From positions 806,001-870,000 of the forward strand of contig NZ_KZ848473.1 in the NCBI RefSeq assembly GCF_003327285.1: DNA of 64,000 bases, given 5' to 3'. The DNA comes from Microbacterium sorbitolivorans (GTDB lineage: Bacteria > Actinomycetota > Actinomycetes > Actinomycetales > Microbacteriaceae). Shown here piece by piece: positions 1 through 64,000 of this stretch (within the stretch, counting starts at the first letter, position 1; every line of letters begins with the position of its first letter). Below the pieces are notes generated by a model that was not told the DNA's origin, ran no database searches, and was given only the letters and a program-made list of their open reading frames with translations. A program made the translations under genes and the position numbers.

Positions 1-1269
1 GGCACCGACGCCGACGTGCACGAGGTGCGCGAGCAGATCGGCGCCGGCGTTCGCCAGCTGACCGGTTTCGACACGGTCGCCGTCGACGTCGCCGCCGACA
101 TCGAGGGCGCCTGGCGAGGCGCCGCCGAGGGCGCGATCCTCGGTGGGTACTCGTTTGACTCGCTCAAGAATCTCACCGACGAGCAGCGCGCATCGTCGCG
201 CCGCGCGAGCCGCGTGCTCGTGACGGCGCCCGAGGGCGCCTCGGACGACGACCTCGCGCAGGCCCGCGCCGCGGGCGAGGCCGTCGCGCTGGTGAAGGAC
301 CTCGTGTCGACGCCGGCCGACCGCCAGAGCCCCGCACAGCTCGCAGACTACGCGGCCGAGTCGGTCGCCTCGCTCCCCATCCAGGCCACGATCTGGGACG
401 AGCGTGCGCTCGAGGAGGGCGGCTTCGGCGGCATCCTCGGCGTCGGCGCCGGATCCGAGCGCCCGCCGCGCCTCGTGCGCCTCGACTACGCACCCGAGGG
501 CGCCGAGCGCCATGTCGCCCTCGTCGGCAAGGGCATCACCTTCGACACCGGCGGCCTCTCGCTCAAGCCGGCCGCCAGCATGATCGGCATGCAGGAAGAC
601 ATGACGGGTGCCGCCGAGGTTCTCGCCGTCATCCGCGCCGCCGCCCAGCTGCAGCTGCCGGTGCACGTCACCGCATGGATGTGCATCGCCGACAACATGC
701 CCTCCGGCAAGGCCACCCGCCCGGGCGACGTGCTCGTCATGGCCGACGGCACGACCGTCGAGGTCACCAACACCGACGCCGAGGGTCGCCTCGTGCTCGC
801 CGACGGCCTCGTCGCCGCGAGCCGCGAGAACCCCGACGTGATCGTCGATGTCGCGACCCTCACGGGCGCCGTCATCGTCGCCCTCGGCACGCGCCACACC
901 GGCGTGATGGGTCACGGCGATGGCCCCGACGCCTTCCTCCTCGCCGCCGACCGCACCGGCGAGCACGCCTGGGCCCTGCCGCTCCTCGAGCACATGCAGC
1001 CCTCGCTCGACTCGCGCGTCGCCGACATGCAGAACGCCAACATGGGCGACCGCTCGGCCGGCACCGTCTACGCGGCGCTCTTCCTGCAGCGCTTCATCGG
1101 CCGCGTCGACAACGAGGCCGAGGGCGAGCGCATCCCCTGGGTGCACCTCGACATCGCGGGCAGCGGCATGAGCACGTCGACGCCGTACGGCTTCACCGAC
1201 AAGGGCCCGACCGGATCCTCGACGCGCGCGCTCATCGACTTCGTCGCCGCCGGCGGCGACGTCGCCTAA
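1..1269 (+). CDS. pepA: Leucyl aminopeptidase (M17 family), 5'-truncated by window edge
   Basis: This is a cytosolic metalloaminopeptidase that releases N-terminal residues, preferring leucine, with two metal ions. The reading frame is open from the first base, so the gene starts upstream; a GTG at 16 is in frame but is unlikely to be the true start. The family is usually about 490-500 residues, so roughly 70 N-terminal residues are missing. Visible M17 signatures are GKGITFDTGG (metal and catalytic lysine segment), EDMTGAA and NTDAEGRL (bases 769-792). The next gene follows after 22 bp. The same family sits beside the E2 gene in mycobacteria (pepB-dlaT), which supports conserved synteny. Confidence 0.93.
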   Translation, partial: GTDADVHEVREQIGAGVRQLTGFDTVAVDVAADIEGAWRGAAEGAILGGYSFDSLKNLTDEQRASSRRASRVLVTAPEGASDDDLAQARAAGEAVALVKDLVSTPADRQSPAQLADYAAESVASLPIQATIWDERALEEGGFGGILGVGAGSERPPRLVRLDYAPEGAERHVALVGKGITFDTGGLSLKPAASMIGMQEDMTGAAEVLAVIRAAAQLQLPVHVTAWMCIADNMPSGKATRPGDVLVMADGTTVEVTNTDAEGRLVLADGLVAASRENPDVIVDVATLTGAVIVALGTRHTGVMGHGDGPDAFLLAADRTGEHAWALPLLEHMQPSLDSRVADMQNANMGDRSAGTVYAALFLQRFIGRVDNEAEGERIPWVHLDIAGSGMSTSTPYGFTDKGPTGSSTRALIDFVAAGGDVA

Positions 1270-1291
1270 GCCTTAAGGGACGGATCCGCTC

Positions 1292-2695
1292 GTGACGGAC
1301 TTCACCTTCGACCTCGTCGTTCTCGGCGGCGGTAGCGGCGGCTATGCGGCCGCGCTGCGCGCCGCCGAGCTCGGCGCTCGCGCGGTCATCATCGAAAAGG
1401 ACCTCCTCGGGGGCGCCTGCCTGCACCGCGGGTGTGTGCCCACCAAGGCGCTGCTTCACACGGCCGAGGTCGCCGATAGCGTCCGTCACGCGGCCACCGT
1501 CGGCGTCAACGCCACCCTCGACGGCATCGACGCGGCGGCGGCGCTCGAGTGGCGCCGCGCCCTCGTCGCGGGCAAGCACCGTGGGCTGAGCTCGCTCGTG
1601 AAGGCCCGCGGCATCGAGGTCGTCGCGGGCAGCGGCTTCCTCACCTCGGTCGACGGGCGCCCGGCCGTCGCGGTCGGCGACGATCGCTACGTCGGATCCG
1701 ACGTCGTTATCGCGACCGGTTCCTTCTCGCGCACGATCCCCGGCATCGAGCTGTCGGATCGCGTGCTCGACTCCGAGGCCGCCCTGGCGCTCGATTCCGT
1801 GCCCGCCCGCGTCGCCGTCCTCGGCGGCGGGGTCATCGGCGTGGAGTTCGCGAGCGCGTGGCGCTCGCTCGGCGCTGAGGTCACGATCATCGAGGCTCTC
1901 GATCACCTCATCGCGAACGAGGATCCGTCGTCGCGCACCGCGCTCGAAAAGGCGTACCAGCGCCGCGGCATCGCGCTCGAGCTCGGAGCGCGCGTCACGG
2001 GCGTGACCGAGACGCCAGGCGGTGTGTCGGTCGCGATCGAGCGCGGCGGATCCGCCGAGGTCATCGATGCCGACGTGCTCCTCGTCGCTGTCGGCCGCGG
2101 CCCCAACACGAGCGGCCTCGGCCTCGAGGAGGCGGGCGTTGCTCTCGATCGCGGCTTCGTCGTGGCCGACGAACGCCTGCGCACCGCCGCGGCACACGTC
2201 TGGGCGGTCGGCGACATCGTGCCGGGCCCCCAGCTCGCGCACCGTGGATTCCGCCACGGCGTCTTCGTTGCCGAGGCGATCGCGGGCCGCACGCCGGCCC
2301 CGCTCGACGACTCGCTGTTCCCGCGCGTGACGTACTCGACGCCCGAGGTTGCCTCGATCGGCATGACCGAGCCGCAGGCTCGCGAGAAGCACGGCGACCG
2401 CGTCGTCGTGCAGGAGGTCTCGCTCGCGGGTAACGCCAAGAGCGAAATCGTCTCGGCCGGATCCCCCGTCCGCGCCGGATCCGTGAAGGTCGTCGCGCTC
2501 GACGACGGCCCGATTCTCGGCGTGCACCTCGTGGGTGACCGCGTCGGCGAGCTCATCACCGAGGGCCAGCTGGCCGTCGCGTGGGAGGCCCGCGCCGACG
2601 ACCTCGCGCCCCTCATCCACGCCCACCCATCGCAGAGCGAAGCCCTCGGGGAAGCATTCCTCGCCCTCGCGGGTTCTCCCCTACACACGATGTGA
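1292..2695 (+). CDS. lpdA: Dihydrolipoyl dehydrogenase (E3)
   Basis: This flavoprotein reoxidises dihydrolipoyl groups of 2-oxoacid dehydrogenase complexes with NAD+. The 467-residue protein starts with GTG and is normal length. It shows an N-terminal FAD motif GGGSGGYAAALRAAELG, the redox-active pair C43-LHRG-C48 within GGACLHRGCVPTK, a second nucleotide-binding motif GGGVIGVEFASAW, and the C-terminal HPSQSE segment carrying the catalytic His-Glu pair. It lies directly upstream of the lipoylated E2 gene, so both serve the same complex. The Shine-Dalgarno signal is weak. A GGATCC hexamer falls in the 22-bp spacer before it. Confidence 0.95.
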   Translation: MTDFTFDLVVLGGGSGGYAAALRAAELGARAVIIEKDLLGGACLHRGCVPTKALLHTAEVADSVRHAATVGVNATLDGIDAAAALEWRRALVAGKHRGLSSLVKARGIEVVAGSGFLTSVDGRPAVAVGDDRYVGSDVVIATGSFSRTIPGIELSDRVLDSEAALALDSVPARVAVLGGGVIGVEFASAWRSLGAEVTIIEALDHLIANEDPSSRTALEKAYQRRGIALELGARVTGVTETPGGVSVAIERGGSAEVIDADVLLVAVGRGPNTSGLGLEEAGVALDRGFVVADERLRTAAAHVWAVGDIVPGPQLAHRGFRHGVFVAEAIAGRTPAPLDDSLFPRVTYSTPEVASIGMTEPQAREKHGDRVVVQEVSLAGNAKSEIVSAGSPVRAGSVKVVALDDGPILGVHLVGDRVGELITEGQLAVAWEARADDLAPLIHAHPSQSEALGEAFLALAGSPLHTM

Positions 2696-2785
2696 CGCCG
2701 CGCCCATCTGACACTCACGTGGCAGTGGGCGCAGTGCCCTAAGCTGATACAAGAATTCAACCTTTTTCTAAAAGGAGACTCACAT

Positions 2786-4894
2786 ATGAGTACTTCCGTT
2801 GTCCTCCCCGCGCTCGGCGAGAGCGTCACCGAGGGAACGGTCACTCGCTGGCTGAAGCAGGTCGGCGACACCGTTGAGGTCGACGAGCCGCTGCTCGAGG
2901 TCTCGACCGACAAGGTCGACACCGAGATCCCTTCGCCCGTCTCGGGTGTTCTTGAGGCGATCTTCGCCGACGAGGACGAGACGATCGAGGTCGGCGCACA
3001 GCTCGCGATCGTCGGTGACGGATCCGGTGCCACGGCGGCCCCTGCCGCCCCCGCCGCTGAGCCCGCCGCAGCTCCCGAGGCCCCGGCCCAGGAGGCCGCG
3101 CCCGCCGCAGCTCCTGCCCCCGCCGCTTCCGGCGATGCCACCGACGTCACGCTCCCCGAGCTCGGCGAGAGCGTCACCGAGGGCACCGTCACGCGCTGGC
3201 TGAAGCAGGTCGGCGACACGATCGAGGTCGACGAGCCGCTGCTCGAGATCTCGACCGACAAGGTCGACACCGAGGTTCCCTCGCCCGTCGCCGGTACCGT
3301 TCTCGAGCTCCTCGCGGCTGAGGACGACACCGTCGAGATCGGCGCCGTGCTCGCGCGCATCGGTTCGGGTGCAGCTTCGGCCCCCGCCGCTCCTGCCGCC
3401 GCGCCCGCAGCTCCGGCTGCTGCCCCGGCCGCCGAGGCACCCGCCCCCGAGGCCGCCCCGGCCGCCGCCGCACCGGCGCCCGCCGCTGCCGCCTCCGGCG
3501 ACGCCACCGACGTCACGCTCCCCGAGCTCGGCGAGAGCGTCACCGAGGGCACCGTCACGCGCCTGCTCAAGCAGGTCGGCGACACCATCGAGGTCGACGA
3601 GGCCCTGATCGAGATCTCGACCGACAAGGTTGACACCGAGGTTCCCTCGCCCGTCGCCGGCACGATTATCGAGCTCCTCGTGGGCGAGGACGACACCGTC
3701 GAGATCGGCGCGGTCCTCGCACGCATCGGCTCCGGCACCCCCGCCGCGGCTCCGGCCGCTGCTCCCGCCGCTCCGGCTCCGGCCGCCGCTCCGGCACCCG
3801 CCGCTGCTCCCGCTCCGGCCGCTGCTCCCGCCGCGCCGGCTCCGGCCGCCGCTCCGACACCCGCCGCTGCTCCGGCACCCGCCGCCGCTCCCGCAGCGGC
3901 CGCCGCCCCGGCTCCGGCCGCTGCACCGGCACCCGACGCGGCCCCCGCAGCCGCGTCGACCGACGCCTCGGGCAAGACCTACGTCACGCCGCTCGTTCGC
4001 AAGATCGCCGCCCAGAACGGCGTCGACCTCGCGACCGTGACCGGCACGGGCGTCGGTGGCCGCATCCGTAAGGAAGACGTGCTCGCCGCCGCGAAGGCCC
4101 CGGCCGCCGCCGCCCCGGCAGCAGCGCCCGCCGCTGCCCCGGCCGCTGCCGCTCCGGCAACCGCGCTTGAGACGTCGCCGCTGCGCGGCACGACCCAGCC
4201 GATGAGCCGCCTCCGCAAGGTTGTGGCCTCGCGCGCCGTCGAGTCGCTCAACACGACCGCGCAGCTCACGACGATCGTTGAGGTCGACGTGACGAAGCTG
4301 TCGCAGTTCCGCGACCAGTACAAGAACGACTTCCTCGCGAAGACCGGCCAGAAGCTGTCCTTCCTGTCGTTCTTCTCGCTGGCCGCCGTTGAGGCGCTCA
4401 AGGCCTACCCGATCATCAATTCGACGGTCGACGGCGACAACATCGTCTACCCCGACCACGAGAACCTCTCGATCGCGGTTGACACGCCGAAGGGCCTCTA
4501 CACGCCCGTTCTGCGCGACGCCTCGTCGAAGTCGATCGCCGAGATCGCGGCCGGCATCGCCGACCTCGCCGCTCGCACGCGCGACAGCAAGCTGAAGCCC
4601 GACGACCTTGCCGGCGGTACCTTCACAATCACCAACACGGGTTCGCGCGGCGCGCTGTTCGACACGCCGCTCGTCTTCCTCCCGCAGTCGGCGATCCTCG
4701 GTACCGGCATCGTCTACAAGCGCCCCGGCGTGACGAAGGTCGACGGCATCGACGCGATCGGCGTGCGCTCGTACGTCTACCTCGCGCTGTCGTACGACCA
4801 CCGCACGATCGACGGTGCTGACGCGGCCCGTTACCTCTCGGCGGTCAAGAACCGCCTCGAGGAGGCCAACTTCACCGCGAACCTCGGCATGTAA
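2786..4894 (+). CDS. sucB: Dihydrolipoamide acyltransferase (E2) with three lipoyl domains
   Basis: This is the core acyltransferase of 2-oxoacid dehydrogenase complexes; in Actinobacteria one such E2 (DlaT/AceF/SucB) often serves both pyruvate and 2-oxoglutarate complexes. The 702-residue protein has three near-identical lipoyl domains with lipoyl-lysines K43, K159 and K281 in STDKVDTE. Ala/Pro-rich hinges follow, the longest at about residues 318-390. A peripheral-subunit-binding domain covers about 398-436, and the catalytic domain ends with the HRTIDG active-site motif (H672, D676). A strong AAGGAG precedes ATG 2786. lpdA lies upstream and lipB/lipA, which make its cofactor, are in the same window. 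Sequence alone cannot settle which oxoacid complex it belongs to. Confidence 0.94.
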   Translation: MSTSVVLPALGESVTEGTVTRWLKQVGDTVEVDEPLLEVSTDKVDTEIPSPVSGVLEAIFADEDETIEVGAQLAIVGDGSGATAAPAAPAAEPAAAPEAPAQEAAPAAAPAPAASGDATDVTLPELGESVTEGTVTRWLKQVGDTIEVDEPLLEISTDKVDTEVPSPVAGTVLELLAAEDDTVEIGAVLARIGSGAASAPAAPAAAPAAPAAAPAAEAPAPEAAPAAAAPAPAAAASGDATDVTLPELGESVTEGTVTRLLKQVGDTIEVDEALIEISTDKVDTEVPSPVAGTIIELLVGEDDTVEIGAVLARIGSGTPAAAPAAAPAAPAPAAAPAPAAAPAPAAAPAAPAPAAAPTPAAAPAPAAAPAAAAAPAPAAAPAPDAAPAAASTDASGKTYVTPLVRKIAAQNGVDLATVTGTGVGGRIRKEDVLAAAKAPAAAAPAAAPAAAPAAAAPATALETSPLRGTTQPMSRLRKVVASRAVESLNTTAQLTTIVEVDVTKLSQFRDQYKNDFLAKTGQKLSFLSFFSLAAVEALKAYPIINSTVDGDNIVYPDHENLSIAVDTPKGLYTPVLRDASSKSIAEIAAGIADLAARTRDSKLKPDDLAGGTFTITNTGSRGALFDTPLVFLPQSAILGTGIVYKRPGVTKVDGIDAIGVRSYVYLALSYDHRTIDGADAARYLSAVKNRLEEANFTANLGM

Positions 4895-4906
4895 TCCAGG
4901 TTCCTA

Positions 4907-4944
4907 GAGGAGGGGGTCGCACCGAAAGGTGCGGCCCCCTCCTC
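4907..4944. terminator. Hairpin between convergent genes (bidirectional terminator)
   Basis: A GC-rich inverted repeat has arms of about 17 nt closing on a GAAA tetraloop. It lies 13 bp after the E2 stop and just before the stop of the convergent gene at 4958. There is no clear T-run, as is common for actinobacterial terminators. Confidence 0.75.
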
Positions 4945-4957
4945 GTCGTATCGGGCC

Positions 4958-6301
4958 CTATTCCGGCGCCGCGTAGAGGTCGCGCACGCGCCAGCCCTCG
5001 TCGCTCCGCTCGATCACGAGCAGCTGACGATCGGCCTCGGGCGCCGCGACCTCGAGCAGGGCGACGGCGCCGTAGTCGTCGACGAGGCTCACGGCGCGGT
5101 CGCCGCGCGCCGCCGCACCCGAGCGCTCCACGCCGTCGGGAGCCCGGCAGGCCTCCCCGCACGCGTCCCACGCCGCGAGGATCTCCCCCGCCGCCGCGAC
5201 GGCGTCGAGGCTCGGCGCCGGATCCGCGGGTGCGGGTTGTTCGCTCTCCTCCGGCGGCTCGGTCCGCTCGGTATCTCCGGCCTGCTCCGTCCGCGTGGCC
5301 ACCGGATCCGGCGCCTGCTCGCGCGCCCGCGCGTCCGGCGCGCCCGCCGGCCACAGCATCCCGACCGCGACGACGACCGCCGCGGCCGCGGATCCGACGA
5401 TCACGAGCGGCCACCGCGCGCCCCTCGAGGCGGCCCCCTTCTTCTTTTCGCGGCGACTGCGTCGATCCCTCTCATACGCGGCGCGCTCGCGCCGCTGCGC
5501 GAGGCGCGCGCTCAGCGATGAGATCGCGTCACGCAGCGCCTCGCCGAGCGACGAGTCGATGTGGCGATCGATCGCGTCGCGCAGCCACGCGAGGCGGCCG
5601 TCGGTCTCGGCCGCGTCGAACGCGATGACGCGCCCGGGCCGCGGGGTGGCGTCGCCACCGAGGTCGTCACTCTGAATGGGTTGGGGCGCCGCGGCGTCGA
5701 AGAGCGGCTCCTCGAGGTCGTCCAGCCGGTGTGCGAGCGTGTCGGGGTGGTCGAGAGCCGAGCGCACGTCATCGATCGCGCGGGCGAGCACCCGGTCGTC
5801 GATCTGCGACGCCACGCGGTCGACGAGCACACGCGACGCGGCCACGATAGATTCCCCTGCGCCCTCGGCGAACGCGAACATCGGCCGACCGTCGACCGCG
5901 ATCCACCACTCGCCCTCGCCATCGGTCACGCCGATCGCCGCGGCCTCCGCGACGCCGCGCACGAGAGAGACGAGAAGCGTCACCGCCTCGCCTCGCCTCC
6001 AGCCCACCCCGGCCGCCTCCCGCCTGCCACAGGCCCGCGCGACCGACTCGCGCACGTCGGGCAGCACGACCTCGTGCCCCTCGGCATGCCGCACGACATC
6101 GAGCGGCGCCAGCAGGTGCTGGGATCCGGCGCACCGCCAACCCGCCCACTCCGTGAGCGTCGACGTGTCGACGAGCAGCACCGTTTCGTCCTCGTGTAGC
6201 GTGCCCCGCGTCGCGGCGTAGGGCACCTCGGGCCGCGCGATGTGGCGGATGCGGTGGACGGCCGCGTCGAGCGCCTCGGCGGTGGGTACTATCGCGTCCA
6301 T
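4958..6301 (-). CDS. Hypothetical membrane-anchored protein, possibly pseudokinase-like
   Basis: I do not recognise this gene with certainty. The 447-residue reading (ATG 6301; 6313 also possible) has an N-terminal cytoplasmic part of about 300 residues, a basic stretch RRSRREKKKG, one transmembrane helix (about 22 residues of I/V/A/G), a Pro/Glu/Thr-rich extracellular linker and a small C-terminal domain with a C..C pair in DACGEACRAP. The N-terminal half has kinase-like spacing (an LLAPLDVV segment, then GEAVTLLVSLVRGVAEA, then VDGRPMFAF) but no HRD or DFG motif. A degenerate kinase-like fold is therefore only a guess. It is divergent from the DUF4191 gene. Longer readings of this frame run into that gene and are artefacts. 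Confidence 0.6.
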   Translation of the reverse strand: MDAIVPTAEALDAAVHRIRHIARPEVPYAATRGTLHEDETVLLVDTSTLTEWAGWRCAGSQHLLAPLDVVRHAEGHEVVLPDVRESVARACGRREAAGVGWRRGEAVTLLVSLVRGVAEAAAIGVTDGEGEWWIAVDGRPMFAFAEGAGESIVAASRVLVDRVASQIDDRVLARAIDDVRSALDHPDTLAHRLDDLEEPLFDAAAPQPIQSDDLGGDATPRPGRVIAFDAAETDGRLAWLRDAIDRHIDSSLGEALRDAISSLSARLAQRRERAAYERDRRSRREKKKGAASRGARWPLVIVGSAAAAVVVAVGMLWPAGAPDARAREQAPDPVATRTEQAGDTERTEPPEESEQPAPADPAPSLDAVAAAGEILAAWDACGEACRAPDGVERSGAAARGDRAVSLVDDYGAVALLEVAAPEADRQLLVIERSDEGWRVRDLYAAPE

Positions 6302-6437
6302 GTCCCCCAGCATCGTGCGATCGGCGCCGCCCCGCTCGCCGAAAGGGGCGTTCTGGGGATAACTTCTGCGTATCGCGCCCTGTGCACACGTTGACCCGGC
6401 ATGCGGTGTCCAGCCCGGGCTAGGTAAACTGGACCGT

Positions 6438-7154
6438 ATGGCATCACGCACGGCAGCCCCCGAGAAGCGTCCGGGGATCTTCTCCACGATCAAACAGCTC
6501 ATCACCTTCACGAAGGATCCGTTCCCGTGGGTGGTGTGGATCCTGCCGCTCATCCTCTTCGTCGGCGCCGGCCTCGGCGTCATCTTCGCGTTCGCGACGC
6601 AGCAGCGCTGGTGGTTCGCGATCCTCTGGGGCTTCTTCGGCCTCATGGTCGGCATCATCGTCGCGATGCTCTTCATGAACCGCCTCGCAACGAAGGCCAT
6701 GTACATCAAGCTCGACGGCATGCCGGGCGCCGGCGGTCACGTCGTGTCGAACATGCTCGGCCGCAACTGGCGCGGCGAGGAGATGCCCGTCGGCATCAAC
6801 CCGAAGACGCAGGACGTCGTCTACCGCGCCGTCGGCCGCGGCGGCGTCGTACTCGTCGGCGAGGGCTCGCGCTCGAAGCTCGAGAAGCTCATGAAGAAGG
6901 AGCGCACGGTCGCGCGCCGCATCACGCACGACTCCGTGCCCGTCACCGAGTTCTACATCGGCAAGGGCGACGGCGAGATCGCGATCGACCAGCTCGCCAA
7001 GCACATCAAGAAGCTGCCGAAGACGGTCGACCGCAACGGTATGGCTCAGCTCATCGCCCGCACCGAGTCGATCTCGCGCGGTGGCGCCGCGGCCCTGCCG
7101 ATCCCGAAGGGCATCGACCCCATGCGCGCCCGCGCACCCAAGACGCCGCGCTGA
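6438..7154 (+). CDS. DUF4191 family membrane protein
   Basis: This 238-residue protein has two transmembrane helices near residues 35-60 and 65-90, followed by the family-typical sequence MYIKLDGMPGAGG and a basic cytoplasmic C-terminal half. DUF4191 proteins are conserved in Actinobacteria next to RDD and glnA genes (Rv2219-Rv2219A-glnA1 in mycobacteria), and that order is kept here. The function is unknown. The gene is followed at once by a textbook terminator. Confidence 0.85.
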   Translation: MASRTAAPEKRPGIFSTIKQLITFTKDPFPWVVWILPLILFVGAGLGVIFAFATQQRWWFAILWGFFGLMVGIIVAMLFMNRLATKAMYIKLDGMPGAGGHVVSNMLGRNWRGEEMPVGINPKTQDVVYRAVGRGGVVLVGEGSRSKLEKLMKKERTVARRITHDSVPVTEFYIGKGDGEIAIDQLAKHIKKLPKTVDRNGMAQLIARTESISRGGAAALPIPKGIDPMRARAPKTPR

Positions 7155-7181
7155 TCCGAGACGAACGCCGTTCGGATACCG

Positions 7182-7210
7182 AAAACGCCCCGCTTCTGCG
7201 GGGCGTTTTT
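7182..7210. terminator. Rho-independent terminator, bidirectional
   Basis: The stem AACGCCCCGC / GCGGGGCGTT closes a TTCT loop and is flanked by an A-run on the left and a T-run on the right. It can therefore serve both the DUF4191 gene and the convergent RDD gene. Confidence 0.92.
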
Positions 7211-7220
7211 CCTGTCTGCC

Positions 7221-7625
7221 TTAGCGGGCGCGGACCAGGATCGTGCCGGCTGCGAGGTCGTGGAGGCCGCGGTTATCGGCGTCCCAGATCGCGGCGGGGA
7301 TCACGATAACCGTGAGCGCGGCGCGGATGAGCGGGCGCCAGATGCCCGTCCAGGATCCATCGGCGCGCGTGACGCGCAGGCCCCAGATGCGGTGCCCGGG
7401 GCTACCGCCGGCCGTCGGGATGAACACGATCTGCAGGACGAAGAAGATGATGAGCTCCGACCACCAGGTGTAGTCGAAGAACGCGGCCGAGATCAGCACG
7501 ACGGCGGCCCAATCGGTCGCGAACGCACCGATCCTGCGCGGCAGCGTCGCGAGGCTTCCGGGTCCGCTCTGCGGGAGGCCGAGAGACTTGCCGGCGTAGT
7601 CGGGCGAGGATGCAGAACTGGTCAC
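7221..7625 (-). CDS. RDD family membrane protein
   Basis: This 134-residue integral membrane protein carries the RDD-type start of its first helix (RRIGAFATDW) and the typical GHRIWGLRVTRADGS loop between later helices. The start is GTG at 7625. Small RDD proteins sit next to glnA1 in many Actinobacteria; their role is not established, though some RDD proteins have been linked to ion transport. It is divergent from glnA1, so the 183-bp gap to glnA1 holds promoters for both genes. Confidence 0.85.
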   Translation of the reverse strand: MTSSASSPDYAGKSLGLPQSGPGSLATLPRRIGAFATDWAAVVLISAAFFDYTWWSELIIFFVLQIVFIPTAGGSPGHRIWGLRVTRADGSWTGIWRPLIRAALTVIVIPAAIWDADNRGLHDLAAGTILVRAR

Positions 7626-7698
7626 GGATCCACCCTATTCGGCGGCGATGTGGCGGCTCTGGGAGGCGGGCGAGTTTGAGTCCTGAGCAGCAACCCCC

Positions 7699-7714
7699 GT
7701 AACATCGGGGAAAC
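7699..7714 (+). promoter_or_regulatory. GlnR-type operator upstream of glnA1
   Basis: The sequence GTAAC-N6-GAAAC matches the actinobacterial GlnR consensus gTnAc-n6-GaAAc. It lies 95 bp upstream of the glnA1 start, where a nitrogen-responsive activator site would be expected. The match is visible; binding is inferred. Confidence 0.6.
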
Positions 7715-7808
7715 ACACGAGACATGCCGGAGCAATCGTGCGGCGGTAGTTTCGACGAGTCAGCCCGGCTGGCGCTGATCCGACATCTCTCCCATATCTG
7801 GAGCTTTC

Positions 7809-9233
7809 ATGTTCAAGGACCCGTCCGAAGTTCTCGCCTATATCCAGGAAGAGGACGTCAAGTTCCTCGACATCCGCTTCACCGACCTCCCCGGTGTGCA
7901 GCAGCACTTCAACATCCCTGCGTCGACGGTCGATGAAGACTTCTTCACCACGGGCCAGATGTTCGATGGTTCCTCGATCCGCGGTTTCGCGTCGATCGAC
8001 GAGTCGGACCTGCAGCTCATCCCGGATGTGACGACGGCGTACATCGACCCGTTCCGCACCCACAAGACGCTCGTCATGATCTTCGACATCTACAACCCGC
8101 GCAACGGCGAGGTGTACTCGAAGGACCCGCGTCAGGTCGCCAAGAAGGCCGAGAAGTACCTCGCGTCGACGGGCATCGCCGACACCGCGTTCTTCGCCCC
8201 CGAGGCCGAGTTCTACATCTTCGACGACGTTCGCTACGAGGTCACCGGCGGCAAGAGCTTCTACTCGGTCGACTCGGACGAGGCGCACTGGAACAGCGGC
8301 CGCGAGGAAGAGAGCGGCAACCTCGGTAACAAGACCAGTGTCAAGGGTGGCTACTTCCCCGTCGCTCCCGTCGACAAGCAGGCCGACCTGCGCGACGAGA
8401 TCTGCCTGAACCTCGAGGGCGTTGGCCTTCAGCTCGAGCGCTCGCACCACGAGGTGGGTGCCCCCGGCCAGGCCGAGATCAACTACCGCTTCGACACGAT
8501 GGTGCATGCGGCTGACGACGTTCTCAAGTTCAAGTACGTCGTGAAGAACACGGCTGAGGAGTGGGGCAAGACCGCCACCTTCATGCCGAAGCCGATCTTC
8601 GGCGACAACGGCTCGGGCATGCACACGCACCAGTCGCTGTGGCTCGACGGCAAGCCCCTCTTCTTCGACGAGCAGGGCTACGGCCAGCTCTCGGACATCG
8701 CCCGCTGGTACATCGGCGGCATCCTCAAGCACGCCCCGTCGCTGCTCGCGTTCACGAACCCGACGATCAACAGCTACCACCGCCTGGTCAAGGGCTTCGA
8801 GGCGCCGATCAACCTGGTCTACTCGGCCGGTAACCGCTCGGCCGCGATCCGCATCCCGCTGACCGGATCCAACCCGAAGGCCAAGCGCATCGAGTTCCGC
8901 GCCCCCGACGCCTCGGGTAACCCCTACTTCGCCTTCGCGGCGCAGCTGATGGCGGGCCTCGACGGCATCAAGAACCGCATCGAGCCGATGGACCCGATCG
9001 ACAAGGACCTCTACGAGCTTCCCCCCGAGGAGGCCAAGAGCATCCCCCAGGTGCCGACGACCCTCCCCGAGGTGCTCGAGGCGCTCCGCGCCGACCACGC
9101 CTACCTGCTCGAGGGCGGCGTCTTCACGCAGGAGCTCATCGACACGTGGATCGACTACAAGTACGAGAAGGAGATCCTGCCGATGGCGCAGCGTCCCCAC
9201 CCGTACGAGTTCGAGCTCTACTACGGCGTGTGA
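7809..9233 (+). CDS. glnA: Glutamine synthetase type I (adenylylatable)
   Basis: This enzyme makes glutamine from glutamate, ammonia and ATP as a dodecamer. The 474-residue protein has the family start (FDGSSIRGF), the ATP and metal signature around [16 protein letters not shown], and the adenylylation tyrosine Y402 in [10 protein letters not shown]. It is thus the target of GlnE, encoded at 41582-44569. A GlnR-like site lies upstream. Its last codons (ELYYGV plus the stop) form the left attachment repeat of the 28-kb island. The insertion leaves the coding sequence intact but gives it a new downstream region. Confidence 0.97.
9212..9231 (+). repeat. attL: 20-bp direct repeat at island left end
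   Basis: CGAGCTCTACTACGGCGTGT covers the last codons of glnA1 through the first base of its stop codon. An identical copy lies at 37237-37256. Similarity ends at both edges of the 20 bp, as expected for a tyrosine-recombinase crossover core. Confidence 0.85.
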
Positions 9234-9282
9234 CTTCGCGGGGCTCTGAGGAACGCTCTCCCAGCCTGCGAGCCCAGTGAAT

Positions 9283-9322
9283 CACTGAGCCCCAGACGGC
9301 AACTGCCGTCTGGGGCTCAGTG
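9283..9322. terminator. Island-borne terminator directly after glnA1
   Basis: A perfect 18-bp inverted repeat (CACTGAGCCCCAGACGGC and its complement) closes an AACT loop, 50 bp after the glnA1 stop. It lies inside the island, so it replaces the native hairpin left behind at 37278-37303. Confidence 0.8.
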
Positions 9323-9659
9323 TATCTCCGGACGTTTACGGACGTCTACGGGGAGTGAACGGACGGGTTTTCGGACGGGAAGAATAGCGACTGTGCCAAG
9401 GCGGCCGGTGAGGGTCCACTCCCCCGTCGTCGGCATCGAGCTGCTCCGCCCGGACGTGGATCTCGATTGCCCTTCACAGCGCCTGACTTGAGGCGTACCC
9501 TCGAAGTAGGCGATCAACTCTGCTACGTCATCATCGATGTGATGGCACGACCTGCAGCCGCGCTGAACGGTCTCTTCTACTTCTGTCGCCTCCCGACAGG
9601 AGAGGACTGTTCCCATCCTTCGTCTCATCTAGACCCTGAGCGTCTACGTCCGTAGCTTC
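9323..9659. other. Non-coding attachment-proximal region
   Basis: I see no convincing gene here. The first 60 bp contain repeated GGACG words (CCGGACGTTT, ACGGACGTCT) and the arm-like repeat at 9355-9377, which fits integrase and excisionase binding rather than coding. The rest shows no recognisable element. Confidence 0.5.
9355..9377 (+). repeat. Candidate integrase arm-type site, left
   Basis: The sequence AGTGA-ACGGACGGGTTTTCGGAC occurs here and, with one mismatch (AGTAA), at about 37114-37136, in the same orientation. The copies lie about 125 bp inside attL and 100 bp inside attR. This is the layout expected of integrase arm sites on an attP. Confidence 0.6.
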
Positions 9660-10031
9660 ATGCGCCGGTTCATGCCGACCAACATTGCCCTCGACGCACT
9701 CCGCACCCGTCGCGGCCTCAAGTGGGGCGTGCCCGCGATGCTCCTGGCGGTCGTTTACATGTACGCGGCCAGCGTGATGACCACGCTCATCGAAGGCGGC
9801 GGGCCTGAGTGGCTCTACCTCGTGATGCTCGTGTGCATCTGGAACGCGCTGAAGTTCATCGTGCACGGCCCGGTCTCGCTGATCCAGCTGGCGCGAGTTC
9901 GGGTGCTTGAAAGTCGCGGCAGTCCGATGAATGGGCGGAGGGGCGTAGTTATCTCGGGCTCGATGTTCTCGCTCGTTGCCGGCTCACGATTATCGATGGT
10001 GACGGTGATGCCGACGGAGACGAGGAGGTGA
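9660..10031 (+). CDS. Small conserved membrane protein
   Basis: This 123-residue protein begins MRRFMPTNIALDALRTRRG, followed by two transmembrane helices (about 24-42 and 50-72) separated by a short polar loop. It resembles an uncharacterised actinobacterial family often carried on plasmids and integrated elements. The last 30 residues are less typical and may reflect a frameshift near 9930. An in-frame run upstream of 9660 also looks family-like but has no good start codon. Its role is unknown. Confidence 0.55.
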   Translation: MRRFMPTNIALDALRTRRGLKWGVPAMLLAVVYMYAASVMTTLIEGGGPEWLYLVMLVCIWNALKFIVHGPVSLIQLARVRVLESRGSPMNGRRGVVISGSMFSLVAGSRLSMVTVMPTETRR

Positions 10032-10171
10032 CGATGCTCGAACCTGCCGCTCTGGCGGCTTAGCAACCAGCTCGAAGGATCACGAACGGGTTACGCCACT
10101 CCACGGGACTTGCCCCCCCCAGCACCGGTTCGTCCGTCCCCGGTCGCGTGATCGTGCCGCAAGAACGATCC

Positions 10172-10207
10172 TTGTCAATTGGTCACTCATAGCTGTATGG
10201 TCAGTGC
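10172..10207 (+). promoter_or_regulatory. Promoter of cmtR copy 1, apparently leaderless
   Basis: TTGTCA (10172-10177), an 18-bp spacer and TATGGT (10196-10201) precede ATG 10208 by only 6 nt, so transcription would start at or next to the start codon. The second cmtR copy has the same arrangement with TATAGT. The shared words TGTAT-R-GT around the -10 are also candidate CmtR contacts. Confidence 0.6.
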
Positions 10208-10567
10208 ATGCTGACTATTGCTTCGCGGGTGGATGTGATGAACCGGTTAGGCCGAGCAATGGCGGACGCGACGCGCTCGCGCATCCTCCTCTCGCTCCTG
10301 GACGGGCCGGGCTATCCGGCGCGACTCGCCCGCGACCTGGGGTTGACGCGCACGAACGTGTCGAACCATCTCGCGTGCCTGCGCGGGTGCGGGATCGTGG
10401 TCGCGGAGCCCGAGGGCCGGCAGACCCGCTACGAGATCGCCGACCCGCACCTCGCCGCCGCGCTGACGGCGCTGGTGGAGGTGACGCTCGCGGTCGACGA
10501 GCATGCACCGTGCATCGACCCGGCCTGTCAGGTGCCGGGATGCTGCAAGCCGGAGACGGTAGCGTGA
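10208..10567 (+). CDS. cmtR: CmtR-type ArsR-family metal sensor (copy 1)
   Basis: This 119-residue winged-helix repressor senses soft or thiophilic metals such as Cd(II) and Pb(II). Cysteines C57 and C61 (HLACLRGC) in the recognition helix and C102 (CIDPAC) fall at exactly the positions of the metal ligands in mycobacterial CmtR; a further GCC follows near the end. It is the first gene of a metal-efflux cassette, overlapping the CDF gene by GTGA. A close paralogue lies inverted at 31649-32014. The transcript is probably leaderless and autoregulated. Confidence 0.88.
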   Translation: MLTIASRVDVMNRLGRAMADATRSRILLSLLDGPGYPARLARDLGLTRTNVSNHLACLRGCGIVVAEPEGRQTRYEIADPHLAAALTALVEVTLAVDEHAPCIDPACQVPGCCKPETVA

Positions 10568-11283
10568 CCGCGGTAGCGCTGGACCCGGCGCGGATCGGGG
10601 TGCTGCAGCGGCGCATTAGGATCGTGGTGGGCATCACGATTACCTGGAACGTCATCGAAGCGATCATCGCCCTCGCCGCGGGCAGGGCGGCGTCGTCTGC
10701 GGCGTTGATCGGGTTCGGGCTGGACTCGATCGTCGAGGTGCTGTCGGCCGCGGCGGTCGCGTGGCAGTTCGCCGCCCCCGACCCGGAGCGGCGGGAGAGG
10801 ACCGCGCTGCGGGTGATCGCGGTGTCGTTCTTCTCCCTGGCCGCCTATGTGACGGTCGACGCGGTCTTGTCGATGGCAGGGCTGCGCGACCCGGAGCATT
10901 CGCCGGTCGGGATCGCGATCGCCGCCCTCAGTCTCGTGGTGATGCCGTTCCTGTCGTGGTTCGAGCGCCGCACCGGACGCGAGTTGGGGTCAGCGTCGGC
11001 GGTCGCGGACTCGAAGCAGACCCTGATCTGCACCTACCTCTCCGCCGCGCTCCTGGTCGGGCTGCTCCTAAACAGTCTGCTCGAATGGGCATGGGCGGAC
11101 TCGATCGCTGCGCTCGTGATCGCCGGGTTCGCGATCCGTGAAGGCGTCGAAGCCTGGCGGGGTGAGACCTGCACGGAGCCCGTTGCCGTGCTGACTGGGG
11201 AGCGCGAGGCAGAACACTGCGAGGACGGATTCTGTTCGTCGCAAGATGACAGGAATACCCCTGGGGGTATTGGGTTGGTGTGA
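10564..11283 (+). CDS. Cation diffusion facilitator-like efflux protein
   Basis: This 239-residue protein has about six transmembrane helices and moves divalent cations out, presumably by proton antiport. The chosen start is GTG 10564, overlapping the cmtR stop (GTGA). CDF-like features are GFGLDSIVEV in an early helix and VADSKQTLICTYLS in a later one. The C-terminal tail holds a Cys/His cluster (HCEDGFC) suited to metal binding instead of a full CDF cytoplasmic domain. It is co-transcribed with the CmtR-type sensor and followed by a P-type ATPase. The exact metal is not evident. Confidence 0.78.
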   Translation: MTAVALDPARIGVLQRRIRIVVGITITWNVIEAIIALAAGRAASSAALIGFGLDSIVEVLSAAAVAWQFAAPDPERRERTALRVIAVSFFSLAAYVTVDAVLSMAGLRDPEHSPVGIAIAALSLVVMPFLSWFERRTGRELGSASAVADSKQTLICTYLSAALLVGLLLNSLLEWAWADSIAALVIAGFAIREGVEAWRGETCTEPVAVLTGEREAEHCEDGFCSSQDDRNTPGGIGLV

Positions 11284-11324
11284 GTGACGCACCCGATGAG
11301 GGTGCACTGACGAAGGAGCGATCG

Positions 11325-13517
11325 ATGTCCGATCCGCATGCGCACCACCACGATTCCGGCCTGCACCGCACGGGAGCGACGGCGTCCGCGAGCGACCACG
11401 CGCATCACCGCGACGACATGCCGTCGCACGAGATGCACGACGAGCAGCCCACTGCTCCCGGGCATGAAGCGCACGCGCAGCACAGTGGGCACATGGGGCA
11501 TGGGGATCATGTCGGTCACGGAGGACACTCGGGGCATGCGGGTCATGTGGGGCGGTTCCGTCGCCTGTTCTGGGTGAATCTGTTGATCGCGGTGCCGGTG
11601 GTGGTGTTCTCGCCGATGTTCGCGATGATCCTCGGCTACACGGTTGCGGGCTGGGCGGCATGGGTCGCGCCGGTGCTCGGCACGGTCATGTACGTCTGGG
11701 GCGGCTGGCCGTTCGTGACGGGCGCGGTCGGCGAGCTGCGTTCCCGCAAGCCGGGCATGATGCTACTGATCGGGCTCGCGATCACCGTCGCGTTCGCAGC
11801 CTCGTGGGGTGCGACGTTGGGACTGCTGGATCATGCGCTGGAGTTCTGGTGGGAGCTGGCGCTGCTGATCGTGATCATGCTGCTCGGGCACTGGATCGAG
11901 ATGCGCTCCCTCGCCCAGACCACGTCCGCTCTCGATTCCCTTGCGGCGCTCCTGCCGGACGAAGCCGAACGCGTGACCGGCGACGGGGTCGAGACGGTTG
12001 CACCGGGCGAGTTGCGGGTCGGCGATGTTGTGATCGTCCGTCCCGGCGGCAGCGTGCCAGCGGATGGTCGCATCGTCGACGGCCGGGCGGATATGGACGA
12101 GTCGATGGTGACCGGCGAGTCCCGCCCGGTCGCCCGGAGCCTCGGTGACCCGGTGACCGCGGGCACGGTCGCCACAGATTCCGGTTTGCGGGTGGAGGTC
12201 ACTGCGACGGGCGAGGACACGGCTCTGGCGGGGATCGGGCGCCTAGTCGCCGAGGCGCAGGCGTCGTCGTCGCGGGCGCAGCGGATCGCAGACCGCGCCG
12301 CGGCGCTGCTGTTCTGGTTCGCTCTCACCGCGGCGGTGATCACCGCGGTCGTGTGGATGCTGGTCGGGAGCCCGGACGACGCAGTGGTGCGGGCGATCAC
12401 GGTGCTCGTGATCGCGTGCCCTCACGCGCTGGGACTTGCGATCCCATTGGTGGTGTCGATCGCGACCGAACGTGCGGCGAAGGGCGGCGTGCTCGTCAAG
12501 GACCGCCTCGCGCTGGAGAGCATGCGCACCGTCGACGTCGCCGTGTTTGACAAGACCGGCACCCTCACCAAGGGCGAACCCGTCGTCACTCAGACCGCGA
12601 CCTTCGAAGGTGTCGATGCGAATCGTCTGCTCGCGCTGGCTGCGGCGGCGGAGGCCGACAGCGAGCACCCGCTCGCGCAGGCCATCGTCCGCGCCGCCCG
12701 AGCGAAGCAGCTCACGATCCCGGCGGCGTCGGGTTTCTCCTCGTCGCCGGCGGTCGGGGTGAGCGCGAGCGTGGACGGGCACGAGGTGCGGGTCGGGGGG
12801 CCGCGCCTGCTCGAACAGCTCGCTGCCGCCGAGATCGCCGAAGCGGAGACGTGGCGGGCCGAGGGCGCGATTATCCTGCACGTCGCTATTGACGGGCGGG
12901 TGGCTGGTGGTCTCGCGCTCGAGGACGAGATCCGTCCGGAGTCGCGCGATGCCGTCGGTGCACTGCACGCGTCCGGGGTGCAGGTGGTGATGATCACCGG
13001 CGACGCCGAAGCCGTCGCGCACCGCGTCGGCTCCGAACTCGGCATCGACCGCGTCTTCGCCGGGGTCCGCCCTGAAGACAAGGCCGCGAAGATCGCCTTG
13101 CTGCAGGCTGAAGGTGTGAAGGTCGCGATGGTCGGCGACGGCGTGAACGATGCCCCCGCGCTCGCTCAGGCGGATGTCGGGATCGCGATCGGCGCGGGCA
13201 CAGATGTCGCGATCGCCTCCGCCGGGGTCATCCTCGCCAGTTCCGACCCGCGCTCGGTGCTGTCGGTGATCGAGCTGTCCAGGGCGGCGTACCGGAAAAT
13301 GCGGCAGAACCTGTGGTGGGCTGCCGGATACAACCTCGTCTCCGTGCCGTTGGCCGCGGGGGTGCTCGCGCCGGTGGGGTTCGTGCTGCCGATGTCGGTC
13401 GGTGCGATCCTGATGTCGCTGTCGACGATCGTGGTCGCCGCGAACGCGCAACTGCTGCGCCGGCTTGACCTCCGCCCGGCCGCGAGCACGCGCGCCGCAC
13501 GGGAACGGTCAGCCTGA
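11325..13517 (+). CDS. copB: Copper-type P1B ATPase with His-rich N terminus (CopB-like)
   Basis: This heavy-metal-exporting P-type ATPase has 730 residues from ATG 11325, which follows GAAGGAG by 7 nt; a GTG at 11280 overlapping the upstream stop is a weaker alternative. The first 80 residues are His/Met-rich (HAHHH, HMGHGDHVGHGGHSGH) in place of an HMA domain. The transmembrane metal motif is CPH (C365-H367), as in CopB/P1B-3 pumps, followed by the phosphorylation motif DKTGTLTKG at D409 and GDGVNDAPAL. These features favour Cu(II)/Cu(I) or Ag(I) export. It is third in the cmtR cassette. Confidence 0.88.
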   Translation: MSDPHAHHHDSGLHRTGATASASDHAHHRDDMPSHEMHDEQPTAPGHEAHAQHSGHMGHGDHVGHGGHSGHAGHVGRFRRLFWVNLLIAVPVVVFSPMFAMILGYTVAGWAAWVAPVLGTVMYVWGGWPFVTGAVGELRSRKPGMMLLIGLAITVAFAASWGATLGLLDHALEFWWELALLIVIMLLGHWIEMRSLAQTTSALDSLAALLPDEAERVTGDGVETVAPGELRVGDVVIVRPGGSVPADGRIVDGRADMDESMVTGESRPVARSLGDPVTAGTVATDSGLRVEVTATGEDTALAGIGRLVAEAQASSSRAQRIADRAAALLFWFALTAAVITAVVWMLVGSPDDAVVRAITVLVIACPHALGLAIPLVVSIATERAAKGGVLVKDRLALESMRTVDVAVFDKTGTLTKGEPVVTQTATFEGVDANRLLALAAAAEADSEHPLAQAIVRAARAKQLTIPAASGFSSSPAVGVSASVDGHEVRVGGPRLLEQLAAAEIAEAETWRAEGAIILHVAIDGRVAGGLALEDEIRPESRDAVGALHASGVQVVMITGDAEAVAHRVGSELGIDRVFAGVRPEDKAAKIALLQAEGVKVAMVGDGVNDAPALAQADVGIAIGAGTDVAIASAGVILASSDPRSVLSVIELSRAAYRKMRQNLWWAAGYNLVSVPLAAGVLAPVGFVLPMSVGAILMSLSTIVVAANAQLLRRLDLRPAASTRAARERSA

Positions 13518-13557
13518 GACCGAACTATCGTTGACTATGACAAGGAGGGAGCAGCCG

Positions 13558-14055
13558 TTGAGTGCAGCGCGTGAGCAGCGGGTCGTATCGACGACCGTGC
13601 GGCGGGTGCTGCTCAGCGTCGGGCTCACCCTGCTCGTCGTCACCGGCCTGCTCGGCATGCACGCCCTCTCCGTCGGGCACACCCTGCCCGCCATTGGACA
13701 CGGCCAGACGGTCGCGCAGTCCGCTCACTCCGCCACCGGGCACGACGCCGCCTCAGTTGAGACGGCGCTGATGACACCCCTGAAGGCTTCGCCTTACGGA
13801 GCTTCAATCATGGACGAGGGTGGTGGCTCTTGCGCAGGTGACGGGTGCGGCGGGATGTCGCACGACCATGCGATGCAAATGATGATGTGCGTGCTCGCAC
13901 TGCTCTCCGTCGCGCTGGTTCTGATCGCGCCGCGCCTGCTCCGCGGCTGGCTCCGGCCCCTACCGTCACTGCTCGTCCAAGTGCGCGTGTTGCTGCGATC
14001 TCTGCCGTTGCCGCGCCCGCCCTCTCTTCTTGTCCTGTCGATCAGTCGAACCTGA
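13558..14055 (+). CDS. Small two-helix membrane protein, DUF6153-like (copy 1)
   Basis: This 165-residue protein has an N-terminal helix, an exported His/Met-rich loop (GHTLPAIGHGQ, CGGMSHDHAMQMMM), a second helix and a short C terminus ending PSLLVLSISRT. A strong AAGGAGG at 13541-13547 points to TTG 13558 as the start; ATG 13537 would place that ribosome site inside the gene. It follows the copper ATPase and resembles actinobacterial DUF6153 proteins of unknown function found near metal genes. A similar protein, ending LLLGISRI, closes the second metal cassette (28275-28709). A role in extracytoplasmic metal handling is inference. Confidence 0.65.
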   Translation: MSAAREQRVVSTTVRRVLLSVGLTLLVVTGLLGMHALSVGHTLPAIGHGQTVAQSAHSATGHDAASVETALMTPLKASPYGASIMDEGGGSCAGDGCGGMSHDHAMQMMMCVLALLSVALVLIAPRLLRGWLRPLPSLLVQVRVLLRSLPLPRPPSLLVLSISRT

Positions 14056-14164
14056 TCCGCACCACCTGCCGCCCACCCGAACACGTGGTGCGGTCGGTGG
14101 GTTTCGCCCTGCCCGGGCGACGGATCACCACCTACGTTTCGACTGATAGACAAGGACATTTCTC

Positions 14165-14773
14165 ATGCGTACTCGCACGATCACTCTCTTCACGACCGCT
14201 CTGGCCGCCTCCCTCATCCTCTCCGGCTGCTCGACAGCCGCCGACAACTCCACTGGCGGCGCTGATCACAGTTCGCACTCCACCAGCACGCCTGATGCCT
14301 CGACTTCGTCGGAGGCGAACGCCGCTGATGAGACGTTTGCGACGATGATGATTCCGCATCACGAACAGGCCGTGGAGATGGCGGACATGATCCTCGACAA
14401 GGACGGCGTGGATACGCGGGTGACCGATCTCGCCCAGCAGATCAAGGACGCGCAGGCTCCGGAGATCGAGACGATGACGGGCTGGCTCACCGAGTGGGGC
14501 GTCTCGCTTGACTCGGGTATGGCCGGTCACGACATGGGCGATGACGGAATGATGGACGAGTCGGCGATGACGGCCCTCGACGACGCGGACGGTGCGGACG
14601 CCGCTCGGTTGTTCCTCGAAGGCATGCTCATGCACCACGAGGGTGCGATCGACATGGCCGAGACGGAGCTCGCGGACGGACAGTTCCCTGACGCTCTCGA
14701 ACTCGCACAGCAGGTGATCGACGGGCAGAGCGCCGAGATCACGACGATGAACGACATCCTCGACACGCTCTGA
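14165..14773 (+). CDS. DUF305 family lipoprotein
   Basis: This 202-residue exported lipoprotein has a signal peptide and lipobox LSGC (Cys about 20), then a low-complexity Ser/Thr/His linker. Two DUF305 repeats follow, each with a double-histidine helix: MMIPHHEQAVEMA and MLMHHEGAIDMA. The four-helix fold is ferritin-like, and members occur widely with copper genes. Metal binding through the HH pairs is expected but not proven. It sits between the small membrane protein and CueP in the same direction. Confidence 0.88.
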   Translation: MRTRTITLFTTALAASLILSGCSTAADNSTGGADHSSHSTSTPDASTSSEANAADETFATMMIPHHEQAVEMADMILDKDGVDTRVTDLAQQIKDAQAPEIETMTGWLTEWGVSLDSGMAGHDMGDDGMMDESAMTALDDADGADAARLFLEGMLMHHEGAIDMAETELADGQFPDALELAQQVIDGQSAEITTMNDILDTL

Positions 14774-14837
14774 CTCGACGACAGCGGGTGCGGGGCATGA
14801 GTGCCCCGCACCCGCGCCGATCCCGAAGGACAACACG

Positions 14838-15461
14838 ATGAACTACAACCATGTGACCGCTCGCCGCGCGAAGGTCCTCACCTCTGTCGGAGCCATGCTG
14901 ATGGCGGCGAGCGTGCTCGTCGGGTGCTCCGCGAAGACGTCCCCGACGTCGCCAGCGCCCGAAGCGGAAGCTCCGCTCACCGTGACGATCGAGGGAGCCG
15001 ATGATGTTGCAGGCCTCGACGCCCGCACGATCATCGACAGTCTCGACAGCACCCCCATCGCGGACCGCCCGACGGATTTCACCGCACAGGTCCGACCGGA
15101 CGCTCTCGTCATCACTGACGATTCCGGCGAGACGGAACTCCCGATGCCGGACGACCAGGTCTATGTCGCGATCGCTCCGTATGAGCAGCAGACGCACGAC
15201 TGCTACTTCCACGCACCGGTTAACTGCGTCGGCGAGCAGAGCGACACCGACTTCGACGTGACCGTCACGGACTCCGACACCGGCGATGAGTACGTCGATC
15301 AGTCGATCCGGACGTTCGACAACGGCTTCATCGGCATGTGGCTGCCTCGTGGCGTCACCGCTGAGGTCGTCATCGAGAAGGATGGCCGCACTGCGACCGG
15401 CACCGTATCGACTGTCAATGATGATGACGCCACCTGCATCACCACGATGCAGTTGAGCTGA
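14838..15461 (+). CDS. cueP: CueP-family copper-binding lipoprotein
   Basis: This 207-residue lipoprotein has a lipobox LVGC near residue 29. The CueP domain shows its diagnostic metal loop with QTHDC, an HAPVNC stretch shortly after it, and the conserved C-terminal ATCITTMQL. CueP in enterobacteria buffers periplasmic copper and passes it to partner proteins; here it would act on the outer face of the membrane. It is the last gene of the left cassette and is followed by a long hairpin. Confidence 0.88.
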   Translation: MNYNHVTARRAKVLTSVGAMLMAASVLVGCSAKTSPTSPAPEAEAPLTVTIEGADDVAGLDARTIIDSLDSTPIADRPTDFTAQVRPDALVITDDSGETELPMPDDQVYVAIAPYEQQTHDCYFHAPVNCVGEQSDTDFDVTVTDSDTGDEYVDQSIRTFDNGFIGMWLPRGVTAEVVIEKDGRTATGTVSTVNDDDATCITTMQLS

Positions 15462-15469
15462 GCCTTCTG

Positions 15470-15510
15470 GTTGCCCCTTTCGTCGCCGCGGCGCAACAGA
15501 AAGGGGCAAC
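15470..15510. terminator. Hairpin after cueP
   Basis: The 12-bp arms GTTGCCCCTTTC / GAAAGGGGCAAC enclose a loop that itself contains the small palindrome CGCCGCGGCG. It probably ends the left metal cassette transcript. Confidence 0.7.
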
Positions 15511-15577
15511 TACAGCCCTATCCCTGGCGCACCAGGTCTGCGGCGAGCCCACGAACTTTTCGGTGAGAGAGCGAGTT

Positions 15578-15940
15578 TCAGGCACCAACGAGGGTGCGGG
15601 TTGCGTCAGTGAGCGCAGCCGCGGTGGGCTGGTAGTAAGCCCACCGTCCGCGCTGTTCCCGGGTGACGAGGCCTGCCTCGACGAGGAGCTTCATGTGATG
15701 CGAGACAGTCGGCTGTGACAGCCCGACAGGTTCGGTGAGATCACAGATACACATCTCGCCGTCCTTGCTGGCGACGATGAGCGAGAAGAGCTTTACCCTG
15801 CTGGGATCGCCGAGCGCCTTGAACACTCGCGAGAGCGAGGTTGCCGCCTGGTCATCGATGACGTGTGTGGTCAGTGGCGCGCAACAGTTTTCGACGGTTT
15901 CAGGGGCGGCATCGATCAGCTGTGAGGGCATATCAACCAT
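15578..15940 (-). CDS. arsR: ArsR-family arsenic-responsive repressor
   Basis: This is a 120-residue winged-helix repressor from ATG 15940. It holds two classical thiol sites: adjacent C19-C20 near the N terminus, as in the corynebacterial ArsR type, and C64-I-C66 in EMCICDL, the enterobacterial CVCDL position. Which set binds As(III) cannot be told by eye. It is divergent from the ArsO-like gene, with a near-perfect palindrome between them, so autoregulation is expected. In-frame extension upstream of 15940 crosses the operator and is not credible. Confidence 0.85.
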   Translation of the reverse strand: MVDMPSQLIDAAPETVENCCAPLTTHVIDDQAATSLSRVFKALGDPSRVKLFSLIVASKDGEMCICDLTEPVGLSQPTVSHHMKLLVEAGLVTREQRGRWAYYQPTAAALTDATRTLVGA

Positions 15941-15950
15941 TGTGCCTGAC

Positions 15951-15970
15951 GTATTGACAGTTGTCGATAC
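15951..15970. promoter_or_regulatory. ArsR operator between arsR and the arsO-like gene
   Basis: The palindrome GTATTGACAGTTGTCGATAC has 9-bp arms with one mismatch. It is centred in the divergent intergenic region, 11 bp from the arsR start and 49 bp from the start at 16019. Confidence 0.7.
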
Positions 15971-16018
15971 GTGAGGCAAGCTCGATGTATTGATGTTCTT
16001 CGATGTATGGAGGTCGGG

Positions 16019-17341
16019 ATGCTTCCCGTTGTCGTGATCGGTGCAGGCCCACAGGGTCTCGCAGCCGGAGCCCATCTGCTGGAGCGAGGCCTGGAGCCGC
16101 TCATTCTTGAGCAAGGCGACTCAGCCGCAGCCTCGGTAGCGGAGTGGGGGCACGTGCGACTGTTCTCACCGTGGTCGGAACTCACCGATCCGGCCTCACG
16201 TCGCCTGCTGGAGCCGACGGGCTGGGAAGCGCCGGCGTCGGGATATCCGACGGGTGCGCAGTGGGTCGAGGGCTATCTCGCCCCGCTCGCTTCTGCCTTG
16301 GGGAGCCGCGTCCGTTACGGGGCACGCGTGGTCGGGGTCGGGCGGAAGGGTCGCGACCTGTCGGTGGATGCGGGCCGGGCGGAACAGCCGTTCGTGGTTC
16401 ATGTCGAGCACGCGGATGGTCGCGAGCAGCGTATCGAGGCGAAAGCGGTGATCGACGCGTCGGGTACGTGGGCGACGCCTTCGCCGGCCGGGGCTGATGG
16501 GTTGGCTGCACTCGGAGAGCGTGCCGCCGCCCGCGCAGGAAAGTTGGTGTATCGGATTCCGTCGATCGAGGACGCCGCGTCTTTGGCAGGGCGACACGTC
16601 GTGGTCGTCGGGAACGGGCATTCGGCGGCGACCGCGATCGGGCTCGTGGCTCGTATCGCCAAGCGTGAGCCCGGCACGCGGATCTCGTGGGTGCTCCGGC
16701 GGGGAGCTGTGGGAAACACCTTCGGCGGAGGAATGGCCGATGAGCTTCCGGAGCGCGGTGCGCTCGGTCAGCGTGCGAAACAGGCGGTGGAGTCGGGCCT
16801 GGTCGATCTGGTGACGGGGTTCCGCACCGAGCGAATCCTGTGCGAGGAGGATCGCGTGGTGCTTGCCGCCGAGGACGGTCGAAAGCTCGCCGCCGCGGAC
16901 CAGGTATTCGTCTTGACGGGGTTCCGGCCCGATCTGTCCTTCTTGTCGGAGGTGCGTCTCGATCTGGACGTGCGTCTGCAGGCTCCGTCGAAGGTGGCGG
17001 TCGAAGTGGACCCGAACCTGCATTCGTGTGGGTCGGTGCGGGCCACGGGTGCGGTGGATCTCGCGCACCCGGAGCCGGGGTTCTACATCGTGGGTGCGAA
17101 GTCGTACGGCCGCGCCCCGACGTTCCTCGCCCTGACGGGGTTTGAGCAGGTGCGCAGCGTGGTCGCCGCGATCGCCGGGGATGATGCGGCGGCGAACCGC
17201 GTTGATCTCGTCCTGCCTGATACGGGCGTGTGCGGTGGTGCGGGGCTCTTTGACAGTCCCGATGCGATGGGTGTGGGCGGGTCGTGCTGCGCAGCACCGG
17301 CCCCGCAGTTGATCCAGCTCGGCACTGCACCCGTCAAATAG
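16019..17341 (+). CDS. Flavin-dependent oxidoreductase of an ars locus (ArsO-like)
   Basis: This 440-residue flavoprotein has an N-terminal FAD motif (VVVIGAGPQGLAAGAHLL) and a second dinucleotide motif (VVVVGNGHSAATAIG). That is the two-Rossmann layout of flavin-containing monooxygenases. The start at ATG 16019 follows GGAGGT by about 6 nt; ATG upstream would overlap the operator. The C terminus carries a Cys-rich tail with GGSCCAAP. Similar proteins called ArsO occur in actinobacterial ars clusters, for example with trxB-like arsT in Streptomyces, but the reaction is unproven. It is controlled by the adjacent arsR. Confidence 0.7.
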   Translation: MLPVVVIGAGPQGLAAGAHLLERGLEPLILEQGDSAAASVAEWGHVRLFSPWSELTDPASRRLLEPTGWEAPASGYPTGAQWVEGYLAPLASALGSRVRYGARVVGVGRKGRDLSVDAGRAEQPFVVHVEHADGREQRIEAKAVIDASGTWATPSPAGADGLAALGERAAARAGKLVYRIPSIEDAASLAGRHVVVVGNGHSAATAIGLVARIAKREPGTRISWVLRRGAVGNTFGGGMADELPERGALGQRAKQAVESGLVDLVTGFRTERILCEEDRVVLAAEDGRKLAAADQVFVLTGFRPDLSFLSEVRLDLDVRLQAPSKVAVEVDPNLHSCGSVRATGAVDLAHPEPGFYIVGAKSYGRAPTFLALTGFEQVRSVVAAIAGDDAAANRVDLVLPDTGVCGGAGLFDSPDAMGVGGSCCAAPAPQLIQLGTAPVK

Positions 17342-17350
17342 GCAAGTACA

Positions 17351-17392
17351 CGGCGGGGCGGGCAGGAACCGAGACTCCTGCCCGCCCCGCCG
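17351..17392. terminator. Bidirectional terminator between convergent ars genes
   Basis: A perfect 17-bp stem (CGGCGGGGCGGGCAGGA and its complement) encloses an 8-nt loop. It lies between the convergent ArsO-like gene and arsC and is followed by an AT-rich ATATTTAT on the right. Confidence 0.88.
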
Positions 17393-17396
17393 ATAT

Positions 17397-17816
17397 TTAT
17401 GCAGCGGAGAAACCGAGTTCGCCCGCGAGCTGTCGAACCTTGTCGGTGATCTGATCCCGGATCGCGCGGGTGCGGTCACCACCACCGATGTCGGAAGCGT
17501 CCTGGTCTGCGAAGGTCCAGGTCTCGATCACGCCGGCCATGCCGTCGACCGGTGCGACCTTTGCCTCGTCGCCGAGCACGATGACCCGGTCCACGCTGCG
17601 GAGGATCTCCGGGTCGATGGGCTTCGGGTACTCGCCCTCCATCGACGCGCCGACTTCGATGATCGCTTCCTCGGCGAGGGCGCTGAGCTTGTCGCTCGGT
17701 GCGGTGCCTGCCGAGTAGACGGTGATCGCGTCGCCGGCGTGCTGGCGCATGAGGGCTGCGGCCATCTGTGACTTGCCGCCGTTCTTCTTGCACACGAACA
17801 GCACCGACGCGCTCAT
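17397..17816 (-). CDS. arsC: Arsenate reductase, LMW-phosphatase fold (KKNGGKSQ type)
   Basis: This 139-residue protein has the low-molecular-weight phosphatase loop C9-KKNGGKSQMAAAL and DRVIVLGDEA downstream. The GGKSQ loop variant is found in corynebacterial arsenate-mycothiol transferases (ArsC1/ArsC1'). It should reduce As(V) after forming a thiol adduct, most likely mycothiol. It is the last gene of the trxB-to-arsC operon and overlaps the preceding arsC by 4 bp (ATGA). Confidence 0.82.
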   Translation of the reverse strand: MSASVLFVCKKNGGKSQMAAALMRQHAGDAITVYSAGTAPSDKLSALAEEAIIEVGASMEGEYPKPIDPEILRSVDRVIVLGDEAKVAPVDGMAGVIETWTFADQDASDIGGGDRTRAIRDQITDKVRQLAGELGFSAA

Positions 17817-18241
17817 GCGCTGGCCGCCTCGGTGGTCGCAGGCTCGAGCGAAGCGATGAGTTCCTCGATGCGGCGCTTGATCTCGTCACGGATGGGACGG
17901 ACGGACTCGATGCCCTGGCCGGCGGGGTCGTCGAGCTTCCAGTCCTCGTAGCGCTTGCCGGGGAAGAACGGGCAGGCGTCGCCGCAACCCATGGTGATCA
18001 CGACATCCGAGTCCTGCACGGCCTCGGTGGTGAGGACCTTCGGGGCCTCGCCGCGGATGTCGATGCCCTCCTCGAGCATCGCCTCGACGGCGACAGGGTT
18101 GATCTGCTCGGCGGGGATCGACCCGGCGGAACGGACCTCGATACGGCCGGCGGCGAGATGGCGGAGGTAGCCGGCGGCCATCTGGGAGCGGCCGGCGTTG
18201 TGGACGCAGACGAACAGGACGCTGGGCGTGGTGGTGGTCAT
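17813..18241 (-). CDS. arsC: Arsenate reductase, LMW-phosphatase fold (HNAGRSQ type)
   Basis: This 142-residue protein has the canonical loop C12-VHNAGRSQMAAGYL. A second cysteine in MGCGDACPFFPG matches the resolving cysteines of thioredoxin-linked arsenate reductases. The trxA and trxB genes in the same operon fit thioredoxin recycling. It starts 20 bp after the ArsR-ArsC fusion stop and overlaps the following arsC. Confidence 0.87.
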   Translation of the reverse strand: MTTTTPSVLFVCVHNAGRSQMAAGYLRHLAAGRIEVRSAGSIPAEQINPVAVEAMLEEGIDIRGEAPKVLTTEAVQDSDVVITMGCGDACPFFPGKRYEDWKLDDPAGQGIESVRPIRDEIKRRIEELIASLEPATTEAASA

Positions 18242-18261
18242 GATCGGAAGTCTTCCTTTTC

Positions 18262-19245
18262 TCAGTTCTTCACAAGCGAGTCGATAAGGGTGCGCACGCG
18301 TGCTTCGATGTCGTCGCGGATGGCGGCGACACCCTCTTCGGAGGCGAGGGCAGGGTCGCCGACCGCCCAGTCGTCATAGGTCACACCCGGAATGATCGGG
18401 CAGACATCGCCGCATCCCATCGTGACGACGACATCCGCCGCGCGCACGGCGTCGTCGGTGAGCGGCTTCGGGAACGCGGCCGCAGCGCCCTGCTCGCCCT
18501 CGATGCCGACGAGGATCGAGCGCACGTGTGGGTGCACCTCGGATGCAGGCATCGACCCGGCCGAGCGCGCGACGACCGCGCCGCCGGAGAACTGGTTCAC
18601 CAGTGCGGCGGCGAGCTGCGAGCGGCCCGCGTTGGCAACGCAGACGAACAGCACCTGCGGCTTGCCCGCCTCGCGATCGCGCGCGATGTCGGCGAGGCGC
18701 TGGCGGGCGAAGCGCTCGGTCAGCGGGATCATGTGGGTCGTCAGCTTCGCCGAGCGGACGAGACCGGCGAACGATTCCCGCACGATTGTCACGACGAGAT
18801 CGCGGTTCAAGTGCGGCATCTCGTCAGCGAGCTCCGTGGCGAGGTGCTCGACCTTCGCGGTGAGGGCCTCCAGCGCCGCCGCGCGGTCTTCCTGCTCGGT
18901 CGCAGCTTCAGCGATCGCGGCGAGCGCGAACGCGTCGAGCAGTGCGGTCACGGCCTGCTTCCTGGACGGCTGGATGCTGTAGTACACCCAGGTGCCGCGC
19001 CGCTCGGAAGCGAGCAGCCCGGTGTCCTTCAGCTTCTTCAGGTGATGCGAGACCGTCGGCTGGGAGACGTCGGCGAGCTCCGCGAGGTCGCACACGCAGG
19101 CCTCGCCGCGCGGGTCAGTCGCGATCGCCGACAGCATGCGCAGCCGGAACGGGTCAGCGAGCGCCTTCAGCGTCGACGCGACGGCGTCGGCGGCGTTCTC
19201 GCCGATGGCATGAGTCGGAGTAGGAGAACAGATCTCAGCGGTCAT
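18262..19245 (-). CDS. ArsR-ArsC fusion: arsenic-sensing repressor joined to arsenate reductase
   Basis: This 327-residue fusion contains three parts. Residues 20-95 form an ArsR winged helix with the As(III) site C50-V-C52 in EACVCDL and the recognition helix SQPTVSHHLKKL. Residues about 125-190 form a helical segment of the kind that precedes ArsC in three-domain proteins. Residues 197-327 form an LMW-phosphatase ArsC with catalytic C202-VANAGRSQ and MGCGDVCPIIPG. The fusion may let one polypeptide make and sense arsenite. The start at ATG 19245 overlaps the acr3 stop. Upstream in-frame sequence is a shadow of acr3. Confidence 0.86.
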   Translation of the reverse strand: MTAEICSPTPTHAIGENAADAVASTLKALADPFRLRMLSAIATDPRGEACVCDLAELADVSQPTVSHHLKKLKDTGLLASERRGTWVYYSIQPSRKQAVTALLDAFALAAIAEAATEQEDRAAALEALTAKVEHLATELADEMPHLNRDLVVTIVRESFAGLVRSAKLTTHMIPLTERFARQRLADIARDREAGKPQVLFVCVANAGRSQLAAALVNQFSGGAVVARSAGSMPASEVHPHVRSILVGIEGEQGAAAAFPKPLTDDAVRAADVVVTMGCGDVCPIIPGVTYDDWAVGDPALASEEGVAAIRDDIEARVRTLIDSLVKN

Positions 19246-20345
19246 GATGCCCTCGATTCGGTGACAGCGGGAACAGCATACGGGTCGGTGTCGAACCACT
19301 TCCGCGCCGCCCACAGGGAGACGTAGACGAGTCCCACAAGCACGGGCACCTCGATCAGCGGGCCGACGACGCCCGCGAGAGCCTGGCCGCTCGTCGCACC
19401 GAAGGTGCCGATCGCGACGGCGATGGCGAGCTCGAAGTTGTTGCCCGCCGCCGTGAAAGCGAGCGTCGTCGAGCGGGCGTAGTTCAGCCCGACTCCCTTG
19501 CCGAGCAGGAGGCCCGCGAACCACATAATCGCGAAGTACGCGAGCAGCGGCAGGGCGATGCGGGCGACGTCCCACGGCTGGGAGGTGATCGCCTCTCCCT
19601 GCAGGGCGAACAGCAGCACGATCGTGAAGAGCAGCCCGTAGAGGGCGAACGGGCCGATGACGGGGATGAACTTCGCCTCGTACCAGTCGCGGCCCTTCGC
19701 CTTCTCGCCGAAGAACCGGGTGAGGAACCCGGCCGCGAGCGGCACGCCGAGGAAGACGAGCACATTGATCGCGATCTGCCCGATCGAGACGTCGAGCCCC
19801 TGCGAGTCGAGGCCGAGCCAGCCCGGCAGCACGGTCAGGTAGAACCAGCCGAGCAGCGAGAACGCGACGACTTGGAAGACCGAGTTGATGAACACCAGCA
19901 CCGCGGTCGCTTCCCGGTCGCCGCAGGCGAGGTCGTTCCAGATCACGACCATCGCGATACAGCGCGCGAGCCCCACGATGATGAGACCCGTACGGTACTC
20001 GGGCAGGTCAGGTAGGAAGATCCACGCCAGGGCGAACATCACGGCCGGCCCCGCGATCCAGTTCAGGATGAGTGAGGAGACGAGGAGCTTCTTGTCCCCA
20101 GTCACGGCGGCGACCTTGTCGTAGCGGACCTTCGCCAGCACCGGATACATCATGATCAGCAGGCCGAGGCCGATCGGCACCGAGATCCCGCCGACCTCCA
20201 TGTGCGCGAGCACGTCGGACAGCGCCGGGATGAAGCGGCCGAGCAGGAGGCCCGCGACCATCGCGAGGCCGATCCACAGCGGCAGCCACCGGTCGAGGGT
20301 GGAGAGCTTCGCCGGCTTCGCGCGAACTTCAGTGACGGTGCTCAT
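19242..20345 (-). CDS. arsB: Arsenite efflux permease (Acr3 family)
   Basis: This 367-residue transporter has about ten transmembrane helices and exports arsenite. The conserved functional cysteine is C129 in GLARCIAMVVIWNDLA, and the family motif AAGNNFELAIAV is present near the C terminus. It overlaps trxA upstream and the ArsR-ArsC fusion downstream by 4 bp each (ATGA), indicating translational coupling. Confidence 0.94.
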   Translation of the reverse strand: MSTVTEVRAKPAKLSTLDRWLPLWIGLAMVAGLLLGRFIPALSDVLAHMEVGGISVPIGLGLLIMMYPVLAKVRYDKVAAVTGDKKLLVSSLILNWIAGPAVMFALAWIFLPDLPEYRTGLIIVGLARCIAMVVIWNDLACGDREATAVLVFINSVFQVVAFSLLGWFYLTVLPGWLGLDSQGLDVSIGQIAINVLVFLGVPLAAGFLTRFFGEKAKGRDWYEAKFIPVIGPFALYGLLFTIVLLFALQGEAITSQPWDVARIALPLLAYFAIMWFAGLLLGKGVGLNYARSTTLAFTAAGNNFELAIAVAIGTFGATSGQALAGVVGPLIEVPVLVGLVYVSLWAARKWFDTDPYAVPAVTESRAS

Positions 20346-20668
20346 GCGATCAGCTCGTCGATCATGCCCGCGATGACGGGCTTGGGGTTCGCACCGATGA
20401 GCACGTCGACGCGCTCACCGCCGCGGTAGAAGCCGAGGGTCGGGATCGAGGTGACGCCGGCGGCCATCACGGTCGCGGGGTTCGCATCCGCGTCGAGCTT
20501 GACGATCTTCACTCGGCCGTCGTACTCGCCGGCGAGGTCTTCGAGGATCGGTGCGATCGCCTTGCACGGTCCGCACCAGGTCGCCCAGATGTCGACCAGC
20601 ACGGGGATCTCGGACTGCAGCACCTCGGCCTCGAACGTGGCGTCAGTGACGGTGATGGTCGCGCTCAT
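20342..20668 (-). CDS. trxA: Thioredoxin in ars operon
   Basis: This 108-residue thioredoxin has the active site W-C32-GPC35 and the cis-proline segment TSIPTLGFY. In this operon it most likely recycles one or more ArsC proteins, with electrons from the adjacent thioredoxin reductase. The start at ATG 20668 overlaps the trxB stop (ATGA). Confidence 0.93.
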
Positions 20669-21633
20669 GCGGATACCTCCAGAAGTTCGGTCTCGGTCTC
20701 GCCAGCGGGCAGGCCGGCGAGGAAGTGCTGGGCGTCGAGGGCCGCGGCACATCCGGTGCCCGATGCGGTGATCGCCTGACGGTAGCGGCGGTCGACGAGG
20801 TCACCTGCGGCGAAGACACCCGGCAGGTTCGTCGCGGTGGTCGGGTGGTCGACGAGCACATAGCCCTCGTCGTCGAGATCGACCTGCCCGGTCAGCAGCT
20901 CCGAGCGCGGGTCGTGGCCGATCGCGACGAACACACCGGAGACGGGCAGGACGCGCTCAGCACCAGTGGCCGTGTTGCGCAGGCGGAGCGCCTCGACGGC
21001 GCTCTCGCCGACCAGCTCGGCGACCTCGCTGTTCCACGCGACCTCGATCTTCGGGTCGGCGAGCACGCGCTCGGCCATGATCTTCGACGCGCGGAACTCG
21101 TCGCGGCGGTGCACGACGGTCACCTTCGACGCGAAACGCGTCAGGAACAGCGCTTCTTCCATCGCGGAGTCACCGCCGCCGACCACCGCGATCTCCTTCT
21201 CCCGGAAGAAGAAGCCGTCGCACGTCGCGCACCACGACAGACCATGACCCGACAGACGCTCCTCATCGGCGAGGCCGAGCTTGCGGTACGCGGAGCCGGT
21301 GGTGAGGATCACGCTGCGCGAGCGGAACGTCTCACCCGAACCGGTCTCGATCGTCTTCACGTCGCCAGCGAGATCGAGACTGGTCGCATCGTCATAGAGG
21401 ATGCGCGCACCGAAACGCTCAGCCTGCGCCCGCATCGCCTCCATCAGCTCCGGACCCTGCACACCGTCGGTGAAGCCCGGGAAGTTCTCGACCTCGGTGG
21501 TCGTCATGAGCGAACCGCCGGCGGTCACCGCGCCGGCGATCACGACGGGAGCGAGCCCCGCCCGAGCCGCGTAGACCGCGGCCGTGTACCCTGCCGGGCC
21601 GGACCCGACGATCACTACCTGTTGCATCGACAT
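20665..21633 (-). CDS. trxB: Thioredoxin reductase (ArsT-like)
   Basis: This 322-residue NADPH-dependent flavoprotein has the FAD motif [15 protein letters not shown], the dithiol C135-AT-C138 in [10 protein letters not shown], and the NADPH motif [15 protein letters not shown]. It is the first gene of a six-gene overlapping operon ending at 17397. Its position in an arsenic operon matches arsT of Streptomyces ars clusters. ATG 21627 is a possible alternative start. Confidence 0.94.
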
Positions 21634-21642
21634 GTTTCTATA

Positions 21643-21656
21643 TTGACGTACTTCAA
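21643..21656. promoter_or_regulatory. Candidate operator upstream of the trxB-arsC operon
   Basis: The near-palindrome TTGACGTACTTCAA (one mismatched pair) lies 10 bp upstream of trxB in an AT-rich stretch. The ArsR-ArsC fusion encoded in this operon is the obvious candidate to bind it. Confidence 0.4.
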
Positions 21657-21811
21657 AACAGTCGGCAAGTGGAGCAGGCGGGTTCAGGGAGTTGTTCGCC
21701 GGATGTTCATCCGAACCAATCTGCTTCTCGCGACGCGCACGACGCGAGAAGCGGATAGCTCACCTGCGAAAGCAACCGCTTCGTGAGATCCTTCAGACGT
21801 CGGCATGGGTA

Positions 21812-22777
21812 TCAGGTATCGGTACGTCCGCTGTCGCGCCGCGCATCTTTCGTATTGCCGCCCTCGAGCGACGCGAGGTACTCGTTGTACGCTTCTAGAT
21901 CGATCTCGTCCTGAGTCTGTCGGCGCGACGCGAGCTTCGCATCCCGTTTGCTCCATCGCGACAGCGTAACGATGAGCACGATGAGCAACGGCAGCTCCGC
22001 GTACGTCCACATCATCGTCCCCGCGACGATCTGGTCTCGCATCGGATCGATCGCCCAACCGTCGCGTGTCACGTCGTATGCGCTGAACAACGGGGCAGCG
22101 GAAAGCAGCATCACCAGGCCCAGCACAGCGTGGACTTGGATCTCGACGACGACCTCAACCAGGCGGCCGGCGAACGACGTCGGCCTCGGCACGGGGTCTG
22201 AGGACCAGAGCGGAACCGCGGCGACGACGCCCAACGCGAATATCGCCAACAAGAGGACTTCATGGCCGACGGGCACACGGACGAGCAGGCTCACCAGATC
22301 GGTGAGGTAGAGCCCCGGGTACAGCAGGATCGCAATCAGGATCGCGATGCCCGGTCGCACCAGAACTCGGCTGACAGGGGACCTCAAGCCGCCGAGTGCG
22401 AGCCGGAGCGCGGTTCTGCCGATCCTCCGATGGGGCGTCGCACGCAGCAGCAGACGGCCAGGCGTCCCGAGCACCAGCAATGGCGCAACGATTGTCATCA
22501 GGGTGATCTGCTGGAACAGCAGCGCGGAGATGAGAACTTCGGCGTATGCGTGTACGCCGAGACAACCTGTTGCAGCCAGCAGCGCGCATCCGAGCAGGAA
22601 CGCGATCGATCTGCCGATCGGCCAGCGTCGGCCGGCGCGCCGTAGCCGAATCACTCCGAGCAGGTACAGAACCGCCCCGATCCCGGCGATGACGACGAGA
22701 ACGGACACTCCGTTGGGCGAGAACGAGAGCAGAGACGGCCACGTTGGAGCCGGTAGATTCTGCGCGTCGATGTTCAT
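21812..22777 (-). CDS. CtaG-like cytochrome c oxidase assembly protein
   Basis: This roughly 321-residue integral membrane protein (ATG 22777) has about seven helices and CtaG/caa3-assembly family features: HAYAEVLISALLFQQ, APLLVLGTPGRLLLR and DPMRDQIVAGTMMW. Such proteins are linked to copper insertion into haem-copper oxidases. It is the last gene of the DsbA-Lnt-CopCD operon and starts 10 bp after CopC. A related CtaG-like domain is fused to CopD upstream, so the operon encodes two such modules. Confidence 0.75.
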   Translation of the reverse strand: MNIDAQNLPAPTWPSLLSFSPNGVSVLVVIAGIGAVLYLLGVIRLRRAGRRWPIGRSIAFLLGCALLAATGCLGVHAYAEVLISALLFQQITLMTIVAPLLVLGTPGRLLLRATPHRRIGRTALRLALGGLRSPVSRVLVRPGIAILIAILLYPGLYLTDLVSLLVRVPVGHEVLLLAIFALGVVAAVPLWSSDPVPRPTSFAGRLVEVVVEIQVHAVLGLVMLLSAAPLFSAYDVTRDGWAIDPMRDQIVAGTMMWTYAELPLLIVLIVTLSRWSKRDAKLASRRQTQDEIDLEAYNEYLASLEGGNTKDARRDSGRTDT

Positions 22778-22787
22778 CCTGTTGGTG

Positions 22788-23498
22788 TCACTCCTCGTCA
22801 GGATCGTCCCCGGCATCACGCCGGGACTTCGTGTAGGCACGGAGCACAAAGACCAGCGCGATCAGGATGAGTACGACGATGAAGCCTGCAAATACGAACA
22901 GCCCTCCCATACCGGCTCCCGTGTCGGCGCTGGATTCCTCTTGAGATTCCTGGGCACCATTGCGAGGGGCCTCCGTGGTCGGTATCGGAGCGGCTTCCTC
23001 CGGCGTCTCTGCATCAGGAGCCGTCGTCTCCTCCTGATCAACGTCTTCGCTGCCCGGCTGCACGCGCTGATCCTCATTGTCGCAAGCGGGGAGATCCCAT
23101 CCCAGTGCCGGAGTCCCGCCTGAGACAGGCTCATAGTCGAAGTCGAAGGCTTCCGAGACCGGGTGGCCGTCGCTCGACACCGCGTTCCACGTCACTGTGT
23201 AGGTCCCGGCTTCACCGAGCTCAACGGGAGTGGAGAGTACGTTCCGTTCGATCGTCGAGCATGCGGTCTCGTAGTAGAGACCATCCGGTCCCTCGACCTG
23301 CGCAAAACTCGCCTGACCGAAGTCGATCAGCTCGCCGCTGAACGTAAGCGCGACCTCATCAAGAGTCGACACCGTCTCTCCGTTCGCGGGGGTCGACTCG
23401 AGCATCGTGTCGTGTGCCGAAGCGGCCTGCGTCGGGATGAGTACCGCAGCGGCAAGCACTGCGCCCCCCACCAAGGTTCGTCCGAGCGTGAGTTTCAT
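22788..23498 (-). CDS. copC: CopC-domain protein, membrane-anchored
   Basis: This 236-residue exported protein has a signal peptide ending ASA, leaving H29 as the mature N-terminal residue, the usual Cu(II)-binding amine and histidine of CopC. The second conserved histidine is H112 (SSDGHPVSEAF). An acidic Pro/Glu/Thr linker leads to a C-terminal transmembrane helix and a charged tail. The start at ATG 23498 overlaps the CopD stop. It would bind copper on the outer face and pass it to CopD. Confidence 0.88.
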   Translation of the reverse strand: MKLTLGRTLVGGAVLAAAVLIPTQAASAHDTMLESTPANGETVSTLDEVALTFSGELIDFGQASFAQVEGPDGLYYETACSTIERNVLSTPVELGEAGTYTVTWNAVSSDGHPVSEAFDFDYEPVSGGTPALGWDLPACDNEDQRVQPGSEDVDQEETTAPDAETPEEAAPIPTTEAPRNGAQESQEESSADTGAGMGGLFVFAGFIVVLILIALVFVLRAYTKSRRDAGDDPDEE

Positions 23499-25390
23499 CG
23501 CTTTCCTTCCAGTACTGCTTTTCGTGTGTCGATCTGTTCCTGAGCGCCTCGCGCAGGTGAGCGCGATGCGCGAAGCATGACGGGAGCGACGAGTATGACG
23601 CCCCCACCGAGGAGGAATGCCACCGCGGCGATATCCTGATCCGCTACCGGCTCCGGCCCCCATGCCCGCCCCATCGCGCCGAACCATTCGGCAGCGATCA
23701 GCCCTTGTTGGAAGCGGACCCATGCCGCGAAGCTCAGCAATGCGACCAGAGCGATACCGATCGCGGCCACTCGCTGACCGGCTTGCTCCCGACCGCTCCC
23801 GGACGCGTTCAGGGCCGCCATAATCAGTGCTCCGCCGACAAGCGATACGACGATCATCATTTGATGTCCGAGCTGGTTGGACAGAGTCCAGCGGAAGATC
23901 CCCGGCGCCGCGCCGACCCAGACGATGGCGGCGAACACCAGCGCCGCGACAATCGGCGCAGAGAGCGCGGTACGCACGCGAGAGGCACCGAGCCGCATGA
24001 TTGCCTCGCGCGGACCGAACGAACCGTCTGACCGCGGAAGAATCGTGCGGATCGCCAGCTCGTACGGCGCGGCCGATGCGAGGAGAAGCGGAACCGCGGT
24101 GAGAAGCAGCACTCGACCGAGTGCGTTCATACTGTGCATGTAGTCGCTATATACAGCGCTCGGACCCGACGTCACCCAGGCGAGCAGGGCGAGACCTGCC
24201 ATCCACGCCGTCGTACGCCGACGCGACCATCGCGCTCCGGCTCGACGGATTCGATGAACACCGAGTGCGTAGTACACAGCTGCTGCGCCGGCGAGCACTG
24301 CCCAAAGCAGATCCAGCTTCCATTCGCCGAGCCACGTGGACCCGTCGATCGGCGCGGGCAGGGGTGCGTCCGTCAAGAATTCAGCTGGCGTCACAAGTAC
24401 GGGAGCAGAGCTGTCCGCAGGTGCAGGTGTGCGCGAAAGTGCGGTCGCCGTTCCCATAGCGACTCCCATGATCAGCAGTTCGAAGGCCACCAGCATCCAG
24501 AAAGCAGTGCGTCGGGCGAGACGTGTGATCATGCGACTTCTGTAGTACGCGCCGAGCACGGCGAGCCCTGCCAACGCTGCTGTCTTGATCCCGAGCAGTG
24601 CGCCGTATGGGCTCCACAAGTCCGCCAGCGCCGTGATCGACGTCAGCGCACGGGCCACCCCTGACAGAAGCACGAGCATGAAAGAGGCCAGGGCGAGAGA
24701 GGAATACCTGGCGACAACAGCTCCGATGCTCTCGCGCGGGATCAACGGCCGAACCAGGATGAGGGTGAGCAGCCCGCCCACCCATACGGCAGCGCCGACG
24801 ACATGCAGGATGAGGGCCATCACAGCGGCATCGTGGTTCGCGAGGCTTCCCGCGTGCCCCTGGGTCGACAGGGGTACGAGGCATACCACGGCGAGGATCA
24901 TGAGGACGGTTTCGGCAATAGCACCGCGCGCAACGACCGCGAACGTAGAGATGATCGCCGCGCCGATCACTGTCAGCAGCCACGCGAGCCCGAGTTCCGT
25001 CTCCGTCAGGAAGCGGCCGAGCTGCTCGCCGAATCCGATGTCCAACGATAGTTCCGGAGCGAGCGTCGAGAGATACGTCAGAAAGCCGGCCCCGGTCGCC
25101 GCCGCAGTCAGGACGACCGCCGCGGCCGCGGCGATCACTTGCGACGCTTCATATGCTTTGGAACCGCGCGGCAGGGCGAAGGCGCGCAGAATGAGAGAGC
25201 CCGCCATAACGCCGCCGGCAAGGTTCACGATGAGCTTCGCGAACGGGAGCCCCCATCGCACGAACGCTCCGGGATCGGAGACGAGACGTTCGGCTGCGCC
25301 TGACCCGAGCACCAATCCGAACGCTGTCATGAGCACTGCGAACACGAGCAGTCCCACTGGGCCGATGAGACGCAACTGGCGGAGCGTCAT
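23495..25390 (-). CDS. copD: CopD-CtaG fusion membrane protein
   Basis: This 631-residue polytopic protein is a fusion. The N-terminal half matches CopD copper-import proteins, with histidine-containing helices such as STQGHAGSLANHDAAVMALILHV. The C-terminal half matches the CtaG/caa3-assembly family (SDYMHSMNALGRVLLLTAVPLLL and LSNQLGHQMMIVVSL, broken here by family-typical spacing). Fusions of this kind are common in Actinobacteria. Copper uptake and delivery to cytochrome oxidase is the expected role. It overlaps both neighbours by 4 bp. Confidence 0.88.
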   Translation of the reverse strand: MTLRQLRLIGPVGLLVFAVLMTAFGLVLGSGAAERLVSDPGAFVRWGLPFAKLIVNLAGGVMAGSLILRAFALPRGSKAYEASQVIAAAAAVVLTAAATGAGFLTYLSTLAPELSLDIGFGEQLGRFLTETELGLAWLLTVIGAAIISTFAVVARGAIAETVLMILAVVCLVPLSTQGHAGSLANHDAAVMALILHVVGAAVWVGGLLTLILVRPLIPRESIGAVVARYSSLALASFMLVLLSGVARALTSITALADLWSPYGALLGIKTAALAGLAVLGAYYRSRMITRLARRTAFWMLVAFELLIMGVAMGTATALSRTPAPADSSAPVLVTPAEFLTDAPLPAPIDGSTWLGEWKLDLLWAVLAGAAAVYYALGVHRIRRAGARWSRRRTTAWMAGLALLAWVTSGPSAVYSDYMHSMNALGRVLLLTAVPLLLASAAPYELAIRTILPRSDGSFGPREAIMRLGASRVRTALSAPIVAALVFAAIVWVGAAPGIFRWTLSNQLGHQMMIVVSLVGGALIMAALNASGSGREQAGQRVAAIGIALVALLSFAAWVRFQQGLIAAEWFGAMGRAWGPEPVADQDIAAVAFLLGGGVILVAPVMLRASRSPARGAQEQIDTRKAVLEGKR

Positions 25391-25890
25391 GAGCTGCTCC
25401 CCTCGTCCGCATTCGCTCCTTCGCGTACATCCGCCTCCGTGCATTGCCCGGTTGACGGCAGCTGCTGAGCTGCCACAGCAAGGCGATCGAGAACGTCGTC
25501 TGCCGAGAGCACGGTTGTATCGACGACGACCTCGGCTGCCGGGTTACGACCGAACGTCGCGAGTGTCAGCTGAGGTGAACGCGACTCGTCCACGGTCCAA
25601 TCGACTCCTCCGATACGAACGCATTGCTTGTCGTCCGATGCCACTGGGTCTGTCCCGCAGGTGAAGGTCACTGCCGTCGGATCGCCCCATGCCCCTGTAG
25701 CTTGGGCGTTCGTCCAACGACGCGTCTGCTCACCGATCGCGTTCGGCAACCGTACCGAGGCAGCGGCGCACTCAACCTCGTTCGCGCCCGGTGCGGGGGT
25801 GAGCGGAACCGTATCGGCGCAGGCTGTGAGCGCAGCCGCGAGTGCGAGCAGGGCCACAGCCGTTCCGGTGGTTCGTGTTCCTGTTTTCAT
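25387..25890 (-). CDS. DUF3515-like lipoprotein
   Basis: This 167-residue exported lipoprotein has a signal peptide and lipobox LTAC (Cys 24). The mature part has four cysteines and a CGTDPVASD...QCVRIGGVDW pattern like DUF3515 proteins. The function is unknown. It lies between Lnt and CopD-CtaG with 4-bp overlaps on both sides, so it may be a substrate of the adjacent Lnt and a partner of the copper proteins. Confidence 0.72.
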   Translation of the reverse strand: MKTGTRTTGTAVALLALAAALTACADTVPLTPAPGANEVECAAASVRLPNAIGEQTRRWTNAQATGAWGDPTAVTFTCGTDPVASDDKQCVRIGGVDWTVDESRSPQLTLATFGRNPAAEVVVDTTVLSADDVLDRLAVAAQQLPSTGQCTEADVREGANADEGSSS

Positions 25891-27446
25891 GACTTCCGTT
25901 CTGTTGCGGCCGAGCGGTTGCTCAACCGAACGAGCCCGAGTGAGATGAGCGTGCAGATCGCAAGCACTGCGAGGCCCGCGATTGGGATCGATCCGATGAC
26001 GACCGCCGGAGTCCGGCCCGCGTACAACGGAACATCCGATACCGACGCAGCAGACTCGCCCGGAGCCGCGGCGTCGATCACGGAGCCGTCCGGCAGCACG
26101 ACCTGGCTCGTGCCGGTCGTCGACACGTTGACGACAGCCCTACCGGCTTCGAACGCCCGGAGACGAGCGATCGCCATCTGCTGCAGGTTCTCGTCAGTAC
26201 CGCGGAAGTCTGCGTTGTTCGTTTGAAAGATATAGACCTCCGCGCCGCCTTCCGCGCCGGCTCGGATCACGTCGTCGTAGATCAGGTCGAAGCAGATCCC
26301 GACGCCGATCCGAACGCCGTCGACATCGAGCACGGGCTCAGTCCTCCCAGCCGTGTACTCGCGTTGTATGAGCCCCACCAGTCCCGGGACGAGCCGTTCG
26401 TAGAACGCACGGTCGGGCACGTACTCACCGAACGGAACGGGATGGCGTTTGTCGTAGAACTGCACGCTGTCCCCTGTGCCCCAGAGGAACGATGTGTTGT
26501 AGGTCTCGCCCGAACGTGTGACGGCGGCGTTAGCCAGCAGCGGAGCGTCTGCGGCGCGAACGACGGCGTCGAGCCTGCGCGCAGTCTGCGGGCTCTGGTA
26601 CGGATCGCTGTCCACGGCTCCCTCGGGCCATACGATCAGATCTGCGCCGCGCCCGTAGAGCGCCTCGCTGCGTGCCTCGTGCAGTTCGAGGATCTCGCCG
26701 GGCGAACGGTCATCGAAGTACCCCGATGGTCCGTTCGCCTGAACCCACCCGATCGCCATCTGCCCGGTCTGTCGTGTCGGGAAGGCCGGGATCAGCGCCA
26801 GCGCACAGGCGAGCGACACAGGGAGCGCCAGCATTCTGAACCGCCGCGCCCAGAGACATTCGATCGTCAGAGCGCACACCGCAACGATCGCGAACGAGAC
26901 CCCGTCGACGCCGATCCACGACACCGCCTCTGCGAACGGTCCGTTCGCTTGACTCGTCGCCACCCGCGCCCACGGGAATCCGGAATACGGCCAGGTACCC
27001 GCCACCATTTCCCGCGCAGACCACAGTCCAGCCACGAGACCGGGGCGCACCAGGAAGCGCGCGCGGACACCGAGCTTCTCTGTCCATCGATAGGCAAGGG
27101 CGATTGCGATGCCTCCCGCCGCTACGAGGGCACCTTCCAGCCCGACGAGAGCAACCCAGGGCAGCGGCCCCAGGAACTCCCCCACCCAACTGAGATGGAT
27201 CGCGAAGAAGACGACGCCGAATACGGTTCCGACGAGGATTGCGCCGAGGACACTTCGACCGCGCAGCGCCATCAGCGTCAGCACAACAGCGACGAACGCC
27301 GCCGGCCAAAGTCCTACTGCGGGGTACGCGACATCGAGCATCACGCCTGCCAGTACCGTCGAGGCTATCGCCCACCGCAATCGGAGCACGCCTGTCTGTG
27401 CCGCAGTCGCCCGCGGCGCAGACACCGGTTCAGTCTGCGAGAGCAC
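25887..27446 (-). CDS. lnt: Apolipoprotein N-acyltransferase, island copy
   Basis: This 519-residue membrane enzyme adds the third acyl chain to lipoprotein N termini. It has N-terminal helices and a nitrilase domain with catalytic triad E275 (WPEGAVDS), K333 (YDKRHPVPFGEYVP) and C385 (GICFDLIY). The start is GTG 27446, overlapping the DsbA-like gene by 17 bp. A second complete Lnt is encoded in the backbone at 46111-47673. This paralogue sits in a copper operon on an island that encodes at least three lipoproteins, which suggests dedicated maturation of those proteins. Confidence 0.9.
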   Translation of the reverse strand: MLSQTEPVSAPRATAAQTGVLRLRWAIASTVLAGVMLDVAYPAVGLWPAAFVAVVLTLMALRGRSVLGAILVGTVFGVVFFAIHLSWVGEFLGPLPWVALVGLEGALVAAGGIAIALAYRWTEKLGVRARFLVRPGLVAGLWSAREMVAGTWPYSGFPWARVATSQANGPFAEAVSWIGVDGVSFAIVAVCALTIECLWARRFRMLALPVSLACALALIPAFPTRQTGQMAIGWVQANGPSGYFDDRSPGEILELHEARSEALYGRGADLIVWPEGAVDSDPYQSPQTARRLDAVVRAADAPLLANAAVTRSGETYNTSFLWGTGDSVQFYDKRHPVPFGEYVPDRAFYERLVPGLVGLIQREYTAGRTEPVLDVDGVRIGVGICFDLIYDDVIRAGAEGGAEVYIFQTNNADFRGTDENLQQMAIARLRAFEAGRAVVNVSTTGTSQVVLPDGSVIDAAAPGESAASVSDVPLYAGRTPAVVIGSIPIAGLAVLAICTLISLGLVRLSNRSAATERKS

Positions 27447-28107
27447 GATCGATGGCGTCGGTCAGATCGCTGAGCTGAGTGAGCTCGAGCTGCTCTCCGT
27501 CGAGAAAGAACGTGGGCGTTCCGCCTACTCCCAGGGCACGTCCCTCCGAGAAGTCTTCCTCGACGCGCGCTTGGGTCCCCGGGTCAGCGACCGCGGCATC
27601 ATAGTCGGCCATGTCGAGTCCGAGCTCCTCCGCGTATGAACGGAACCTCGCGGCTTCGGACGTCTGACCCTCTCCCCACTCGGCCTGCGTCTCGAACATG
27701 AGATCGTGCATCTCTTCGAAGCTTCCCTGCTGGGCGGCGGCCTCGACGGCGACGGCAGCGTTCATCGAATTGAAGTGGCCCGGGATCGGGAAGTATCGCA
27801 CGACATAGTTGATGTCGCCGTCGTACTGCTGCCGGATCTCTTCGACATAGGGGGCGAAAGCACCGCACACCTCGCACTCGAAATCGAGGAACTCGACGAG
27901 CGTCGGTGCGTCTGGGCCCACGTAATCAAGAACGTGCGAGTCGCTCCGAGTGATCGGCAGCTCGCCACGGTCTGGAGCGACCTCGTCCGGCGCTGACGTC
28001 TTCACATAGACAACGGCTGCGATCACGATGATCACAGCGATCACAGCTGAAATCAGCAGCGCAACGACGACGGTCGGCAGCTTCTTCGGCGTACGGCGGG
28101 CGTTCAT
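27430..28107 (-). CDS. Membrane-anchored DsbA-like thiol oxidoreductase
   Basis: This 225-residue protein (ATG 28107, preceded by GGAGG) has an N-terminal membrane anchor at residues 11-36 and a thioredoxin-fold domain with C78-EV-C81. The cis-proline segment is GGTPTFFLDG. It belongs to the DsbA/thioredoxin_4 group that exchanges disulfides outside the membrane. As first gene of the lnt-copCD operon it may keep copper-site cysteines of the co-encoded exported proteins in the right state. The longer in-frame reading to 28437 lacks a good start. Confidence 0.85.
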   Translation of the reverse strand: MNARRTPKKLPTVVVALLISAVIAVIIVIAAVVYVKTSAPDEVAPDRGELPITRSDSHVLDYVGPDAPTLVEFLDFECEVCGAFAPYVEEIRQQYDGDINYVVRYFPIPGHFNSMNAAVAVEAAAQQGSFEEMHDLMFETQAEWGEGQTSEAARFRSYAEELGLDMADYDAAVADPGTQARVEEDFSEGRALGVGGTPTFFLDGEQLELTQLSDLTDAIDRALAD

Positions 28108-28274
28108 CTGTTCCTCCAGTGCGGCGGGTGGGGCGCCGTACATACGACGGCATGATGCGCAGCACCATCGCTCGCCGCTGCCGGAGCCGTATCGGGGCCG
28201 GAGGCGATAGATGTGCCGTGCGCTTTTCTCGATCGGAAGGCGTCTGCGTCTGCAGGCCCCGATCCGCACAGGAA

Positions 28275-28709
28275 TCAGATTCTTGAGATACCCAGAAGAA
28301 GAGGTGTAGGAGCGGGAATCGGAACCACTCTCCGGGCGCGCAGCGCGAGCATGCCCAGGAGCGGCCCGAGCTTCACGACGAGCCGCGGCCCAGCGAGGAA
28401 GAGCAGGCCGGCGAAAGCGAGAGATACCGCGCAGCACACCCCGAGCAGGCAGAGCGCATCGGCGGCTTCTCCCGATTCGTCAGCGCCGGCCGTCACAACG
28501 TCGCCGGAAGTCGCATCGACTACTTCCGTCCCGTAGGCAGCGGCGATCTCATTGCCTTGGGCAACGAACCCATGCTGCTCAGCGGCCTCATGCATGCACA
28601 GAGCAAGCGCGCCGAAGAGGAGAAAACCGATGAGCGCCAGGATCAGTGAGCGCCTCGCAACCGCCGAACCGCCCTCTGCGGGCGCGACGGATGTACGAGG
28701 AGGGATCAC
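28275..28709 (-). CDS. Small two-helix membrane protein, DUF6153-like (copy 2)
   Basis: This 144-residue protein (GTG 28709) has an N-terminal helix, an exported loop with CMHEAAEQHG, a second helix containing CLLGVCC, and a short cytoplasmic end PLLLGISRI. Layout and C terminus parallel the protein at 13558-14055, and both close a CmtR/CDF/P-type-ATPase cassette. The function is unknown; metal handling is inferred from context and Cys/His content. The longer reading upstream lies antisense to the CDF gene and is rejected. Confidence 0.6.
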   Translation of the reverse strand: MIPPRTSVAPAEGGSAVARRSLILALIGFLLFGALALCMHEAAEQHGFVAQGNEIAAAYGTEVVDATSGDVVTAGADESGEAADALCLLGVCCAVSLAFAGLLFLAGPRLVVKLGPLLGMLALRARRVVPIPAPTPLLLGISRI

Positions 28710-28755
28710 CAGGGCACCATATCCAACGTGAATATGCAATGGCCGGGAGGGGAGA

Positions 28756-29667
28756 TCAGCTGTGAAGTCCATCCTCGTCGCCGTAGCCGACTGCTTCCAG
28801 CTGGAATGTCGAGTGTTCAATATGCACGGGAAAATGCTCGCCGACGCACGACTGCAGGTCGCGCAGGAGCGCGTCGCGACCAGCATCGTCGATGACAGTC
28901 TCGTCAATGACGACATGCGCCGAGAGCGTTGGCAGCTGGCTTGAAACGAGAGATGCGTGGAGGTCGTGCACTGCCACCACGCCTGGGCGGGACAAGATAT
29001 GCGCACGAACTTCGGCGAGATCCAAACCGGGCGGCGTTCGTTCGAGCAGAACGCCGACGGATGCGCGGATGAGGATCAGCGTGCGCGGGACGATGAGTGC
29101 GGCGACCGCGATGCCCGCGACTGCGTCGGCGCGCTCCCAACCGAGCGTCGCGATCAGCACGGCGCTGACGATCACTGCCACTGACCCGAGCGCGTCGTTC
29201 ACGACTTCGAGGAACGCCGCCCGCATGTTGAGGTTATCGCCCCGCCCTCCGGCAAGCACGGTGATCGAGGCAATGTTCGCGACGAGGCCGATGACTCCGA
29301 ATATCAGAAGTGCGGTCGATGGCACCGCTGGCGGCTCGAACAAGCGCCGTACTCCTTCGACCAGCGCGAAGAGACCTACTCCCAAGAGCAATGCCGCTTG
29401 TCCGAGTGCGGCGAGAATCTCGCTGCGTTTCAAACCCCAGGTGTAGCGATCCGACGGCGGCTTCTCCATCAGCAGTGCCGCCGAGACCGCGACCGCAAGG
29501 CCGACGAGGTCAGTCAGCATGTGCGCGGCGTCGACCAGCAGCGCCAAGCTTCCCGTCAGAACTGCTCCGACGACTTCGACGACGAATACGGACCCGGTGA
29601 TGCAGAGCGCGATCGCGAGGCGCCGACGCGGCGCCGCGGCATGACTGTGGTCGTGATGGTCTCCCAT
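28756..29667 (-). CDS. Cation diffusion facilitator (CzcD/ZitB-like)
   Basis: This 303-residue metal/proton antiporter has six helices, the metal-site motif H-MLT-D (DAAHMLTDLVG) in helix 2 and E-VVN-D (LEVVNDALGS) in helix 5, then a C-terminal cytoplasmic domain rich in histidines. The N terminus starts GDHHDHSH. Zinc, cadmium or cobalt are likely substrates. It follows the P-type ATPase after 8 bp in the cmtR-2 operon. Confidence 0.9.
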   Translation of the reverse strand: MGDHHDHSHAAAPRRRLAIALCITGSVFVVEVVGAVLTGSLALLVDAAHMLTDLVGLAVAVSAALLMEKPPSDRYTWGLKRSEILAALGQAALLLGVGLFALVEGVRRLFEPPAVPSTALLIFGVIGLVANIASITVLAGGRGDNLNMRAAFLEVVNDALGSVAVIVSAVLIATLGWERADAVAGIAVAALIVPRTLILIRASVGVLLERTPPGLDLAEVRAHILSRPGVVAVHDLHASLVSSQLPTLSAHVVIDETVIDDAGRDALLRDLQSCVGEHFPVHIEHSTFQLEAVGYGDEDGLHS

Positions 29668-29675
29668 GATTCCTT

Positions 29676-31652
29676 CTAACGGGTCGCGGTCTGTATTGCG
29701 GCGTTCGGTGCCTGCACAGAGTTCCTCGAGAGCCGGCGCCTCGTCTGCGCGGCGCGCAAACCATTGGCGATGACGACGACTTCGGCGACTTCATGCACGA
29801 GCACGACAGCGGCAAGCCCCAGCACTCCCGTGATCGCGAGCGGCAGCAGAACGATGATGATCGCGAGCGACAGCACGATGTTCTGGTTCATGATCGCCCG
29901 GCCGCGGCGTGCGTGGCGCAGAGCCTGCGGGATGAGGCGCAGGTCGTGACCGGTGAAGGCGACATCAGCGGACTCGATCGCGGCATCGGAGCCAGTTGCG
30001 CCCATCGCGATCCCGACCGTCGCCGAGGCGAGAGCGGGAGCGTCGTTGATGCCGTCACCGATCATGCCGGTGGGGCGCTGTGCGACTGATGCGGTCACCT
30101 CTGCGGCTTTGTCCTCGGGACGCAGCTCGGCACGCACGTCGGAGATACCGGCGATTTTCGCCAGCGCCATGGCAGTGCGCGCGTTGTCGCCCGTGAGCAT
30201 GACGACCTCGACGTTCTGCGCGCGGAGAGCAGCGACCGCCTCCGGTGCCTCGGCGCGCAGTTCATCGCGGACGCCAATCGCACCGGCCACGCTGCCGTCG
30301 CGCGTGACCATGACGCAGGTCTGTCCGTCAGCTTCCATCGCCGCGACTCGGTCGGCCAGCACGCCGGGAGCGATCCAGCGCGGGCTGCCGACAGTGATCT
30401 CATGGCCATCGACCTGCCCGGCCATTCCATGCCCAGGCTGCTCGATCACACGAGCCGCGGCTGGTGCGCCCGGAGCCGCCTCAGTGATGGCGGCGGCAAG
30501 CGGATGCGTGCTGTGCTGCTCCAGTGCAGCGGCCCAGCCGAGCACGTCCTCGCGGGAAATCGCAGTAGCCGCGGCGACGTCGGTCACCACGGGCTCGTTG
30601 CGCGTCAAAGTGCCGGTCTTGTCGACCGCGATCCGGCGGAGCGAGCCAAGCCGTTCGAACGCGGCCCCGCTCTTGATGATGACGCCGAACCGGGTGGCTG
30701 CACCGATGGCCGAGACCACGGTGACCGGAACGGCGATGGCAAGGGCACATGGCGAGGCGGCCACGAGCACAACCAGGGCGCGAGTGATCCAAGTCTGCGG
30801 GTCACCGCTGAGCAGCGAGCCGAGCACGCCCACCAGCAGTGCGAGAACGATCACGCCGGGGACCAACGGACGCGCGATCCGGTCGGCGAGACGCGCCCTC
30901 TGCCCACGCTCCTGCTGCGCCTGCTCGACGAGCCCGACCAGGGTCGTCAACGAGTTGTCCGTCCCGTCGGCCGTGGCGGTGATCTCGAGTGCACCGGAAG
31001 TGTTGATCGACCCAGCCGCGACCTCGTCGCCCACACCAATGTCTACCGGGATCGATTCGCCGGTGATTGCCGAGGTGTCGAGGCTGCTACGACCCGACGC
31101 CACAGTGCCGTCGGTTGCCACGCGCTCACCAGGTCGGACCCGAATCACGTCGCCGATCTTCACCTCCCTGGCTGGGACCTCGACGGCGGTGCCACCTCGT
31201 ACAACGGTGGCCGTCTCGGGTACGAGCCTGAGCAGAGCACGCAGTCCTGAGCGGGCACGGTCCATCGCCTTGTCTTCCAACGCCTCCGCAATGGAGTACA
31301 GGAACGCCAGAGCTGCGGCTTCCTCGACGTAGCCGAGAATCACCGCGCCGACGGCGCTGATCGTCATCAGCAGCGCGATCCCGACTTTTCCTCGGGTAAA
31401 CAGACCACGCACTGCCCCAGGGACGAACGTCCATGCGCCCAGCAGGAGTCCGGACCAGAACAGCACGAGCACCGTGATCTCGGCAGCGACGCTGTCGCCG
31501 GTCATCCACCCGGTGAGCAGCCCCGAGACGAAGAAGATGCCTGATGCGATCGGGACGAGGATCGCGGGGTCGCGCCACCATGGGCGCTCGACATCTTTAA
31601 GCTCTTCGACCGCGCTGGGAACGTCATGCTCGCAACCGCACGCCGCGCTCAT
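29676..31652 (-). CDS. Heavy-metal P1B ATPase with SPC motif
   Basis: This 658-residue pump (ATG 31652, overlapping cmtR by ATGA) has a short Cys-containing N terminus (AACGCEHD) without an HMA domain. The transmembrane metal motif is S-P-C (ASPCALAIAVPVTVV), followed by DKTGTLTRNEP, an HP motif (HSTHPLA) and GDGINDAPAL. The last helix contains HEVAEVVVIANG, similar to the HEG motif of P1B-4 pumps. SPC-type pumps are usually linked to Co(II)/Fe(II). The paired CmtR suggests Cd/Pb response, as with CmtR-controlled pumps in mycobacteria. Substrate is uncertain. Confidence 0.88.
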   Translation of the reverse strand: MSAACGCEHDVPSAVEELKDVERPWWRDPAILVPIASGIFFVSGLLTGWMTGDSVAAEITVLVLFWSGLLLGAWTFVPGAVRGLFTRGKVGIALLMTISAVGAVILGYVEEAAALAFLYSIAEALEDKAMDRARSGLRALLRLVPETATVVRGGTAVEVPAREVKIGDVIRVRPGERVATDGTVASGRSSLDTSAITGESIPVDIGVGDEVAAGSINTSGALEITATADGTDNSLTTLVGLVEQAQQERGQRARLADRIARPLVPGVIVLALLVGVLGSLLSGDPQTWITRALVVLVAASPCALAIAVPVTVVSAIGAATRFGVIIKSGAAFERLGSLRRIAVDKTGTLTRNEPVVTDVAAATAISREDVLGWAAALEQHSTHPLAAAITEAAPGAPAAARVIEQPGHGMAGQVDGHEITVGSPRWIAPGVLADRVAAMEADGQTCVMVTRDGSVAGAIGVRDELRAEAPEAVAALRAQNVEVVMLTGDNARTAMALAKIAGISDVRAELRPEDKAAEVTASVAQRPTGMIGDGINDAPALASATVGIAMGATGSDAAIESADVAFTGHDLRLIPQALRHARRGRAIMNQNIVLSLAIIIVLLPLAITGVLGLAAVVLVHEVAEVVVIANGLRAAQTRRRLSRNSVQAPNAAIQTATR

Positions 31653-32014
31653 TCTCCGGCCCCCTCGCCTGCGTCGCAGCAGCCGGGGATCGAGCAGGCC
31701 GGGTCGATGCACGGCGCACTCTCGTCGACTGCCAAGGTCACGTCTACGAGTGCCGTCAGCGCCGCGGCAAGATGCGGGTCCGCGATCTCGTATCGGGTCT
31801 GCCGCCCTTCCAGCTCTGCGACCACGATGCCGCAGTCACGCAGACAGGTCAGATGGTTCGAGACGTTCGAACGGGTCAGATCAAGCTCACGCGACAGCAC
31901 CCCCGGATAGTTGGGACCGTCGAGGAGCGTCATCAGAATCCGGGAACGCGTCGGGTCCGCCATAGCCCGGCCAAGCCGGTTCATAACGTCGAGACGCGAG
32001 GCAATGGTCAGCAT
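31649..32014 (-). CDS. cmtR: CmtR-type ArsR-family metal sensor (copy 2)
   Basis: This 121-residue repressor is closely similar to the copy at 10208-10567 and keeps the CmtR ligands C57, C61 (HLTCLRDC) and C102 (CIDPAC). It starts the right-hand metal cassette and overlaps the ATPase gene by 4 bp. The two copies are in opposite orientation about 21 kb apart. In-frame extension upstream of 32014 passes through the promoter and is rejected. Confidence 0.88.
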   Translation of the reverse strand: MLTIASRLDVMNRLGRAMADPTRSRILMTLLDGPNYPGVLSRELDLTRSNVSNHLTCLRDCGIVVAELEGRQTRYEIADPHLAAALTALVDVTLAVDESAPCIDPACSIPGCCDAGEGAGE

Positions 32015-32045
32015 GCAGTGAACTATACACTGATTACTGAACACT
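32015..32045 (-). promoter_or_regulatory. Promoter of cmtR copy 2, apparently leaderless
   Basis: On the minus strand TATAGT (forward 32022-32027) ends 7 nt before ATG 32014, as in the first cmtR copy. The word TGTATAGT-TCA-CTGC resembles TGTATGGT-CA-GTGC there. No clear -35 was seen. Confidence 0.5.
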
Positions 32046-32105
32046 CCACTGCGTCGTTCTGCTCCGATTCTCTCCCCACGGCATGCTTCTGCGCACCTGG
32101 ACAGC

Positions 32106-32615
32106 ATGAAGCTTCGAGCACGCCCATCACTTCCTGTCTCCTTGCCGCGCGGCATTATCAGAGTCGAGTCGGGAGGTGGGATCGTCGCCATGCTCGATGG
32201 CGAGATCGTGATGCCTCCGGATGGCGGCTCTCCCTGGAGTCGTCCACGAATCGACGAACTGCTGGATGCGATGACGATGCACGGCACGCGCGCAGTATGG
32301 GTAACGCTGTATGAAGTCGACGGCCAGGTTTTCACCGAGATCGTCCAAGGCGGCGAGCGCTTGGCGGCAGAGCCCCCGCGACGTGCACGGAAGCGATCGC
32401 CTCACGGGAGCGCCGTGTCGCACCTCGAGCTCACAGGTGACGGTTTCTCGCCAGGAGAGGAGGTGCTTGCCGTTGTCGGTGTATGCGTCCGTGCGGAGAA
32501 CGACCAAGGGCACGTCGTAGCCATTGTCGACCGCCGGGATCTTCCCGCAGGCGCCGCCGTCTCGTTGCTTTGCGGTCGTGAGTCCGGCCACATGGTCGTT
32601 CAGGATCTGCGATGA
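32106..32615 (+). CDS. Hypothetical protein upstream of the coupling protein
   Basis: This 169-residue soluble protein is not recognised. It lacks signal peptide and membrane segments. Its stop overlaps the start of the coupling-protein gene by 4 bp, so it belongs to the residual transfer module. A start at ATG 32190 (MLDGEIVMPPDGG) is also possible and would give a more typical N terminus. Confidence 0.5.
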   Translation: MKLRARPSLPVSLPRGIIRVESGGGIVAMLDGEIVMPPDGGSPWSRPRIDELLDAMTMHGTRAVWVTLYEVDGQVFTEIVQGGERLAAEPPRRARKRSPHGSAVSHLELTGDGFSPGEEVLAVVGVCVRAENDQGHVVAIVDRRDLPAGAAVSLLCGRESGHMVVQDLR

Positions 32616-34390
32616 CCACGCCAGCGGGACGACAGGCAGGGTCTTTCGGTGATGAGCTGACGAACGCGCTCATGATCGGATTGGTCGCCCTGTTCGGGCT
32701 CGCGATCGTACTGCGTGCGGGCGGGAGTGTCGCCGCATGGCTCACACGCACGGCCCAGCCCGACGGCGGTCTTCTCTCGGGGCTCGGTGTCCTGACGAAC
32801 GCAAGCGACCCAGGTGCGGCGTTGGGCGCGCCGGCGCTGGCAACGGTCGCTTACTGGGTCGTCACGGGACTACTCCTCATCGTCATGATCGTCGGCGGCG
32901 TCTGGAGCTGGGTACTGCTCCGACGCCATAGTCGCCGAGCAGCTATGGACCCGCACAACAGCGCCGGTGTCGCCACCCGCCACGAAGTTTCCGTCGCCGC
33001 GTCGTCGAAAGCTCTACTCAAGCGCGCCAGGAACCTGCGCCCCTCACTCGACAGCCCCGCGCCCGATGACGTCGGCTATCGCATCGGTGCCTCGAAGGGG
33101 GTCGAGGTGTGGGCCTCTGTCGAGGACTCGATCCTTCTGATCGGACCGCCACGTTCGGGCAAGGGCCTGCATGTCGTCATCCCGGCGATCCTTGATGCCC
33201 CTGGCGCCGTCATCACGACCAGCACGCGTCCCGATAATCTCACTGCCACCCTGCGCGAGAGGAAGCGTTCAGCAGGCCCGGTAGCGGTGTTCGATCCGCA
33301 GCATCTGGCGGAGGGCGTTCCGGCAGGACTGCGCTGGTCGCCTGTGCGTGGCTGCGAGGACCCGTTGACCGCGATGATCCGCGCAACCGGGCTCGCTGCC
33401 GCCACAGGTCTGTCCGCAGGCGGAGTCGAAGGCGGCGGGTTCTGGGAGGGGAAGACTCGGACCGCGCTTCAGTCGCTCTTGCACGCAGCCGCGCTGGATC
33501 AACGTCCTCCCGTCGAATTGTTCCGTTGGACGCTCGATCCCTCTGCCGCCGCGGATGCTGTGGCGATCTTGGAGAGCCATCCGCAAGCAGCGACAGGCTG
33601 GGCCGACTCTCTGCAGTCGATGATCGATTCTGATCCACGCACCCGGGACTCGATCTGGCAGGGCGTCTCGCTCTCCCTCAGCTCCCTTGCTGATCCGCGC
33701 GTTCTGGACACTGTCTCACCGGCACCCGGTGAAGCGTTCGATCCGGAGTCATTCATCCGGGATCGAGGCACGCTCTACTTGCTCGCAACCGGGGCCGGCG
33801 CCGGCGCTTCCGCGTCGCTCGTCGCCGCGTTCGTCGAAGACCTCGTCGAAGTCGCCCGCAGGATGGCCGCACGCTCCCCCGGCGCCCGCCTCGACCCGCC
33901 GGTGCTACTGGCTCTGGACGAGATCGGAAATCTTTCTCCGCTGCCATCGCTACCGACGCTGATGGCAGAAGGCGGTGGCACCGGAATCACGACGATGCCT
34001 GTCCTCCAGTCGCTCGCGCAAGCCCGTGACAAGTGGTCGGACGATCAAGCCGGCGCGATCTGGGACGCCTCAATCGTGAAGATCGTTCTCGGCGGTGCCT
34101 CGAACTCGAAAGATCTCCAAGATCTGTCCACGCTCATCGGGGAACGCGACGAATACACAGACAGCATCACCCTGGGCGACCACGGCACCCGCTCGAACCA
34201 ACGATCAGTAAGGCGCATCCCTGTTTTCCCGCCGGACCGCATCCGGACTCTCCCCTTTGGCACAGCGGTGACGCTGTTGCGCTCCGCACCTCCGATCGTC
34301 ACCGATCTGAAGGCGTGGCCCAGTCGCCGCGATGGCCGACAGCTCGCCCAAGATCGTCGCGCGATCGAGGACCAGCTGAGCGGGCAGTGA
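32612..34390 (+). CDS. Type IV coupling protein (VirD4/TraG-like)
   Basis: This 592-residue conjugation ATPase brings the relaxosome to a type IV channel. It has two N-terminal transmembrane helices (about 18-44 and 80-103). Walker A is G178-PPRSGKG, in the RSGKG form typical of actinobacterial coupling proteins, and Walker B is LLALDEIGNL at D436-E437. It overlaps the upstream hypothetical gene. No relaxase or VirB4 gene is found on the island, so this pump probably serves as a remnant or works with another element. Confidence 0.87.
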   Translation: MTTPAGRQAGSFGDELTNALMIGLVALFGLAIVLRAGGSVAAWLTRTAQPDGGLLSGLGVLTNASDPGAALGAPALATVAYWVVTGLLLIVMIVGGVWSWVLLRRHSRRAAMDPHNSAGVATRHEVSVAASSKALLKRARNLRPSLDSPAPDDVGYRIGASKGVEVWASVEDSILLIGPPRSGKGLHVVIPAILDAPGAVITTSTRPDNLTATLRERKRSAGPVAVFDPQHLAEGVPAGLRWSPVRGCEDPLTAMIRATGLAAATGLSAGGVEGGGFWEGKTRTALQSLLHAAALDQRPPVELFRWTLDPSAAADAVAILESHPQAATGWADSLQSMIDSDPRTRDSIWQGVSLSLSSLADPRVLDTVSPAPGEAFDPESFIRDRGTLYLLATGAGAGASASLVAAFVEDLVEVARRMAARSPGARLDPPVLLALDEIGNLSPLPSLPTLMAEGGGTGITTMPVLQSLAQARDKWSDDQAGAIWDASIVKIVLGGASNSKDLQDLSTLIGERDEYTDSITLGDHGTRSNQRSVRRIPVFPPDRIRTLPFGTAVTLLRSAPPIVTDLKAWPSRRDGRQLAQDRRAIEDQLSGQ

Positions 34391-34456
34391 CGGGAAGCGC
34401 ACCTACTGACAACACGGGCGTCGGATGCGACGTCCACAGGATGAAGGAGCAGAGAA

Positions 34457-34888
34457 ATGTCCATACAGACCAGGGACGCGGGCGCGGGGTTCATCGCCAC
34501 CGATCCCCAGCTGACAACGTCGGAGTCCGGTCGGGCGCGCTTCTACGCCAGGTTCGGCCAAGAGCACTTCCGCAAGGAAGATGATGGATCGTTCACGAAG
34601 CTGGAGACATCGTTCCACCACCTCGTGATGTTCGGGAAGTCCGCAGAGCACGCGGCCGAGCGCTTCGCCAAGGGCGACAACTTCATCGCTGACGGCTACG
34701 TCCGCACGAGCACCTACGAGAAGGAAGGCGGCATGGTCGAGAGCGAAGAGTTCGTCGCCAGCCGCATCGGCCACGACGCAGCCCGCACGCGGTACGAGGT
34801 CGACCGCTCACCCCGACGCGACGCGGTGAACGCCAGCTCATTCGCACCTCCCGCCGCCCGATCAGCGCCTGCCACGGTCGGGCTCTGA
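34457..34888 (+). CDS. Single-stranded DNA-binding protein-like
   Basis: This 143-residue protein has an OB-fold-like SSB core of about 100 residues (GRARFYARFGQEHF near the start, FHHLVMFGKSAEHAAERFAKGDNFIADGYV in the middle, quoted only as landmarks) and an Ala/Pro-rich tail without the acidic SSB tip. ATG 34457 follows GAAGGAG. SSB homologues are common on conjugative elements, where they protect transferred single strands. Confidence 0.72.
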   Translation: MSIQTRDAGAGFIATDPQLTTSESGRARFYARFGQEHFRKEDDGSFTKLETSFHHLVMFGKSAEHAAERFAKGDNFIADGYVRTSTYEKEGGMVESEEFVASRIGHDAARTRYEVDRSPRRDAVNASSFAPPAARSAPATVGL

Positions 34889-34889
34889 C

Positions 34890-35450
34890 GTGGAGCAGCC
34901 GATGAACGACGATGACTTCCCGATCCCGGAATGGGACGAAGACTCCGACGTCGATGTTCCCGGTCCGATCCACCCGATCAATTGGTGGCTGCTGACCGCC
35001 GAGGAGCTGCAGACCGAGTTCTATGAACTCAATCGCTTCGTCGATGAGCTCCGGCACGAGCGCGGCCTCCCCGTCAGCGTGATCCCGCCCTTCTGGCACC
35101 GCCACTGGGAACTCGTGCGTGAGCTCTCCGCTCTGCACCTCCACTACCTCGTCTGCCACGACGGCGAGCAGAGCGGATCTGCCCCCATGGGCTGGGAGCG
35201 CGACTTCGAAGACTCCTGCCGTCGCCTCCGTGACAAGGTCGCCGCCTGCGGTACCCGCGGCGACAGCGACCGGCCCACTCGCCAATCCATCTGGCCCGGC
35301 GAAGACGAGCCGCCGAACCAGATCCCCGTGGTCCTCGACAACCGGGCCAAAGACTTCGTCGCCTACGTGTCCTCGCTTGTCACGGAACGCAAGCAGCGCG
35401 AGGAAGCCTTCTACGCGAGCCTCGACCTCCGAACGGGTGAGCTGGCCTGA
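34890..35450 (+). CDS. Hypothetical protein, DUF4913-like
   Basis: This 186-residue acidic soluble protein is conserved in style with DUF4913 proteins of actinobacterial mobile elements: a Trp-rich start (INWWLLTAEEL), a central PPFWHRHWELVRELS, then a long hydrophilic C terminus. The GTG at 34890 or ATG at 34902 may start it. The function is unknown; its place after the SSB-like gene points to a role in the element's transfer or maintenance. Confidence 0.55.
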   Translation: MEQPMNDDDFPIPEWDEDSDVDVPGPIHPINWWLLTAEELQTEFYELNRFVDELRHERGLPVSVIPPFWHRHWELVRELSALHLHYLVCHDGEQSGSAPMGWERDFEDSCRRLRDKVAACGTRGDSDRPTRQSIWPGEDEPPNQIPVVLDNRAKDFVAYVSSLVTERKQREEAFYASLDLRTGELA

Positions 35451-35456
35451 ATCGCC

Positions 35457-35496
35457 ACGGCGCCCCGGTATCCTCGATCGGATGCCGGGGCGCCGT
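35457..35496. terminator. Bidirectional hairpin between transfer module and integrase
   Basis: The 12-bp arms ACGGCGCCCCGG / CCGGGGCGCCGT separate the convergent DUF4913-like and integrase genes. Confidence 0.75.
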
Positions 35497-35501
35497 TGCG
35501 A

Positions 35502-36824
35502 TTACGCGTCGGTTCCCGCGAACACCTTGTCGAGCGCGTCCGCCGCGCCATCGACGATCAGCTCCGGCCGCTTCGCGTAGTGACCCTCAGTAATCGACTC
35601 GTCGCTGTGCCCCAGCAGGTCGCGCGCGACCTCAACACCAGCCATACCCGATACTGCCGCGGCAACCGCCTTGCGCAGACTGCGGAAGGTGAGATGTTCC
35701 GCATCGACTCCGATCGCCAGCAGCTCCGGCTCGAACTCGCGACGGAACATCCGCATCAGCTGGCTGACCGCGCTCGGATCGCGCGGCCGACCCCGCTCGC
35801 TGGTGAACAGCACGTCATCCGGATTCAGTTCAGGGTTGGGCACGTGATTCGCAACGAGTTCGCTGAGGACCTTCGCCGCGAACTGCGGCGCCCGGACCCA
35901 GCGCTTCTGCCGCTCGGCCTTCGGCGAGTCCTGACGGAACAGTCCTCGCGATCGTGTGCGAACCATCGTGCCGCCGACCCAGACCAACGCTTCCATCGTC
36001 AAGCTCCCGTCCGGCTGCTCGACTGCCTCGAACCTTACGTCCTGGAAGCGAATCGCGATCGGTTCCGCAGTCCGCTCGGACGTTCCGAGCGTGATCAGGA
36101 TGTAGTCGGCGAGCAGCTTGAAGTTCGGCCGCCTGCCTACAGGGAACCGAGCACGATGCCGCTCGGGCCACACTTCTCGGATCAGGTGAAGGATGTACTT
36201 GACCTGCACCGCGTCGAGTTCGAAGTAGACCGTAGACGGTTCATCCGCTCTCCGGGTCGCACGGATCGGATTCGCGACGACGACTGCACCGTGTCGAGTC
36301 TGTTGGATCGACCCGGCAGCGGAGAAGAGTCCCTGTTGGATGGCCCAGTCGTACATCAGCGACAGCACGTTCCGTACCTTGTTCGCCGTCATCACTGTCT
36401 TCTCACGCGCGACGTCCATGAGAAGCCCATCCGCGCGATCAGCGGTCATATCGGTGATGGGGATCGCGCCAGCGCGAGGCAGGATGTGCGCCCGGATCAC
36501 CGACGCGTAACCGTCGACCGTCTGTTCGCGACGCTGGCGCAGCACTCGAGGATCGTCATCGTGGTAGGCGACCTTCAGCCATCTCTCCGCAAGCTCGGCG
36601 ATCGTCGTGAGCTCGACTCGCCTGGCAAGCACGCGTCCGACGACGACGTCAGCAGCCTCCTGCAGTGACGCTAACGCCTCGGCTTCCGTCGCTCCGCTGC
36701 CGTACGGACGACGTTCTTTGCCGCTCCCGTCGAAGACTCGTGCACGCGCAACGACGAGGCCGTTCGGCTCGACGCTGTATGTAACCTTGCCGAGTTCTCC
36801 GACCGCCCGCTTCGGACGCGCCAT
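35502..36824 (-). CDS. int: Tyrosine recombinase (island integrase)
   Basis: This 440-residue site-specific recombinase has an N-terminal arm-binding region, a SAM-like core-binding domain (about 70-180) and a C-terminal catalytic domain. Catalytic residues visible are the first arginine in TSERTAEPI, the second in FRSLRKAV (Arg or Ser replaces the usual His, as in other actinobacterial element integrases), H406 in LLGHSDES and nucleophile Y416 in EGHYAKR. It lies 0.4 kb from attR, overlaps the HTH gene by 4 bp, and most likely inserted the island into glnA1. Confidence 0.92.
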   Translation of the reverse strand: MARPKRAVGELGKVTYSVEPNGLVVARARVFDGSGKERRPYGSGATEAEALASLQEAADVVVGRVLARRVELTTIAELAERWLKVAYHDDDPRVLRQRREQTVDGYASVIRAHILPRAGAIPITDMTADRADGLLMDVAREKTVMTANKVRNVLSLMYDWAIQQGLFSAAGSIQQTRHGAVVVANPIRATRRADEPSTVYFELDAVQVKYILHLIREVWPERHRARFPVGRRPNFKLLADYILITLGTSERTAEPIAIRFQDVRFEAVEQPDGSLTMEALVWVGGTMVRTRSRGLFRQDSPKAERQKRWVRAPQFAAKVLSELVANHVPNPELNPDDVLFTSERGRPRDPSAVSQLMRMFRREFEPELLAIGVDAEHLTFRSLRKAVAAAVSGMAGVEVARDLLGHSDESITEGHYAKRPELIVDGAADALDKVFAGTDA

Positions 36825-37048
36825 CAGTCGGCGCTCCCGCCGGTCGGCGCGACGAGGTGAGACGTGATGAACGCCTCGACGTCCTCATTGCGGTATCGAA
36901 TGTTGTGCGAGGACAGCACAACGAACGGCAAACCGAGACCGCGGCTGCGCGCGCGTTCGGTGCGCCAGTCGGCAAGCGTCCTAATAGGGATGCCGGTGTA
37001 GTCGGCGAGTTCGCTCGGCGTCCAGAGGCGAGGGCGGTCATCGTTCAT
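36824..37048 (-). CDS. xis: Small HTH protein, excisionase-like
   Basis: This 74-residue MerR/AlpA-type winged-helix protein has the helix-turn-helix WTPSELADYTGIPIRTLADWR followed by a basic wing, as in excisionases of actinobacterial elements. The ATG at 37048 is preferred; the longer reading to 37168 runs across the arm-like repeat. The stop overlaps the integrase start (ATGA), so integrase and directionality factor are translated together. Confidence 0.78.
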   Translation of the reverse strand: MNDDRPRLWTPSELADYTGIPIRTLADWRTERARSRGLGLPFVVLSSHNIRYRNEDVEAFITSHLVAPTGGSAD

Positions 37049-37113
37049 ACCTGGAAGGTGAGCAGCGCCGTCCGTGGACCCCCAGGAACATCCGTACGCG
37101 GGCCACCCCGCGA

Positions 37114-37136
37114 GTAAACGGACGGGTTTTCGGACA
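37114..37136 (+). repeat. Candidate integrase arm-type site, right
   Basis: AGTAA-ACGGACGGGTTTTCGGAC repeats the sequence at 9355-9377 with one mismatch, upstream of the xis-int operon and 100 bp inside attR. Confidence 0.6.
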
Positions 37137-37236
37137 GATGCAGTAGTGAGACGCATCATGCTCAGCATGAGACTCCCCTGTCGTTTCTAGGAGAAACGAG
37201 ACTGCGGGTCGTACTGTGGTTCACCAACCAACAAGC

Positions 37237-37256
37237 CGAGCTCTACTACGGCGTGT
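37237..37256 (+). repeat. attR: 20-bp direct repeat at island right end
   Basis: This is an identical copy of the glnA1 3'-terminal 20 bp, followed by AAGAACC instead of GACTTCG. Reading in the glnA frame it again gives ELYYGV and a TAA stop. It therefore restores the end of the target gene on the far side of the element. Confidence 0.85.
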
Positions 37257-37277
37257 AAGAACCCGTACCCGCTTCTG

Positions 37278-37303
37278 GCTCCTCAGCGCTCTCGCTGAGG
37301 GGC
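37278..37303. terminator. Ancestral glnA1 terminator, now separated from its gene
   Basis: The stem CCTCAGCG / CGCTGAGG with a CTCT loop, extended by three more pairs, lies 22 bp after attR. This is the distance expected for the native glnA terminator before insertion of the island. Confidence 0.65.
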
Positions 37304-37365
37304 CATTTGCGTGGCCCGCAGCTTGCTGCCCGGTGAGGCCGCCCGCGCATGACACGATAGATCTC

Positions 37366-38025
37366 GTGACGGATCCCGAGAAGAAGCGACCACGGTGGCG
37401 CGCGTGGGCGGCCGTGGCGGTCGCCGTCGCGCTACTCGTTCCGGGAGCGATCAGCGTCGGCACGGCGGTCTTCAATGGCCAATTCGCCGCGTCCGAGATC
37501 GCGTCGTGCACGATGCAGCAGGGGCGCCAGATCACCTACAAGCGCTCCGGCCTCCGCGCGCGGATCGCCACCGATTGCGGCAACTTCCGCGGCGCGAAGG
37601 AGGTGAGCTGCACGAGCGATGCCTCGCAGCAGATCGCCCTCATCGCGGGCACGACCTACGACCTCACGGTGCGCGGCCCCCGCATCCCGCTCATCTCGGC
37701 GCCGACGATCGTGTCGGCGACCGTCTCCGACGAGCAGCTCGCGGATCCGGAGCCCGGCCTCACCGAGATCGATCCCGACGCGAACGACAACGTGCAATCG
37801 CTGCAGAGCTCGCTGCTGCCCGAGACGCTGCGGGCGTTCGACTATGAGCAGCCGGACTTTGACCCCTCGTGCGACCCGTTCCGTTCGGTGATGACGACGA
37901 ACGGGATCCAGTCGGTGTCCCCCGCCCGCGCGGAAGAGCTCCTCGAGGTTCCAGACGGAATCACCCCGAGCGACCCGCTCCTCCCCTGCGTGGGCTATCA
38001 GTGCTCCTCGGCAGACGTCGGTTAG
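37366..38025 (+). CDS. Hypothetical exported or membrane-anchored protein
   Basis: This 219-residue protein starts at GTG 37366 and has a basic N terminus, one helix (WAAVAVAVALLVPGAISVG) that may be a signal anchor, and a mature part with six or more cysteines. It belongs to the backbone by GGATCC content. I do not recognise the family. It overlaps the convergent gene by 4 bp at their stops. The reading from 37216 crosses attR and is rejected. Confidence 0.65.
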   Translation: MTDPEKKRPRWRAWAAVAVAVALLVPGAISVGTAVFNGQFAASEIASCTMQQGRQITYKRSGLRARIATDCGNFRGAKEVSCTSDASQQIALIAGTTYDLTVRGPRIPLISAPTIVSATVSDEQLADPEPGLTEIDPDANDNVQSLQSSLLPETLRAFDYEQPDFDPSCDPFRSVMTTNGIQSVSPARAEELLEVPDGITPSDPLLPCVGYQCSSADVG

Positions 38026-38297
38026 AGCATGCGCATCAGCCGCACCGCGAGTAGCCCGCCCGCGACCACCAGCTCGAAGTACGACATCACGAGCCCGACG
38101 ATGGCCGCCCAGAGCATCGGCCCGCGGCGCAGGATCGCGCGGTGTCCGATTAGCACGGCGACGAGCCCGACGGCGGCGGCGAGCAGGTAGCTCAGCGGCC
38201 CGCCCGGGATCAAAAAGAGCACGACGAACGCGATCAGGCCCGCGGCGAGGGCCACCAGGTGTAACGCACGGCCGTCCGCGGGAGGGCGAGAAGTCAT
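38022..38297 (-). CDS. Small integral membrane protein
   Basis: This 91-residue protein has about three transmembrane helices (GLIAFVVLFLIPGG, YLLAAAVGLVAVLIG, AAIVGLVMSYFELVVAGG). No family is recognised. The start is ATG 38297, nine bases before the left target-site duplication of the composite transposon; its promoter region may therefore have been altered by that insertion. Confidence 0.65.
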   Translation of the reverse strand: MTSRPPADGRALHLVALAAGLIAFVVLFLIPGGPLSYLLAAAVGLVAVLIGHRAILRRGPMLWAAIVGLVMSYFELVVAGGLLAVRLMRML

Positions 38298-38305
38298 CCG
38301 ACCAG

Positions 38306-38313
38306 ACTAAAGG
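38306..38313 (+). repeat. Left 8-bp target-site duplication ACTAAAGG
   Basis: ACTAAAGG abuts the left end of the first ISL3 copy. The same octamer abuts the right end of the second copy at 41581-41588. An 8-bp duplication is typical for ISL3-family transposition. Confidence 0.8.
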
Positions 38314-39739
38314 GGCTCTTCGCGAACGAGGGTGTAGTCGGCTGAGCGCGTCGGCGGCCGGGTAGGGGTCGAGGTCTCCCGGATGATGGAAGTTCTTCAC
38401 GCTTGCCATCCCGAAAGACCTCGACTTGCTCCACCCTACGTTCGCGGCCCCTGACCTCACCACGTTCTGCCGTCTCGACGAGCTCGGCCTCGAAGCCGTC
38501 GGCCAGCTGCTCGAGCCCGACCGGGCGGTGCTGGAGTGCCGCGTCGTCGACGACGACCCGTGGTGCCGGAAGTGCGGTGCGGAGGGCGTGCCGCGTGACA
38601 CCGTCACGCGGCCGCTCGCGCACGAGCCGTTCGGACACCGACCGACGACGCTGCTGGTGCGGGTGCGCCGGTACCGGTGCGGCCACTGCCGGCGGACCTG
38701 GCGGCAGGACACGACGAAGGCGGCGCCGCCGCGGGCGAAGATCTCCCGCGGCGGGATCGGGTGGGCACTCACGGCGATCGTGGTCGACCATCTCACCGTC
38801 TCCCGCGCCGCCGCAGGACCGGGGGTGTCGTGGCATACCGCGAACACCGCGATCCTCGCCGCGGGCAGGCGTCGGCTCATCGACGACCCGGCCAGGTTCG
38901 ACGGGGTCACCACGATCGGAGTCGACGAGCACGTCTGGCGTCACACCAGGTTCGGCGACAAATACGTCACCGTGATCATCGACCTCACCCCAGCCCGCGA
39001 CAAGACGGGCCCGGCGCGGCTGCTGGACATGGTCGAGGGCCGCTCGAAGGCGGTGTTCAAGCAGTGGCTCGCCGCCCGCCCGAAGGACTGGTCGAAGGCG
39101 ATCGAGGTGGTCGCGATGGACGGGTTCTCGGGGTTCAACACCGCCGCGGCCGAAGAGCTGCCCGACGCTGTTCCCGTCATGGATCCGTTCCATGTGGTCC
39201 GGCTCGCCGGTGATGCGCTCGATGTCTGTCGGCGCCGGGTCCAGCAGGACACCACGGGGCGCCGCGGGATGAAGGGCGATCCGCTCTACAAGGCTCGCCG
39301 CACCCTGCACACCGGGGCGAGTCTGCTCACCGACCGTCAGCGGGTCCGACTGGATGCGGTGTTCGCGAGTGAGGAGCATGTCGAGGTCGAAGCGACCTGG
39401 GGCATCTACCAGCGCATCGTCGCCGCCTACCGCGAGCCCGACAAGAAGAAGGCCAAGCTGGCCATGCAGGCCGTGATCGCTACGATCACCACCGGCGTCC
39501 CGGCGGCGCTGGTCGAGGTACGCAAGCTCGGTCGCACGATGAAGCAGCGCGCCGCCGACATCCTCGCGTTCTTCGACCGGCCCGGCACCAGCAACGGCCC
39601 CACCGAAGCGATCAACGGCAGGCTCGAGCACCTCCGCGGCTCCGCGCTCGGCTTCCGCAACCTCACGAACTACATCGCGAGGTCGCTACTCGAGGCCGGA
39701 GGATTCAGAACCCACCTACACCCTTGATTCCGAAGAGCC
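38314..39739 (+). mobile_element. Complete ISL3-family insertion sequence
   Basis: This roughly 1.43-kb element has imperfect 24-bp terminal inverted repeats beginning GGCTCTTCG and containing AGGGTGTAG (left 38314-38337, right 39716-39739). It contains one full transposase gene. Confidence 0.85.
38426..39727 (+). CDS. tnp: ISL3-family transposase
   Basis: This 433-residue transposase has an N-terminal zinc-ribbon (CRVV...WCRKCGAEG, YRCGHCRRTW), a helical DNA-binding region, and a DDE-type domain. Acidic residues are visible in GVDEHVW, MDGFSGF, VMDPFHVV and the terminal NGPTEAINGRLE. The length is normal for ISL3, and the frame is intact, so it is probably active. ATG 38426 follows the left repeat by about 90 bp. 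Confidence 0.93.
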   Translation: MLHPTFAAPDLTTFCRLDELGLEAVGQLLEPDRAVLECRVVDDDPWCRKCGAEGVPRDTVTRPLAHEPFGHRPTTLLVRVRRYRCGHCRRTWRQDTTKAAPPRAKISRGGIGWALTAIVVDHLTVSRAAAGPGVSWHTANTAILAAGRRRLIDDPARFDGVTTIGVDEHVWRHTRFGDKYVTVIIDLTPARDKTGPARLLDMVEGRSKAVFKQWLAARPKDWSKAIEVVAMDGFSGFNTAAAEELPDAVPVMDPFHVVRLAGDALDVCRRRVQQDTTGRRGMKGDPLYKARRTLHTGASLLTDRQRVRLDAVFASEEHVEVEATWGIYQRIVAAYREPDKKKAKLAMQAVIATITTGVPAALVEVRKLGRTMKQRAADILAFFDRPGTSNGPTEAINGRLEHLRGSALGFRNLTNYIARSLLEAGGFRTHLHP

Positions 39740-40030
39740 GAGTAACTGGATGCGCCGTCGGCAGACGTCGACCGCTTCCCCGGCGAGCCGCCCGACGCGG
39801 AAGGGGTCCATTACCGCGACCGCGTCCGGGAATTTCTCGGCTGCGGCGGTCTTGAACCCGGTGAAGCCGATTGTCGCAACAACTTCCACTGTCTCGCGCC
39901 AAGTCTAGGGGCGGGCGGCGAGCCAGGTCTTGAACACTGCCTTGGAGCGGCCTTCGACCATGTCCAGCAGCCTGGAAGGGCCGCTGTCCTGGCGAACCGT
40001 GGTCAAGTCGATGATCACTGTACAGTGCGG
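39740..40030 (-). pseudogene. Fragment of another ISL3-type transposase, inverted
   Basis: Read on the minus strand, this stretch encodes pieces clearly matching the middle of the ISL3 transposase (RLLDMVEGRSKAVFKTWLAAR, then GFTGFKTAAAEKFPDAVAVMDPF), with an in-frame stop between them. It has no ends of its own. It is a decayed remnant in the cargo of the composite transposon. The remaining 110 bp before padR hold only its promoter region. Confidence 0.75.
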
Positions 40031-40141
40031 CCCGATATGCGACGGCGGGCTTGCAGGGCGGAGACCACCCGCGCGCAGGATCCTTGGCCTCGTCTACCCC
40101 ACACCGAACAGATCCTGGCGGAGCGTGCTACCTTGTGGTGC

Positions 40142-40480
40142 ATGGAACCTGACGCTGTTCACCTCGTAGGGCAGTTGCGCCGCGGCGCTCTCGAACCATG
40201 TGTCCTCGCCGTCATCGCCCAGCAACCGACCTATGGTCTCGACCTGGCTCGAACGCTGAGCGAACTAGGACTCCTCGAGAGCGAAGGGACGCTGTACCCG
40301 CTCCTGTCGAGACTCCGAAAACGCAACCTCGTGACCACTGCCTGGCAAGAGTCCCCGAGTGGACCCCCGCGCCGCTACTACCACATCACCCCGGCAGGCA
40401 AGACCGGACTTGCTACATTCACCCAGGAATGGGGCCGCTTCCGGCAAGCCGTCGACCTCGTCATTGGAGACCACGCATGA
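40142..40480 (+). CDS. PadR-family transcriptional regulator
   Basis: This 112-residue winged-helix regulator has the PadR pattern TYGLDLARTLSELGLLESEGTLYPLLSRL and the wing RRYYHITPAGK. It overlaps the next gene by 4 bp. PadR-type regulators commonly repress an adjacent membrane-protein gene and respond to a small ligand. The start at ATG 40142 lies 7 nt after TACCTT, so it too may be leaderless. Confidence 0.88.
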   Translation: MEPDAVHLVGQLRRGALEPCVLAVIAQQPTYGLDLARTLSELGLLESEGTLYPLLSRLRKRNLVTTAWQESPSGPPRRYYHITPAGKTGLATFTQEWGRFRQAVDLVIGDHA

Positions 40481-41106
40481 CCACTCTGCCCTCGTCCGCC
40501 GCCGCCCAGGCCTACCTCAAGCGCCTTACTGCCCTGACCGAATCGCTCCCCTCCAGCGAGCAGCTGGATCTTCTCACCGGAATCGAGGAACACCTCAGGG
40601 ACGCCGAACAGCGAGGCGTGATCCAGGCGGCACTCGACAGTCTCGGCGCACCTGAGCAGATCGCCCTGGAAGCCGGGGCAGAGACGGCCGGCACACCGCG
40701 GTGGATGCGGCTGCTCGCCGTAGCAAGCGCCGTGGCCACAGTGGGAGGCTTCATGGCCCTGGGGGCACTGCTGTGCTTCACGGCGTACTTCGACGATGAC
40801 TCCGAATACGCTCTACACCCGATGCTCATCCTGCTCGCCTTCGGTGCGGGCAGCATGACAGGAGTCTTCTCGACCGTGCTGTCCTTCCTCGTCAGAGAGC
40901 TGACCGGACAGCAGCGGGTTCTGCTGACCGCTTCGTGGATCGCCTCCTCGCTGCTGGCCATCGTGTTCGGCATCGCGGGCGGGAGCGTCCCGGTCGGAGT
41001 CAACCTCCCTCTCAGCGCCCTCCCGCTCCTGATGGGTGCCATCGGGGTCGTCCTCGTCCTGCGCTACACCGCACCGAACCCCGCTCGCAAACTGGTCCGA
41101 AGCTGA
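40477..41106 (+). CDS. HAAS/DUF1700-like membrane protein
   Basis: This 209-residue protein has an N-terminal helical domain (about 1-65: AQAYLKRLTALTESLP, LLTGIEEHLRDAE) like the HAAS domain that pairs with PadR regulators. Four transmembrane helices follow. HAAS proteins are thought to be regulatory partners or effectors in envelope-stress circuits. It is translationally coupled to padR and forms the cargo of the composite transposon. Confidence 0.72.
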   Translation: MTTLPSSAAAQAYLKRLTALTESLPSSEQLDLLTGIEEHLRDAEQRGVIQAALDSLGAPEQIALEAGAETAGTPRWMRLLAVASAVATVGGFMALGALLCFTAYFDDDSEYALHPMLILLAFGAGSMTGVFSTVLSFLVRELTGQQRVLLTASWIASSLLAIVFGIAGGSVPVGVNLPLSALPLLMGAIGVVLVLRYTAPNPARKLVRS

Positions 41107-41150
41107 GCCACCCTGGGCCCCATCGCACGTCGCGCTGGGCCGGGTTTCGG

Positions 41151-41580
41151 AGCTCTTCACAGATGAGGGTGTAGCTGTGGTGCGACCTGGGGCGGCGCGT
41201 CGGTGTCGGGGTGAGGGTCGAGGTCTTCCGATGATGGGAGTTCTCACACAACCCGTCCGGAAGACCTCGACCCTCACCCCGACCGGGCAGCCGGCCGCGT
41301 CGAGATGAGCTCCGTGATCGACGCCCTCGCCGACAGTGTGCCTGAGGCGTTGGTAGAACTGCGCAAGCTCGGCCGCACCCTGACCAGACGCGCCTGCGAC
41401 GTCCTCGCCTACTTCGACCGGCCGCGCACGAGCAACGGACCTACCGAAGCCGTGAACGGTCGCCTCGAGCGCCTGCGTGGCCTGGCCCTCGGCTTCCGCA
41501 ACCCCACCAACTACATCGCCCGCGCACTCCTCGAAGCCGGCGGATTCAGACCACACCTACACCCCGAATTGTGAAGAGCC
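41151..41580 (+). mobile_element. Internally deleted ISL3 copy
   Basis: About 430 bp keep a left end (CTCTTCACAGATGAGGGTGTAG at about 41153-41174) and a right end (41557-41580, ending GAAGAGCC) but only the first bases and last quarter of the transposase gene. It forms the right arm of the composite and can be mobilised in trans by the full copy. Confidence 0.8.
41284..41574 (+). pseudogene. C-terminal remnant of ISL3 transposase
   Basis: About 90 codons match the end of the transposase (VPEALVELRKLGRTLTRRA, then NGPTEAVNGRLERLRGLALGF). An N-terminal scrap precedes it and the central catalytic region is missing. It cannot be active. Confidence 0.8.
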
Positions 41581-41588
41581 ACTAAAGG
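41581..41588 (+). repeat. Right 8-bp target-site duplication ACTAAAGG, overlapping the glnE stop
   Basis: This is the original target. Bases 41582-41584 (CTA) are the glnE stop codon on the minus strand, so the transposon hit the last codon of glnE without changing its protein. Confidence 0.8.
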
Positions 41589-44569
41589 TCGTAGAAAACC
41601 GCGTCGAAAACACGGCGGGCGCGGCGCGCGGCCCCGAGCCACTGCTCCTCGACGTGCCAGCCGCTGCCCGCGGGCATCTCGAGCACGCGCCCGATGCCGT
41701 CGAGCGCGCGATACCCCGTCGGCAGCAGGTCGCTCGTCGTTCCCGTCAGCAGCGTGTTCGCCGACCTCAGCCGCGTCGCGAGCCGCCAGGCGGCGCCGAG
41801 AAGTCTCGCATCGTCCTCGGCCAGCAGCCCGGCCTCATACGCCGCGAGGAGCGCGTGCAGCGTGCGCGGGGTGCGCAGGTCGGGCACGCTGTGCGCATGC
41901 TTCATCTGGATCAGCTGCACGAGCCACTCGACGTCGCTCAGGCCGCCAGGGCCGAGCTTCAAATGCCTCGTCGGATCGGCGCCCTTCGGCATGCGTTCGG
42001 TCTCGACGCGGGCCTTGATGCGCTTAATCTCGCGCACGTCCGTCGGCGCGACGACGTCGGGGTACCGAATCGGATCGATCATCGCCATAAAGTCGTCGAG
42101 CAACGACGCGTCGCCCGCGACGGCGCGAGCGCGCAGGAGCGCCTGTGCCTCCCACGACACCGACCACTTCGCGTAATACGCCCGGTATGCCTCGAGCGTG
42201 CGGGCGATCGGCCCCTTGCGCCCCTCAGGACGGAGATCGGCGTCGAGGTCGAGCGGCACGAGATTGTCCTCGCCCACCTCGCGAAGCGCCGCGACAATCT
42301 TCTTCGCGAGCTGGTCTGCGGCCGTCGGATCCACGGATCCCGCGCGATAGACGAAGAGCACGTCGGCATCGGATCCGAACCCGATCTCAGCCCCGCCATA
42401 CCTGCCCATACCGATGACCGCGAATTCGAAGCCCACGTGATCATCGGCGACGAGATCGCGCCGCACGGCGGCGAGAAGCGAATCGATCGTCACGTCGGTG
42501 ATGGTCGTGAGCGACGTCGTCACCTCCTTGATCCCGAGCGCGCCCGTCATCGCTCCCATTGCGGTGCGCAGCAGCTCGCGACGACGCAGGGCACGGATCC
42601 GCTTCGCAGATTCCTTGAGCGACACTCGCCGCGCCATGATCGAGCGCGCCTCGTGCGCGAGCACCTCGTGGGTGCGGGGGCGGAGCTGCTCGTCGGAGTC
42701 GAGCCACGAGGCCGATTCCGGGATCCACTCCATGAGTTCGCCGATGTACCGCGAGCCGCTCAGGATCTTCGTGAGCGACTCCGCGGCGCCCGCCGAGTCG
42801 CGCAGCATGCGCAGGAACCAGGGGCTGTCGCCCAGCCGCTCGCTAATGCGGCGGTAGGCAATGAGGCCGTAGTCGGGGTCGATGCCCTCCGAGAACCAGC
42901 GCAACATCACCGGCATGAGGGTGCGCTGCACCGTCGCCTTGCGGCTCACGCCGCGCGTGAGCGCCCCGATGTGCGAGAGCGCGCCCTTCGCGTCGCCGAA
43001 GCCGATGGCGGTGAGGCGGCCGATGGCCTCGGATCCCGTGAGCGCGCGGGCGTCGTACTCGGTCTCGGCCACCGCCGACAGCAGCGGCCGGTAGAACAGG
43101 CGCACGTGGATGTCGCGCACGTCGTGGCGCACGCGCTCCCACGTCGAGGTGACGTCGCCCGCTGTTCCACCCGCGGTTCCGGGGGTGTGATCGAACAGCC
43201 CCGTGGCGCGCGCGAGCACGCGCCGCTCCTCGTCGGTCTCGGGCATGAGGTGCGTGCGCCGCAGCTGCTGCAGCTGCAGGCGGTGCTCGAGAAGGCGCAG
43301 GATCCGGTAGTCGGTCGCGAAGCTCGCCGCGTCCGCGCGGCCGATGTAGCCCCGCTCGACGAGCGCGTCGATCGCCGAGAGCGTGCTCTGCACCCGCACG
43401 GCCTCGTCGCTCCAGCCGTGCACGATCTGCAGCAGCTGCACCGTGAACTCGACGTCGCGCAGGCCACCGGGGCCGAGCTTCAGCTGCCGGGCGACCTCGT
43501 CGGCGGGGATGTTGGCCGTCACGCGGCCGCGCATGTCCTGCACGCTCTCGACGAAGCCGTCGCGTTCGGAGCTCGCCCACACGAGCGGCCGCGTGGCCGC
43601 CATGTAGGCGGCGCCCAGCGCGGCGTCTCCCGCGAGGGGCCGCGCCTTCAGCAGCGCCTGAAACTCCCACGACTGCGCCCAGCGGTCGTAGTACGCGAGG
43701 TGCGAGGCGAGGGTGCGCACGAGCGCGCCCTTCTTCCCCTCGGGGCGCAGGTTCGCGTCGACCTCCCACAGCGGCGGCTCGGCCTCAAACTCGTCGATGC
43801 CGCGCATCGTGAGCATCGCGAGCCGCGTCGCGACCTCGAGCATGCGCGGATCCGAGATCCCGGATCCGTCGGCCCCCTCGGCGACGAAGATCACGTCGAC
43901 GTCGGAGACATAGTTGAGCTCGCGTGCGCCGGCCTTACCCATACCGATGATCGCCAGGCGCGTGTCGGCGATCTCCTGCGCCGAGAACTGGCCCTCGGCC
44001 ATGCGGCGCGCGACGCGAAGCGACGCCTCGAGCGCCGCGGCCGCGGCGTCGGACAGCGCGGCGGTGACGACGCGCACGACCTCCACCGGATCCGGCGCCG
44101 AGAGGTCGAACGCCGCGATGCGCACAAGCTCGCGGCGGTACGCGACGCGCAGCGCCACCCACAGCGCGGCGCCGCGCCCCTCGCTCGTCGCGTCGACGAT
44201 GCGGCGCGTCATCTCGGCGGCGGTCGGCAGCGCCGGCCTCATGCCGACGAGGTCGCGCAGGTGCACGGGGTGACGCAGGTAGAAGGCCGCGATGCCCTGG
44301 GAGGCGCCGAACAGCCGCCACAGGATCTGGGGGGCGGCGGCGTCTCGGAGCACGCCGCGCACCGGATCCGGCTCGCGGCGCGCAACCTGCACGAGCGCGC
44401 GCACGGCGGCGTCCGGATCCGCGCTGCGCGCCGCGCCCGCGACGAGCTCGTCGCGCGGTACGCCCGTCAGCTCCGTGAGCTCATCGAGCGCGCTCGCGGC
44501 CTCGCCGAGGTCGACGAAGCCCGCGCGCGCAAGCTGTGATCGGGGCGTGACGCGCCCGCCGGCCCGCAT
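41582..44569 (-). CDS. glnE: Glutamine synthetase adenylyltransferase/deadenylylase
   Basis: This bifunctional 995-residue enzyme adds AMP to or removes it from the tyrosine of GlnA (Y402 of the protein at 7809-9233). Both nucleotidyltransferase halves are complete: an N-terminal one with YVSDVDVIFVAE and a C-terminal one with GFGSDADVLFVY, each followed by LRPEGKKG or LRPEGRKG and KLGPGGL. It starts 7 bp after glnA2, so the two are co-transcribed. GTG 44551 is a plausible alternative start. Its stop codon lies in the transposon target duplication. Confidence 0.96.
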   Translation of the reverse strand: MRAGGRVTPRSQLARAGFVDLGEAASALDELTELTGVPRDELVAGAARSADPDAAVRALVQVARREPDPVRGVLRDAAAPQILWRLFGASQGIAAFYLRHPVHLRDLVGMRPALPTAAEMTRRIVDATSEGRGAALWVALRVAYRRELVRIAAFDLSAPDPVEVVRVVTAALSDAAAAALEASLRVARRMAEGQFSAQEIADTRLAIIGMGKAGARELNYVSDVDVIFVAEGADGSGISDPRMLEVATRLAMLTMRGIDEFEAEPPLWEVDANLRPEGKKGALVRTLASHLAYYDRWAQSWEFQALLKARPLAGDAALGAAYMAATRPLVWASSERDGFVESVQDMRGRVTANIPADEVARQLKLGPGGLRDVEFTVQLLQIVHGWSDEAVRVQSTLSAIDALVERGYIGRADAASFATDYRILRLLEHRLQLQQLRRTHLMPETDEERRVLARATGLFDHTPGTAGGTAGDVTSTWERVRHDVRDIHVRLFYRPLLSAVAETEYDARALTGSEAIGRLTAIGFGDAKGALSHIGALTRGVSRKATVQRTLMPVMLRWFSEGIDPDYGLIAYRRISERLGDSPWFLRMLRDSAGAAESLTKILSGSRYIGELMEWIPESASWLDSDEQLRPRTHEVLAHEARSIMARRVSLKESAKRIRALRRRELLRTAMGAMTGALGIKEVTTSLTTITDVTIDSLLAAVRRDLVADDHVGFEFAVIGMGRYGGAEIGFGSDADVLFVYRAGSVDPTAADQLAKKIVAALREVGEDNLVPLDLDADLRPEGRKGPIARTLEAYRAYYAKWSVSWEAQALLRARAVAGDASLLDDFMAMIDPIRYPDVVAPTDVREIKRIKARVETERMPKGADPTRHLKLGPGGLSDVEWLVQLIQMKHAHSVPDLRTPRTLHALLAAYEAGLLAEDDARLLGAAWRLATRLRSANTLLTGTTSDLLPTGYRALDGIGRVLEMPAGSGWHVEEQWLGAARRARRVFDAVFYDL

Positions 44570-44576
44570 CCGCGCG

Positions 44577-45911
44577 TCAGACGACGTCGAACGTCGTCTT
44601 GAGCTCGAGGTCGGTCACCTGCGAGCGGTACTGCTCGAACTCGCGACGCTTGTTCGCGAGCACGTAGCGGAAGACCTGCTCCCCCAGCGTCTCGGCGACG
44701 AGCTCGCTCGACTCCATGAGCTCGATCGCCTCCTCGAGGCTCGAGGGCAGCGCGCGGTAGCCGAGCGCGCGGCGCTCGCTCGACGAGAGCGCCCAGACGT
44801 TCTCCTCGGCGGCCTCGGGCAGCTCGTACTCTTCCTCGATGCCCTTGAGGCCCGCCGCGAGCATGAGCGCGTAGGCGAGGTAGGGGTTCGCCGCCGAGTC
44901 GATGCCGCGGTGCTCGAAGCGCGCCGACTGGCTCTTGCCCGGCTTGTACATCGGCACGCGGATGAGCGCCGAGCGGTTGCTGTGGCCCCACGTGATGTAG
45001 CTGGGCGCCTCGTCGCCGCCCCAGAGGCGCTTGTACGAGTTCACGAACTGGTTGAGCACGAGCGAGATCTCGCTCGAGTGGTGCAGCAGGCCCGCGATGA
45101 AGCGGCGGCCGGTGACCGAGAGCTGCTGGGGCGCAGACTGGTCGTAGAACGCGTTCGAGTCGCCCTCGAAGAGCGACATGTGCGTGTGCATGCCGCTTCC
45201 GGGCTGGTCGGCGAGGGGCTTGGGCATGAACGTGGCGCGCACGCCCTGCTCGATCGCGACCTCCTTCACGACGGTGCGGAAGGTCATCAGGTTGTCGGCC
45301 ATCGTCAGCGCGTCGGCGTAACGGAGGTCGATCTCGTTCTGGCCGGGGCCGCCCTCGTGGTGGCTGTACTCGACCGAGATGCCGAGCTCCTCGAGCATGC
45401 GCACGGCGCGGCGGCGGAAGTCGTGGGCCGTGCCGCCGGGGACGTTGTCGAAGTAGCCCGCGTTGTCGACCGGCACCGGCTTGCCGCCGTTCGGCCCGTC
45501 CTTGAACAGGTAGAACTCGATCTCGGGGTGCGTGTAGTAGGTGAAGCCCATGTCGGCGGCGCGCGACAGCGTGCGCTTCAGCACATTGCGCGGATCCGCG
45601 ACCGCGGGCTGCCCGTCGGGCGTCGTGATGTCGCAGAACATGCGCGCGGTCGGGTCGACCTCGCCGCGCCAGGGAAGGATCTGGAACGTCGACGGATCCG
45701 GGTGGGCAAGCAGGTCGCTCTCCTGAACGCGCGTCAGGCCCTCGATCGCGGAGCCATCGAAGCCGATTCCCTCGCGGAACGCCCCCTCCACCTCGGCGGG
45801 CGCGATCGCGACGGATTTCAGCGTGCCAATGACGTCGGTGAACCAAAGGCGAACAAACTTGACGCCGCGTTCTTCGATCGTGCGGAGCACGAAATCCTGC
45901 TGCTTATCCAT
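44577..45911 (-). CDS. glnA2: Glutamine synthetase type I, second copy
   Basis: This 444-residue enzyme has the type I features FDGSAIEG, EFYLF, HHEGGPGQNEIDLRY and KPLADQPGSGMHTHMS. It matches the actinobacterial GlnA2 group, which is shorter than GlnA1 and follows it in the order glnA1-glnE-glnA2. GlnA2 members are usually not essential for bulk glutamine synthesis. It lies 17 bp downstream of a 61-codon gene and directly upstream of glnE. Confidence 0.94.
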   Translation of the reverse strand: MDKQQDFVLRTIEERGVKFVRLWFTDVIGTLKSVAIAPAEVEGAFREGIGFDGSAIEGLTRVQESDLLAHPDPSTFQILPWRGEVDPTARMFCDITTPDGQPAVADPRNVLKRTLSRAADMGFTYYTHPEIEFYLFKDGPNGGKPVPVDNAGYFDNVPGGTAHDFRRRAVRMLEELGISVEYSHHEGGPGQNEIDLRYADALTMADNLMTFRTVVKEVAIEQGVRATFMPKPLADQPGSGMHTHMSLFEGDSNAFYDQSAPQQLSVTGRRFIAGLLHHSSEISLVLNQFVNSYKRLWGGDEAPSYITWGHSNRSALIRVPMYKPGKSQSARFEHRGIDSAANPYLAYALMLAAGLKGIEEEYELPEAAEENVWALSSSERRALGYRALPSSLEEAIELMESSELVAETLGEQVFRYVLANKRREFEQYRSQVTDLELKTTFDVV

Positions 45912-45928
45912 GCACTCAGCCTAAGGGG

Positions 45929-46114
45929 TCAGTCGTCCCACTCAGCGTCGCGGCGCTCGTCTTCTTCCCATGCGTCGGCACGTTTTTTCAGAAGCTCGGG
46001 CGCGCGGGCCGCTTCCTCGGCCGTATCGAAGGGTCCGGCGAGGTCAAGCACCGACGACTGCGTGCCGTGCTCGACCTGCCCCGTGCGCAGGTTGTACCAG
46101 TAGCTCTCGGTCAT
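45929..46114 (-). CDS. Small conserved acidic protein
   Basis: This 61-residue protein starts TESYWYNLRTGQVEHG and has an acidic Glu/Asp-rich C terminus. It resembles small SPOR-like actinobacterial proteins of unknown role found upstream of glnA2. It overlaps the lnt stop by 4 bp and precedes glnA2 by 17 bp. This supports a single transcript lnt-orf-glnA2-glnE. Confidence 0.7.
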   Translation of the reverse strand: MTESYWYNLRTGQVEHGTQSSVLDLAGPFDTAEEAARAPELLKKRADAWEEDERRDAEWDD

Positions 46115-47673
46115 GCCTCGAGGCTACGCCGAAAACGCACGGCGAGCACCCCGAAGACGACGAGCGCTGCGAACGGCCCGAGAAGAAGGATCCCGCGGAT
46201 CCATGCGGCGCCCCACACGGCGGGCGTCGTGCCCTCGCGCACCTCGACGTCGCGCACGATGGCGCCCGATGTGTCGGCGGCGATCTGCTCGACGGTGGAT
46301 CCGTCGGCCGCAATCACCTCGCTGGTTCCGACGGTCGAGACGTTCACGACCGCGCGGCCGGTCTCGATCGCGCGCATGCGGGCGAACTCGAGCTGCTGCA
46401 GGTTCTCGGCGGATCCGCGGAAGTCGGCGTTGTTCGTCTGGAAGACGAGCACGCCCGCGCCGTCGTTGATGCTCTCGTGCACGAGCGAGTCGTAGAGCAC
46501 GTCGAAGCAGATGGCGAGGCCGATCGTGGCGTCGCCGGCCGTCATCGTCGGGCTATCGGTTCCCGGCGTGTACTCGCGTCCGATCATCCCGATGAGCGAC
46601 GGCACGATCTTCTCGAAGACAGAGCGAGCCGGAACGTACTCGCCGAAGGGCACGGGATGACGCTTGGAGTGCGTCTGCGTCGCGCCTTCCTCTGTCCACA
46701 GCATCGACATGTTGTAGGTGTCGTCGCCGACATCGGCGGCGGCATTCAGCAGGGTCGGGGCGCCCGTGGCGCGCGAGAGCGCTGACAGCACGAGGGCCGC
46801 CTTGTCGTCTCCCCGCGGATCCAGCCCGACGCCGCCCTCAGGCCAGGCGATCAGGTCGGCCCCGGAGTCGAGAACCGCCTCGCTCGCCTGCAGCTGGGCG
46901 TTCAGCACGTCGTAGCGGCCGCGCTCGTCGAGGTACGCGGTCGGGCCGTTGCCCTGCACCGCGGCGATCCGCATCGACCCCACGACGTGCGTCGGGAACT
47001 GCGGCACGAGGGCGGCAACAACGAGCACCAGCGCCGGCGCCGCGAGCGTCCACCAGCGACGCTGCCGCCGGCCGGTCGCGATGAGGCGCGCGGCCTCCAC
47101 GGCCAGAGCGACCGCGAAGACGACGACGAAGGTCAGGCCGTCGACGCCGATCCACGAGGCGAGCTGCGCGAGCGGGCTCTCGGCCTGCCCCATGCCGACG
47201 CGACCCCACGGAAACCCGCCGAACGGCCAGGATCCCATGACGATCTCGCGCATGGTCCATAGGCCCGCGATGACCGCCGCGGTCACGCCCATGCGCCACA
47301 GCGGAGCGCGCACGATGCGCCGCACCCAGCGGTACGCGAGCGAGATAAGAATCGCTCCGAGGCCCATGAAGAGCGCCTCGACGCCCGCGAGCGCGATCCA
47401 CGGCACCCACGCGAGTTCGTTGTCGCCGAGGAACGACTCGGCCCAGCTGACGTGGGGCACGTAGAACGCGAGCCCGAAGCCCGAGCCGACGAGCAGGGCG
47501 CCGCCGGGGCGCCGCCCGATCAGCGAGACGAGCGAGAGGGCGATCGCGACGAAGGCGAACGGCCAGATCCCGGGCGCGGGAAAAGACACCATGAAGGCGA
47601 GGCCGCCGATCACGGACAGGGCCGTGGCCGACCAGAGCGGCAGAGCGGTGGAGGGACGGAGGACGCGCGTCAC
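46111..47673 (-). CDS. lnt: Apolipoprotein N-acyltransferase, backbone copy
   Basis: This 520-residue membrane enzyme has N-terminal helices and the nitrilase triad E279 (WPEGGVGL), K337 (SKRHPVPFGEYVP) and C389 (AICFDVLY). The start is GTG 47673. It aligns end to end with the island copy at 25887-27446 and shares long motifs such as FQTNNADFRG and ENLQQ. It is the housekeeping enzyme by context, next to rimM and glnA2. Confidence 0.92.
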   Translation of the reverse strand: MTRVLRPSTALPLWSATALSVIGGLAFMVSFPAPGIWPFAFVAIALSLVSLIGRRPGGALLVGSGFGLAFYVPHVSWAESFLGDNELAWVPWIALAGVEALFMGLGAILISLAYRWVRRIVRAPLWRMGVTAAVIAGLWTMREIVMGSWPFGGFPWGRVGMGQAESPLAQLASWIGVDGLTFVVVFAVALAVEAARLIATGRRQRRWWTLAAPALVLVVAALVPQFPTHVVGSMRIAAVQGNGPTAYLDERGRYDVLNAQLQASEAVLDSGADLIAWPEGGVGLDPRGDDKAALVLSALSRATGAPTLLNAAADVGDDTYNMSMLWTEEGATQTHSKRHPVPFGEYVPARSVFEKIVPSLIGMIGREYTPGTDSPTMTAGDATIGLAICFDVLYDSLVHESINDGAGVLVFQTNNADFRGSAENLQQLEFARMRAIETGRAVVNVSTVGTSEVIAADGSTVEQIAADTSGAIVRDVEVREGTTPAVWGAAWIRGILLLGPFAALVVFGVLAVRFRRSLEA

Positions 47674-47682
47674 CCGGCGAGC

Positions 47683-48237
47683 CTACTCGGCGTCGTCGGG
47701 AAGCTCCTCGAAGAGACCGGCCGGGGGCGTCATGATGACGCGGCCACCCTCGAGGTCGACCTCGGGCACGATGGCCGACACGAACGGCACCATCACCTCG
47801 GTCTCGCCAACGGAGACGATCAGCAGGTCCTGCGAGGGCAGGTGGTCGACGCGCGCGATCCGGCCGATGACCTTGTCATCGCGGACGGCGTCGAGGCCGA
47901 TGAGCTGGTGGTCGTACCAGGCGTCGGGCTCTTCGGGCGACGAGTCGTCCTGGTCGACCCAGAGGATCGCCCGCGCGAGCGTCTCGGCGGCGTTGCGGTC
48001 GTCGACGCCCTCGAAGAAGATGACGGGGCTGGCGTTCATCCAGCGGAACTCGCGCACCGTGACGGTCTTGCGGTGCCACTGCGACTGCTCGGGCACCTGC
48101 AGGGTGAACGACGCACCGGGCACGAAGCGGCCATCGGGGTCGTCGGTGTACAGCTCAAGCTTCAACGCGCCCTTGAGGCCGTGTGCCTTGAGGACACGAC
48201 CGACCCGGAGCTGGCTCTTAGGCGTCGCGGCAGACAT
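47683..48237 (-). CDS. rimM: 16S rRNA processing protein RimM
   Basis: This 184-residue 30S assembly factor binds S19 and acts in 16S maturation. It has the N-terminal VGRVLKAHGLKGALKLELYTDDP and the C-terminal PRC-barrel with DLLIVSVGETEVMVPFV. The genes rpsP, khpA and rimM form the standard actinobacterial order, with 1-bp contact between khpA and rimM. Confidence 0.95.
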   Translation of the reverse strand: MSAATPKSQLRVGRVLKAHGLKGALKLELYTDDPDGRFVPGASFTLQVPEQSQWHRKTVTVREFRWMNASPVIFFEGVDDRNAAETLARAILWVDQDDSSPEEPDAWYDHQLIGLDAVRDDKVIGRIARVDHLPSQDLLIVSVGETEVMVPFVSAIVPEVDLEGGRVIMTPPAGLFEELPDDAE

Positions 48238-48467
48238 CAGTCGTCGGCCACGTCGACGCGAACGCGACGGTCGGCGGCGAGGGCCTTCACAACCGTGCGC
48301 AGCGATTTTGCGGTGCGACCGCCGCGCCCGATCACGCGACCACGGTCGTCCGAGGCGACGTGCACTTCCAGCACGTCTCCTCGTGACGAGGTGGTTTCGT
48401 CGATGCGGACGTCGTCAGGATGATCGACGATGCCCTTGACGATGTGTTCGAGCGCGGCGGCCAGCAC
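48237..48467 (-). CDS. khpA: KH-domain RNA-binding protein KhpA
   Basis: This 76-residue single-KH protein has the GXXG loop as VIGRGGRTAK. KhpA proteins bind RNA, often with KhpB. It sits between rpsP and rimM as in other Actinobacteria and Firmicutes. Confidence 0.93.
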   Translation of the reverse strand: MLAAALEHIVKGIVDHPDDVRIDETTSSRGDVLEVHVASDDRGRVIGRGGRTAKSLRTVVKALAADRRVRVDVADD

Positions 48468-48474
48468 GATGCGA

Positions 48475-48891
48475 TTACTCCGCGGCGGCGTCGGCCGCAG
48501 CGTCCTCGGCGGGAGCCTCGGCGGGCTCCTCAGCCTTCTTCGGCGCAGCCGGCTTCACAACCGACTTCTTCGAGGCGTCGGCGACGTACGCCGTCTTGTC
48601 CTCGGCGACCTTGAGGGTGCTCTTCGCGTCCTTGTCACCCTTGAACTTGCCCCAGTCGCCCGTGATCTTGAGGATCGCGGTGACCTGCTCGGTCGGCTGC
48701 GCGCCGACGGAGAGCCAGTACTGGGCACGCTCGGAGTTAACCTCGATGAACGAGGGCTCCTCGGTGGGGTGGTACTTGCCGATTTCTTCGATGACACGGC
48801 CGTCGCGCTTGGTGCGCGAGTCGGCGACAACGATGCGGTAGTAGGGCGCGCGGATCTTACCCAGGCGCTTCAGACGGATCTTGACAGCCAC
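48475..48891 (-). CDS. rpsP: 30S ribosomal protein S16
   Basis: This 138-residue protein (GTG start) has the S16 core [24 protein letters not shown] and [15 protein letters not shown] Lys/Ala/Glu-rich C-terminal extension of about 50 residues is common in Actinobacteria. It is the first gene of the rpsP-khpA-rimM cluster. Confidence 0.96.
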
Positions 48892-49091
48892 GATTCTCCT
48901 AGTGGATGACGAAAGTGAATGAACCTGTTCGCGCGGCGCGTGGGGTCATGCACGCAGGCGGAAGCTCTAAATGATGATGGAGCGACGCGCTGGATAGAGG
49001 GTCGAGCACACGCTCCAGCTACCCATTCTGCCAGATCCCCACCTGGAAGGCGAACGTGAACACGCTCGGCGCGTTTGCGATTTTGAGCTAG

Positions 49092-49110
49092 TTAGGCAAG
49101 GCTTGCCTGT
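49092..49110. promoter_or_regulatory. DtxR/IdeR iron box upstream of siderophore uptake operon
   Basis: TTAGGCAAGGCTTGCCTGT matches the 19-bp DtxR consensus TTAGGTTAGGCTAACCTAA at most positions and is itself nearly palindromic. It lies 40 bp before the substrate-binding gene, so the operon should be repressed in high iron. Confidence 0.8.
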
Positions 49111-49149
49111 GAGCTTCACATCGGAGCGATCCCCCATGGAAAGGCCCTC

Positions 49150-50199
49150 ATGTCAGTGCGCCCGCTTTTCGCCACCCTCGCCGTCGCCGGCACCGTCCTC
49201 GCACTCGCATCATGCGCTTCGGACACTGCCGCTGAGACACCTCAAGCCGACAGCACCTGTACTCCGGCGGAGGCACCGACCGTTGAATCCGACGTGACCG
49301 TCGAACACGCGCTCGGCACCACGACGATCCCTGCGGGCGCCAGCCGCGTCGCGTCAGTCGGTTGGGGCAACCAGGACGTCGCGCTCGCGCTGGGCTTCGC
49401 GCCCGTCGGTGCGGATGACCAGACCTGGTCGATGACGGGCGACGATGGCCTCGGCCTGTATGACTGGACCCTCGACGGCTATGCAGCCCTCTGCGCCGAC
49501 GAGCCCGTCATCTTCGACACGACCGACGGCGTCGACTTCGAGGCGATCGCCGACGCGGCGCCCGACGTGATCCTCGCCGCTTACTCGGGCCTGACGGAGG
49601 ACGACTACGCGACGCTCAGCAAGATCGCCCCGACGGTCGCCTACCCCGACATCCCCTGGTACACCCCGTGGCGCGAGGCGATCCAGCTCGACGCCGACGC
49701 GCTCGGCAAGTCGGCGGAGGGCGAGGCCCTCGTCGCCGACCTCGACACGCAGATCGCCGACGCGAGCGCCGACATCACGAGCTTCGAGGGCAAGAAGGCG
49801 GCATTCTTCTACGTGAACCCCGCCGACCTCTCGACGATCTCGATCTACGCGACGGGCGACTCGCGCACCGCGTTCCTCGGTGACCTCGGCTTTGACGCGC
49901 CCCAGTTCGCCGTCGACACCTCGGAAAGCGGCGCGTTCTACGCCGACATCGCCGCCGAGAACGCCGACATCCTCTCCGACGTCGACGTGTTCGTCATGTA
50001 CGGCGACGACGACCTCGTGAAGGCGTTCCAGGCGGATCCGCTGTGGAGCACGCTCGACGCCGTTAAGAACGGCGCCATCGTGACGATGGGCTCGGGCGAC
50101 GCGCTCAGCGGTTCGGTCACCCCGACCGCCCTCTCGATCCCGTGGATGCTCGACACGTACGTCGGCATGCTCGACGACGCCGCGTCGCTGGCGGAGTGA
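49150..50199 (+). CDS. Iron-siderophore ABC transporter, substrate-binding lipoprotein
   Basis: This 349-residue lipoprotein has signal peptide and lipobox LASC (Cys 22), then a FepB/FecB-like two-lobed domain (ASRVASVGWGNQDVALALG; APDVILAAYSGLTEDDY; PTVAYPDIPWYTPWRE). It captures ferric siderophore outside the cell. The siderophore type cannot be told from sequence. Permeases and ATPase follow with overlapping starts and stops, and a DtxR box lies upstream. Confidence 0.9.
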   Translation: MSVRPLFATLAVAGTVLALASCASDTAAETPQADSTCTPAEAPTVESDVTVEHALGTTTIPAGASRVASVGWGNQDVALALGFAPVGADDQTWSMTGDDGLGLYDWTLDGYAALCADEPVIFDTTDGVDFEAIADAAPDVILAAYSGLTEDDYATLSKIAPTVAYPDIPWYTPWREAIQLDADALGKSAEGEALVADLDTQIADASADITSFEGKKAAFFYVNPADLSTISIYATGDSRTAFLGDLGFDAPQFAVDTSESGAFYADIAAENADILSDVDVFVMYGDDDLVKAFQADPLWSTLDAVKNGAIVTMGSGDALSGSVTPTALSIPWMLDTYVGMLDDAASLAE

Positions 50200-51230
50200 G
50201 TCAGACCGCACTTACCGCCCGCCGTTCCCCGCGCATCGCGTGGGGAACGGCGGGCGGTGTCGCCGTCGTGCTGATCGCCGTCGGCTGCTCGCTCGTGTTC
50301 GGATCCCGCACCGTGTCGCTCGGCGAGGTCGCCGAGGGGCTCCGCGCGTTCTTCACGGGAGAGCAGGCATCGCAGATCGGCGCGATTGCCGTGACCGAGC
50401 GGATCCCCCGCACCGTGCTCTCTATCGTCGCGGGCGCGGCGCTCGCGCTCTCGGGCGGCGTCATGCAGGCGGTCACGCGCAACCCGATCGCCGACCCCGG
50501 AATTCTCGGCGTCAACACGGGCGCCTCGCTGTTCGTCGTGTGCGGCATCGCCTTCCTCGGCATCAGCTCCGTGTACTCCTACCTCGTGCTCGCCCTCGTC
50601 GGCGGCACGCTCGCCGCGATCGTCGTTTATATCGTCGGATCGCTCGGCGCGGGCGGCGCGACGCCCATCAAGCTCGCGCTCGCGGGCGCCGCGATGAGCG
50701 CGGCCCTCTCGTCCCTCGTCAGCGCCGTGATGCTTCCGCGCGCCGCCGCCATGAACGACTTCCGCTTCTGGCAGGTCGGCGGCACGGGCGGTGCGACCTG
50801 GGGCGCCATCGGCGCCGTCGCTCCCCTGCTCCTCCTCGGCGCGGTCGCGATCTTCGCGCTCTCGGGCAGCATGAATGCGCTCGCGCTCGGCGACGAGGTC
50901 GCCCGCGGGCTCGGCGTCAAGGTCGGCACGACGCGCGCGATCGCCGCCGCCGCCGGCGTGCTTCTCTGCGCCTCCGTCACGGCCGTCGCCGGCCCCATCG
51001 CCTTCGTCGGCCTCATGGTGCCGCACGCCGTGCGCCTCGTCGTGGGCCCGGACCAGCGCGCCATCCTGCCGCTGTCGGCCCTCGGCGGCGCGGCCCTGCT
51101 CTGCATCGCCGACACGATCGGCCGCCTCATCGGCTCGCCCAGCGAGGTCGAGGCCGGCATCGTCACCGCCTTCCTCGGCGCGCCCGTGCTCGTCGCCATC
51201 GCCCGCCGCACCCGGATGAGGGCCCTATGA
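50196..51230 (+). CDS. FecCD-type siderophore permease 1
   Basis: This 344-residue permease (GTG 50196, overlapping the upstream stop by GTGA) has about nine helices and FecCD motifs RIPRTVLSIVAGAALALSGGVMQ and GPIAFVGLMVPHAVRL. It pairs with the next gene as a heterodimeric channel. Confidence 0.92.
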   Translation: MSQTALTARRSPRIAWGTAGGVAVVLIAVGCSLVFGSRTVSLGEVAEGLRAFFTGEQASQIGAIAVTERIPRTVLSIVAGAALALSGGVMQAVTRNPIADPGILGVNTGASLFVVCGIAFLGISSVYSYLVLALVGGTLAAIVVYIVGSLGAGGATPIKLALAGAAMSAALSSLVSAVMLPRAAAMNDFRFWQVGGTGGATWGAIGAVAPLLLLGAVAIFALSGSMNALALGDEVARGLGVKVGTTRAIAAAAGVLLCASVTAVAGPIAFVGLMVPHAVRLVVGPDQRAILPLSALGGAALLCIADTIGRLIGSPSEVEAGIVTAFLGAPVLVAIARRTRMRAL

Positions 51231-52267
51231 CCGCGCTCGAGACGTCCGTCGCCACCATCCGCGCGGGCCGGATCCGCCGTGCGCGCCGTCGCACGATCGC
51301 CTCCCTCGTGCTCGCCGTGCTGCTCGTCGTGCTCGCCGCGGCGATGCTCATGCTCGGCAACACGTTCTACACGCCGGCTCAGGTGTGGGGCGTCATCATC
51401 GGGCAGGACGTGCCCGGCGCCTCCTTCACGGTCGGGACCCTCCGGATCCCGCGCCTCATCGCCGGCATCCTCGCGGGCATCGCATTCGGCGTCGCCGGAT
51501 CCACCTTCCAGACGATGCTGCGCAACCCCCTCGCGAGCCCCGACGTCATCGGCATCACCTCCGGCGCGTCGGCAGCGGCCGTTCTCGCGCTCGTCGTGCT
51601 GCACTGGTCGGCTGGCGCCACCACGGCCCTCGCCCTCGGCGTCGGCATCGCCACGGCCGTGGTCATCTACCTCGCGGCCCGCGGCGGCGAGTCAACCGGC
51701 GGCCGCCTGATCCTCATCGGCATCGGCATCGGCGCGATGCTCGACGCCGTCGTGCAGTTCCTCGTGCAGCGCGCCTCCGAGTGGGACGTCGCCGTCGCGA
51801 TGCGCTGGCTCACCGGAAGCCTCAACGGCGTGCAGCCCGACCGGCTGTGGCCGCTCGTCGCGGGCGTCGTCGTGCTCGTTCCCGTCATCCTCGCCGTCTC
51901 GCGCGGGCTCCGCGCGCTCGAGCTCGGAGACGCGTCGGCGACCGCGCTCGGCGTGAGCGTGAGCGCGACCCGCGTGATCCTGATCGTCGCGGCCGTCGCC
52001 CTCGCGTGTGTCGCGACCGCGACCACCGGACCCATCGCGTTTGTCGCGCTGCTTTCGGGCCCGATCGCGACCCGCGTCGTCGGCCCCGGGGCGCCCGCGC
52101 TCCTCTCGGCCGGCCTCGTCGGCGCCTGCCTCGTGCTCGGCGCCGACCTCATCGGCCAATTCGCCTTCGACACGGCGTTCCCCGTCGGCGTCATCACCGG
52201 CATCATCGGCGCGCCCTACCTGCTCTTCCTCCTCATCCGCATGAGCCGCAACGGAGGTTCCTCATGA
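51227..52267 (+). CDS. FecCD-type siderophore permease 2
   Basis: This 346-residue second permease subunit (ATG 51227, ATGA overlap) shows RIPRLIAGILAGIAFGVAGS, NPLASPDVIGITSGAS and GPIAFVALLSGPIATRV. The longer upstream reading in this frame is a shadow of permease 1. Confidence 0.92.
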   Translation: MTALETSVATIRAGRIRRARRRTIASLVLAVLLVVLAAAMLMLGNTFYTPAQVWGVIIGQDVPGASFTVGTLRIPRLIAGILAGIAFGVAGSTFQTMLRNPLASPDVIGITSGASAAAVLALVVLHWSAGATTALALGVGIATAVVIYLAARGGESTGGRLILIGIGIGAMLDAVVQFLVQRASEWDVAVAMRWLTGSLNGVQPDRLWPLVAGVVVLVPVILAVSRGLRALELGDASATALGVSVSATRVILIVAAVALACVATATTGPIAFVALLSGPIATRVVGPGAPALLSAGLVGACLVLGADLIGQFAFDTAFPVGVITGIIGAPYLLFLLIRMSRNGGSS

Positions 52268-53094
52268 CACTCGACCACTCCCTCGCGGCCAACGCGCTCT
52301 CGTCCGGCTACGGATCCCGCACGATCGTCGACGGCGTCGACCTCGAGCTCCCGCCCGGCAAAATCAGCGTCATCGTCGGCGCGAACGCGTGCGGCAAGTC
52401 GACCCTGCTCAAGACGATGTCGCGCCTCGTGCGCCCGTCGAGCGGCGCGGTCGTGCTCGACGGATCCGCGATCGACAAGATCCCGACGAAGAAGCTCGCG
52501 ACGACTCTCGGCCTGCTCCCGCAGCAGCCGATCGCGCCCGAGGGCATCGCCGTCGCCGACCTCGTGGGCCGCGGGCGCCACCCGCACCAGAAGATGTTCC
52601 GGGCGTGGACGGCGGAGGACGACGAGGCGGTGGCCGAGGCCCTGACTGCCACGGGCGTCGCCGACCTCGCCGACCGCAGCGTCGACGAACTCTCGGGCGG
52701 GCAGCGCCAGCGCGTGTGGATCGCGATGGCGCTCGCGCAGAACACCGACGTGCTCCTGCTCGACGAGCCGACGACGTTCCTCGATCTCGCCCACCAGGTC
52801 GAGGTGCTCGACCTCTTGACCGACCTCAACCTCTCGCGCGGCACGACGATCGCGATGGTCCTGCACGACATCAACCTCGCGGCGCGCTACGCCGATCACC
52901 TCTTCGCGATGCGCTCGGGCAAGCTCGTGGCGAGCGGCGCGCCCGCCGAGGTCGTCACGCCGGCGCTCATCGATCAGGTCTTCGGCCTCGACGCCGAGGT
53001 CTTCCTCGACCCCGTCTCGCACACCCCGCTGGTGATCCCCCGCGGTCGCCACCACGCAGATTCCCGCCCCACGCACATTGGAGCCCCCGCATGA
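52264..53094 (+). CDS. Siderophore ABC transporter ATPase
   Basis: This 276-residue FepC-type ATPase has Walker A at residues 39-46 (GANACGKS), Q-loop in LLPQQPIAPEG, signature LSGGQRQR, Walker B LLLDEPTTFLD and the H-loop in VLHDINLAARY. It couples to both neighbouring permeases and overlaps both flanking genes by 4 bp. Confidence 0.95.
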   Translation: MTLDHSLAANALSSGYGSRTIVDGVDLELPPGKISVIVGANACGKSTLLKTMSRLVRPSSGAVVLDGSAIDKIPTKKLATTLGLLPQQPIAPEGIAVADLVGRGRHPHQKMFRAWTAEDDEAVAEALTATGVADLADRSVDELSGGQRQRVWIAMALAQNTDVLLLDEPTTFLDLAHQVEVLDLLTDLNLSRGTTIAMVLHDINLAARYADHLFAMRSGKLVASGAPAEVVTPALIDQVFGLDAEVFLDPVSHTPLVIPRGRHHADSRPTHIGAPA

Positions 53095-53984
53095 CCGCCA
53101 CCCGGTTCTTCCGCGCGCGCGTGACGCGCATCACGCAGCTCACGCCGAGCTTCCGCCGCTTCACCGTGACGGCCGACGACATCAACGAGTATGGCGACCC
53201 GGGGTTCGATCAGCGCATCAAGGTGGTCTTCCCCACCGCGACCGTGTCGCTCGACGCGATGCCGACGGGCGAAGACTGGTACACCGAGTGGCGCGCCCTG
53301 CCGGAGGACGCGCGCCCGCCGTTCCGCACCTACACGACCCGCGCCGTGCGCCCCGGCGAGGTCGACATCGACATGGTCGCCCACGAACCCGACGGCCCCG
53401 CCTCGGTGTGGATCGAATCGGCAACCATCGGATCCGAGATCCTGATCGCCGCCCCGACGATCCACGCGACGGGCGTCAGCTACGGCATCGACTTCGTGCC
53501 GCCGGCGCAGACCGATGAGTACCTCCTCGTCGGCGACGAGACGGCCGCCCCCGCGATCGCGGTCATCCTCGAGCAGCTCCCGCGCGAGGCGACCGGCGTC
53601 GTCATCCTCGAGGTTCCCTACGCGCAGGATGTCGCGTACCTGCCCGAGCACCCGGGCTTCCGTGTCCACGCGGCCGCCCGCGAGGCCGGAGGGCGCCACG
53701 AGCACCTCGAGAGCGCCGTGCGCGAGCACGCGGGCGCGCTGTGCCCGAACGGCCGCGGATCCGAGGTCGAGGAGGTCGACATCGATTCGGGGATCCTGTG
53801 GGAGGTGCCGCGCACCGCGAAGGGCGGCGCGGCCCTCAAGTCGGCGCCGCTCTACGCGTGGATCGCCGGCGAGGCGAGCGCCGTGAAGTCGCTGCGCCGC
53901 CACCTCGTGCGCGACGTGGGCGTCGATCGCCGTGCCGTGTCGTTCATGGGCTACTGGCGCCTCGGCCGCGCCGAGGGCAGCTAA
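53091..53984 (+). CDS. Siderophore-interacting protein (ferric reductase, SIP family)
   Basis: This 297-residue cytosolic flavoprotein releases iron from imported siderophores by NAD(P)H-dependent reduction. It has an N-terminal FAD-binding barrel with the RTYTTR-type motif (FRTYTTRAVRPGEVDIDMV) and a C-terminal SIP domain ending VSFMGYWRLGRAE. It is the last gene of the iron-uptake operon. Confidence 0.92.
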   Translation: MTATRFFRARVTRITQLTPSFRRFTVTADDINEYGDPGFDQRIKVVFPTATVSLDAMPTGEDWYTEWRALPEDARPPFRTYTTRAVRPGEVDIDMVAHEPDGPASVWIESATIGSEILIAAPTIHATGVSYGIDFVPPAQTDEYLLVGDETAAPAIAVILEQLPREATGVVILEVPYAQDVAYLPEHPGFRVHAAAREAGGRHEHLESAVREHAGALCPNGRGSEVEEVDIDSGILWEVPRTAKGGAALKSAPLYAWIAGEASAVKSLRRHLVRDVGVDRRAVSFMGYWRLGRAEGS

Positions 53985-53987
53985 GCG

Positions 53988-54983
53988 CTAGTCGGCGACG
54001 AGCGCCTGGGCGAGCGCCTCGTCGATGACGAGGTCGGTCGCGACGCCCGCCGCGAGGGCTCCCCGCACGGCGGGGAGCTTCGGCAGCCCCGACACGACGC
54101 AGATGCGGCGCGGGATCCGGCGGAGGCGGTTGATCGCCGGCCCCGTCCCGCGGGCGTTCAGCGCGATGTCCTCCGACGTGCCGTCGGCGCGGAAGAACAC
54201 CGTCGAGACGTCACCGACCGCGCGGTCCTCGCGGAGGCTCTGGTAGTCGGCGCGCTCGAGGTAGCCGCCGACGTACACGCGGCTCGGCACGGCCGCGAGC
54301 GGCGAACCGAGCCCGAAGAGCGCGATGTCGAGGCGGTCCTGGATCCGCAGCACGCGGCGGGTGCTGCGCTCGCGCCACATCGCCTCCTTCGTGCGCGGGT
54401 CGTCGAAGAACGCCGGAACCGGAAACTGCTGCACATCCGCCCCGAACGCCGTGCCGAAGCGCTCGAGGATCTCGCTCGCGAGGCCGACGCCCGACGTCAG
54501 CGTATTGCCCGCGCCGTTCAGCTGGACGACCGTCGTGCCGTGCGTGTCGCGCGTCGGCAGGTGGCGGCTCACCGCCGCGATCGTGGATCCCCACGCCACG
54601 CCGAGCGACATGTTCGAGTCGAAAAACTCGCCCACGAGGCGGCCCGCCGTCATCGCGACGCGTTCGAGGCGATCGACCTCGCTGACGCCGGCACCCGCCG
54701 GAACGACGTGCGCCGTCACGTGGAAACGGCTCCTGATCTCGTGTTCCAGCGACGCGCCGTGCTCGTGCGGAGCGTGCACGCGGATCTCGACGAGCCCCAC
54801 ATCGCGCGCGTGCTGGATGAGGCGCGAGACCGACGAGCGCGAGACGCGAAGCTCGCGCGCGATCGACTCCATCGTCAGCCCCTGCACGTAGTACAGCCGC
54901 GCCGCCGTCAGCGCCTGCTGCAGCCGCGACTCGGCGCTCCGCGGCGCCTCCGGCGCGTCGATCGGGCCCGCCATGTCGGCCAT
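53988..54983 (-). CDS. SorC/DeoR-family transcriptional regulator of glycerol genes
   Basis: This 331-residue regulator (ATG 54983 after GGAGGAGGCGAG) has an N-terminal HTH (YVQGLTMESIARELRVSRSSVSRLIQHA) and a SorC-type sugar-phosphate-binding domain (GVAWGSTIAAV, GIGSPL-like FGLGSPLA). It is divergent from glpD-glpK, with two palindromic sites between. It probably responds to a glycerol metabolite such as glycerol-3-phosphate; the ligand is inferred from context. Confidence 0.85.
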   Translation of the reverse strand: MADMAGPIDAPEAPRSAESRLQQALTAARLYYVQGLTMESIARELRVSRSSVSRLIQHARDVGLVEIRVHAPHEHGASLEHEIRSRFHVTAHVVPAGAGVSEVDRLERVAMTAGRLVGEFFDSNMSLGVAWGSTIAAVSRHLPTRDTHGTTVVQLNGAGNTLTSGVGLASEILERFGTAFGADVQQFPVPAFFDDPRTKEAMWRERSTRRVLRIQDRLDIALFGLGSPLAAVPSRVYVGGYLERADYQSLREDRAVGDVSTVFFRADGTSEDIALNARGTGPAINRLRRIPRRICVVSGLPKLPAVRGALAAGVATDLVIDEALAQALVAD

Positions 54984-55007
54984 CTCGCCTCCTCCGTCGC
55001 GCCGCCG

Positions 55008-55023
55008 CTGCACATTTGTGCAG
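55008..55023. promoter_or_regulatory. Operator O1 in the glpD/regulator intergenic region
   Basis: CTGCACATTTGTGCAG is a perfect palindrome with 7-bp arms and a TT centre, 25 bp upstream of the regulator start. It probably controls autoregulation. Confidence 0.65.
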
Positions 55024-55068
55024 TCGCCTTGCGCATCCGTCCAATCGGCCCCAGCCTAGTGATAATCC

Positions 55069-55084
55069 CTGCACACTCGTGAAG
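55069..55084. promoter_or_regulatory. Operator O2 before glpD
   Basis: CTGCACACTCGTGAAG repeats the O1 word CTGCACA at 61-bp spacing and lies just after GATAAT (a possible -10), 26 bp before glpD. A bound regulator would block glpD transcription. Confidence 0.5.
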
Positions 55085-55109
55085 AGATCCCCCACGCCGA
55101 AGGAGGAGC

Positions 55110-56825
55110 ATGTCTACCTCACCATCCACCGCCGGACAGCGCGAAGCGACGCTGCGCACGATCCGCGAGAACCCTCGTGCCCAGGTCGTCATTATTGGTG
55201 GCGGCATTAACGGAATCTCGACCTTCCGAGACCTCGCGCTCCAGGGCGTCGACGTGCTCCTCGTCGAGCGGGGCGACTTCGCATCCGGCGCCTCCGCGGC
55301 ATCGAGCCACATGGTGCACGGCGGCATCCGCTACCTCGAGAACGGCGAGTTCCGCCTCGTGCACGAGTCGGTCGTCGAGCGCAACGACCTCCTGAAGACG
55401 GCGCCGCACTTCGTGAAGCCGCTGAAGACCACCGTGCCGATGTACCACTTCTGGTCGGGCCTGTTCCAGGCGCCCTTCAAGTTCCTCTTCGGCCGCTCCG
55501 GCAAGCCCGTCGAGCGCGGCGCCGCGATGATCAAGATCGGCCTCACGATCTACGACCTCTTCGTCGGCCCCGGCCGTCGCACCCCGTGGCACCGCTTCCA
55601 CGGCCACACCGCATCGCTTCGCGAGCTCCCCCGCCTCAACCCGAGGGTCAAGTACACCGCGACCTACTTCGACGCCTCGATGCACGACCCCGAGCGCCTC
55701 GCGCTCGACGTGCTGATCGACGGCCTCGAGTCGAACCGCTCGGCCCACGCGCTCAACTACGTCGAGGCGATCGGCTTCACCGGCACGGGCGTGACGCTGC
55801 GCGATCGCGAGACGGGCGAGACCTTCACGGTCGAGGCCGACGCCGTCGTCAACGCCAGCGGTCCCTGGGCCGACCTCACGAACGACGCTCTCGGCAAGGC
55901 CACCCGCTTCATGGGCGGCACGAAGGGCTCGCACATCGTGCTCGATAACCCCGAGCTCGTCGCCGCCACGGGCGGGCGCGAGATCTTCTTCGAGCACTCC
56001 GATGGCCGCATCGTGCTGATCTACCCGCTCAAGGGCCGCGTCATGGTCGGCACGACCGACATCGCGGCCGACCCGGCCGAGCCCGCGCGCTGCACCGAAG
56101 AGGAGGTCGACTACTTCCTCGACCTCATCACCGACGTGTTCCCCGATATCGCCGTCTCGCGCGATCAGATCGTCTACCGCTTCAGCGGCATCCGCCCACT
56201 GCCGGCGAGCGACGCATCGAGCACGGGCCAGATCTCGCGCGACTACCGCCTCGTCGTCGATCAGTCGCGCGGCATCCCCGTCACGACCCTCGTGGGCGGC
56301 AAGTGGACCACGTTCCGCGCGCTCGGCGAGACCCTCTCCGACCTCGTGCTCGATCAGATTGGCGTGCCGCGCGCCGTCACCACGAAGCACCGCGCGATCG
56401 GCGGCGGCCGCGACTTCCCGATGACGCCCCGCGCCCGCGGCGTCTGGCTGCGCTCCCGGATCCCCGGATCCGGCACCCGCGGCAACGTGCTTCTCGGTCG
56501 CTACGGCACCCGCGCCGCGGCAGTGTGGGACACGATCGAGGCCGAGCACGACGAGGCCCTCGCCGGCGACCGGCTCTCGACGCGCGAGCTCGCCTGGATG
56601 GTCGACCACGAGCACATCGTGCACCTCGCCGACGTCATCCTGCGCCGCACCGACCTCGCGTTCACGGGATCCGTGACGCCGGAGCTGCTCGCCCGCGTCG
56701 CCGACACCCTCGCGCCGCTGCTCGGCTGGGATGCCGACCGCGTCGCCGAGGAGATCGACGACACCGTGACGCAGCTGCGCGAGGCGCACGGCGTCACCCT
56801 CGTCGCGGAGACCGCCGATGTCTGA
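55110..56825 (+). CDS. glpD: Glycerol-3-phosphate dehydrogenase (aerobic, FAD)
   Basis: This 571-residue membrane-associated flavoenzyme oxidises glycerol-3-phosphate to dihydroxyacetone phosphate and passes electrons to quinone. The FAD motif [21 protein letters not shown] is at about residues 26-46. The GlpD signatures [23 protein letters not shown] and GGKWTTFR are present. ATG 55110 follows AAGGAGGAG. It overlaps glpK by 8 bp. Confidence 0.95.
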
Positions 56826-58335
56826 TTACATCCTCGCGATCGATCAGGGCACGACGTCGAGCCGCGCGATCATCTTCGACCGCTCGGGCACGCTCGTCGC
56901 AACCGGCCAGAAGGAGCACGAGCAGATCCTGCCGAAGCCCGGCTGGGTCGAGCACGACCCGGTCGAGATCTGGAAGAACGTGCAGGAGGTCATCGGCCTC
57001 GCCCTCAGCCGCGCCGGCCTCACCCGCCACCACCTCGCGGGCATCGGCATCACGAACCAGCGCGAGACCGCCGTCGTGTGGGATCGCGCGACCGGTGAGC
57101 CCGTGCACAACGCGATCGTCTGGCAAGACACGCGCACGCAGCACATCGTCGACCGACTCGCGGAGGGTCACGGCACCGACCGGTACAAGAACATCGTGGG
57201 TCTCCCGCTCGCGACGTACTTCGCCGGCACGAAGATCGCGTGGATCCTCGAAAACGTGCCGGGCGCGCGCGAGCGGGCCGAGCGCGGCGAGCTGCTCTTC
57301 GGTACGACCGACACGTGGGTGTTGTGGAACCTGACGGGCGGCCCCAGGGGTGGCGTTCACGTCACCGACGTGACGAACGCCTCGCGCACGCTGTTCATGG
57401 ATCTCGACACGCTCGACTGGCGCGACGACATCCTCGCCGACTTCGGCGTGCCGCGGTCGATGATGCCCGAGATCCGCTCGTCGAGCGAGATTTACGGCCA
57501 CGCGAAAGACTCGTCGCTGCTGCGCGAGACCCCGATCGCGGGCATCCTCGGCGACCAGCAGGCCGCGACCTTCGGGCAGGCCGCGTTCCAGGCGGGCGAG
57601 AGCAAGAACACCTACGGCACCGGCAATTTCCTCATCTTCCAGACGGGCGAGGAGAAGATCCTCTCGTCGGGCGGCCTCTTGACGACCGTCGGCTACAAGC
57701 TCGGCGACCAGCCGGTGCAGTACGCGCTCGAGGGATCCGTCGCGGTCACGGGATCGCTCATCCAGTGGCTGCGCGACCAGCTCGGGATCATCCGGTCGGC
57801 GCCCGAGGTCGAGACGCTCGCCGCGGCCGTGGAGGACAACGGCGGCGTCTACCTCGTGCCGGCCTTCAGCGGCCTCTTCGCGCCGTATTGGCGGCCGGAC
57901 GCGCGCGGCGTGATCGTGGGCCTCACCCGGTTCGCGAACAAGGGCCACATCGCCCGCGCCGCGCTCGAGGCCGTCGCCTTCCAGACGAGGGATGTGCTCG
58001 ACGCCGTCGGCACCGACACCCCGCTCGACCTCACCGAGCTGCGCGTCGACGGCGGCATGGTCGCCAACGACACGCTGATGCAGTTCCAGGCCGACATCCT
58101 CGGCGTTCCCGTCGTGCGCCCCGTCATCACCGAGACGACCGCGCTCGGCGCCGCCTACGCCGCGGGTCTCGCAACGGGCTTCTGGACGGGCCTCGACGAG
58201 CTCCGCGCGAACTGGCGCGAGGACAAGCGGTGGGAGCCGCGCATGGACGCGTCGGAGGTCAACCGCCTCATGCACGGCTGGCGCAAGGCGATCGCCAAGT
58301 CCCTCGACTGGGTCGACGACGACACCAAGCAGTAG
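56818..58335 (+). CDS. glpK: Glycerol kinase
   Basis: This 505-residue FGGY kinase makes glycerol-3-phosphate, the substrate of GlpD. It has [36 protein letters not shown] and the C-terminal [16 protein letters not shown]. The length is that of the family. It overlaps glpD by 8 bp, so the pathway pair is coupled. No glpF transporter gene is present in the window. Confidence 0.96.
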
Positions 58336-58337
58336 AC

Positions 58338-58372
58338 GAGAGAAGGGCGGCCCCTCTGGCCGCCCTTCTCTC
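58338..58372. terminator. glpK terminator
   Basis: A perfect 15-bp stem (GAGAGAAGGGCGGCC and its complement) with a CCTCT loop starts just after the glpK stop. A second, imperfect hairpin (GGGGCGGCCC / GGGCCACCCC) follows at about 58378-58400. Confidence 0.85.
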
Positions 58373-58411
58373 ATAAAGGGGCGGCCCGAAGGGCCACCCC
58401 CAAATAGAACG

Positions 58412-58458
58412 CTAGATAGGTTGAGGGCGGCCCCGCTGGCCGCCCTCAACCTATCTAG
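58412..58458. terminator. ffh terminator with 21-bp perfect stem overlapping the stop codon
   Basis: The 21-nt arms run 58412-58432 and 58438-58458 around a CCGCT loop. The stem includes the ffh stop codon (58455-58457 on the minus strand), so the last codon of ffh lies in the hairpin. Confidence 0.8.
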
Positions 58459-59999
58459 CTCTTCCCGAACAGCTTCTGGATCTCGGCCATGTCGGCCTCG
58501 CTCGGCTGGGGCGCCTGGGCGCCCAGGCCGAAACCGGATCCGGTGGGCACCGACTCGGCGACCGGCTCGACGGCGCGCTTAGCGGGGTTGCCCGAGCGTC
58601 CGCCCTGGAACTTGCCCTTGGCCTTCTTCGCGCGCTTGCTCGACGGCTTCATGCCGGGCATCGCGCCCATGCCGGGGATGCCAGCGTTCTCGCCGCGGGC
58701 GACCTTCTTCATCATCTTGGCGGCCTGCTCGAAGCGGTTCACGAGCTGGTTCACCTCGGTGACGCTGACGCCGGATCCGCGGGCGATGCGCGCGCGGCGC
58801 GAGCCGTTGAGGATCTTCGTGTTGTTGCGCTCGGCGGGCGTCATGCCGCGGATGATCGCCTCGGTGCGGCCGATCTCGCTCTCGTCGAAGTTCTCGAGCT
58901 GCTGCTTCATCTGCCCGCCCATGCCGGGAAGCATGCCGAGCATCTTCTTCATCGAGCCCATCTTCTTGAGCTGCTGCATCTGCTCGAGGAAGTCTTCGAG
59001 CGTGAAGGCCTCCTTCGCGAGTTTCTCGGCGACCTTGCGGGCCTCCTCCTCGTCGAACGCAGACTGCGCCTGCTCGATGAGGGTGAGGATGTCGCCGAGG
59101 TCGAGGATGCGGCTCGCCATGCGGTCGGGGTGGAAGTCTTCGAGCGCGTCGAGCGTCTCGCCGTTCGAGGCAAAGATGATTGGGCGGCCGGTCACGGATG
59201 CGACCGAGAGCGCCGCACCACCGCGGGCGTCACCGTCGAGCTTCGAGAGCACGACACCGGTGAAGTCGACGCCGTCCTGGAACGCCTTGGCCGTGTTGAC
59301 CGCGTCCTGACCGATCATCGAGTCGATGACGAAGAGCACCTCGTCGGGGTCGGTCGCCTTGCGGATCTTCGACGCCTGCTTCATCAGCTCTTCGTCGACG
59401 CCGAGGCGGCCGGCGGTGTCGATGATGACCACGTCGTGCTGCTTCTGGCGGGCGAACTCGACGCCGGCCTTCGACACCTTGACGGGGTCGCCGACGCCGT
59501 TGCCGGGCTCGGGCGCGTAGATCGCAGCGCCGGCCTGCTCGGCGACGACCTGCAACTGGTTCACCGCGTTGGGGCGCTGGAGGTCGGCGGCGACGAGGAT
59601 CGGCGTGTGGCCCTCTCCCTGGAGCTTCTTCGCGAGCTTGCCCGCGAAGGTCGTCTTACCGGATCCCTGCAGGCCCGCGAGCATGATGACCGTCGGGGCC
59701 ACCTTCGCGAACTGCAGCTTGCGCTGCGTGCCGCCGAGGATCTCGACGAGCTCCTCGTTGACGATCTGCACGACCTGCTGCGCGGGGTTCAGTGCCTTGT
59801 TGACCTCGTCGCTGAGCGCGCGCTCGCGCACCTTCGCGGTGAAGTCCTTCACGACCTGCAGCGCGACGTCGGCGTCGAGCAGGGCGCGACGAATCTCGCG
59901 GACGGTGCCGTCGACGTCGGACGCCGACAGGCGACCCTTCGTGCGGAGGTTCTTGAATGTCTCGACGAGACGGTCGGAAAGCGTGCCGAAAGTAGCCAT
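58455..59999 (-). CDS. ffh: Signal recognition particle protein Ffh (SRP54)
   Basis: This 514-residue GTPase binds signal sequences and 4.5S RNA. It has an N domain, a G domain with the P-loop GLQGSGKTTFAGKLAKK, DTAGRLGVDEELM and TKLDGDARGG-type SKLDGDARGGAALS, and a Met-rich M domain (MQQLKKMGSMKKMLGMLPGMGG). A Gly/Lys/Pro-rich tail follows. It is convergent with glpK. Confidence 0.97.
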   Translation of the reverse strand: MATFGTLSDRLVETFKNLRTKGRLSASDVDGTVREIRRALLDADVALQVVKDFTAKVRERALSDEVNKALNPAQQVVQIVNEELVEILGGTQRKLQFAKVAPTVIMLAGLQGSGKTTFAGKLAKKLQGEGHTPILVAADLQRPNAVNQLQVVAEQAGAAIYAPEPGNGVGDPVKVSKAGVEFARQKQHDVVIIDTAGRLGVDEELMKQASKIRKATDPDEVLFVIDSMIGQDAVNTAKAFQDGVDFTGVVLSKLDGDARGGAALSVASVTGRPIIFASNGETLDALEDFHPDRMASRILDLGDILTLIEQAQSAFDEEEARKVAEKLAKEAFTLEDFLEQMQQLKKMGSMKKMLGMLPGMGGQMKQQLENFDESEIGRTEAIIRGMTPAERNNTKILNGSRRARIARGSGVSVTEVNQLVNRFEQAAKMMKKVARGENAGIPGMGAMPGMKPSSKRAKKAKGKFQGGRSGNPAKRAVEPVAESVPTGSGFGLGAQAPQPSEADMAEIQKLFGKS

Positions 60000-60011
60000 G
60001 GTGGCCCTATT

Positions 60012-60566
60012 CTACCGTGACGAGCCGCCCAGAACTCCGAGGGCGCGCTCCAGGTGCTCTTCGAGCGGTGCGGATCCCGCGCCGCTGGCCGCCCAGGCCG
60101 AGATCGCGGCGAGGACGGCGGCCCCGTACGCGCCGCCGAGCACGCGCGCGGCGAGCGGATCCGTGCCCTCGCGGCGGAGGGCCGCGGCGGCGAGGTCGGC
60201 GATGCGCTTCATGCGCAGGGCGCCCTCGCGCTCGAGGTGATCCTCGATCTGCATCGCCTCGGCGTTAGCGATCGCGAGGGCGAGCGCGTCCGGCGCGAAG
60301 CCGTCGACGAGCGCACGCACGCACTCGCGCACCGGCAGGCGGTCGTCGGCGTCGCGGATCCGCTCGTCGAGCGCGGTCCACAGCAGCTCGGCCTTGCCGG
60401 GCGCGTAGTTGAAGAAGCTCGAGCGCGCGATGCCCGCGCGCTGGGCGATCTCGGCGACGTTCGTGGCCTCGTAGCCCTGCTCGAGGAAGAGCTCGCACGC
60501 GGCCTCGGCGAGCATCTCGCTCGTAATTGCGCGGGGTCGCCCCCTCTTGCCCGTCTGGATCGCCAT
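60012..60566 (-). CDS. TetR/AcrR-family transcriptional regulator
   Basis: This 184-residue repressor has an N-terminal HTH (AEIAQRAGIARSSFFNYAPGKAELLW) and a helical ligand-binding domain. It is divergent from lipB with 78 bp between. Target and ligand are unknown. It could control lipB-lipA, but its own or an unlinked target is equally possible. Confidence 0.9.
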   Translation of the reverse strand: MAIQTGKRGRPRAITSEMLAEAACELFLEQGYEATNVAEIAQRAGIARSSFFNYAPGKAELLWTALDERIRDADDRLPVRECVRALVDGFAPDALALAIANAEAMQIEDHLEREGALRMKRIADLAAAALRREGTDPLAARVLGGAYGAAVLAAISAWAASGAGSAPLEEHLERALGVLGGSSR

Positions 60567-60644
60567 GCCTCCAGCCTATTGCGCGCCTCATATGCGAGAC
60601 GCGTTATGGTTTGTTAGACACCGTCCACAATCGAGGGATATCGC

Positions 60645-61289
60645 ATGTCCGACGTACTGGAGGCGGGCTTCGCGCCCGCCACCGTGCCGTATCAAGAGGG
60701 CTGGGACCTGCAGCGCCGGATCCACGCCGAGGTCGTCGCGGGAACGCGGGCTGAGACCCTGATCCTGCTGGAGCACGAGGCGGTCTTCACCGCCGGTTCC
60801 CGCACGGCGCCCCACGAGCGCCCCCGCGGATCCGCGACGCCCGTGATCGACGTCGATCGCGGCGGGAAGATCACTTGGCACGGGCCGGGCCAGCTCGTCG
60901 GGTATCCGATCATCCGCGTGAGCGACCGCGTCGACGCCGTCGCCGTCGTGCGCGGCCTCGAGCGCATGCTCATCGACCTCATCGCGCCCTTTGGCGTCGC
61001 CGGCGTGCAGATCGAGGGCCGCAGCGGCGTCTGGGTCCAGCGCGCCGACGGATCCGCCGACAAGATCGCGGCGATCGGCATGCGCGTGCAGAAGGGCGTC
61101 ACGATGCACGGCTTCGCGCTCAACTGCAACCACTCGCTCGACCCGTACGCCGAGATCGTCGCGTGCGGCATTTCCGACGCGGGCGTCACCACCATCGCCC
61201 GCGAGTCAGGGCGGGACATCTCCCCCGCCGCCATCAAGGACGCCACCGCGTCCGCCTTCCGCGACGCCTTCGAGAGGATCCCCGCATGA
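60645..61289 (+). CDS. lipB: Octanoyltransferase LipB
   Basis: This 214-residue enzyme moves octanoate from acyl carrier protein to lipoyl domains. It has the family motif [18 protein letters not shown] and the catalytic pair K140 (DKIAAIG) and C174 (ACGIS). The stop overlaps the lipA start (ATGA). Its substrates here include the three lipoyl domains of the E2 at 2786-4894. Confidence 0.95.
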
Positions 61290-62278
61290 GTGTCACCGCC
61301 CCCAACGGACGCAAGCTTCTTCGACTGGAGGTGCGCAATGCGCAGACCCCGATCGAGAAGAAGCCCGAGTGGATCAAGACGCGCGTCAAGCAGGGTCCGG
61401 AGTACCAGGCGCTCCACTCGCTCGTGAAGAGCGAAGACCTGCACACCGTGTGCCAGGAGGCGGGCTGCCCCAACATCTTCGAGTGCTGGGAGGACCGCGA
61501 GGCGACGTTCCTCATCGGCGGTTCGCAGTGCACGCGCCGGTGTGACTTCTGCCAGATCGATACCGGCAAGCCCGACGCGTACGACACCGACGAGCCGCGC
61601 CGCGTCGCCGAATCGGTCGCGCGCATGGGCCTGCGCTACGCCACCGTCACGAGCGTCGCCCGCGACGACCTCGAGGACACCGGCGCGTGGCTGAACGCCG
61701 AGACGGTGCGCCAGATCCACGCAATGAACCCCAACACGGGCGTCGAGCTGCTCGCGAACGAGCACAACGCCGACCCGCGCTTCCTCGGCGAGATCTTCAG
61801 CGCCCGCCCCGAGGTCTTCGCGCACAACGTCGAGACCGTGCCGCGCGTGTTCCGACGAATCCGCCCCGCGTTCGACTACGACCGCTCGCTCAGCGTGATC
61901 ACGCAGGGCCACGAGGCCGGGCTCATCACGAAGTCGAACCTCATCCTCGGCATGGGCGAGGAGCCCGACGAGGTCGCCGTCGCCCTGCAGGACCTGCACG
62001 ACTCGGGCTGCGACATCATCACGCTCACGCAGTACCTGCGCCCGTCGCCCCGCCACATGCCGGTCGCGCGCTGGGTCAAGCCCGACGAGTTCGTCGAGTT
62101 CAAGAAGCTTGCGGAGGAGATCGGCTTCCTCGGCGTGCTTGCGGGCCCGCTCGTGCGCTCGTCGTACCGCGCGGGCCGACTGTGGGCGAAGTCGATGCGA
62201 GAAAAGGGCCGCGAGATCCCCGCGCACCTGCAGCACATCGGCGCGGACGAGCCTGCGGAGTTCGCCCAAGCGGTGTAA
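61286..62278 (+). CDS. lipA: Lipoyl synthase LipA (radical SAM)
   Basis: This 330-residue enzyme inserts two sulfur atoms into octanoyl groups on lipoyl domains. The auxiliary cluster cysteines are C56, C61 and C67 ([12 protein letters not shown]). The radical-SAM cysteines are C82, C86 and C89 (CTRRCDFC). The length is normal. It is translationally coupled to lipB. Confidence 0.97.
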
Positions 62279-62296
62279 AGCGCGGATAGACTGAAC

Positions 62297-62319
62297 GATG
62301 GTCCATATTCTGGACATCG
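62297..62319. promoter_or_regulatory. Palindromic operator candidate upstream of the solute-binding gene
   Basis: GATGGTCCATATTCTGGACATC has imperfect inverted halves (GGTCCA / TGGACA) centred 36 bp before the start at 62345. The layout resembles a GntR-family operator, but no regulator lies next to it. Confidence 0.45.
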
Positions 62320-62344
62320 TCTAATTCACCGTTGAGGGGATGTC

Positions 62345-63994
62345 ATGCCTCTGTTCCGTCGCGCCCTGCCGACACTCGCGCTCGCTTCCGTTGCCCTGCT
62401 CGCCGCGGGCTGTTCCGCGTCGGATGGCGGCACCGATTCGAGCGCCTCGTCGGCGCCCACCCAGGCCACGGAGGGCGGCACGCTCGTCTACGCGACGGGT
62501 TACGGCGAACCGAGCTGCCTCGACCCGCACGTCGGCGGTTACTGGTCGCAGGCGCTGCTCGCGACGCAGGTGCTCGAGCCCCTCTTCGGCCGCTCGGCCG
62601 ACGGCGAGATCGTGCCCTGGCTCGCCGAGTCGGGCACCGTCAGCGACGACGGCCTGAGCTGGGACATCGTGCTGAAGGACGGCATCACCTTCACCGACGG
62701 CACGCCGTTCAACGCGGAGGCCGTGAAGGTCAACATCGAGCACATGCAGGATCCGGAGACGGGTTCGTCGACCGGCCGGATCGCCGTCAAGGAGGTCGAG
62801 AGCGTCGACATCGACGACGACACGCACCTCACGCTCAACCTGTCGAGCCCGAAGTCGGCGCTGCTCGAGGTGCTGAGCCAGCACTGGGCCGCCATGGAGT
62901 CGCCCGCCGGCCTCGAGCGCGGCAAGGACGAGAACTGCCTCGCCCCCATCGGCACCGGCCCGTTCGTCTACGGCGAGTGGACGCCGCAGGAGTCGATCAT
63001 GCTGACGCGCAACGACGACTACGTGACCACGGCGCCCGAGGCCGACCACGACGGCGCCGCCTACCTCGACGCGATCGAATGGCGCTTTATCCCCGACGCC
63101 GCGACCCGCCAGGCCGCGCTCGTCTCGGGCGAGGTGCAGATGGTCGACAGCCCGCTGCCGACCGACATCGTCTCGGCCGAGGCCCAGGGCATCACCCACA
63201 TCAACGCGCCCCGCGCGGCCGCGTCGAACCGCGTCGAGCTCAACATGACGCAGGCGCCCTTCGACGACATCCGCGTGCGCGAGGCGTTCGTGCGCTCGGC
63301 CGACCCGACGCCCGGAATCGAGACCCTCTTCGCCGGCACCGCCGAGCGCTCCTACTCGGTGCTCTCGAGCGTCGAGCCCTTCGCCTACTCCGACGAGTCG
63401 CTCTTCACGACCGACGTCGACCGCGCGAACGAGCTGCTCGACGAGGCCGGCTGGGTCATGGGCGACGACGGCATCCGCGAGAAGGACGGCGAGAAGCTCA
63501 CGGTGCGCTTCCCCGTCGCGAGCAACCAGTCGACGCAGGCCGAGCAGTCGCTGTTCGAGCAGATCCAGGCCAACACCGCCAAGGTAGGTTTCGACGTGCA
63601 GCTCAACGTGACCGACCTGTGGGGCTGGTACGGCAACCTCTTCGCGTTCGACTACGAGGCCGTCTCGGCGCCGTACACGACCGTTGGCCCCGACGTGCTG
63701 CGCATCACGTACCACTCCGATAGCCGCACGCCCGAGCCCTCCGGCTACTTCGCAAACCTCTCGGGCCTCAACGACCCCGAGGTCGACGAGCTGCTCGAGA
63801 AGGCGCTCGCGACGACCGACAACGACGAGCGCCGCGAGCTGTACACCGACGCGCAGAAGCTCATCCTCGCCTCGTACGCCGCCATGCCGATCTACGACGA
63901 GCAGAACCACTACCTGACGAAGGGCGTCGACGGCGTCGTGCCGATCGCGACGATCAACACGCCGACCCTCATCAACGCCTCCCTCACGCAGTGA
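62345..63994 (+). CDS. ABC transporter substrate-binding lipoprotein, family 5 (peptide/nickel type)
   Basis: This 549-residue lipoprotein has signal peptide and lipobox LAAGC (Cys 23). Family-5 features are GTLVYATGYGEPSCLDPH, LSWDIVLKDGITFTDGTPFNAEAVKVNIEHM (broken here only to mark the region) and PIGTGPFVYGEW. It is near the usual length. Permease and ATPase genes would be expected downstream beyond the window. The substrate (peptide, nickel or other) cannot be decided. Confidence 0.9.
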   Translation: MPLFRRALPTLALASVALLAAGCSASDGGTDSSASSAPTQATEGGTLVYATGYGEPSCLDPHVGGYWSQALLATQVLEPLFGRSADGEIVPWLAESGTVSDDGLSWDIVLKDGITFTDGTPFNAEAVKVNIEHMQDPETGSSTGRIAVKEVESVDIDDDTHLTLNLSSPKSALLEVLSQHWAAMESPAGLERGKDENCLAPIGTGPFVYGEWTPQESIMLTRNDDYVTTAPEADHDGAAYLDAIEWRFIPDAATRQAALVSGEVQMVDSPLPTDIVSAEAQGITHINAPRAAASNRVELNMTQAPFDDIRVREAFVRSADPTPGIETLFAGTAERSYSVLSSVEPFAYSDESLFTTDVDRANELLDEAGWVMGDDGIREKDGEKLTVRFPVASNQSTQAEQSLFEQIQANTAKVGFDVQLNVTDLWGWYGNLFAFDYEAVSAPYTTVGPDVLRITYHSDSRTPEPSGYFANLSGLNDPEVDELLEKALATTDNDERRELYTDAQKLILASYAAMPIYDEQNHYLTKGVDGVVPIATINTPTLINASLTQ

Positions 63995-64000
63995 CCTCTC

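Follow-up and report, generated by a model that had tools for sequence, protein, structure and literature searches.

The locus at positions 21812-28107 of a 64-kb stretch of DNA from the soil-type bacterium Microbacterium sorbitolivorans (hereafter the window) raises the question of why a second apolipoprotein N-acyltransferase (Lnt) should be encoded between a DsbA-like thiol oxidoreductase and proteins for copper delivery. All six ORFs are open and lie on the minus strand, and Pfam and NCBIfam profiles confirmed the families given in an original prediction for this DNA (Table 1). Since these spare genes for lipidation, folding and copper loading lie on a likely mobile element and related sets recur in other actinobacteria, a second assembly line suggests itself, which may sustain respiration in the presence of toxic metals.

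The DsbA-like protein keeps Cys78 and Cys81 in all 51 aligned rows. The Lnt of this locus (island Lnt) scored 230.9 bits against TIGR00546 (cut-off 132.9), has an LNT_N (PF20154) and a CN_hydrolase (PF00795) domain, and its residues E275, K333 and C385 align with the solved Lnt 5vrg. This Glu-Lys-Cys triad, which we take to correspond to the catalytic E267, K335 and C387 of E. coli Lnt, is present in 81/81 Lnt-labelled rows, island and housekeeping alike. Domains, score and triad thus point to a member of the Lnt family, for which N-acylation of diacyl lipoproteins is predicted; the other of the two Lnts of this genome is encoded at 46111-47673 of the window. In the DUF3515 protein, C24, C41, C78, C90 and C150 are kept in 20 of 20 rows, and because these comprise the lipid cysteine and four further invariant cysteines, the protein is a plausible client for both Lnt and DsbA. 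DUF3515 also exists in housekeeping form (two copies in this genome), and the single COX2 protein of the genome has the lipobox LAGC and is thus a predicted lipoprotein. CopD and Caa3_CtaG domains occur within one protein, as in CtiP, at scores under the NCBIfam equivalog cut-offs (57.4 vs 195 for CopD, 20 vs 279 for CtaG). CopC is above the Pfam but below the NCBIfam equivalog cut-off and conserves H29 (54/55 rows), D110 and H112 (55/55 each), presumably the copper ligands. The predicted stop/start overlaps at nearly every junction held, with starts as read in the window, for three of five junctions, where 4-nt overlaps are clear (Lnt/DUF3515, DUF3515/CtiP and CtiP/CopC); CopC and CtaG are 10 nt apart, and the DsbA/Lnt junction depends on the start codon (-17 with GTG 27446, +4 with GTG 27425).

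Table 1 Features of the window discussed in the text, with the evidence for their assignment.
Feature	Position	Strand	Basis
24-nt direct repeat, left copy, likely attL, just beyond glnA	9353..9376	+	23/24 identical to right copy; glnA-repeat junction also in other genomes
Copper-type P-type ATPase, His-rich N-terminus	11280..13517	+	TIGR01511 above cut-off
DUF6153 protein	13465-14055		
DUF305 protein, lipobox LSGC, on element	14165..14773	+	Pfam DUF305; lipobox by reading
CueP-like copper protein, lipobox LVGC, on element	14838..15461	+	PF21172, 157.3 bits vs cut-off 27; lipobox by own rule
Caa3_CtaG-type oxidase assembly protein (CtaG)	21812..22777	-	Pfam Caa3_CtaG
CopC, C-terminal hydrophobic anchor	22788..23498	-	Pfam CopC
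CopD + Caa3_CtaG fusion, CtiP-like copper/oxidase-assembly protein	23495..25390	-	Pfam CopD, Caa3_CtaG
DUF3515 predicted lipoprotein, lipobox LTAC, four more invariant Cys	25387..25890	-	Pfam DUF3515
Island Lnt, second apolipoprotein N-acyltransferase	25887..27446	-	TIGR00546; solved Lnt relatives
DsbA-like membrane-anchored thiol oxidoreductase, active site CEVC	27430..28107	-	Pfam Thioredoxin_4/DSBA; PDB relatives are DsbA-type proteins
Small hydrophobic DUF6153-like protein, no Pfam family above cut-off	28275..28709	-	tblastn with DUF6153 protein of 13465-14055
Cation diffusion facilitator (CDF)	28756..29667	-	TIGR01297 above cut-off
CadA-type Cd/Zn/Pb P-type ATPase	29676..31652	-	TIGR01512 and TIGR01525 above cut-off
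CmtR-type Cd(II)/Pb(II) sensor repressor (cmtR2), overlaps cadA	31649..32014	-	NF047906
Perfect palindrome CAGTG-N7-CACTG, candidate operator	32016..32032	.	directly before cmtR2 start
Tyrosine integrase of element	35502..36824	-	Pfam Phage_integrase
24-nt direct repeat, right copy, likely attR, beside int/xis	37112..37135	+	23/24 identical to left copy

A stand-alone copper operon, as originally proposed, was not borne out. The six genes come after cmtR2, cadA, the CDF gene and the DUF6153-like gene, which share their strand, and dsbA is separated from the last of these by 167 nt. The regulator closest to them is of the Cd(II)/Pb(II)-sensing CmtR type (NF047906, cut-off 150: 168.3 bits for the cmtR2 product, scanned minus its first 8 residues, and 174.4 for cmtR1). 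The pattern CAGT-N9-ACTG occurs in the window solely at the palindrome before cmtR2. A search of the 167-nt gap for a promoter-like site found none, and the transcription unit of the dsbA to ctaG genes may start further upstream. All of these genes probably sit inside a 27.8-kb integrative element, which has 24-nt direct repeats at both ends, an integrase and a xis gene at one of them, and a TraG gene. The junction of glnA and the repeat occurs in other genomes too, in G422 and G438 as a single copy on contigs that end about 0.3-0.7 kb beyond the repeat, and glnA and glnA2 are 35.5 kb apart here versus 3.2-17.2 kb in the 18 genus genomes with both genes on one contig. The element also carries ars genes, the copper ATPase, DUF305 and the CueP lipoprotein, so that two predicted lipoproteins are encoded besides DUF3515; with CadA and the CDF, and with plasmid copies in relatives, it has the make-up of a mobile metal-resistance element.

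Recurrence in other genomes had been named beforehand as a check, and a syntenic Lnt-DUF3515-CtiP-CopC set was found in 14 of 20 genus loci, a count biased toward linkage by the choice of these loci through DUF3515. This set is the conserved core, and it is for this core that the predicted recurrence of the six families stands; the full string ending in ctaG was found only in the window and in its near-twin L003, which is the same element. Two loci share DsbA-Lnt-DUF3515-CtiP-CopC, and in L102 and L106 the order is kept at 48-76% identity to the window proteins, so that a chance arrangement is unlikely. In seven relatives, where choosing the start nearest the preceding stop favours short gaps, the junction was -4 in 5/6 for Lnt/DUF3515 (-1 in L113), in 7/7 for DUF3515/CtiP and in 5/7 for CtiP/CopC (+17 in L106, +165 in L036). 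The window operon reads as the compact version of a module that in its larger form adds LspA, TlpA, CcdA, ResB and CcsB. When loci of at least 12 kb were collected by Lnt peptides alone and scored for four module arms (copper assembly, haem-c, thiol and LspA/Lgt), at least three arms were present in 46 of 54, two in one (L003, the same element) and none in seven. On plasmids, lnt and ctaD lie within 12 kb of each other in 24 of the 36 records listed for both genes, compared to 3.7 expected by uniform placement, many of these records being near-copies of each other. These larger modules and the nearby ctaD genes strengthen the link to cytochrome oxidase that the original prediction had drawn. 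In the Lnt tree, one clade of 44 rows (100/100) takes 41 of the 46 'island' rows, whereas five plasmid rows fall outside, and the Lnts of Mycobacteriales plasmids cluster with genomes of their own class, apart from the Microbacteriaceae rows; we conclude from the tree that metal elements recruited Lnt on more than one occasion.

Our model starts from what is observed, namely gene content and synteny, the conservation of active sites, the CmtR-type regulator and the paralogues elsewhere in the genome. Quite possibly, though somewhat short of an even chance, the six genes form a second assembly line, compact, mobile and linked to metals, for extracytoplasmic proteins that depend on thiols, copper and lipids, cytochrome oxidase foremost. 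More tentatively, actinobacteria may have a second route for building the bcc-aa3 supercomplex that is transmissible and induced by metal, with its compact version in the window. Its steps would be the processing of lipoproteins (LspA, Lnt and sometimes Lgt), thiol chemistry for disulfides and haem c (DsbA, TlpA, CcdA, ResB and CcsB) and the insertion of copper (CopC, CtiP and CtaG), with oxidase subunit I itself in the fullest form. In the course of events that we infer, from induction and co-transcription over the metal sensitivity of the host copies to clients and benefit, Cd, Pb or Zn via CmtR, and probably copper, would switch the element on, and CadA, the CDF and the copper ATPase would expel metal from the cytoplasm. 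On the outer side of the membrane, metal would poison thiol-dependent, copper-dependent and lipoprotein-maturation steps, which in our proposal is why the element brings its own copies of them: DsbA would form disulfides and the island Lnt would complete lipoproteins, while CopC and CtiP would take care of copper, which CtaG/CtiP would deliver to cytochrome c oxidase. The CuA subunit of this oxidase is the COX2 protein mentioned above. Larger versions would supply LspA and the cytochrome c arm (TlpA, CcdA, ResB, CcsB). As clients we propose the aa3 oxidase or bcc-aa3 supercomplex of the host and the lipoproteins DUF3515, CueP and DUF305 of the element itself.

Excerpts of the literature bear on this model from both sides. 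The large module closely matches the caa3 biosynthesis set described for B. subtilis (CtaG, CcdA, ResA, ResB, ResC, LspA and Lgt among others), and in C. glutamicum the supercomplex is described as destabilised when CtiP is lost (PMC9145763). The genes reported to be induced in this species by an excess of copper are the tlpA gene within the cop cluster as well as ccsA, ccsB and the gene of a periplasmic thioredoxin (PMC3140484), and cadmium is reported to lower active oxidase in a Rubrivivax cadA mutant (PMC7283390). The authors of PMC3140484, as excerpted, however read their data as a stimulation of haem and cytochrome c synthesis by excess copper, the Cd/Cu target given in the Rubrivivax excerpt is cytoplasmic HemN rather than assembly factors (PMC7283390), and in one mutant background of B. 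subtilis, CtaG makes copper intoxication worse (PMC13344008). CtaC is lipid-modified in C. glutamicum, but since the excerpted structure paper describes it as diacylglyceryl-modified (PMC8795186), the oxidase may not need Lnt. The operon of the window itself is without haem-c arm, LspA and ctaD. Further points against an assembly line are the Cd/Pb-type rather than copper-type nearest regulator, the seven module-free loci of the Lnt survey, and Lnts on metal elements without oxidase-assembly genes, i.e. L063 (Lnt, Lgt, CadA and CmtR) and L066 (Lnt with copper ATPases and a multicopper oxidase); the 167-nt gap makes the assumed co-transcription with cmtR less certain.

A self-contained lipoprotein module goes back to the original prediction. 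In the version considered here, the island Lnt and DsbA would serve DUF3515, CueP and DUF305 of the element, and TlpA in larger versions, as surface proteins that bind or handle copper, the host oxidase being a side beneficiary at most. We regard this as unlikely. The position of DUF3515 directly after Lnt in the 14 of 20 loci, its lipid and four invariant cysteines, the frequent lipoboxes among the neighbours by our own rule (21/25 DUF3515, 60/68 TlpA, 13/26 DUF305 and 2/2 CueP), the TlpA or DUF3515 genes at 46 of 54 Lnt-found loci, and the Lnts that accompany metal pumps in L063 and L066 all agree with it, but the housekeeping Lnt is expected to act on the lipoproteins of the element, CtiP and CtaG belong to oxidase-assembly families, the module includes the integral proteins ResB and CcsB, and DUF3515, existing also in housekeeping form, is not inherently a private client.

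Rather improbable in our view is a defence by N-capping, in which a metal-induced island Lnt would acylate surface lipoproteins at their free alpha-amino group and thereby stop them from binding copper or other metals, as an actinobacterial counterpart of the copper-induced Lit2/Lgt2 of Firmicutes, the other genes being separate copper and redox cargo. According to excerpts of PMC8275575 and PMC8689077, a mobile element carries lit2 together with a second lgt, both co-transcribed with genes for copper resistance, and for lit2 it was proposed that N-acylation abolishes metal binding, with some NMR support for the binding of copper by diacyl lipopeptides. Lnt is paired with Lgt on two plasmids (L063, L064), and Lnts of metal elements branch at several places in the tree. 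Few amino ends would however be left free by the host Lnt unless it is saturated or inhibited, and the company of DsbA, CtaG, ResB and CcsB is left unexplained. Mere hitch-hiking, i.e. genes gathered on metal-resistance elements without a common function and with duplicates persisting by linkage, would account for the varying composition of loci on elements that gather genes anyway and for the seven Lnt loci without the module, and the linkage bias of the DUF3515-based counts speaks in its favour; we consider it very improbable, as gene order and junction overlaps persist at 48-76% identity, active sites are conserved and Lnt joined metal elements repeatedly.

That no system of this exact composition has been described was upheld insofar as the combination was not found in the literature searched, while its single parts have precedents (lit2/lgt2, lspB and CtiP), and the principle of a second lipoprotein-modifying enzyme on a metal-resistance element is already known. 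The lit2/lgt2 element of Listeria and Enterococcus, as excerpted (PMC8275575, PMC8689077), also provides a second N-acylating enzyme, but this is Lit, whereas here it is Lnt, in an actinobacterial host that has an Lnt of its own, and together with DsbA, DUF3515, oxidase-assembly genes and a Cd/Pb-type CmtR. An assignment of the island enzyme to the lit2/lgt2 kind was rejected on account of PF20154, PF00795 and TIGR00546; it may at most work alike. In the Listeria cadC/cadA/lspB system, an ArsR-family cadmium regulator controls a second lipoprotein-processing gene too; the excerpt describes LspB as a signal peptidase repressed by CadC in a virulence context (PMC7840573), in contrast to Lnt with a larger maturation set here. 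The cop cluster cg3281-cg3289 of C. glutamicum is a copper cluster spread by horizontal transfer that includes a P-type ATPase and the thioredoxin-like TlpA, and genes for cytochrome c maturation are upregulated within the same stimulon, but the excerpt gives CopRS control and lists no Lnt, CtaG, CtiP or CopC (PMC3140484). Plasmid-borne CYT clusters of Antarctic Arthrobacter contain CcdA and DsbA-family genes and a COG3682 regulator; their authors read them as sulfur metabolism, and the excerpt mentions no Lnt, CtaG or CopC (PMC6305408). C. glutamicum has the same CopD-Caa3_CtaG fusion, CtiP, which is reported as required for a stable and active bc1-aa3 supercomplex, and a membrane-anchored CopC, but as host copper-supply genes, whereas the window has extra copies beside Lnt and DsbA on a metal-resistance element (PMC9145763).

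Resistance to metals is usually explained by efflux, oxidation and sequestration. If the second assembly line exists, toxic metals would be survived by duplicating and rebuilding the target pathway and not just by pumping them out, and lipoprotein maturation and oxidase assembly would be steps that limit actinobacterial growth under metals. This would offer a lead on why unrelated Gram-positive metal-resistance elements repeatedly carry lipoprotein-modifying enzymes (Lit2/Lgt2, LspB and here Lnt), and the uncharacterised DUF3515 lipoprotein would gain a testable setting.

The six open reading frames, with the families first assigned to them (DsbA-like, Lnt, DUF3515, the CopD-Caa3_CtaG fusion CtiP, CopC and CtaG), were found intact and all on the minus strand. 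The stop/start overlaps that the original prediction saw at nearly every junction were confirmed for three of the five, which overlap by 4 nt. In the 5' direction, a DUF6153-like gene, a CDF transporter gene, cadA and cmtR2 follow on the same strand; both CmtR2 and CmtR1 pass the NCBIfam CmtR cut-off, and a perfect CAGTG-N7-CACTG palindrome lies ahead of cmtR2. We dropped "copper operon" as sole label, since the regulator on this strand is of the CmtR type and CadA and CDF make up the flanking transporters. The scan for promoters and terminators was uninformative (promoter-like sites, 0 versus 1.3 in shuffled sequences; terminator-like sites, 5 versus 4.6). By eye, a TGTATAGTCA-like box was seen shortly before the cmtR start codon, both in the palindrome region of the window and upstream of cmtR in many loci; this box may represent the -10 element of a leaderless transcript.

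In order to assess recurrence, island-Lnt peptides were searched against 84,980 species genomes, which yielded 57 loci; the four arms of the module were counted in the 54 that were 12 kb or longer, leaving out three shorter ones. Three or four arms were present in 46 of these loci, two in L003 and none in seven, with copper assembly found in 41, haem-c in 46, thiol in 47 and LspA/Lgt in 46; Cd-type genes occurred in 44. The reference set for labelling consisted of the window and nine of ten annotated plasmid loci, and matches at plasmid loci are therefore partly by construction. Lnt matched 276 plasmid records, ten of which, hand-picked among the actinobacterial ones, were examined. The usual order of the large form is CadA-hyp-DsbA-FAD oxidoreductase-CDF-CopC-zfTFIIB-LspA-DUF6804-TlpA-CcdA-ResB-CtaG-Lnt-M23-M23-CcsB-CtiP-DUF4307. 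Among 20 genus loci selected by DUF3515 match, Lnt-DUF3515-CtiP-CopC was found in 14 and DUF3515-CtiP-CopC in 18, the module being absent from two. DsbA-Lnt-DUF3515-CtiP-CopC is common to the window and loci L102 and L106, with identities to the window of 74/76, 58/57, 57/59, 49/48 and 59/58%, respectively. The exact six-gene string ending in ctaG, originally suggested to be a self-contained module, did not prove to recur: besides the window it was seen only in L003, a near-twin locus from Microbacterium nanhaiense (97.5-99.6% identical). Module Lnts of Microbacteriaceae type were also seen on four contigs titled Planctomycetota, Acidobacteria or Planococcus (L005, L006, L053, L058), which are probably mis-binned or mislabelled.

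The characteristic residues of the module proteins are conserved: the Lnt triad in 81/81 rows, housekeeping copies included, the DsbA CxxC in 51/51, CopC H29, D110 and H112 in 54/55, 55/55 and 55/55, the lipid Cys plus four further Cys of DUF3515 in 20/20, and the lipid Cys and CxxC of TlpA in 54/56 and 56/56. The lipobox test used our own pattern instead of SignalP and also flags CtaG (2/68), ResB (1/60) and hyp689 (1/43). An AlphaFold2 model of DUF3515 from four sequences reached a mean pLDDT of 43.4. The 3.06-Mb genome containing the window, of the same genus as the Microbacterium records from the scans, encodes two Lnt, three Caa3_CtaG (two of them in the island), five Thioredoxin_4, three CopC and two DUF3515 proteins, and each island family therefore has at least one relative outside the island; the single COX2 carries the lipobox LAGC.

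The first Lnt tree started from 107 rows, of which 74 were left once sequences sharing 95% identity or more had been dropped; 18 of them carried the label unknown, namely 16 stretches of 2.3-2.5 kb without context and two short contigs. A 100/100 clade among the housekeeping Lnts of the family comprised 41 of the 46 module-linked Lnts, the two short-contig rows and locus L041. Within it, the island Lnt of the window is sister of L102 and L106 (100/97), and the housekeeping copy of the window falls outside, as do five plasmid rows (L062, L063, L065, L068, L069). When genomes of other orders were included in a second tree, the Microbacteriaceae rows split from all others (100/100), and the Lnts of Rhodococcus and Gordonia plasmids fell with genomes of the wider class. 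The island clade and the outlying plasmid Lnts in the two trees make it likely, as judged from sequence, that Lnt was recruited to metal elements at least twice; the placement of the long branches L064, L066 and L068 is unsure.

The six genes lie in a probable integrative element past glnA, bounded by near-identical 24-nt repeats that span 27.8 kb. Between the repeats we found cmtR-CDF-copper ATPase, DUF305, CueP, ars and thioredoxin/thioredoxin reductase genes, the six genes, CDF, CadA and a TraG-like coupling protein. The G+C content is about 0.72 on the left side of the element and drops to 0.63-0.70 inside it, and glnA and glnA2 are 35.5 kb apart, compared to 3.2-17.2 kb (at most 10.8 kb in 17) in the 18 genus genomes with both genes on one contig. 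In the near-twin genome G451, whose DUF3515 is 99% identical to that of the window, the repeat is present in two exact copies 69.7 kb apart, one at glnA and the other at int/xis. Genomes G422 and G438 were dropped as empty sites, both contigs stopping soon past the repeat. The right-flank gene is present in the window's own genome only (1 of 24 genus genomes), and thus the right border is less certain than the left. The CueP family member carries a lipobox and belongs here to an actinobacterium. The transposase-like ORF right of the element is presumably of the ISL3 type.

Features of the window and their positions
Feature	Position	Strand	Remark
Probable integrative element	9353-37135
Left repeat	9353		directly beyond glnA
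cmtR1	10208-10567
CueP family member	14838-15461
ars set	15578-20752		ArsR, flavoprotein, two ArsC, ArsR-ArsC fusion, ACR3, thioredoxin
Thioredoxin reductase	20665-21633		after ars set
Six genes	21812-28107	minus
Palindrome	32016-32032
Right repeat	37112		next to integrase, xis
Right-flank gene	37216-38025
Transposase-like ORF	38426-39727
Fragment similar to it	41305-41574
Housekeeping lnt	46111-47673

Taken singly, CtiP, CopC, CtaG and the cytochrome c arm have all been described before, and excerpts of earlier work hold precedents for metal elements that carry a second enzyme for lipoprotein modification, namely Lit2/Lgt2 (PMC8275575, PMC8689077) and, in another form, LspB (PMC7840573). In our search of open-licence papers, outside which many others lie, we did not find the combination, its spread or the compact Lnt-DUF3515-CtiP-CopC core described.

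The gene families and the nearness of lnt to ctaD on plasmids point to cytochrome oxidase. Among the matches listed for both genes, lnt lay at most 12 kb from ctaD on 24 of 36 plasmids, mostly related Rhodococcus plasmids with one ranked place per record, compared to 3.7 expected by uniform placement. According to excerpts of PMC9145763, the stable active supercomplex of C. glutamicum requires CtiP, and the families listed there for B. subtilis caa3 biosynthesis, LspA and Lgt among them, match the module. In similar excerpts, a YcnJ-type CopC-CopD importer aids oxidases in B. subtilis (PMC13344008), and copper excess raises tlpA, ccsA, ccsB and periplasmic thioredoxin in C. glutamicum, which the authors interpret otherwise (PMC3140484). 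As the most likely reading, held tentatively at somewhat less than an even chance, the module would be a mobile, metal-linked second set of maturation genes for surface proteins, cytochrome oxidase foremost. Against a role in oxidase assembly, the haem-c arm is absent from compact forms, Lnt is accompanied by pumps alone at loci L063 and L066, and C. glutamicum CtaC is described as diacylglyceryl-modified in the excerpted text of PMC8795186. Two other readings come close behind, and the three are compatible: the island lipoproteins could be clients of the island Lnt, DUF3515, CueP and DUF305 being predicted lipoproteins, or the island Lnt might, by analogy with the Lit2 work as excerpted (PMC8275575, PMC8689077), N-cap lipoproteins.

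On actinobacterial plasmids, ctaD, encoding oxidase subunit I, was seen in L065 (16211-17962), L067 and L069 (1402-3192), with metal transporter genes plus lnt, CtaG/CtiP or ResB genes nearby. M56/BlaI-type genes lie close to ctaD in L065 and L069.
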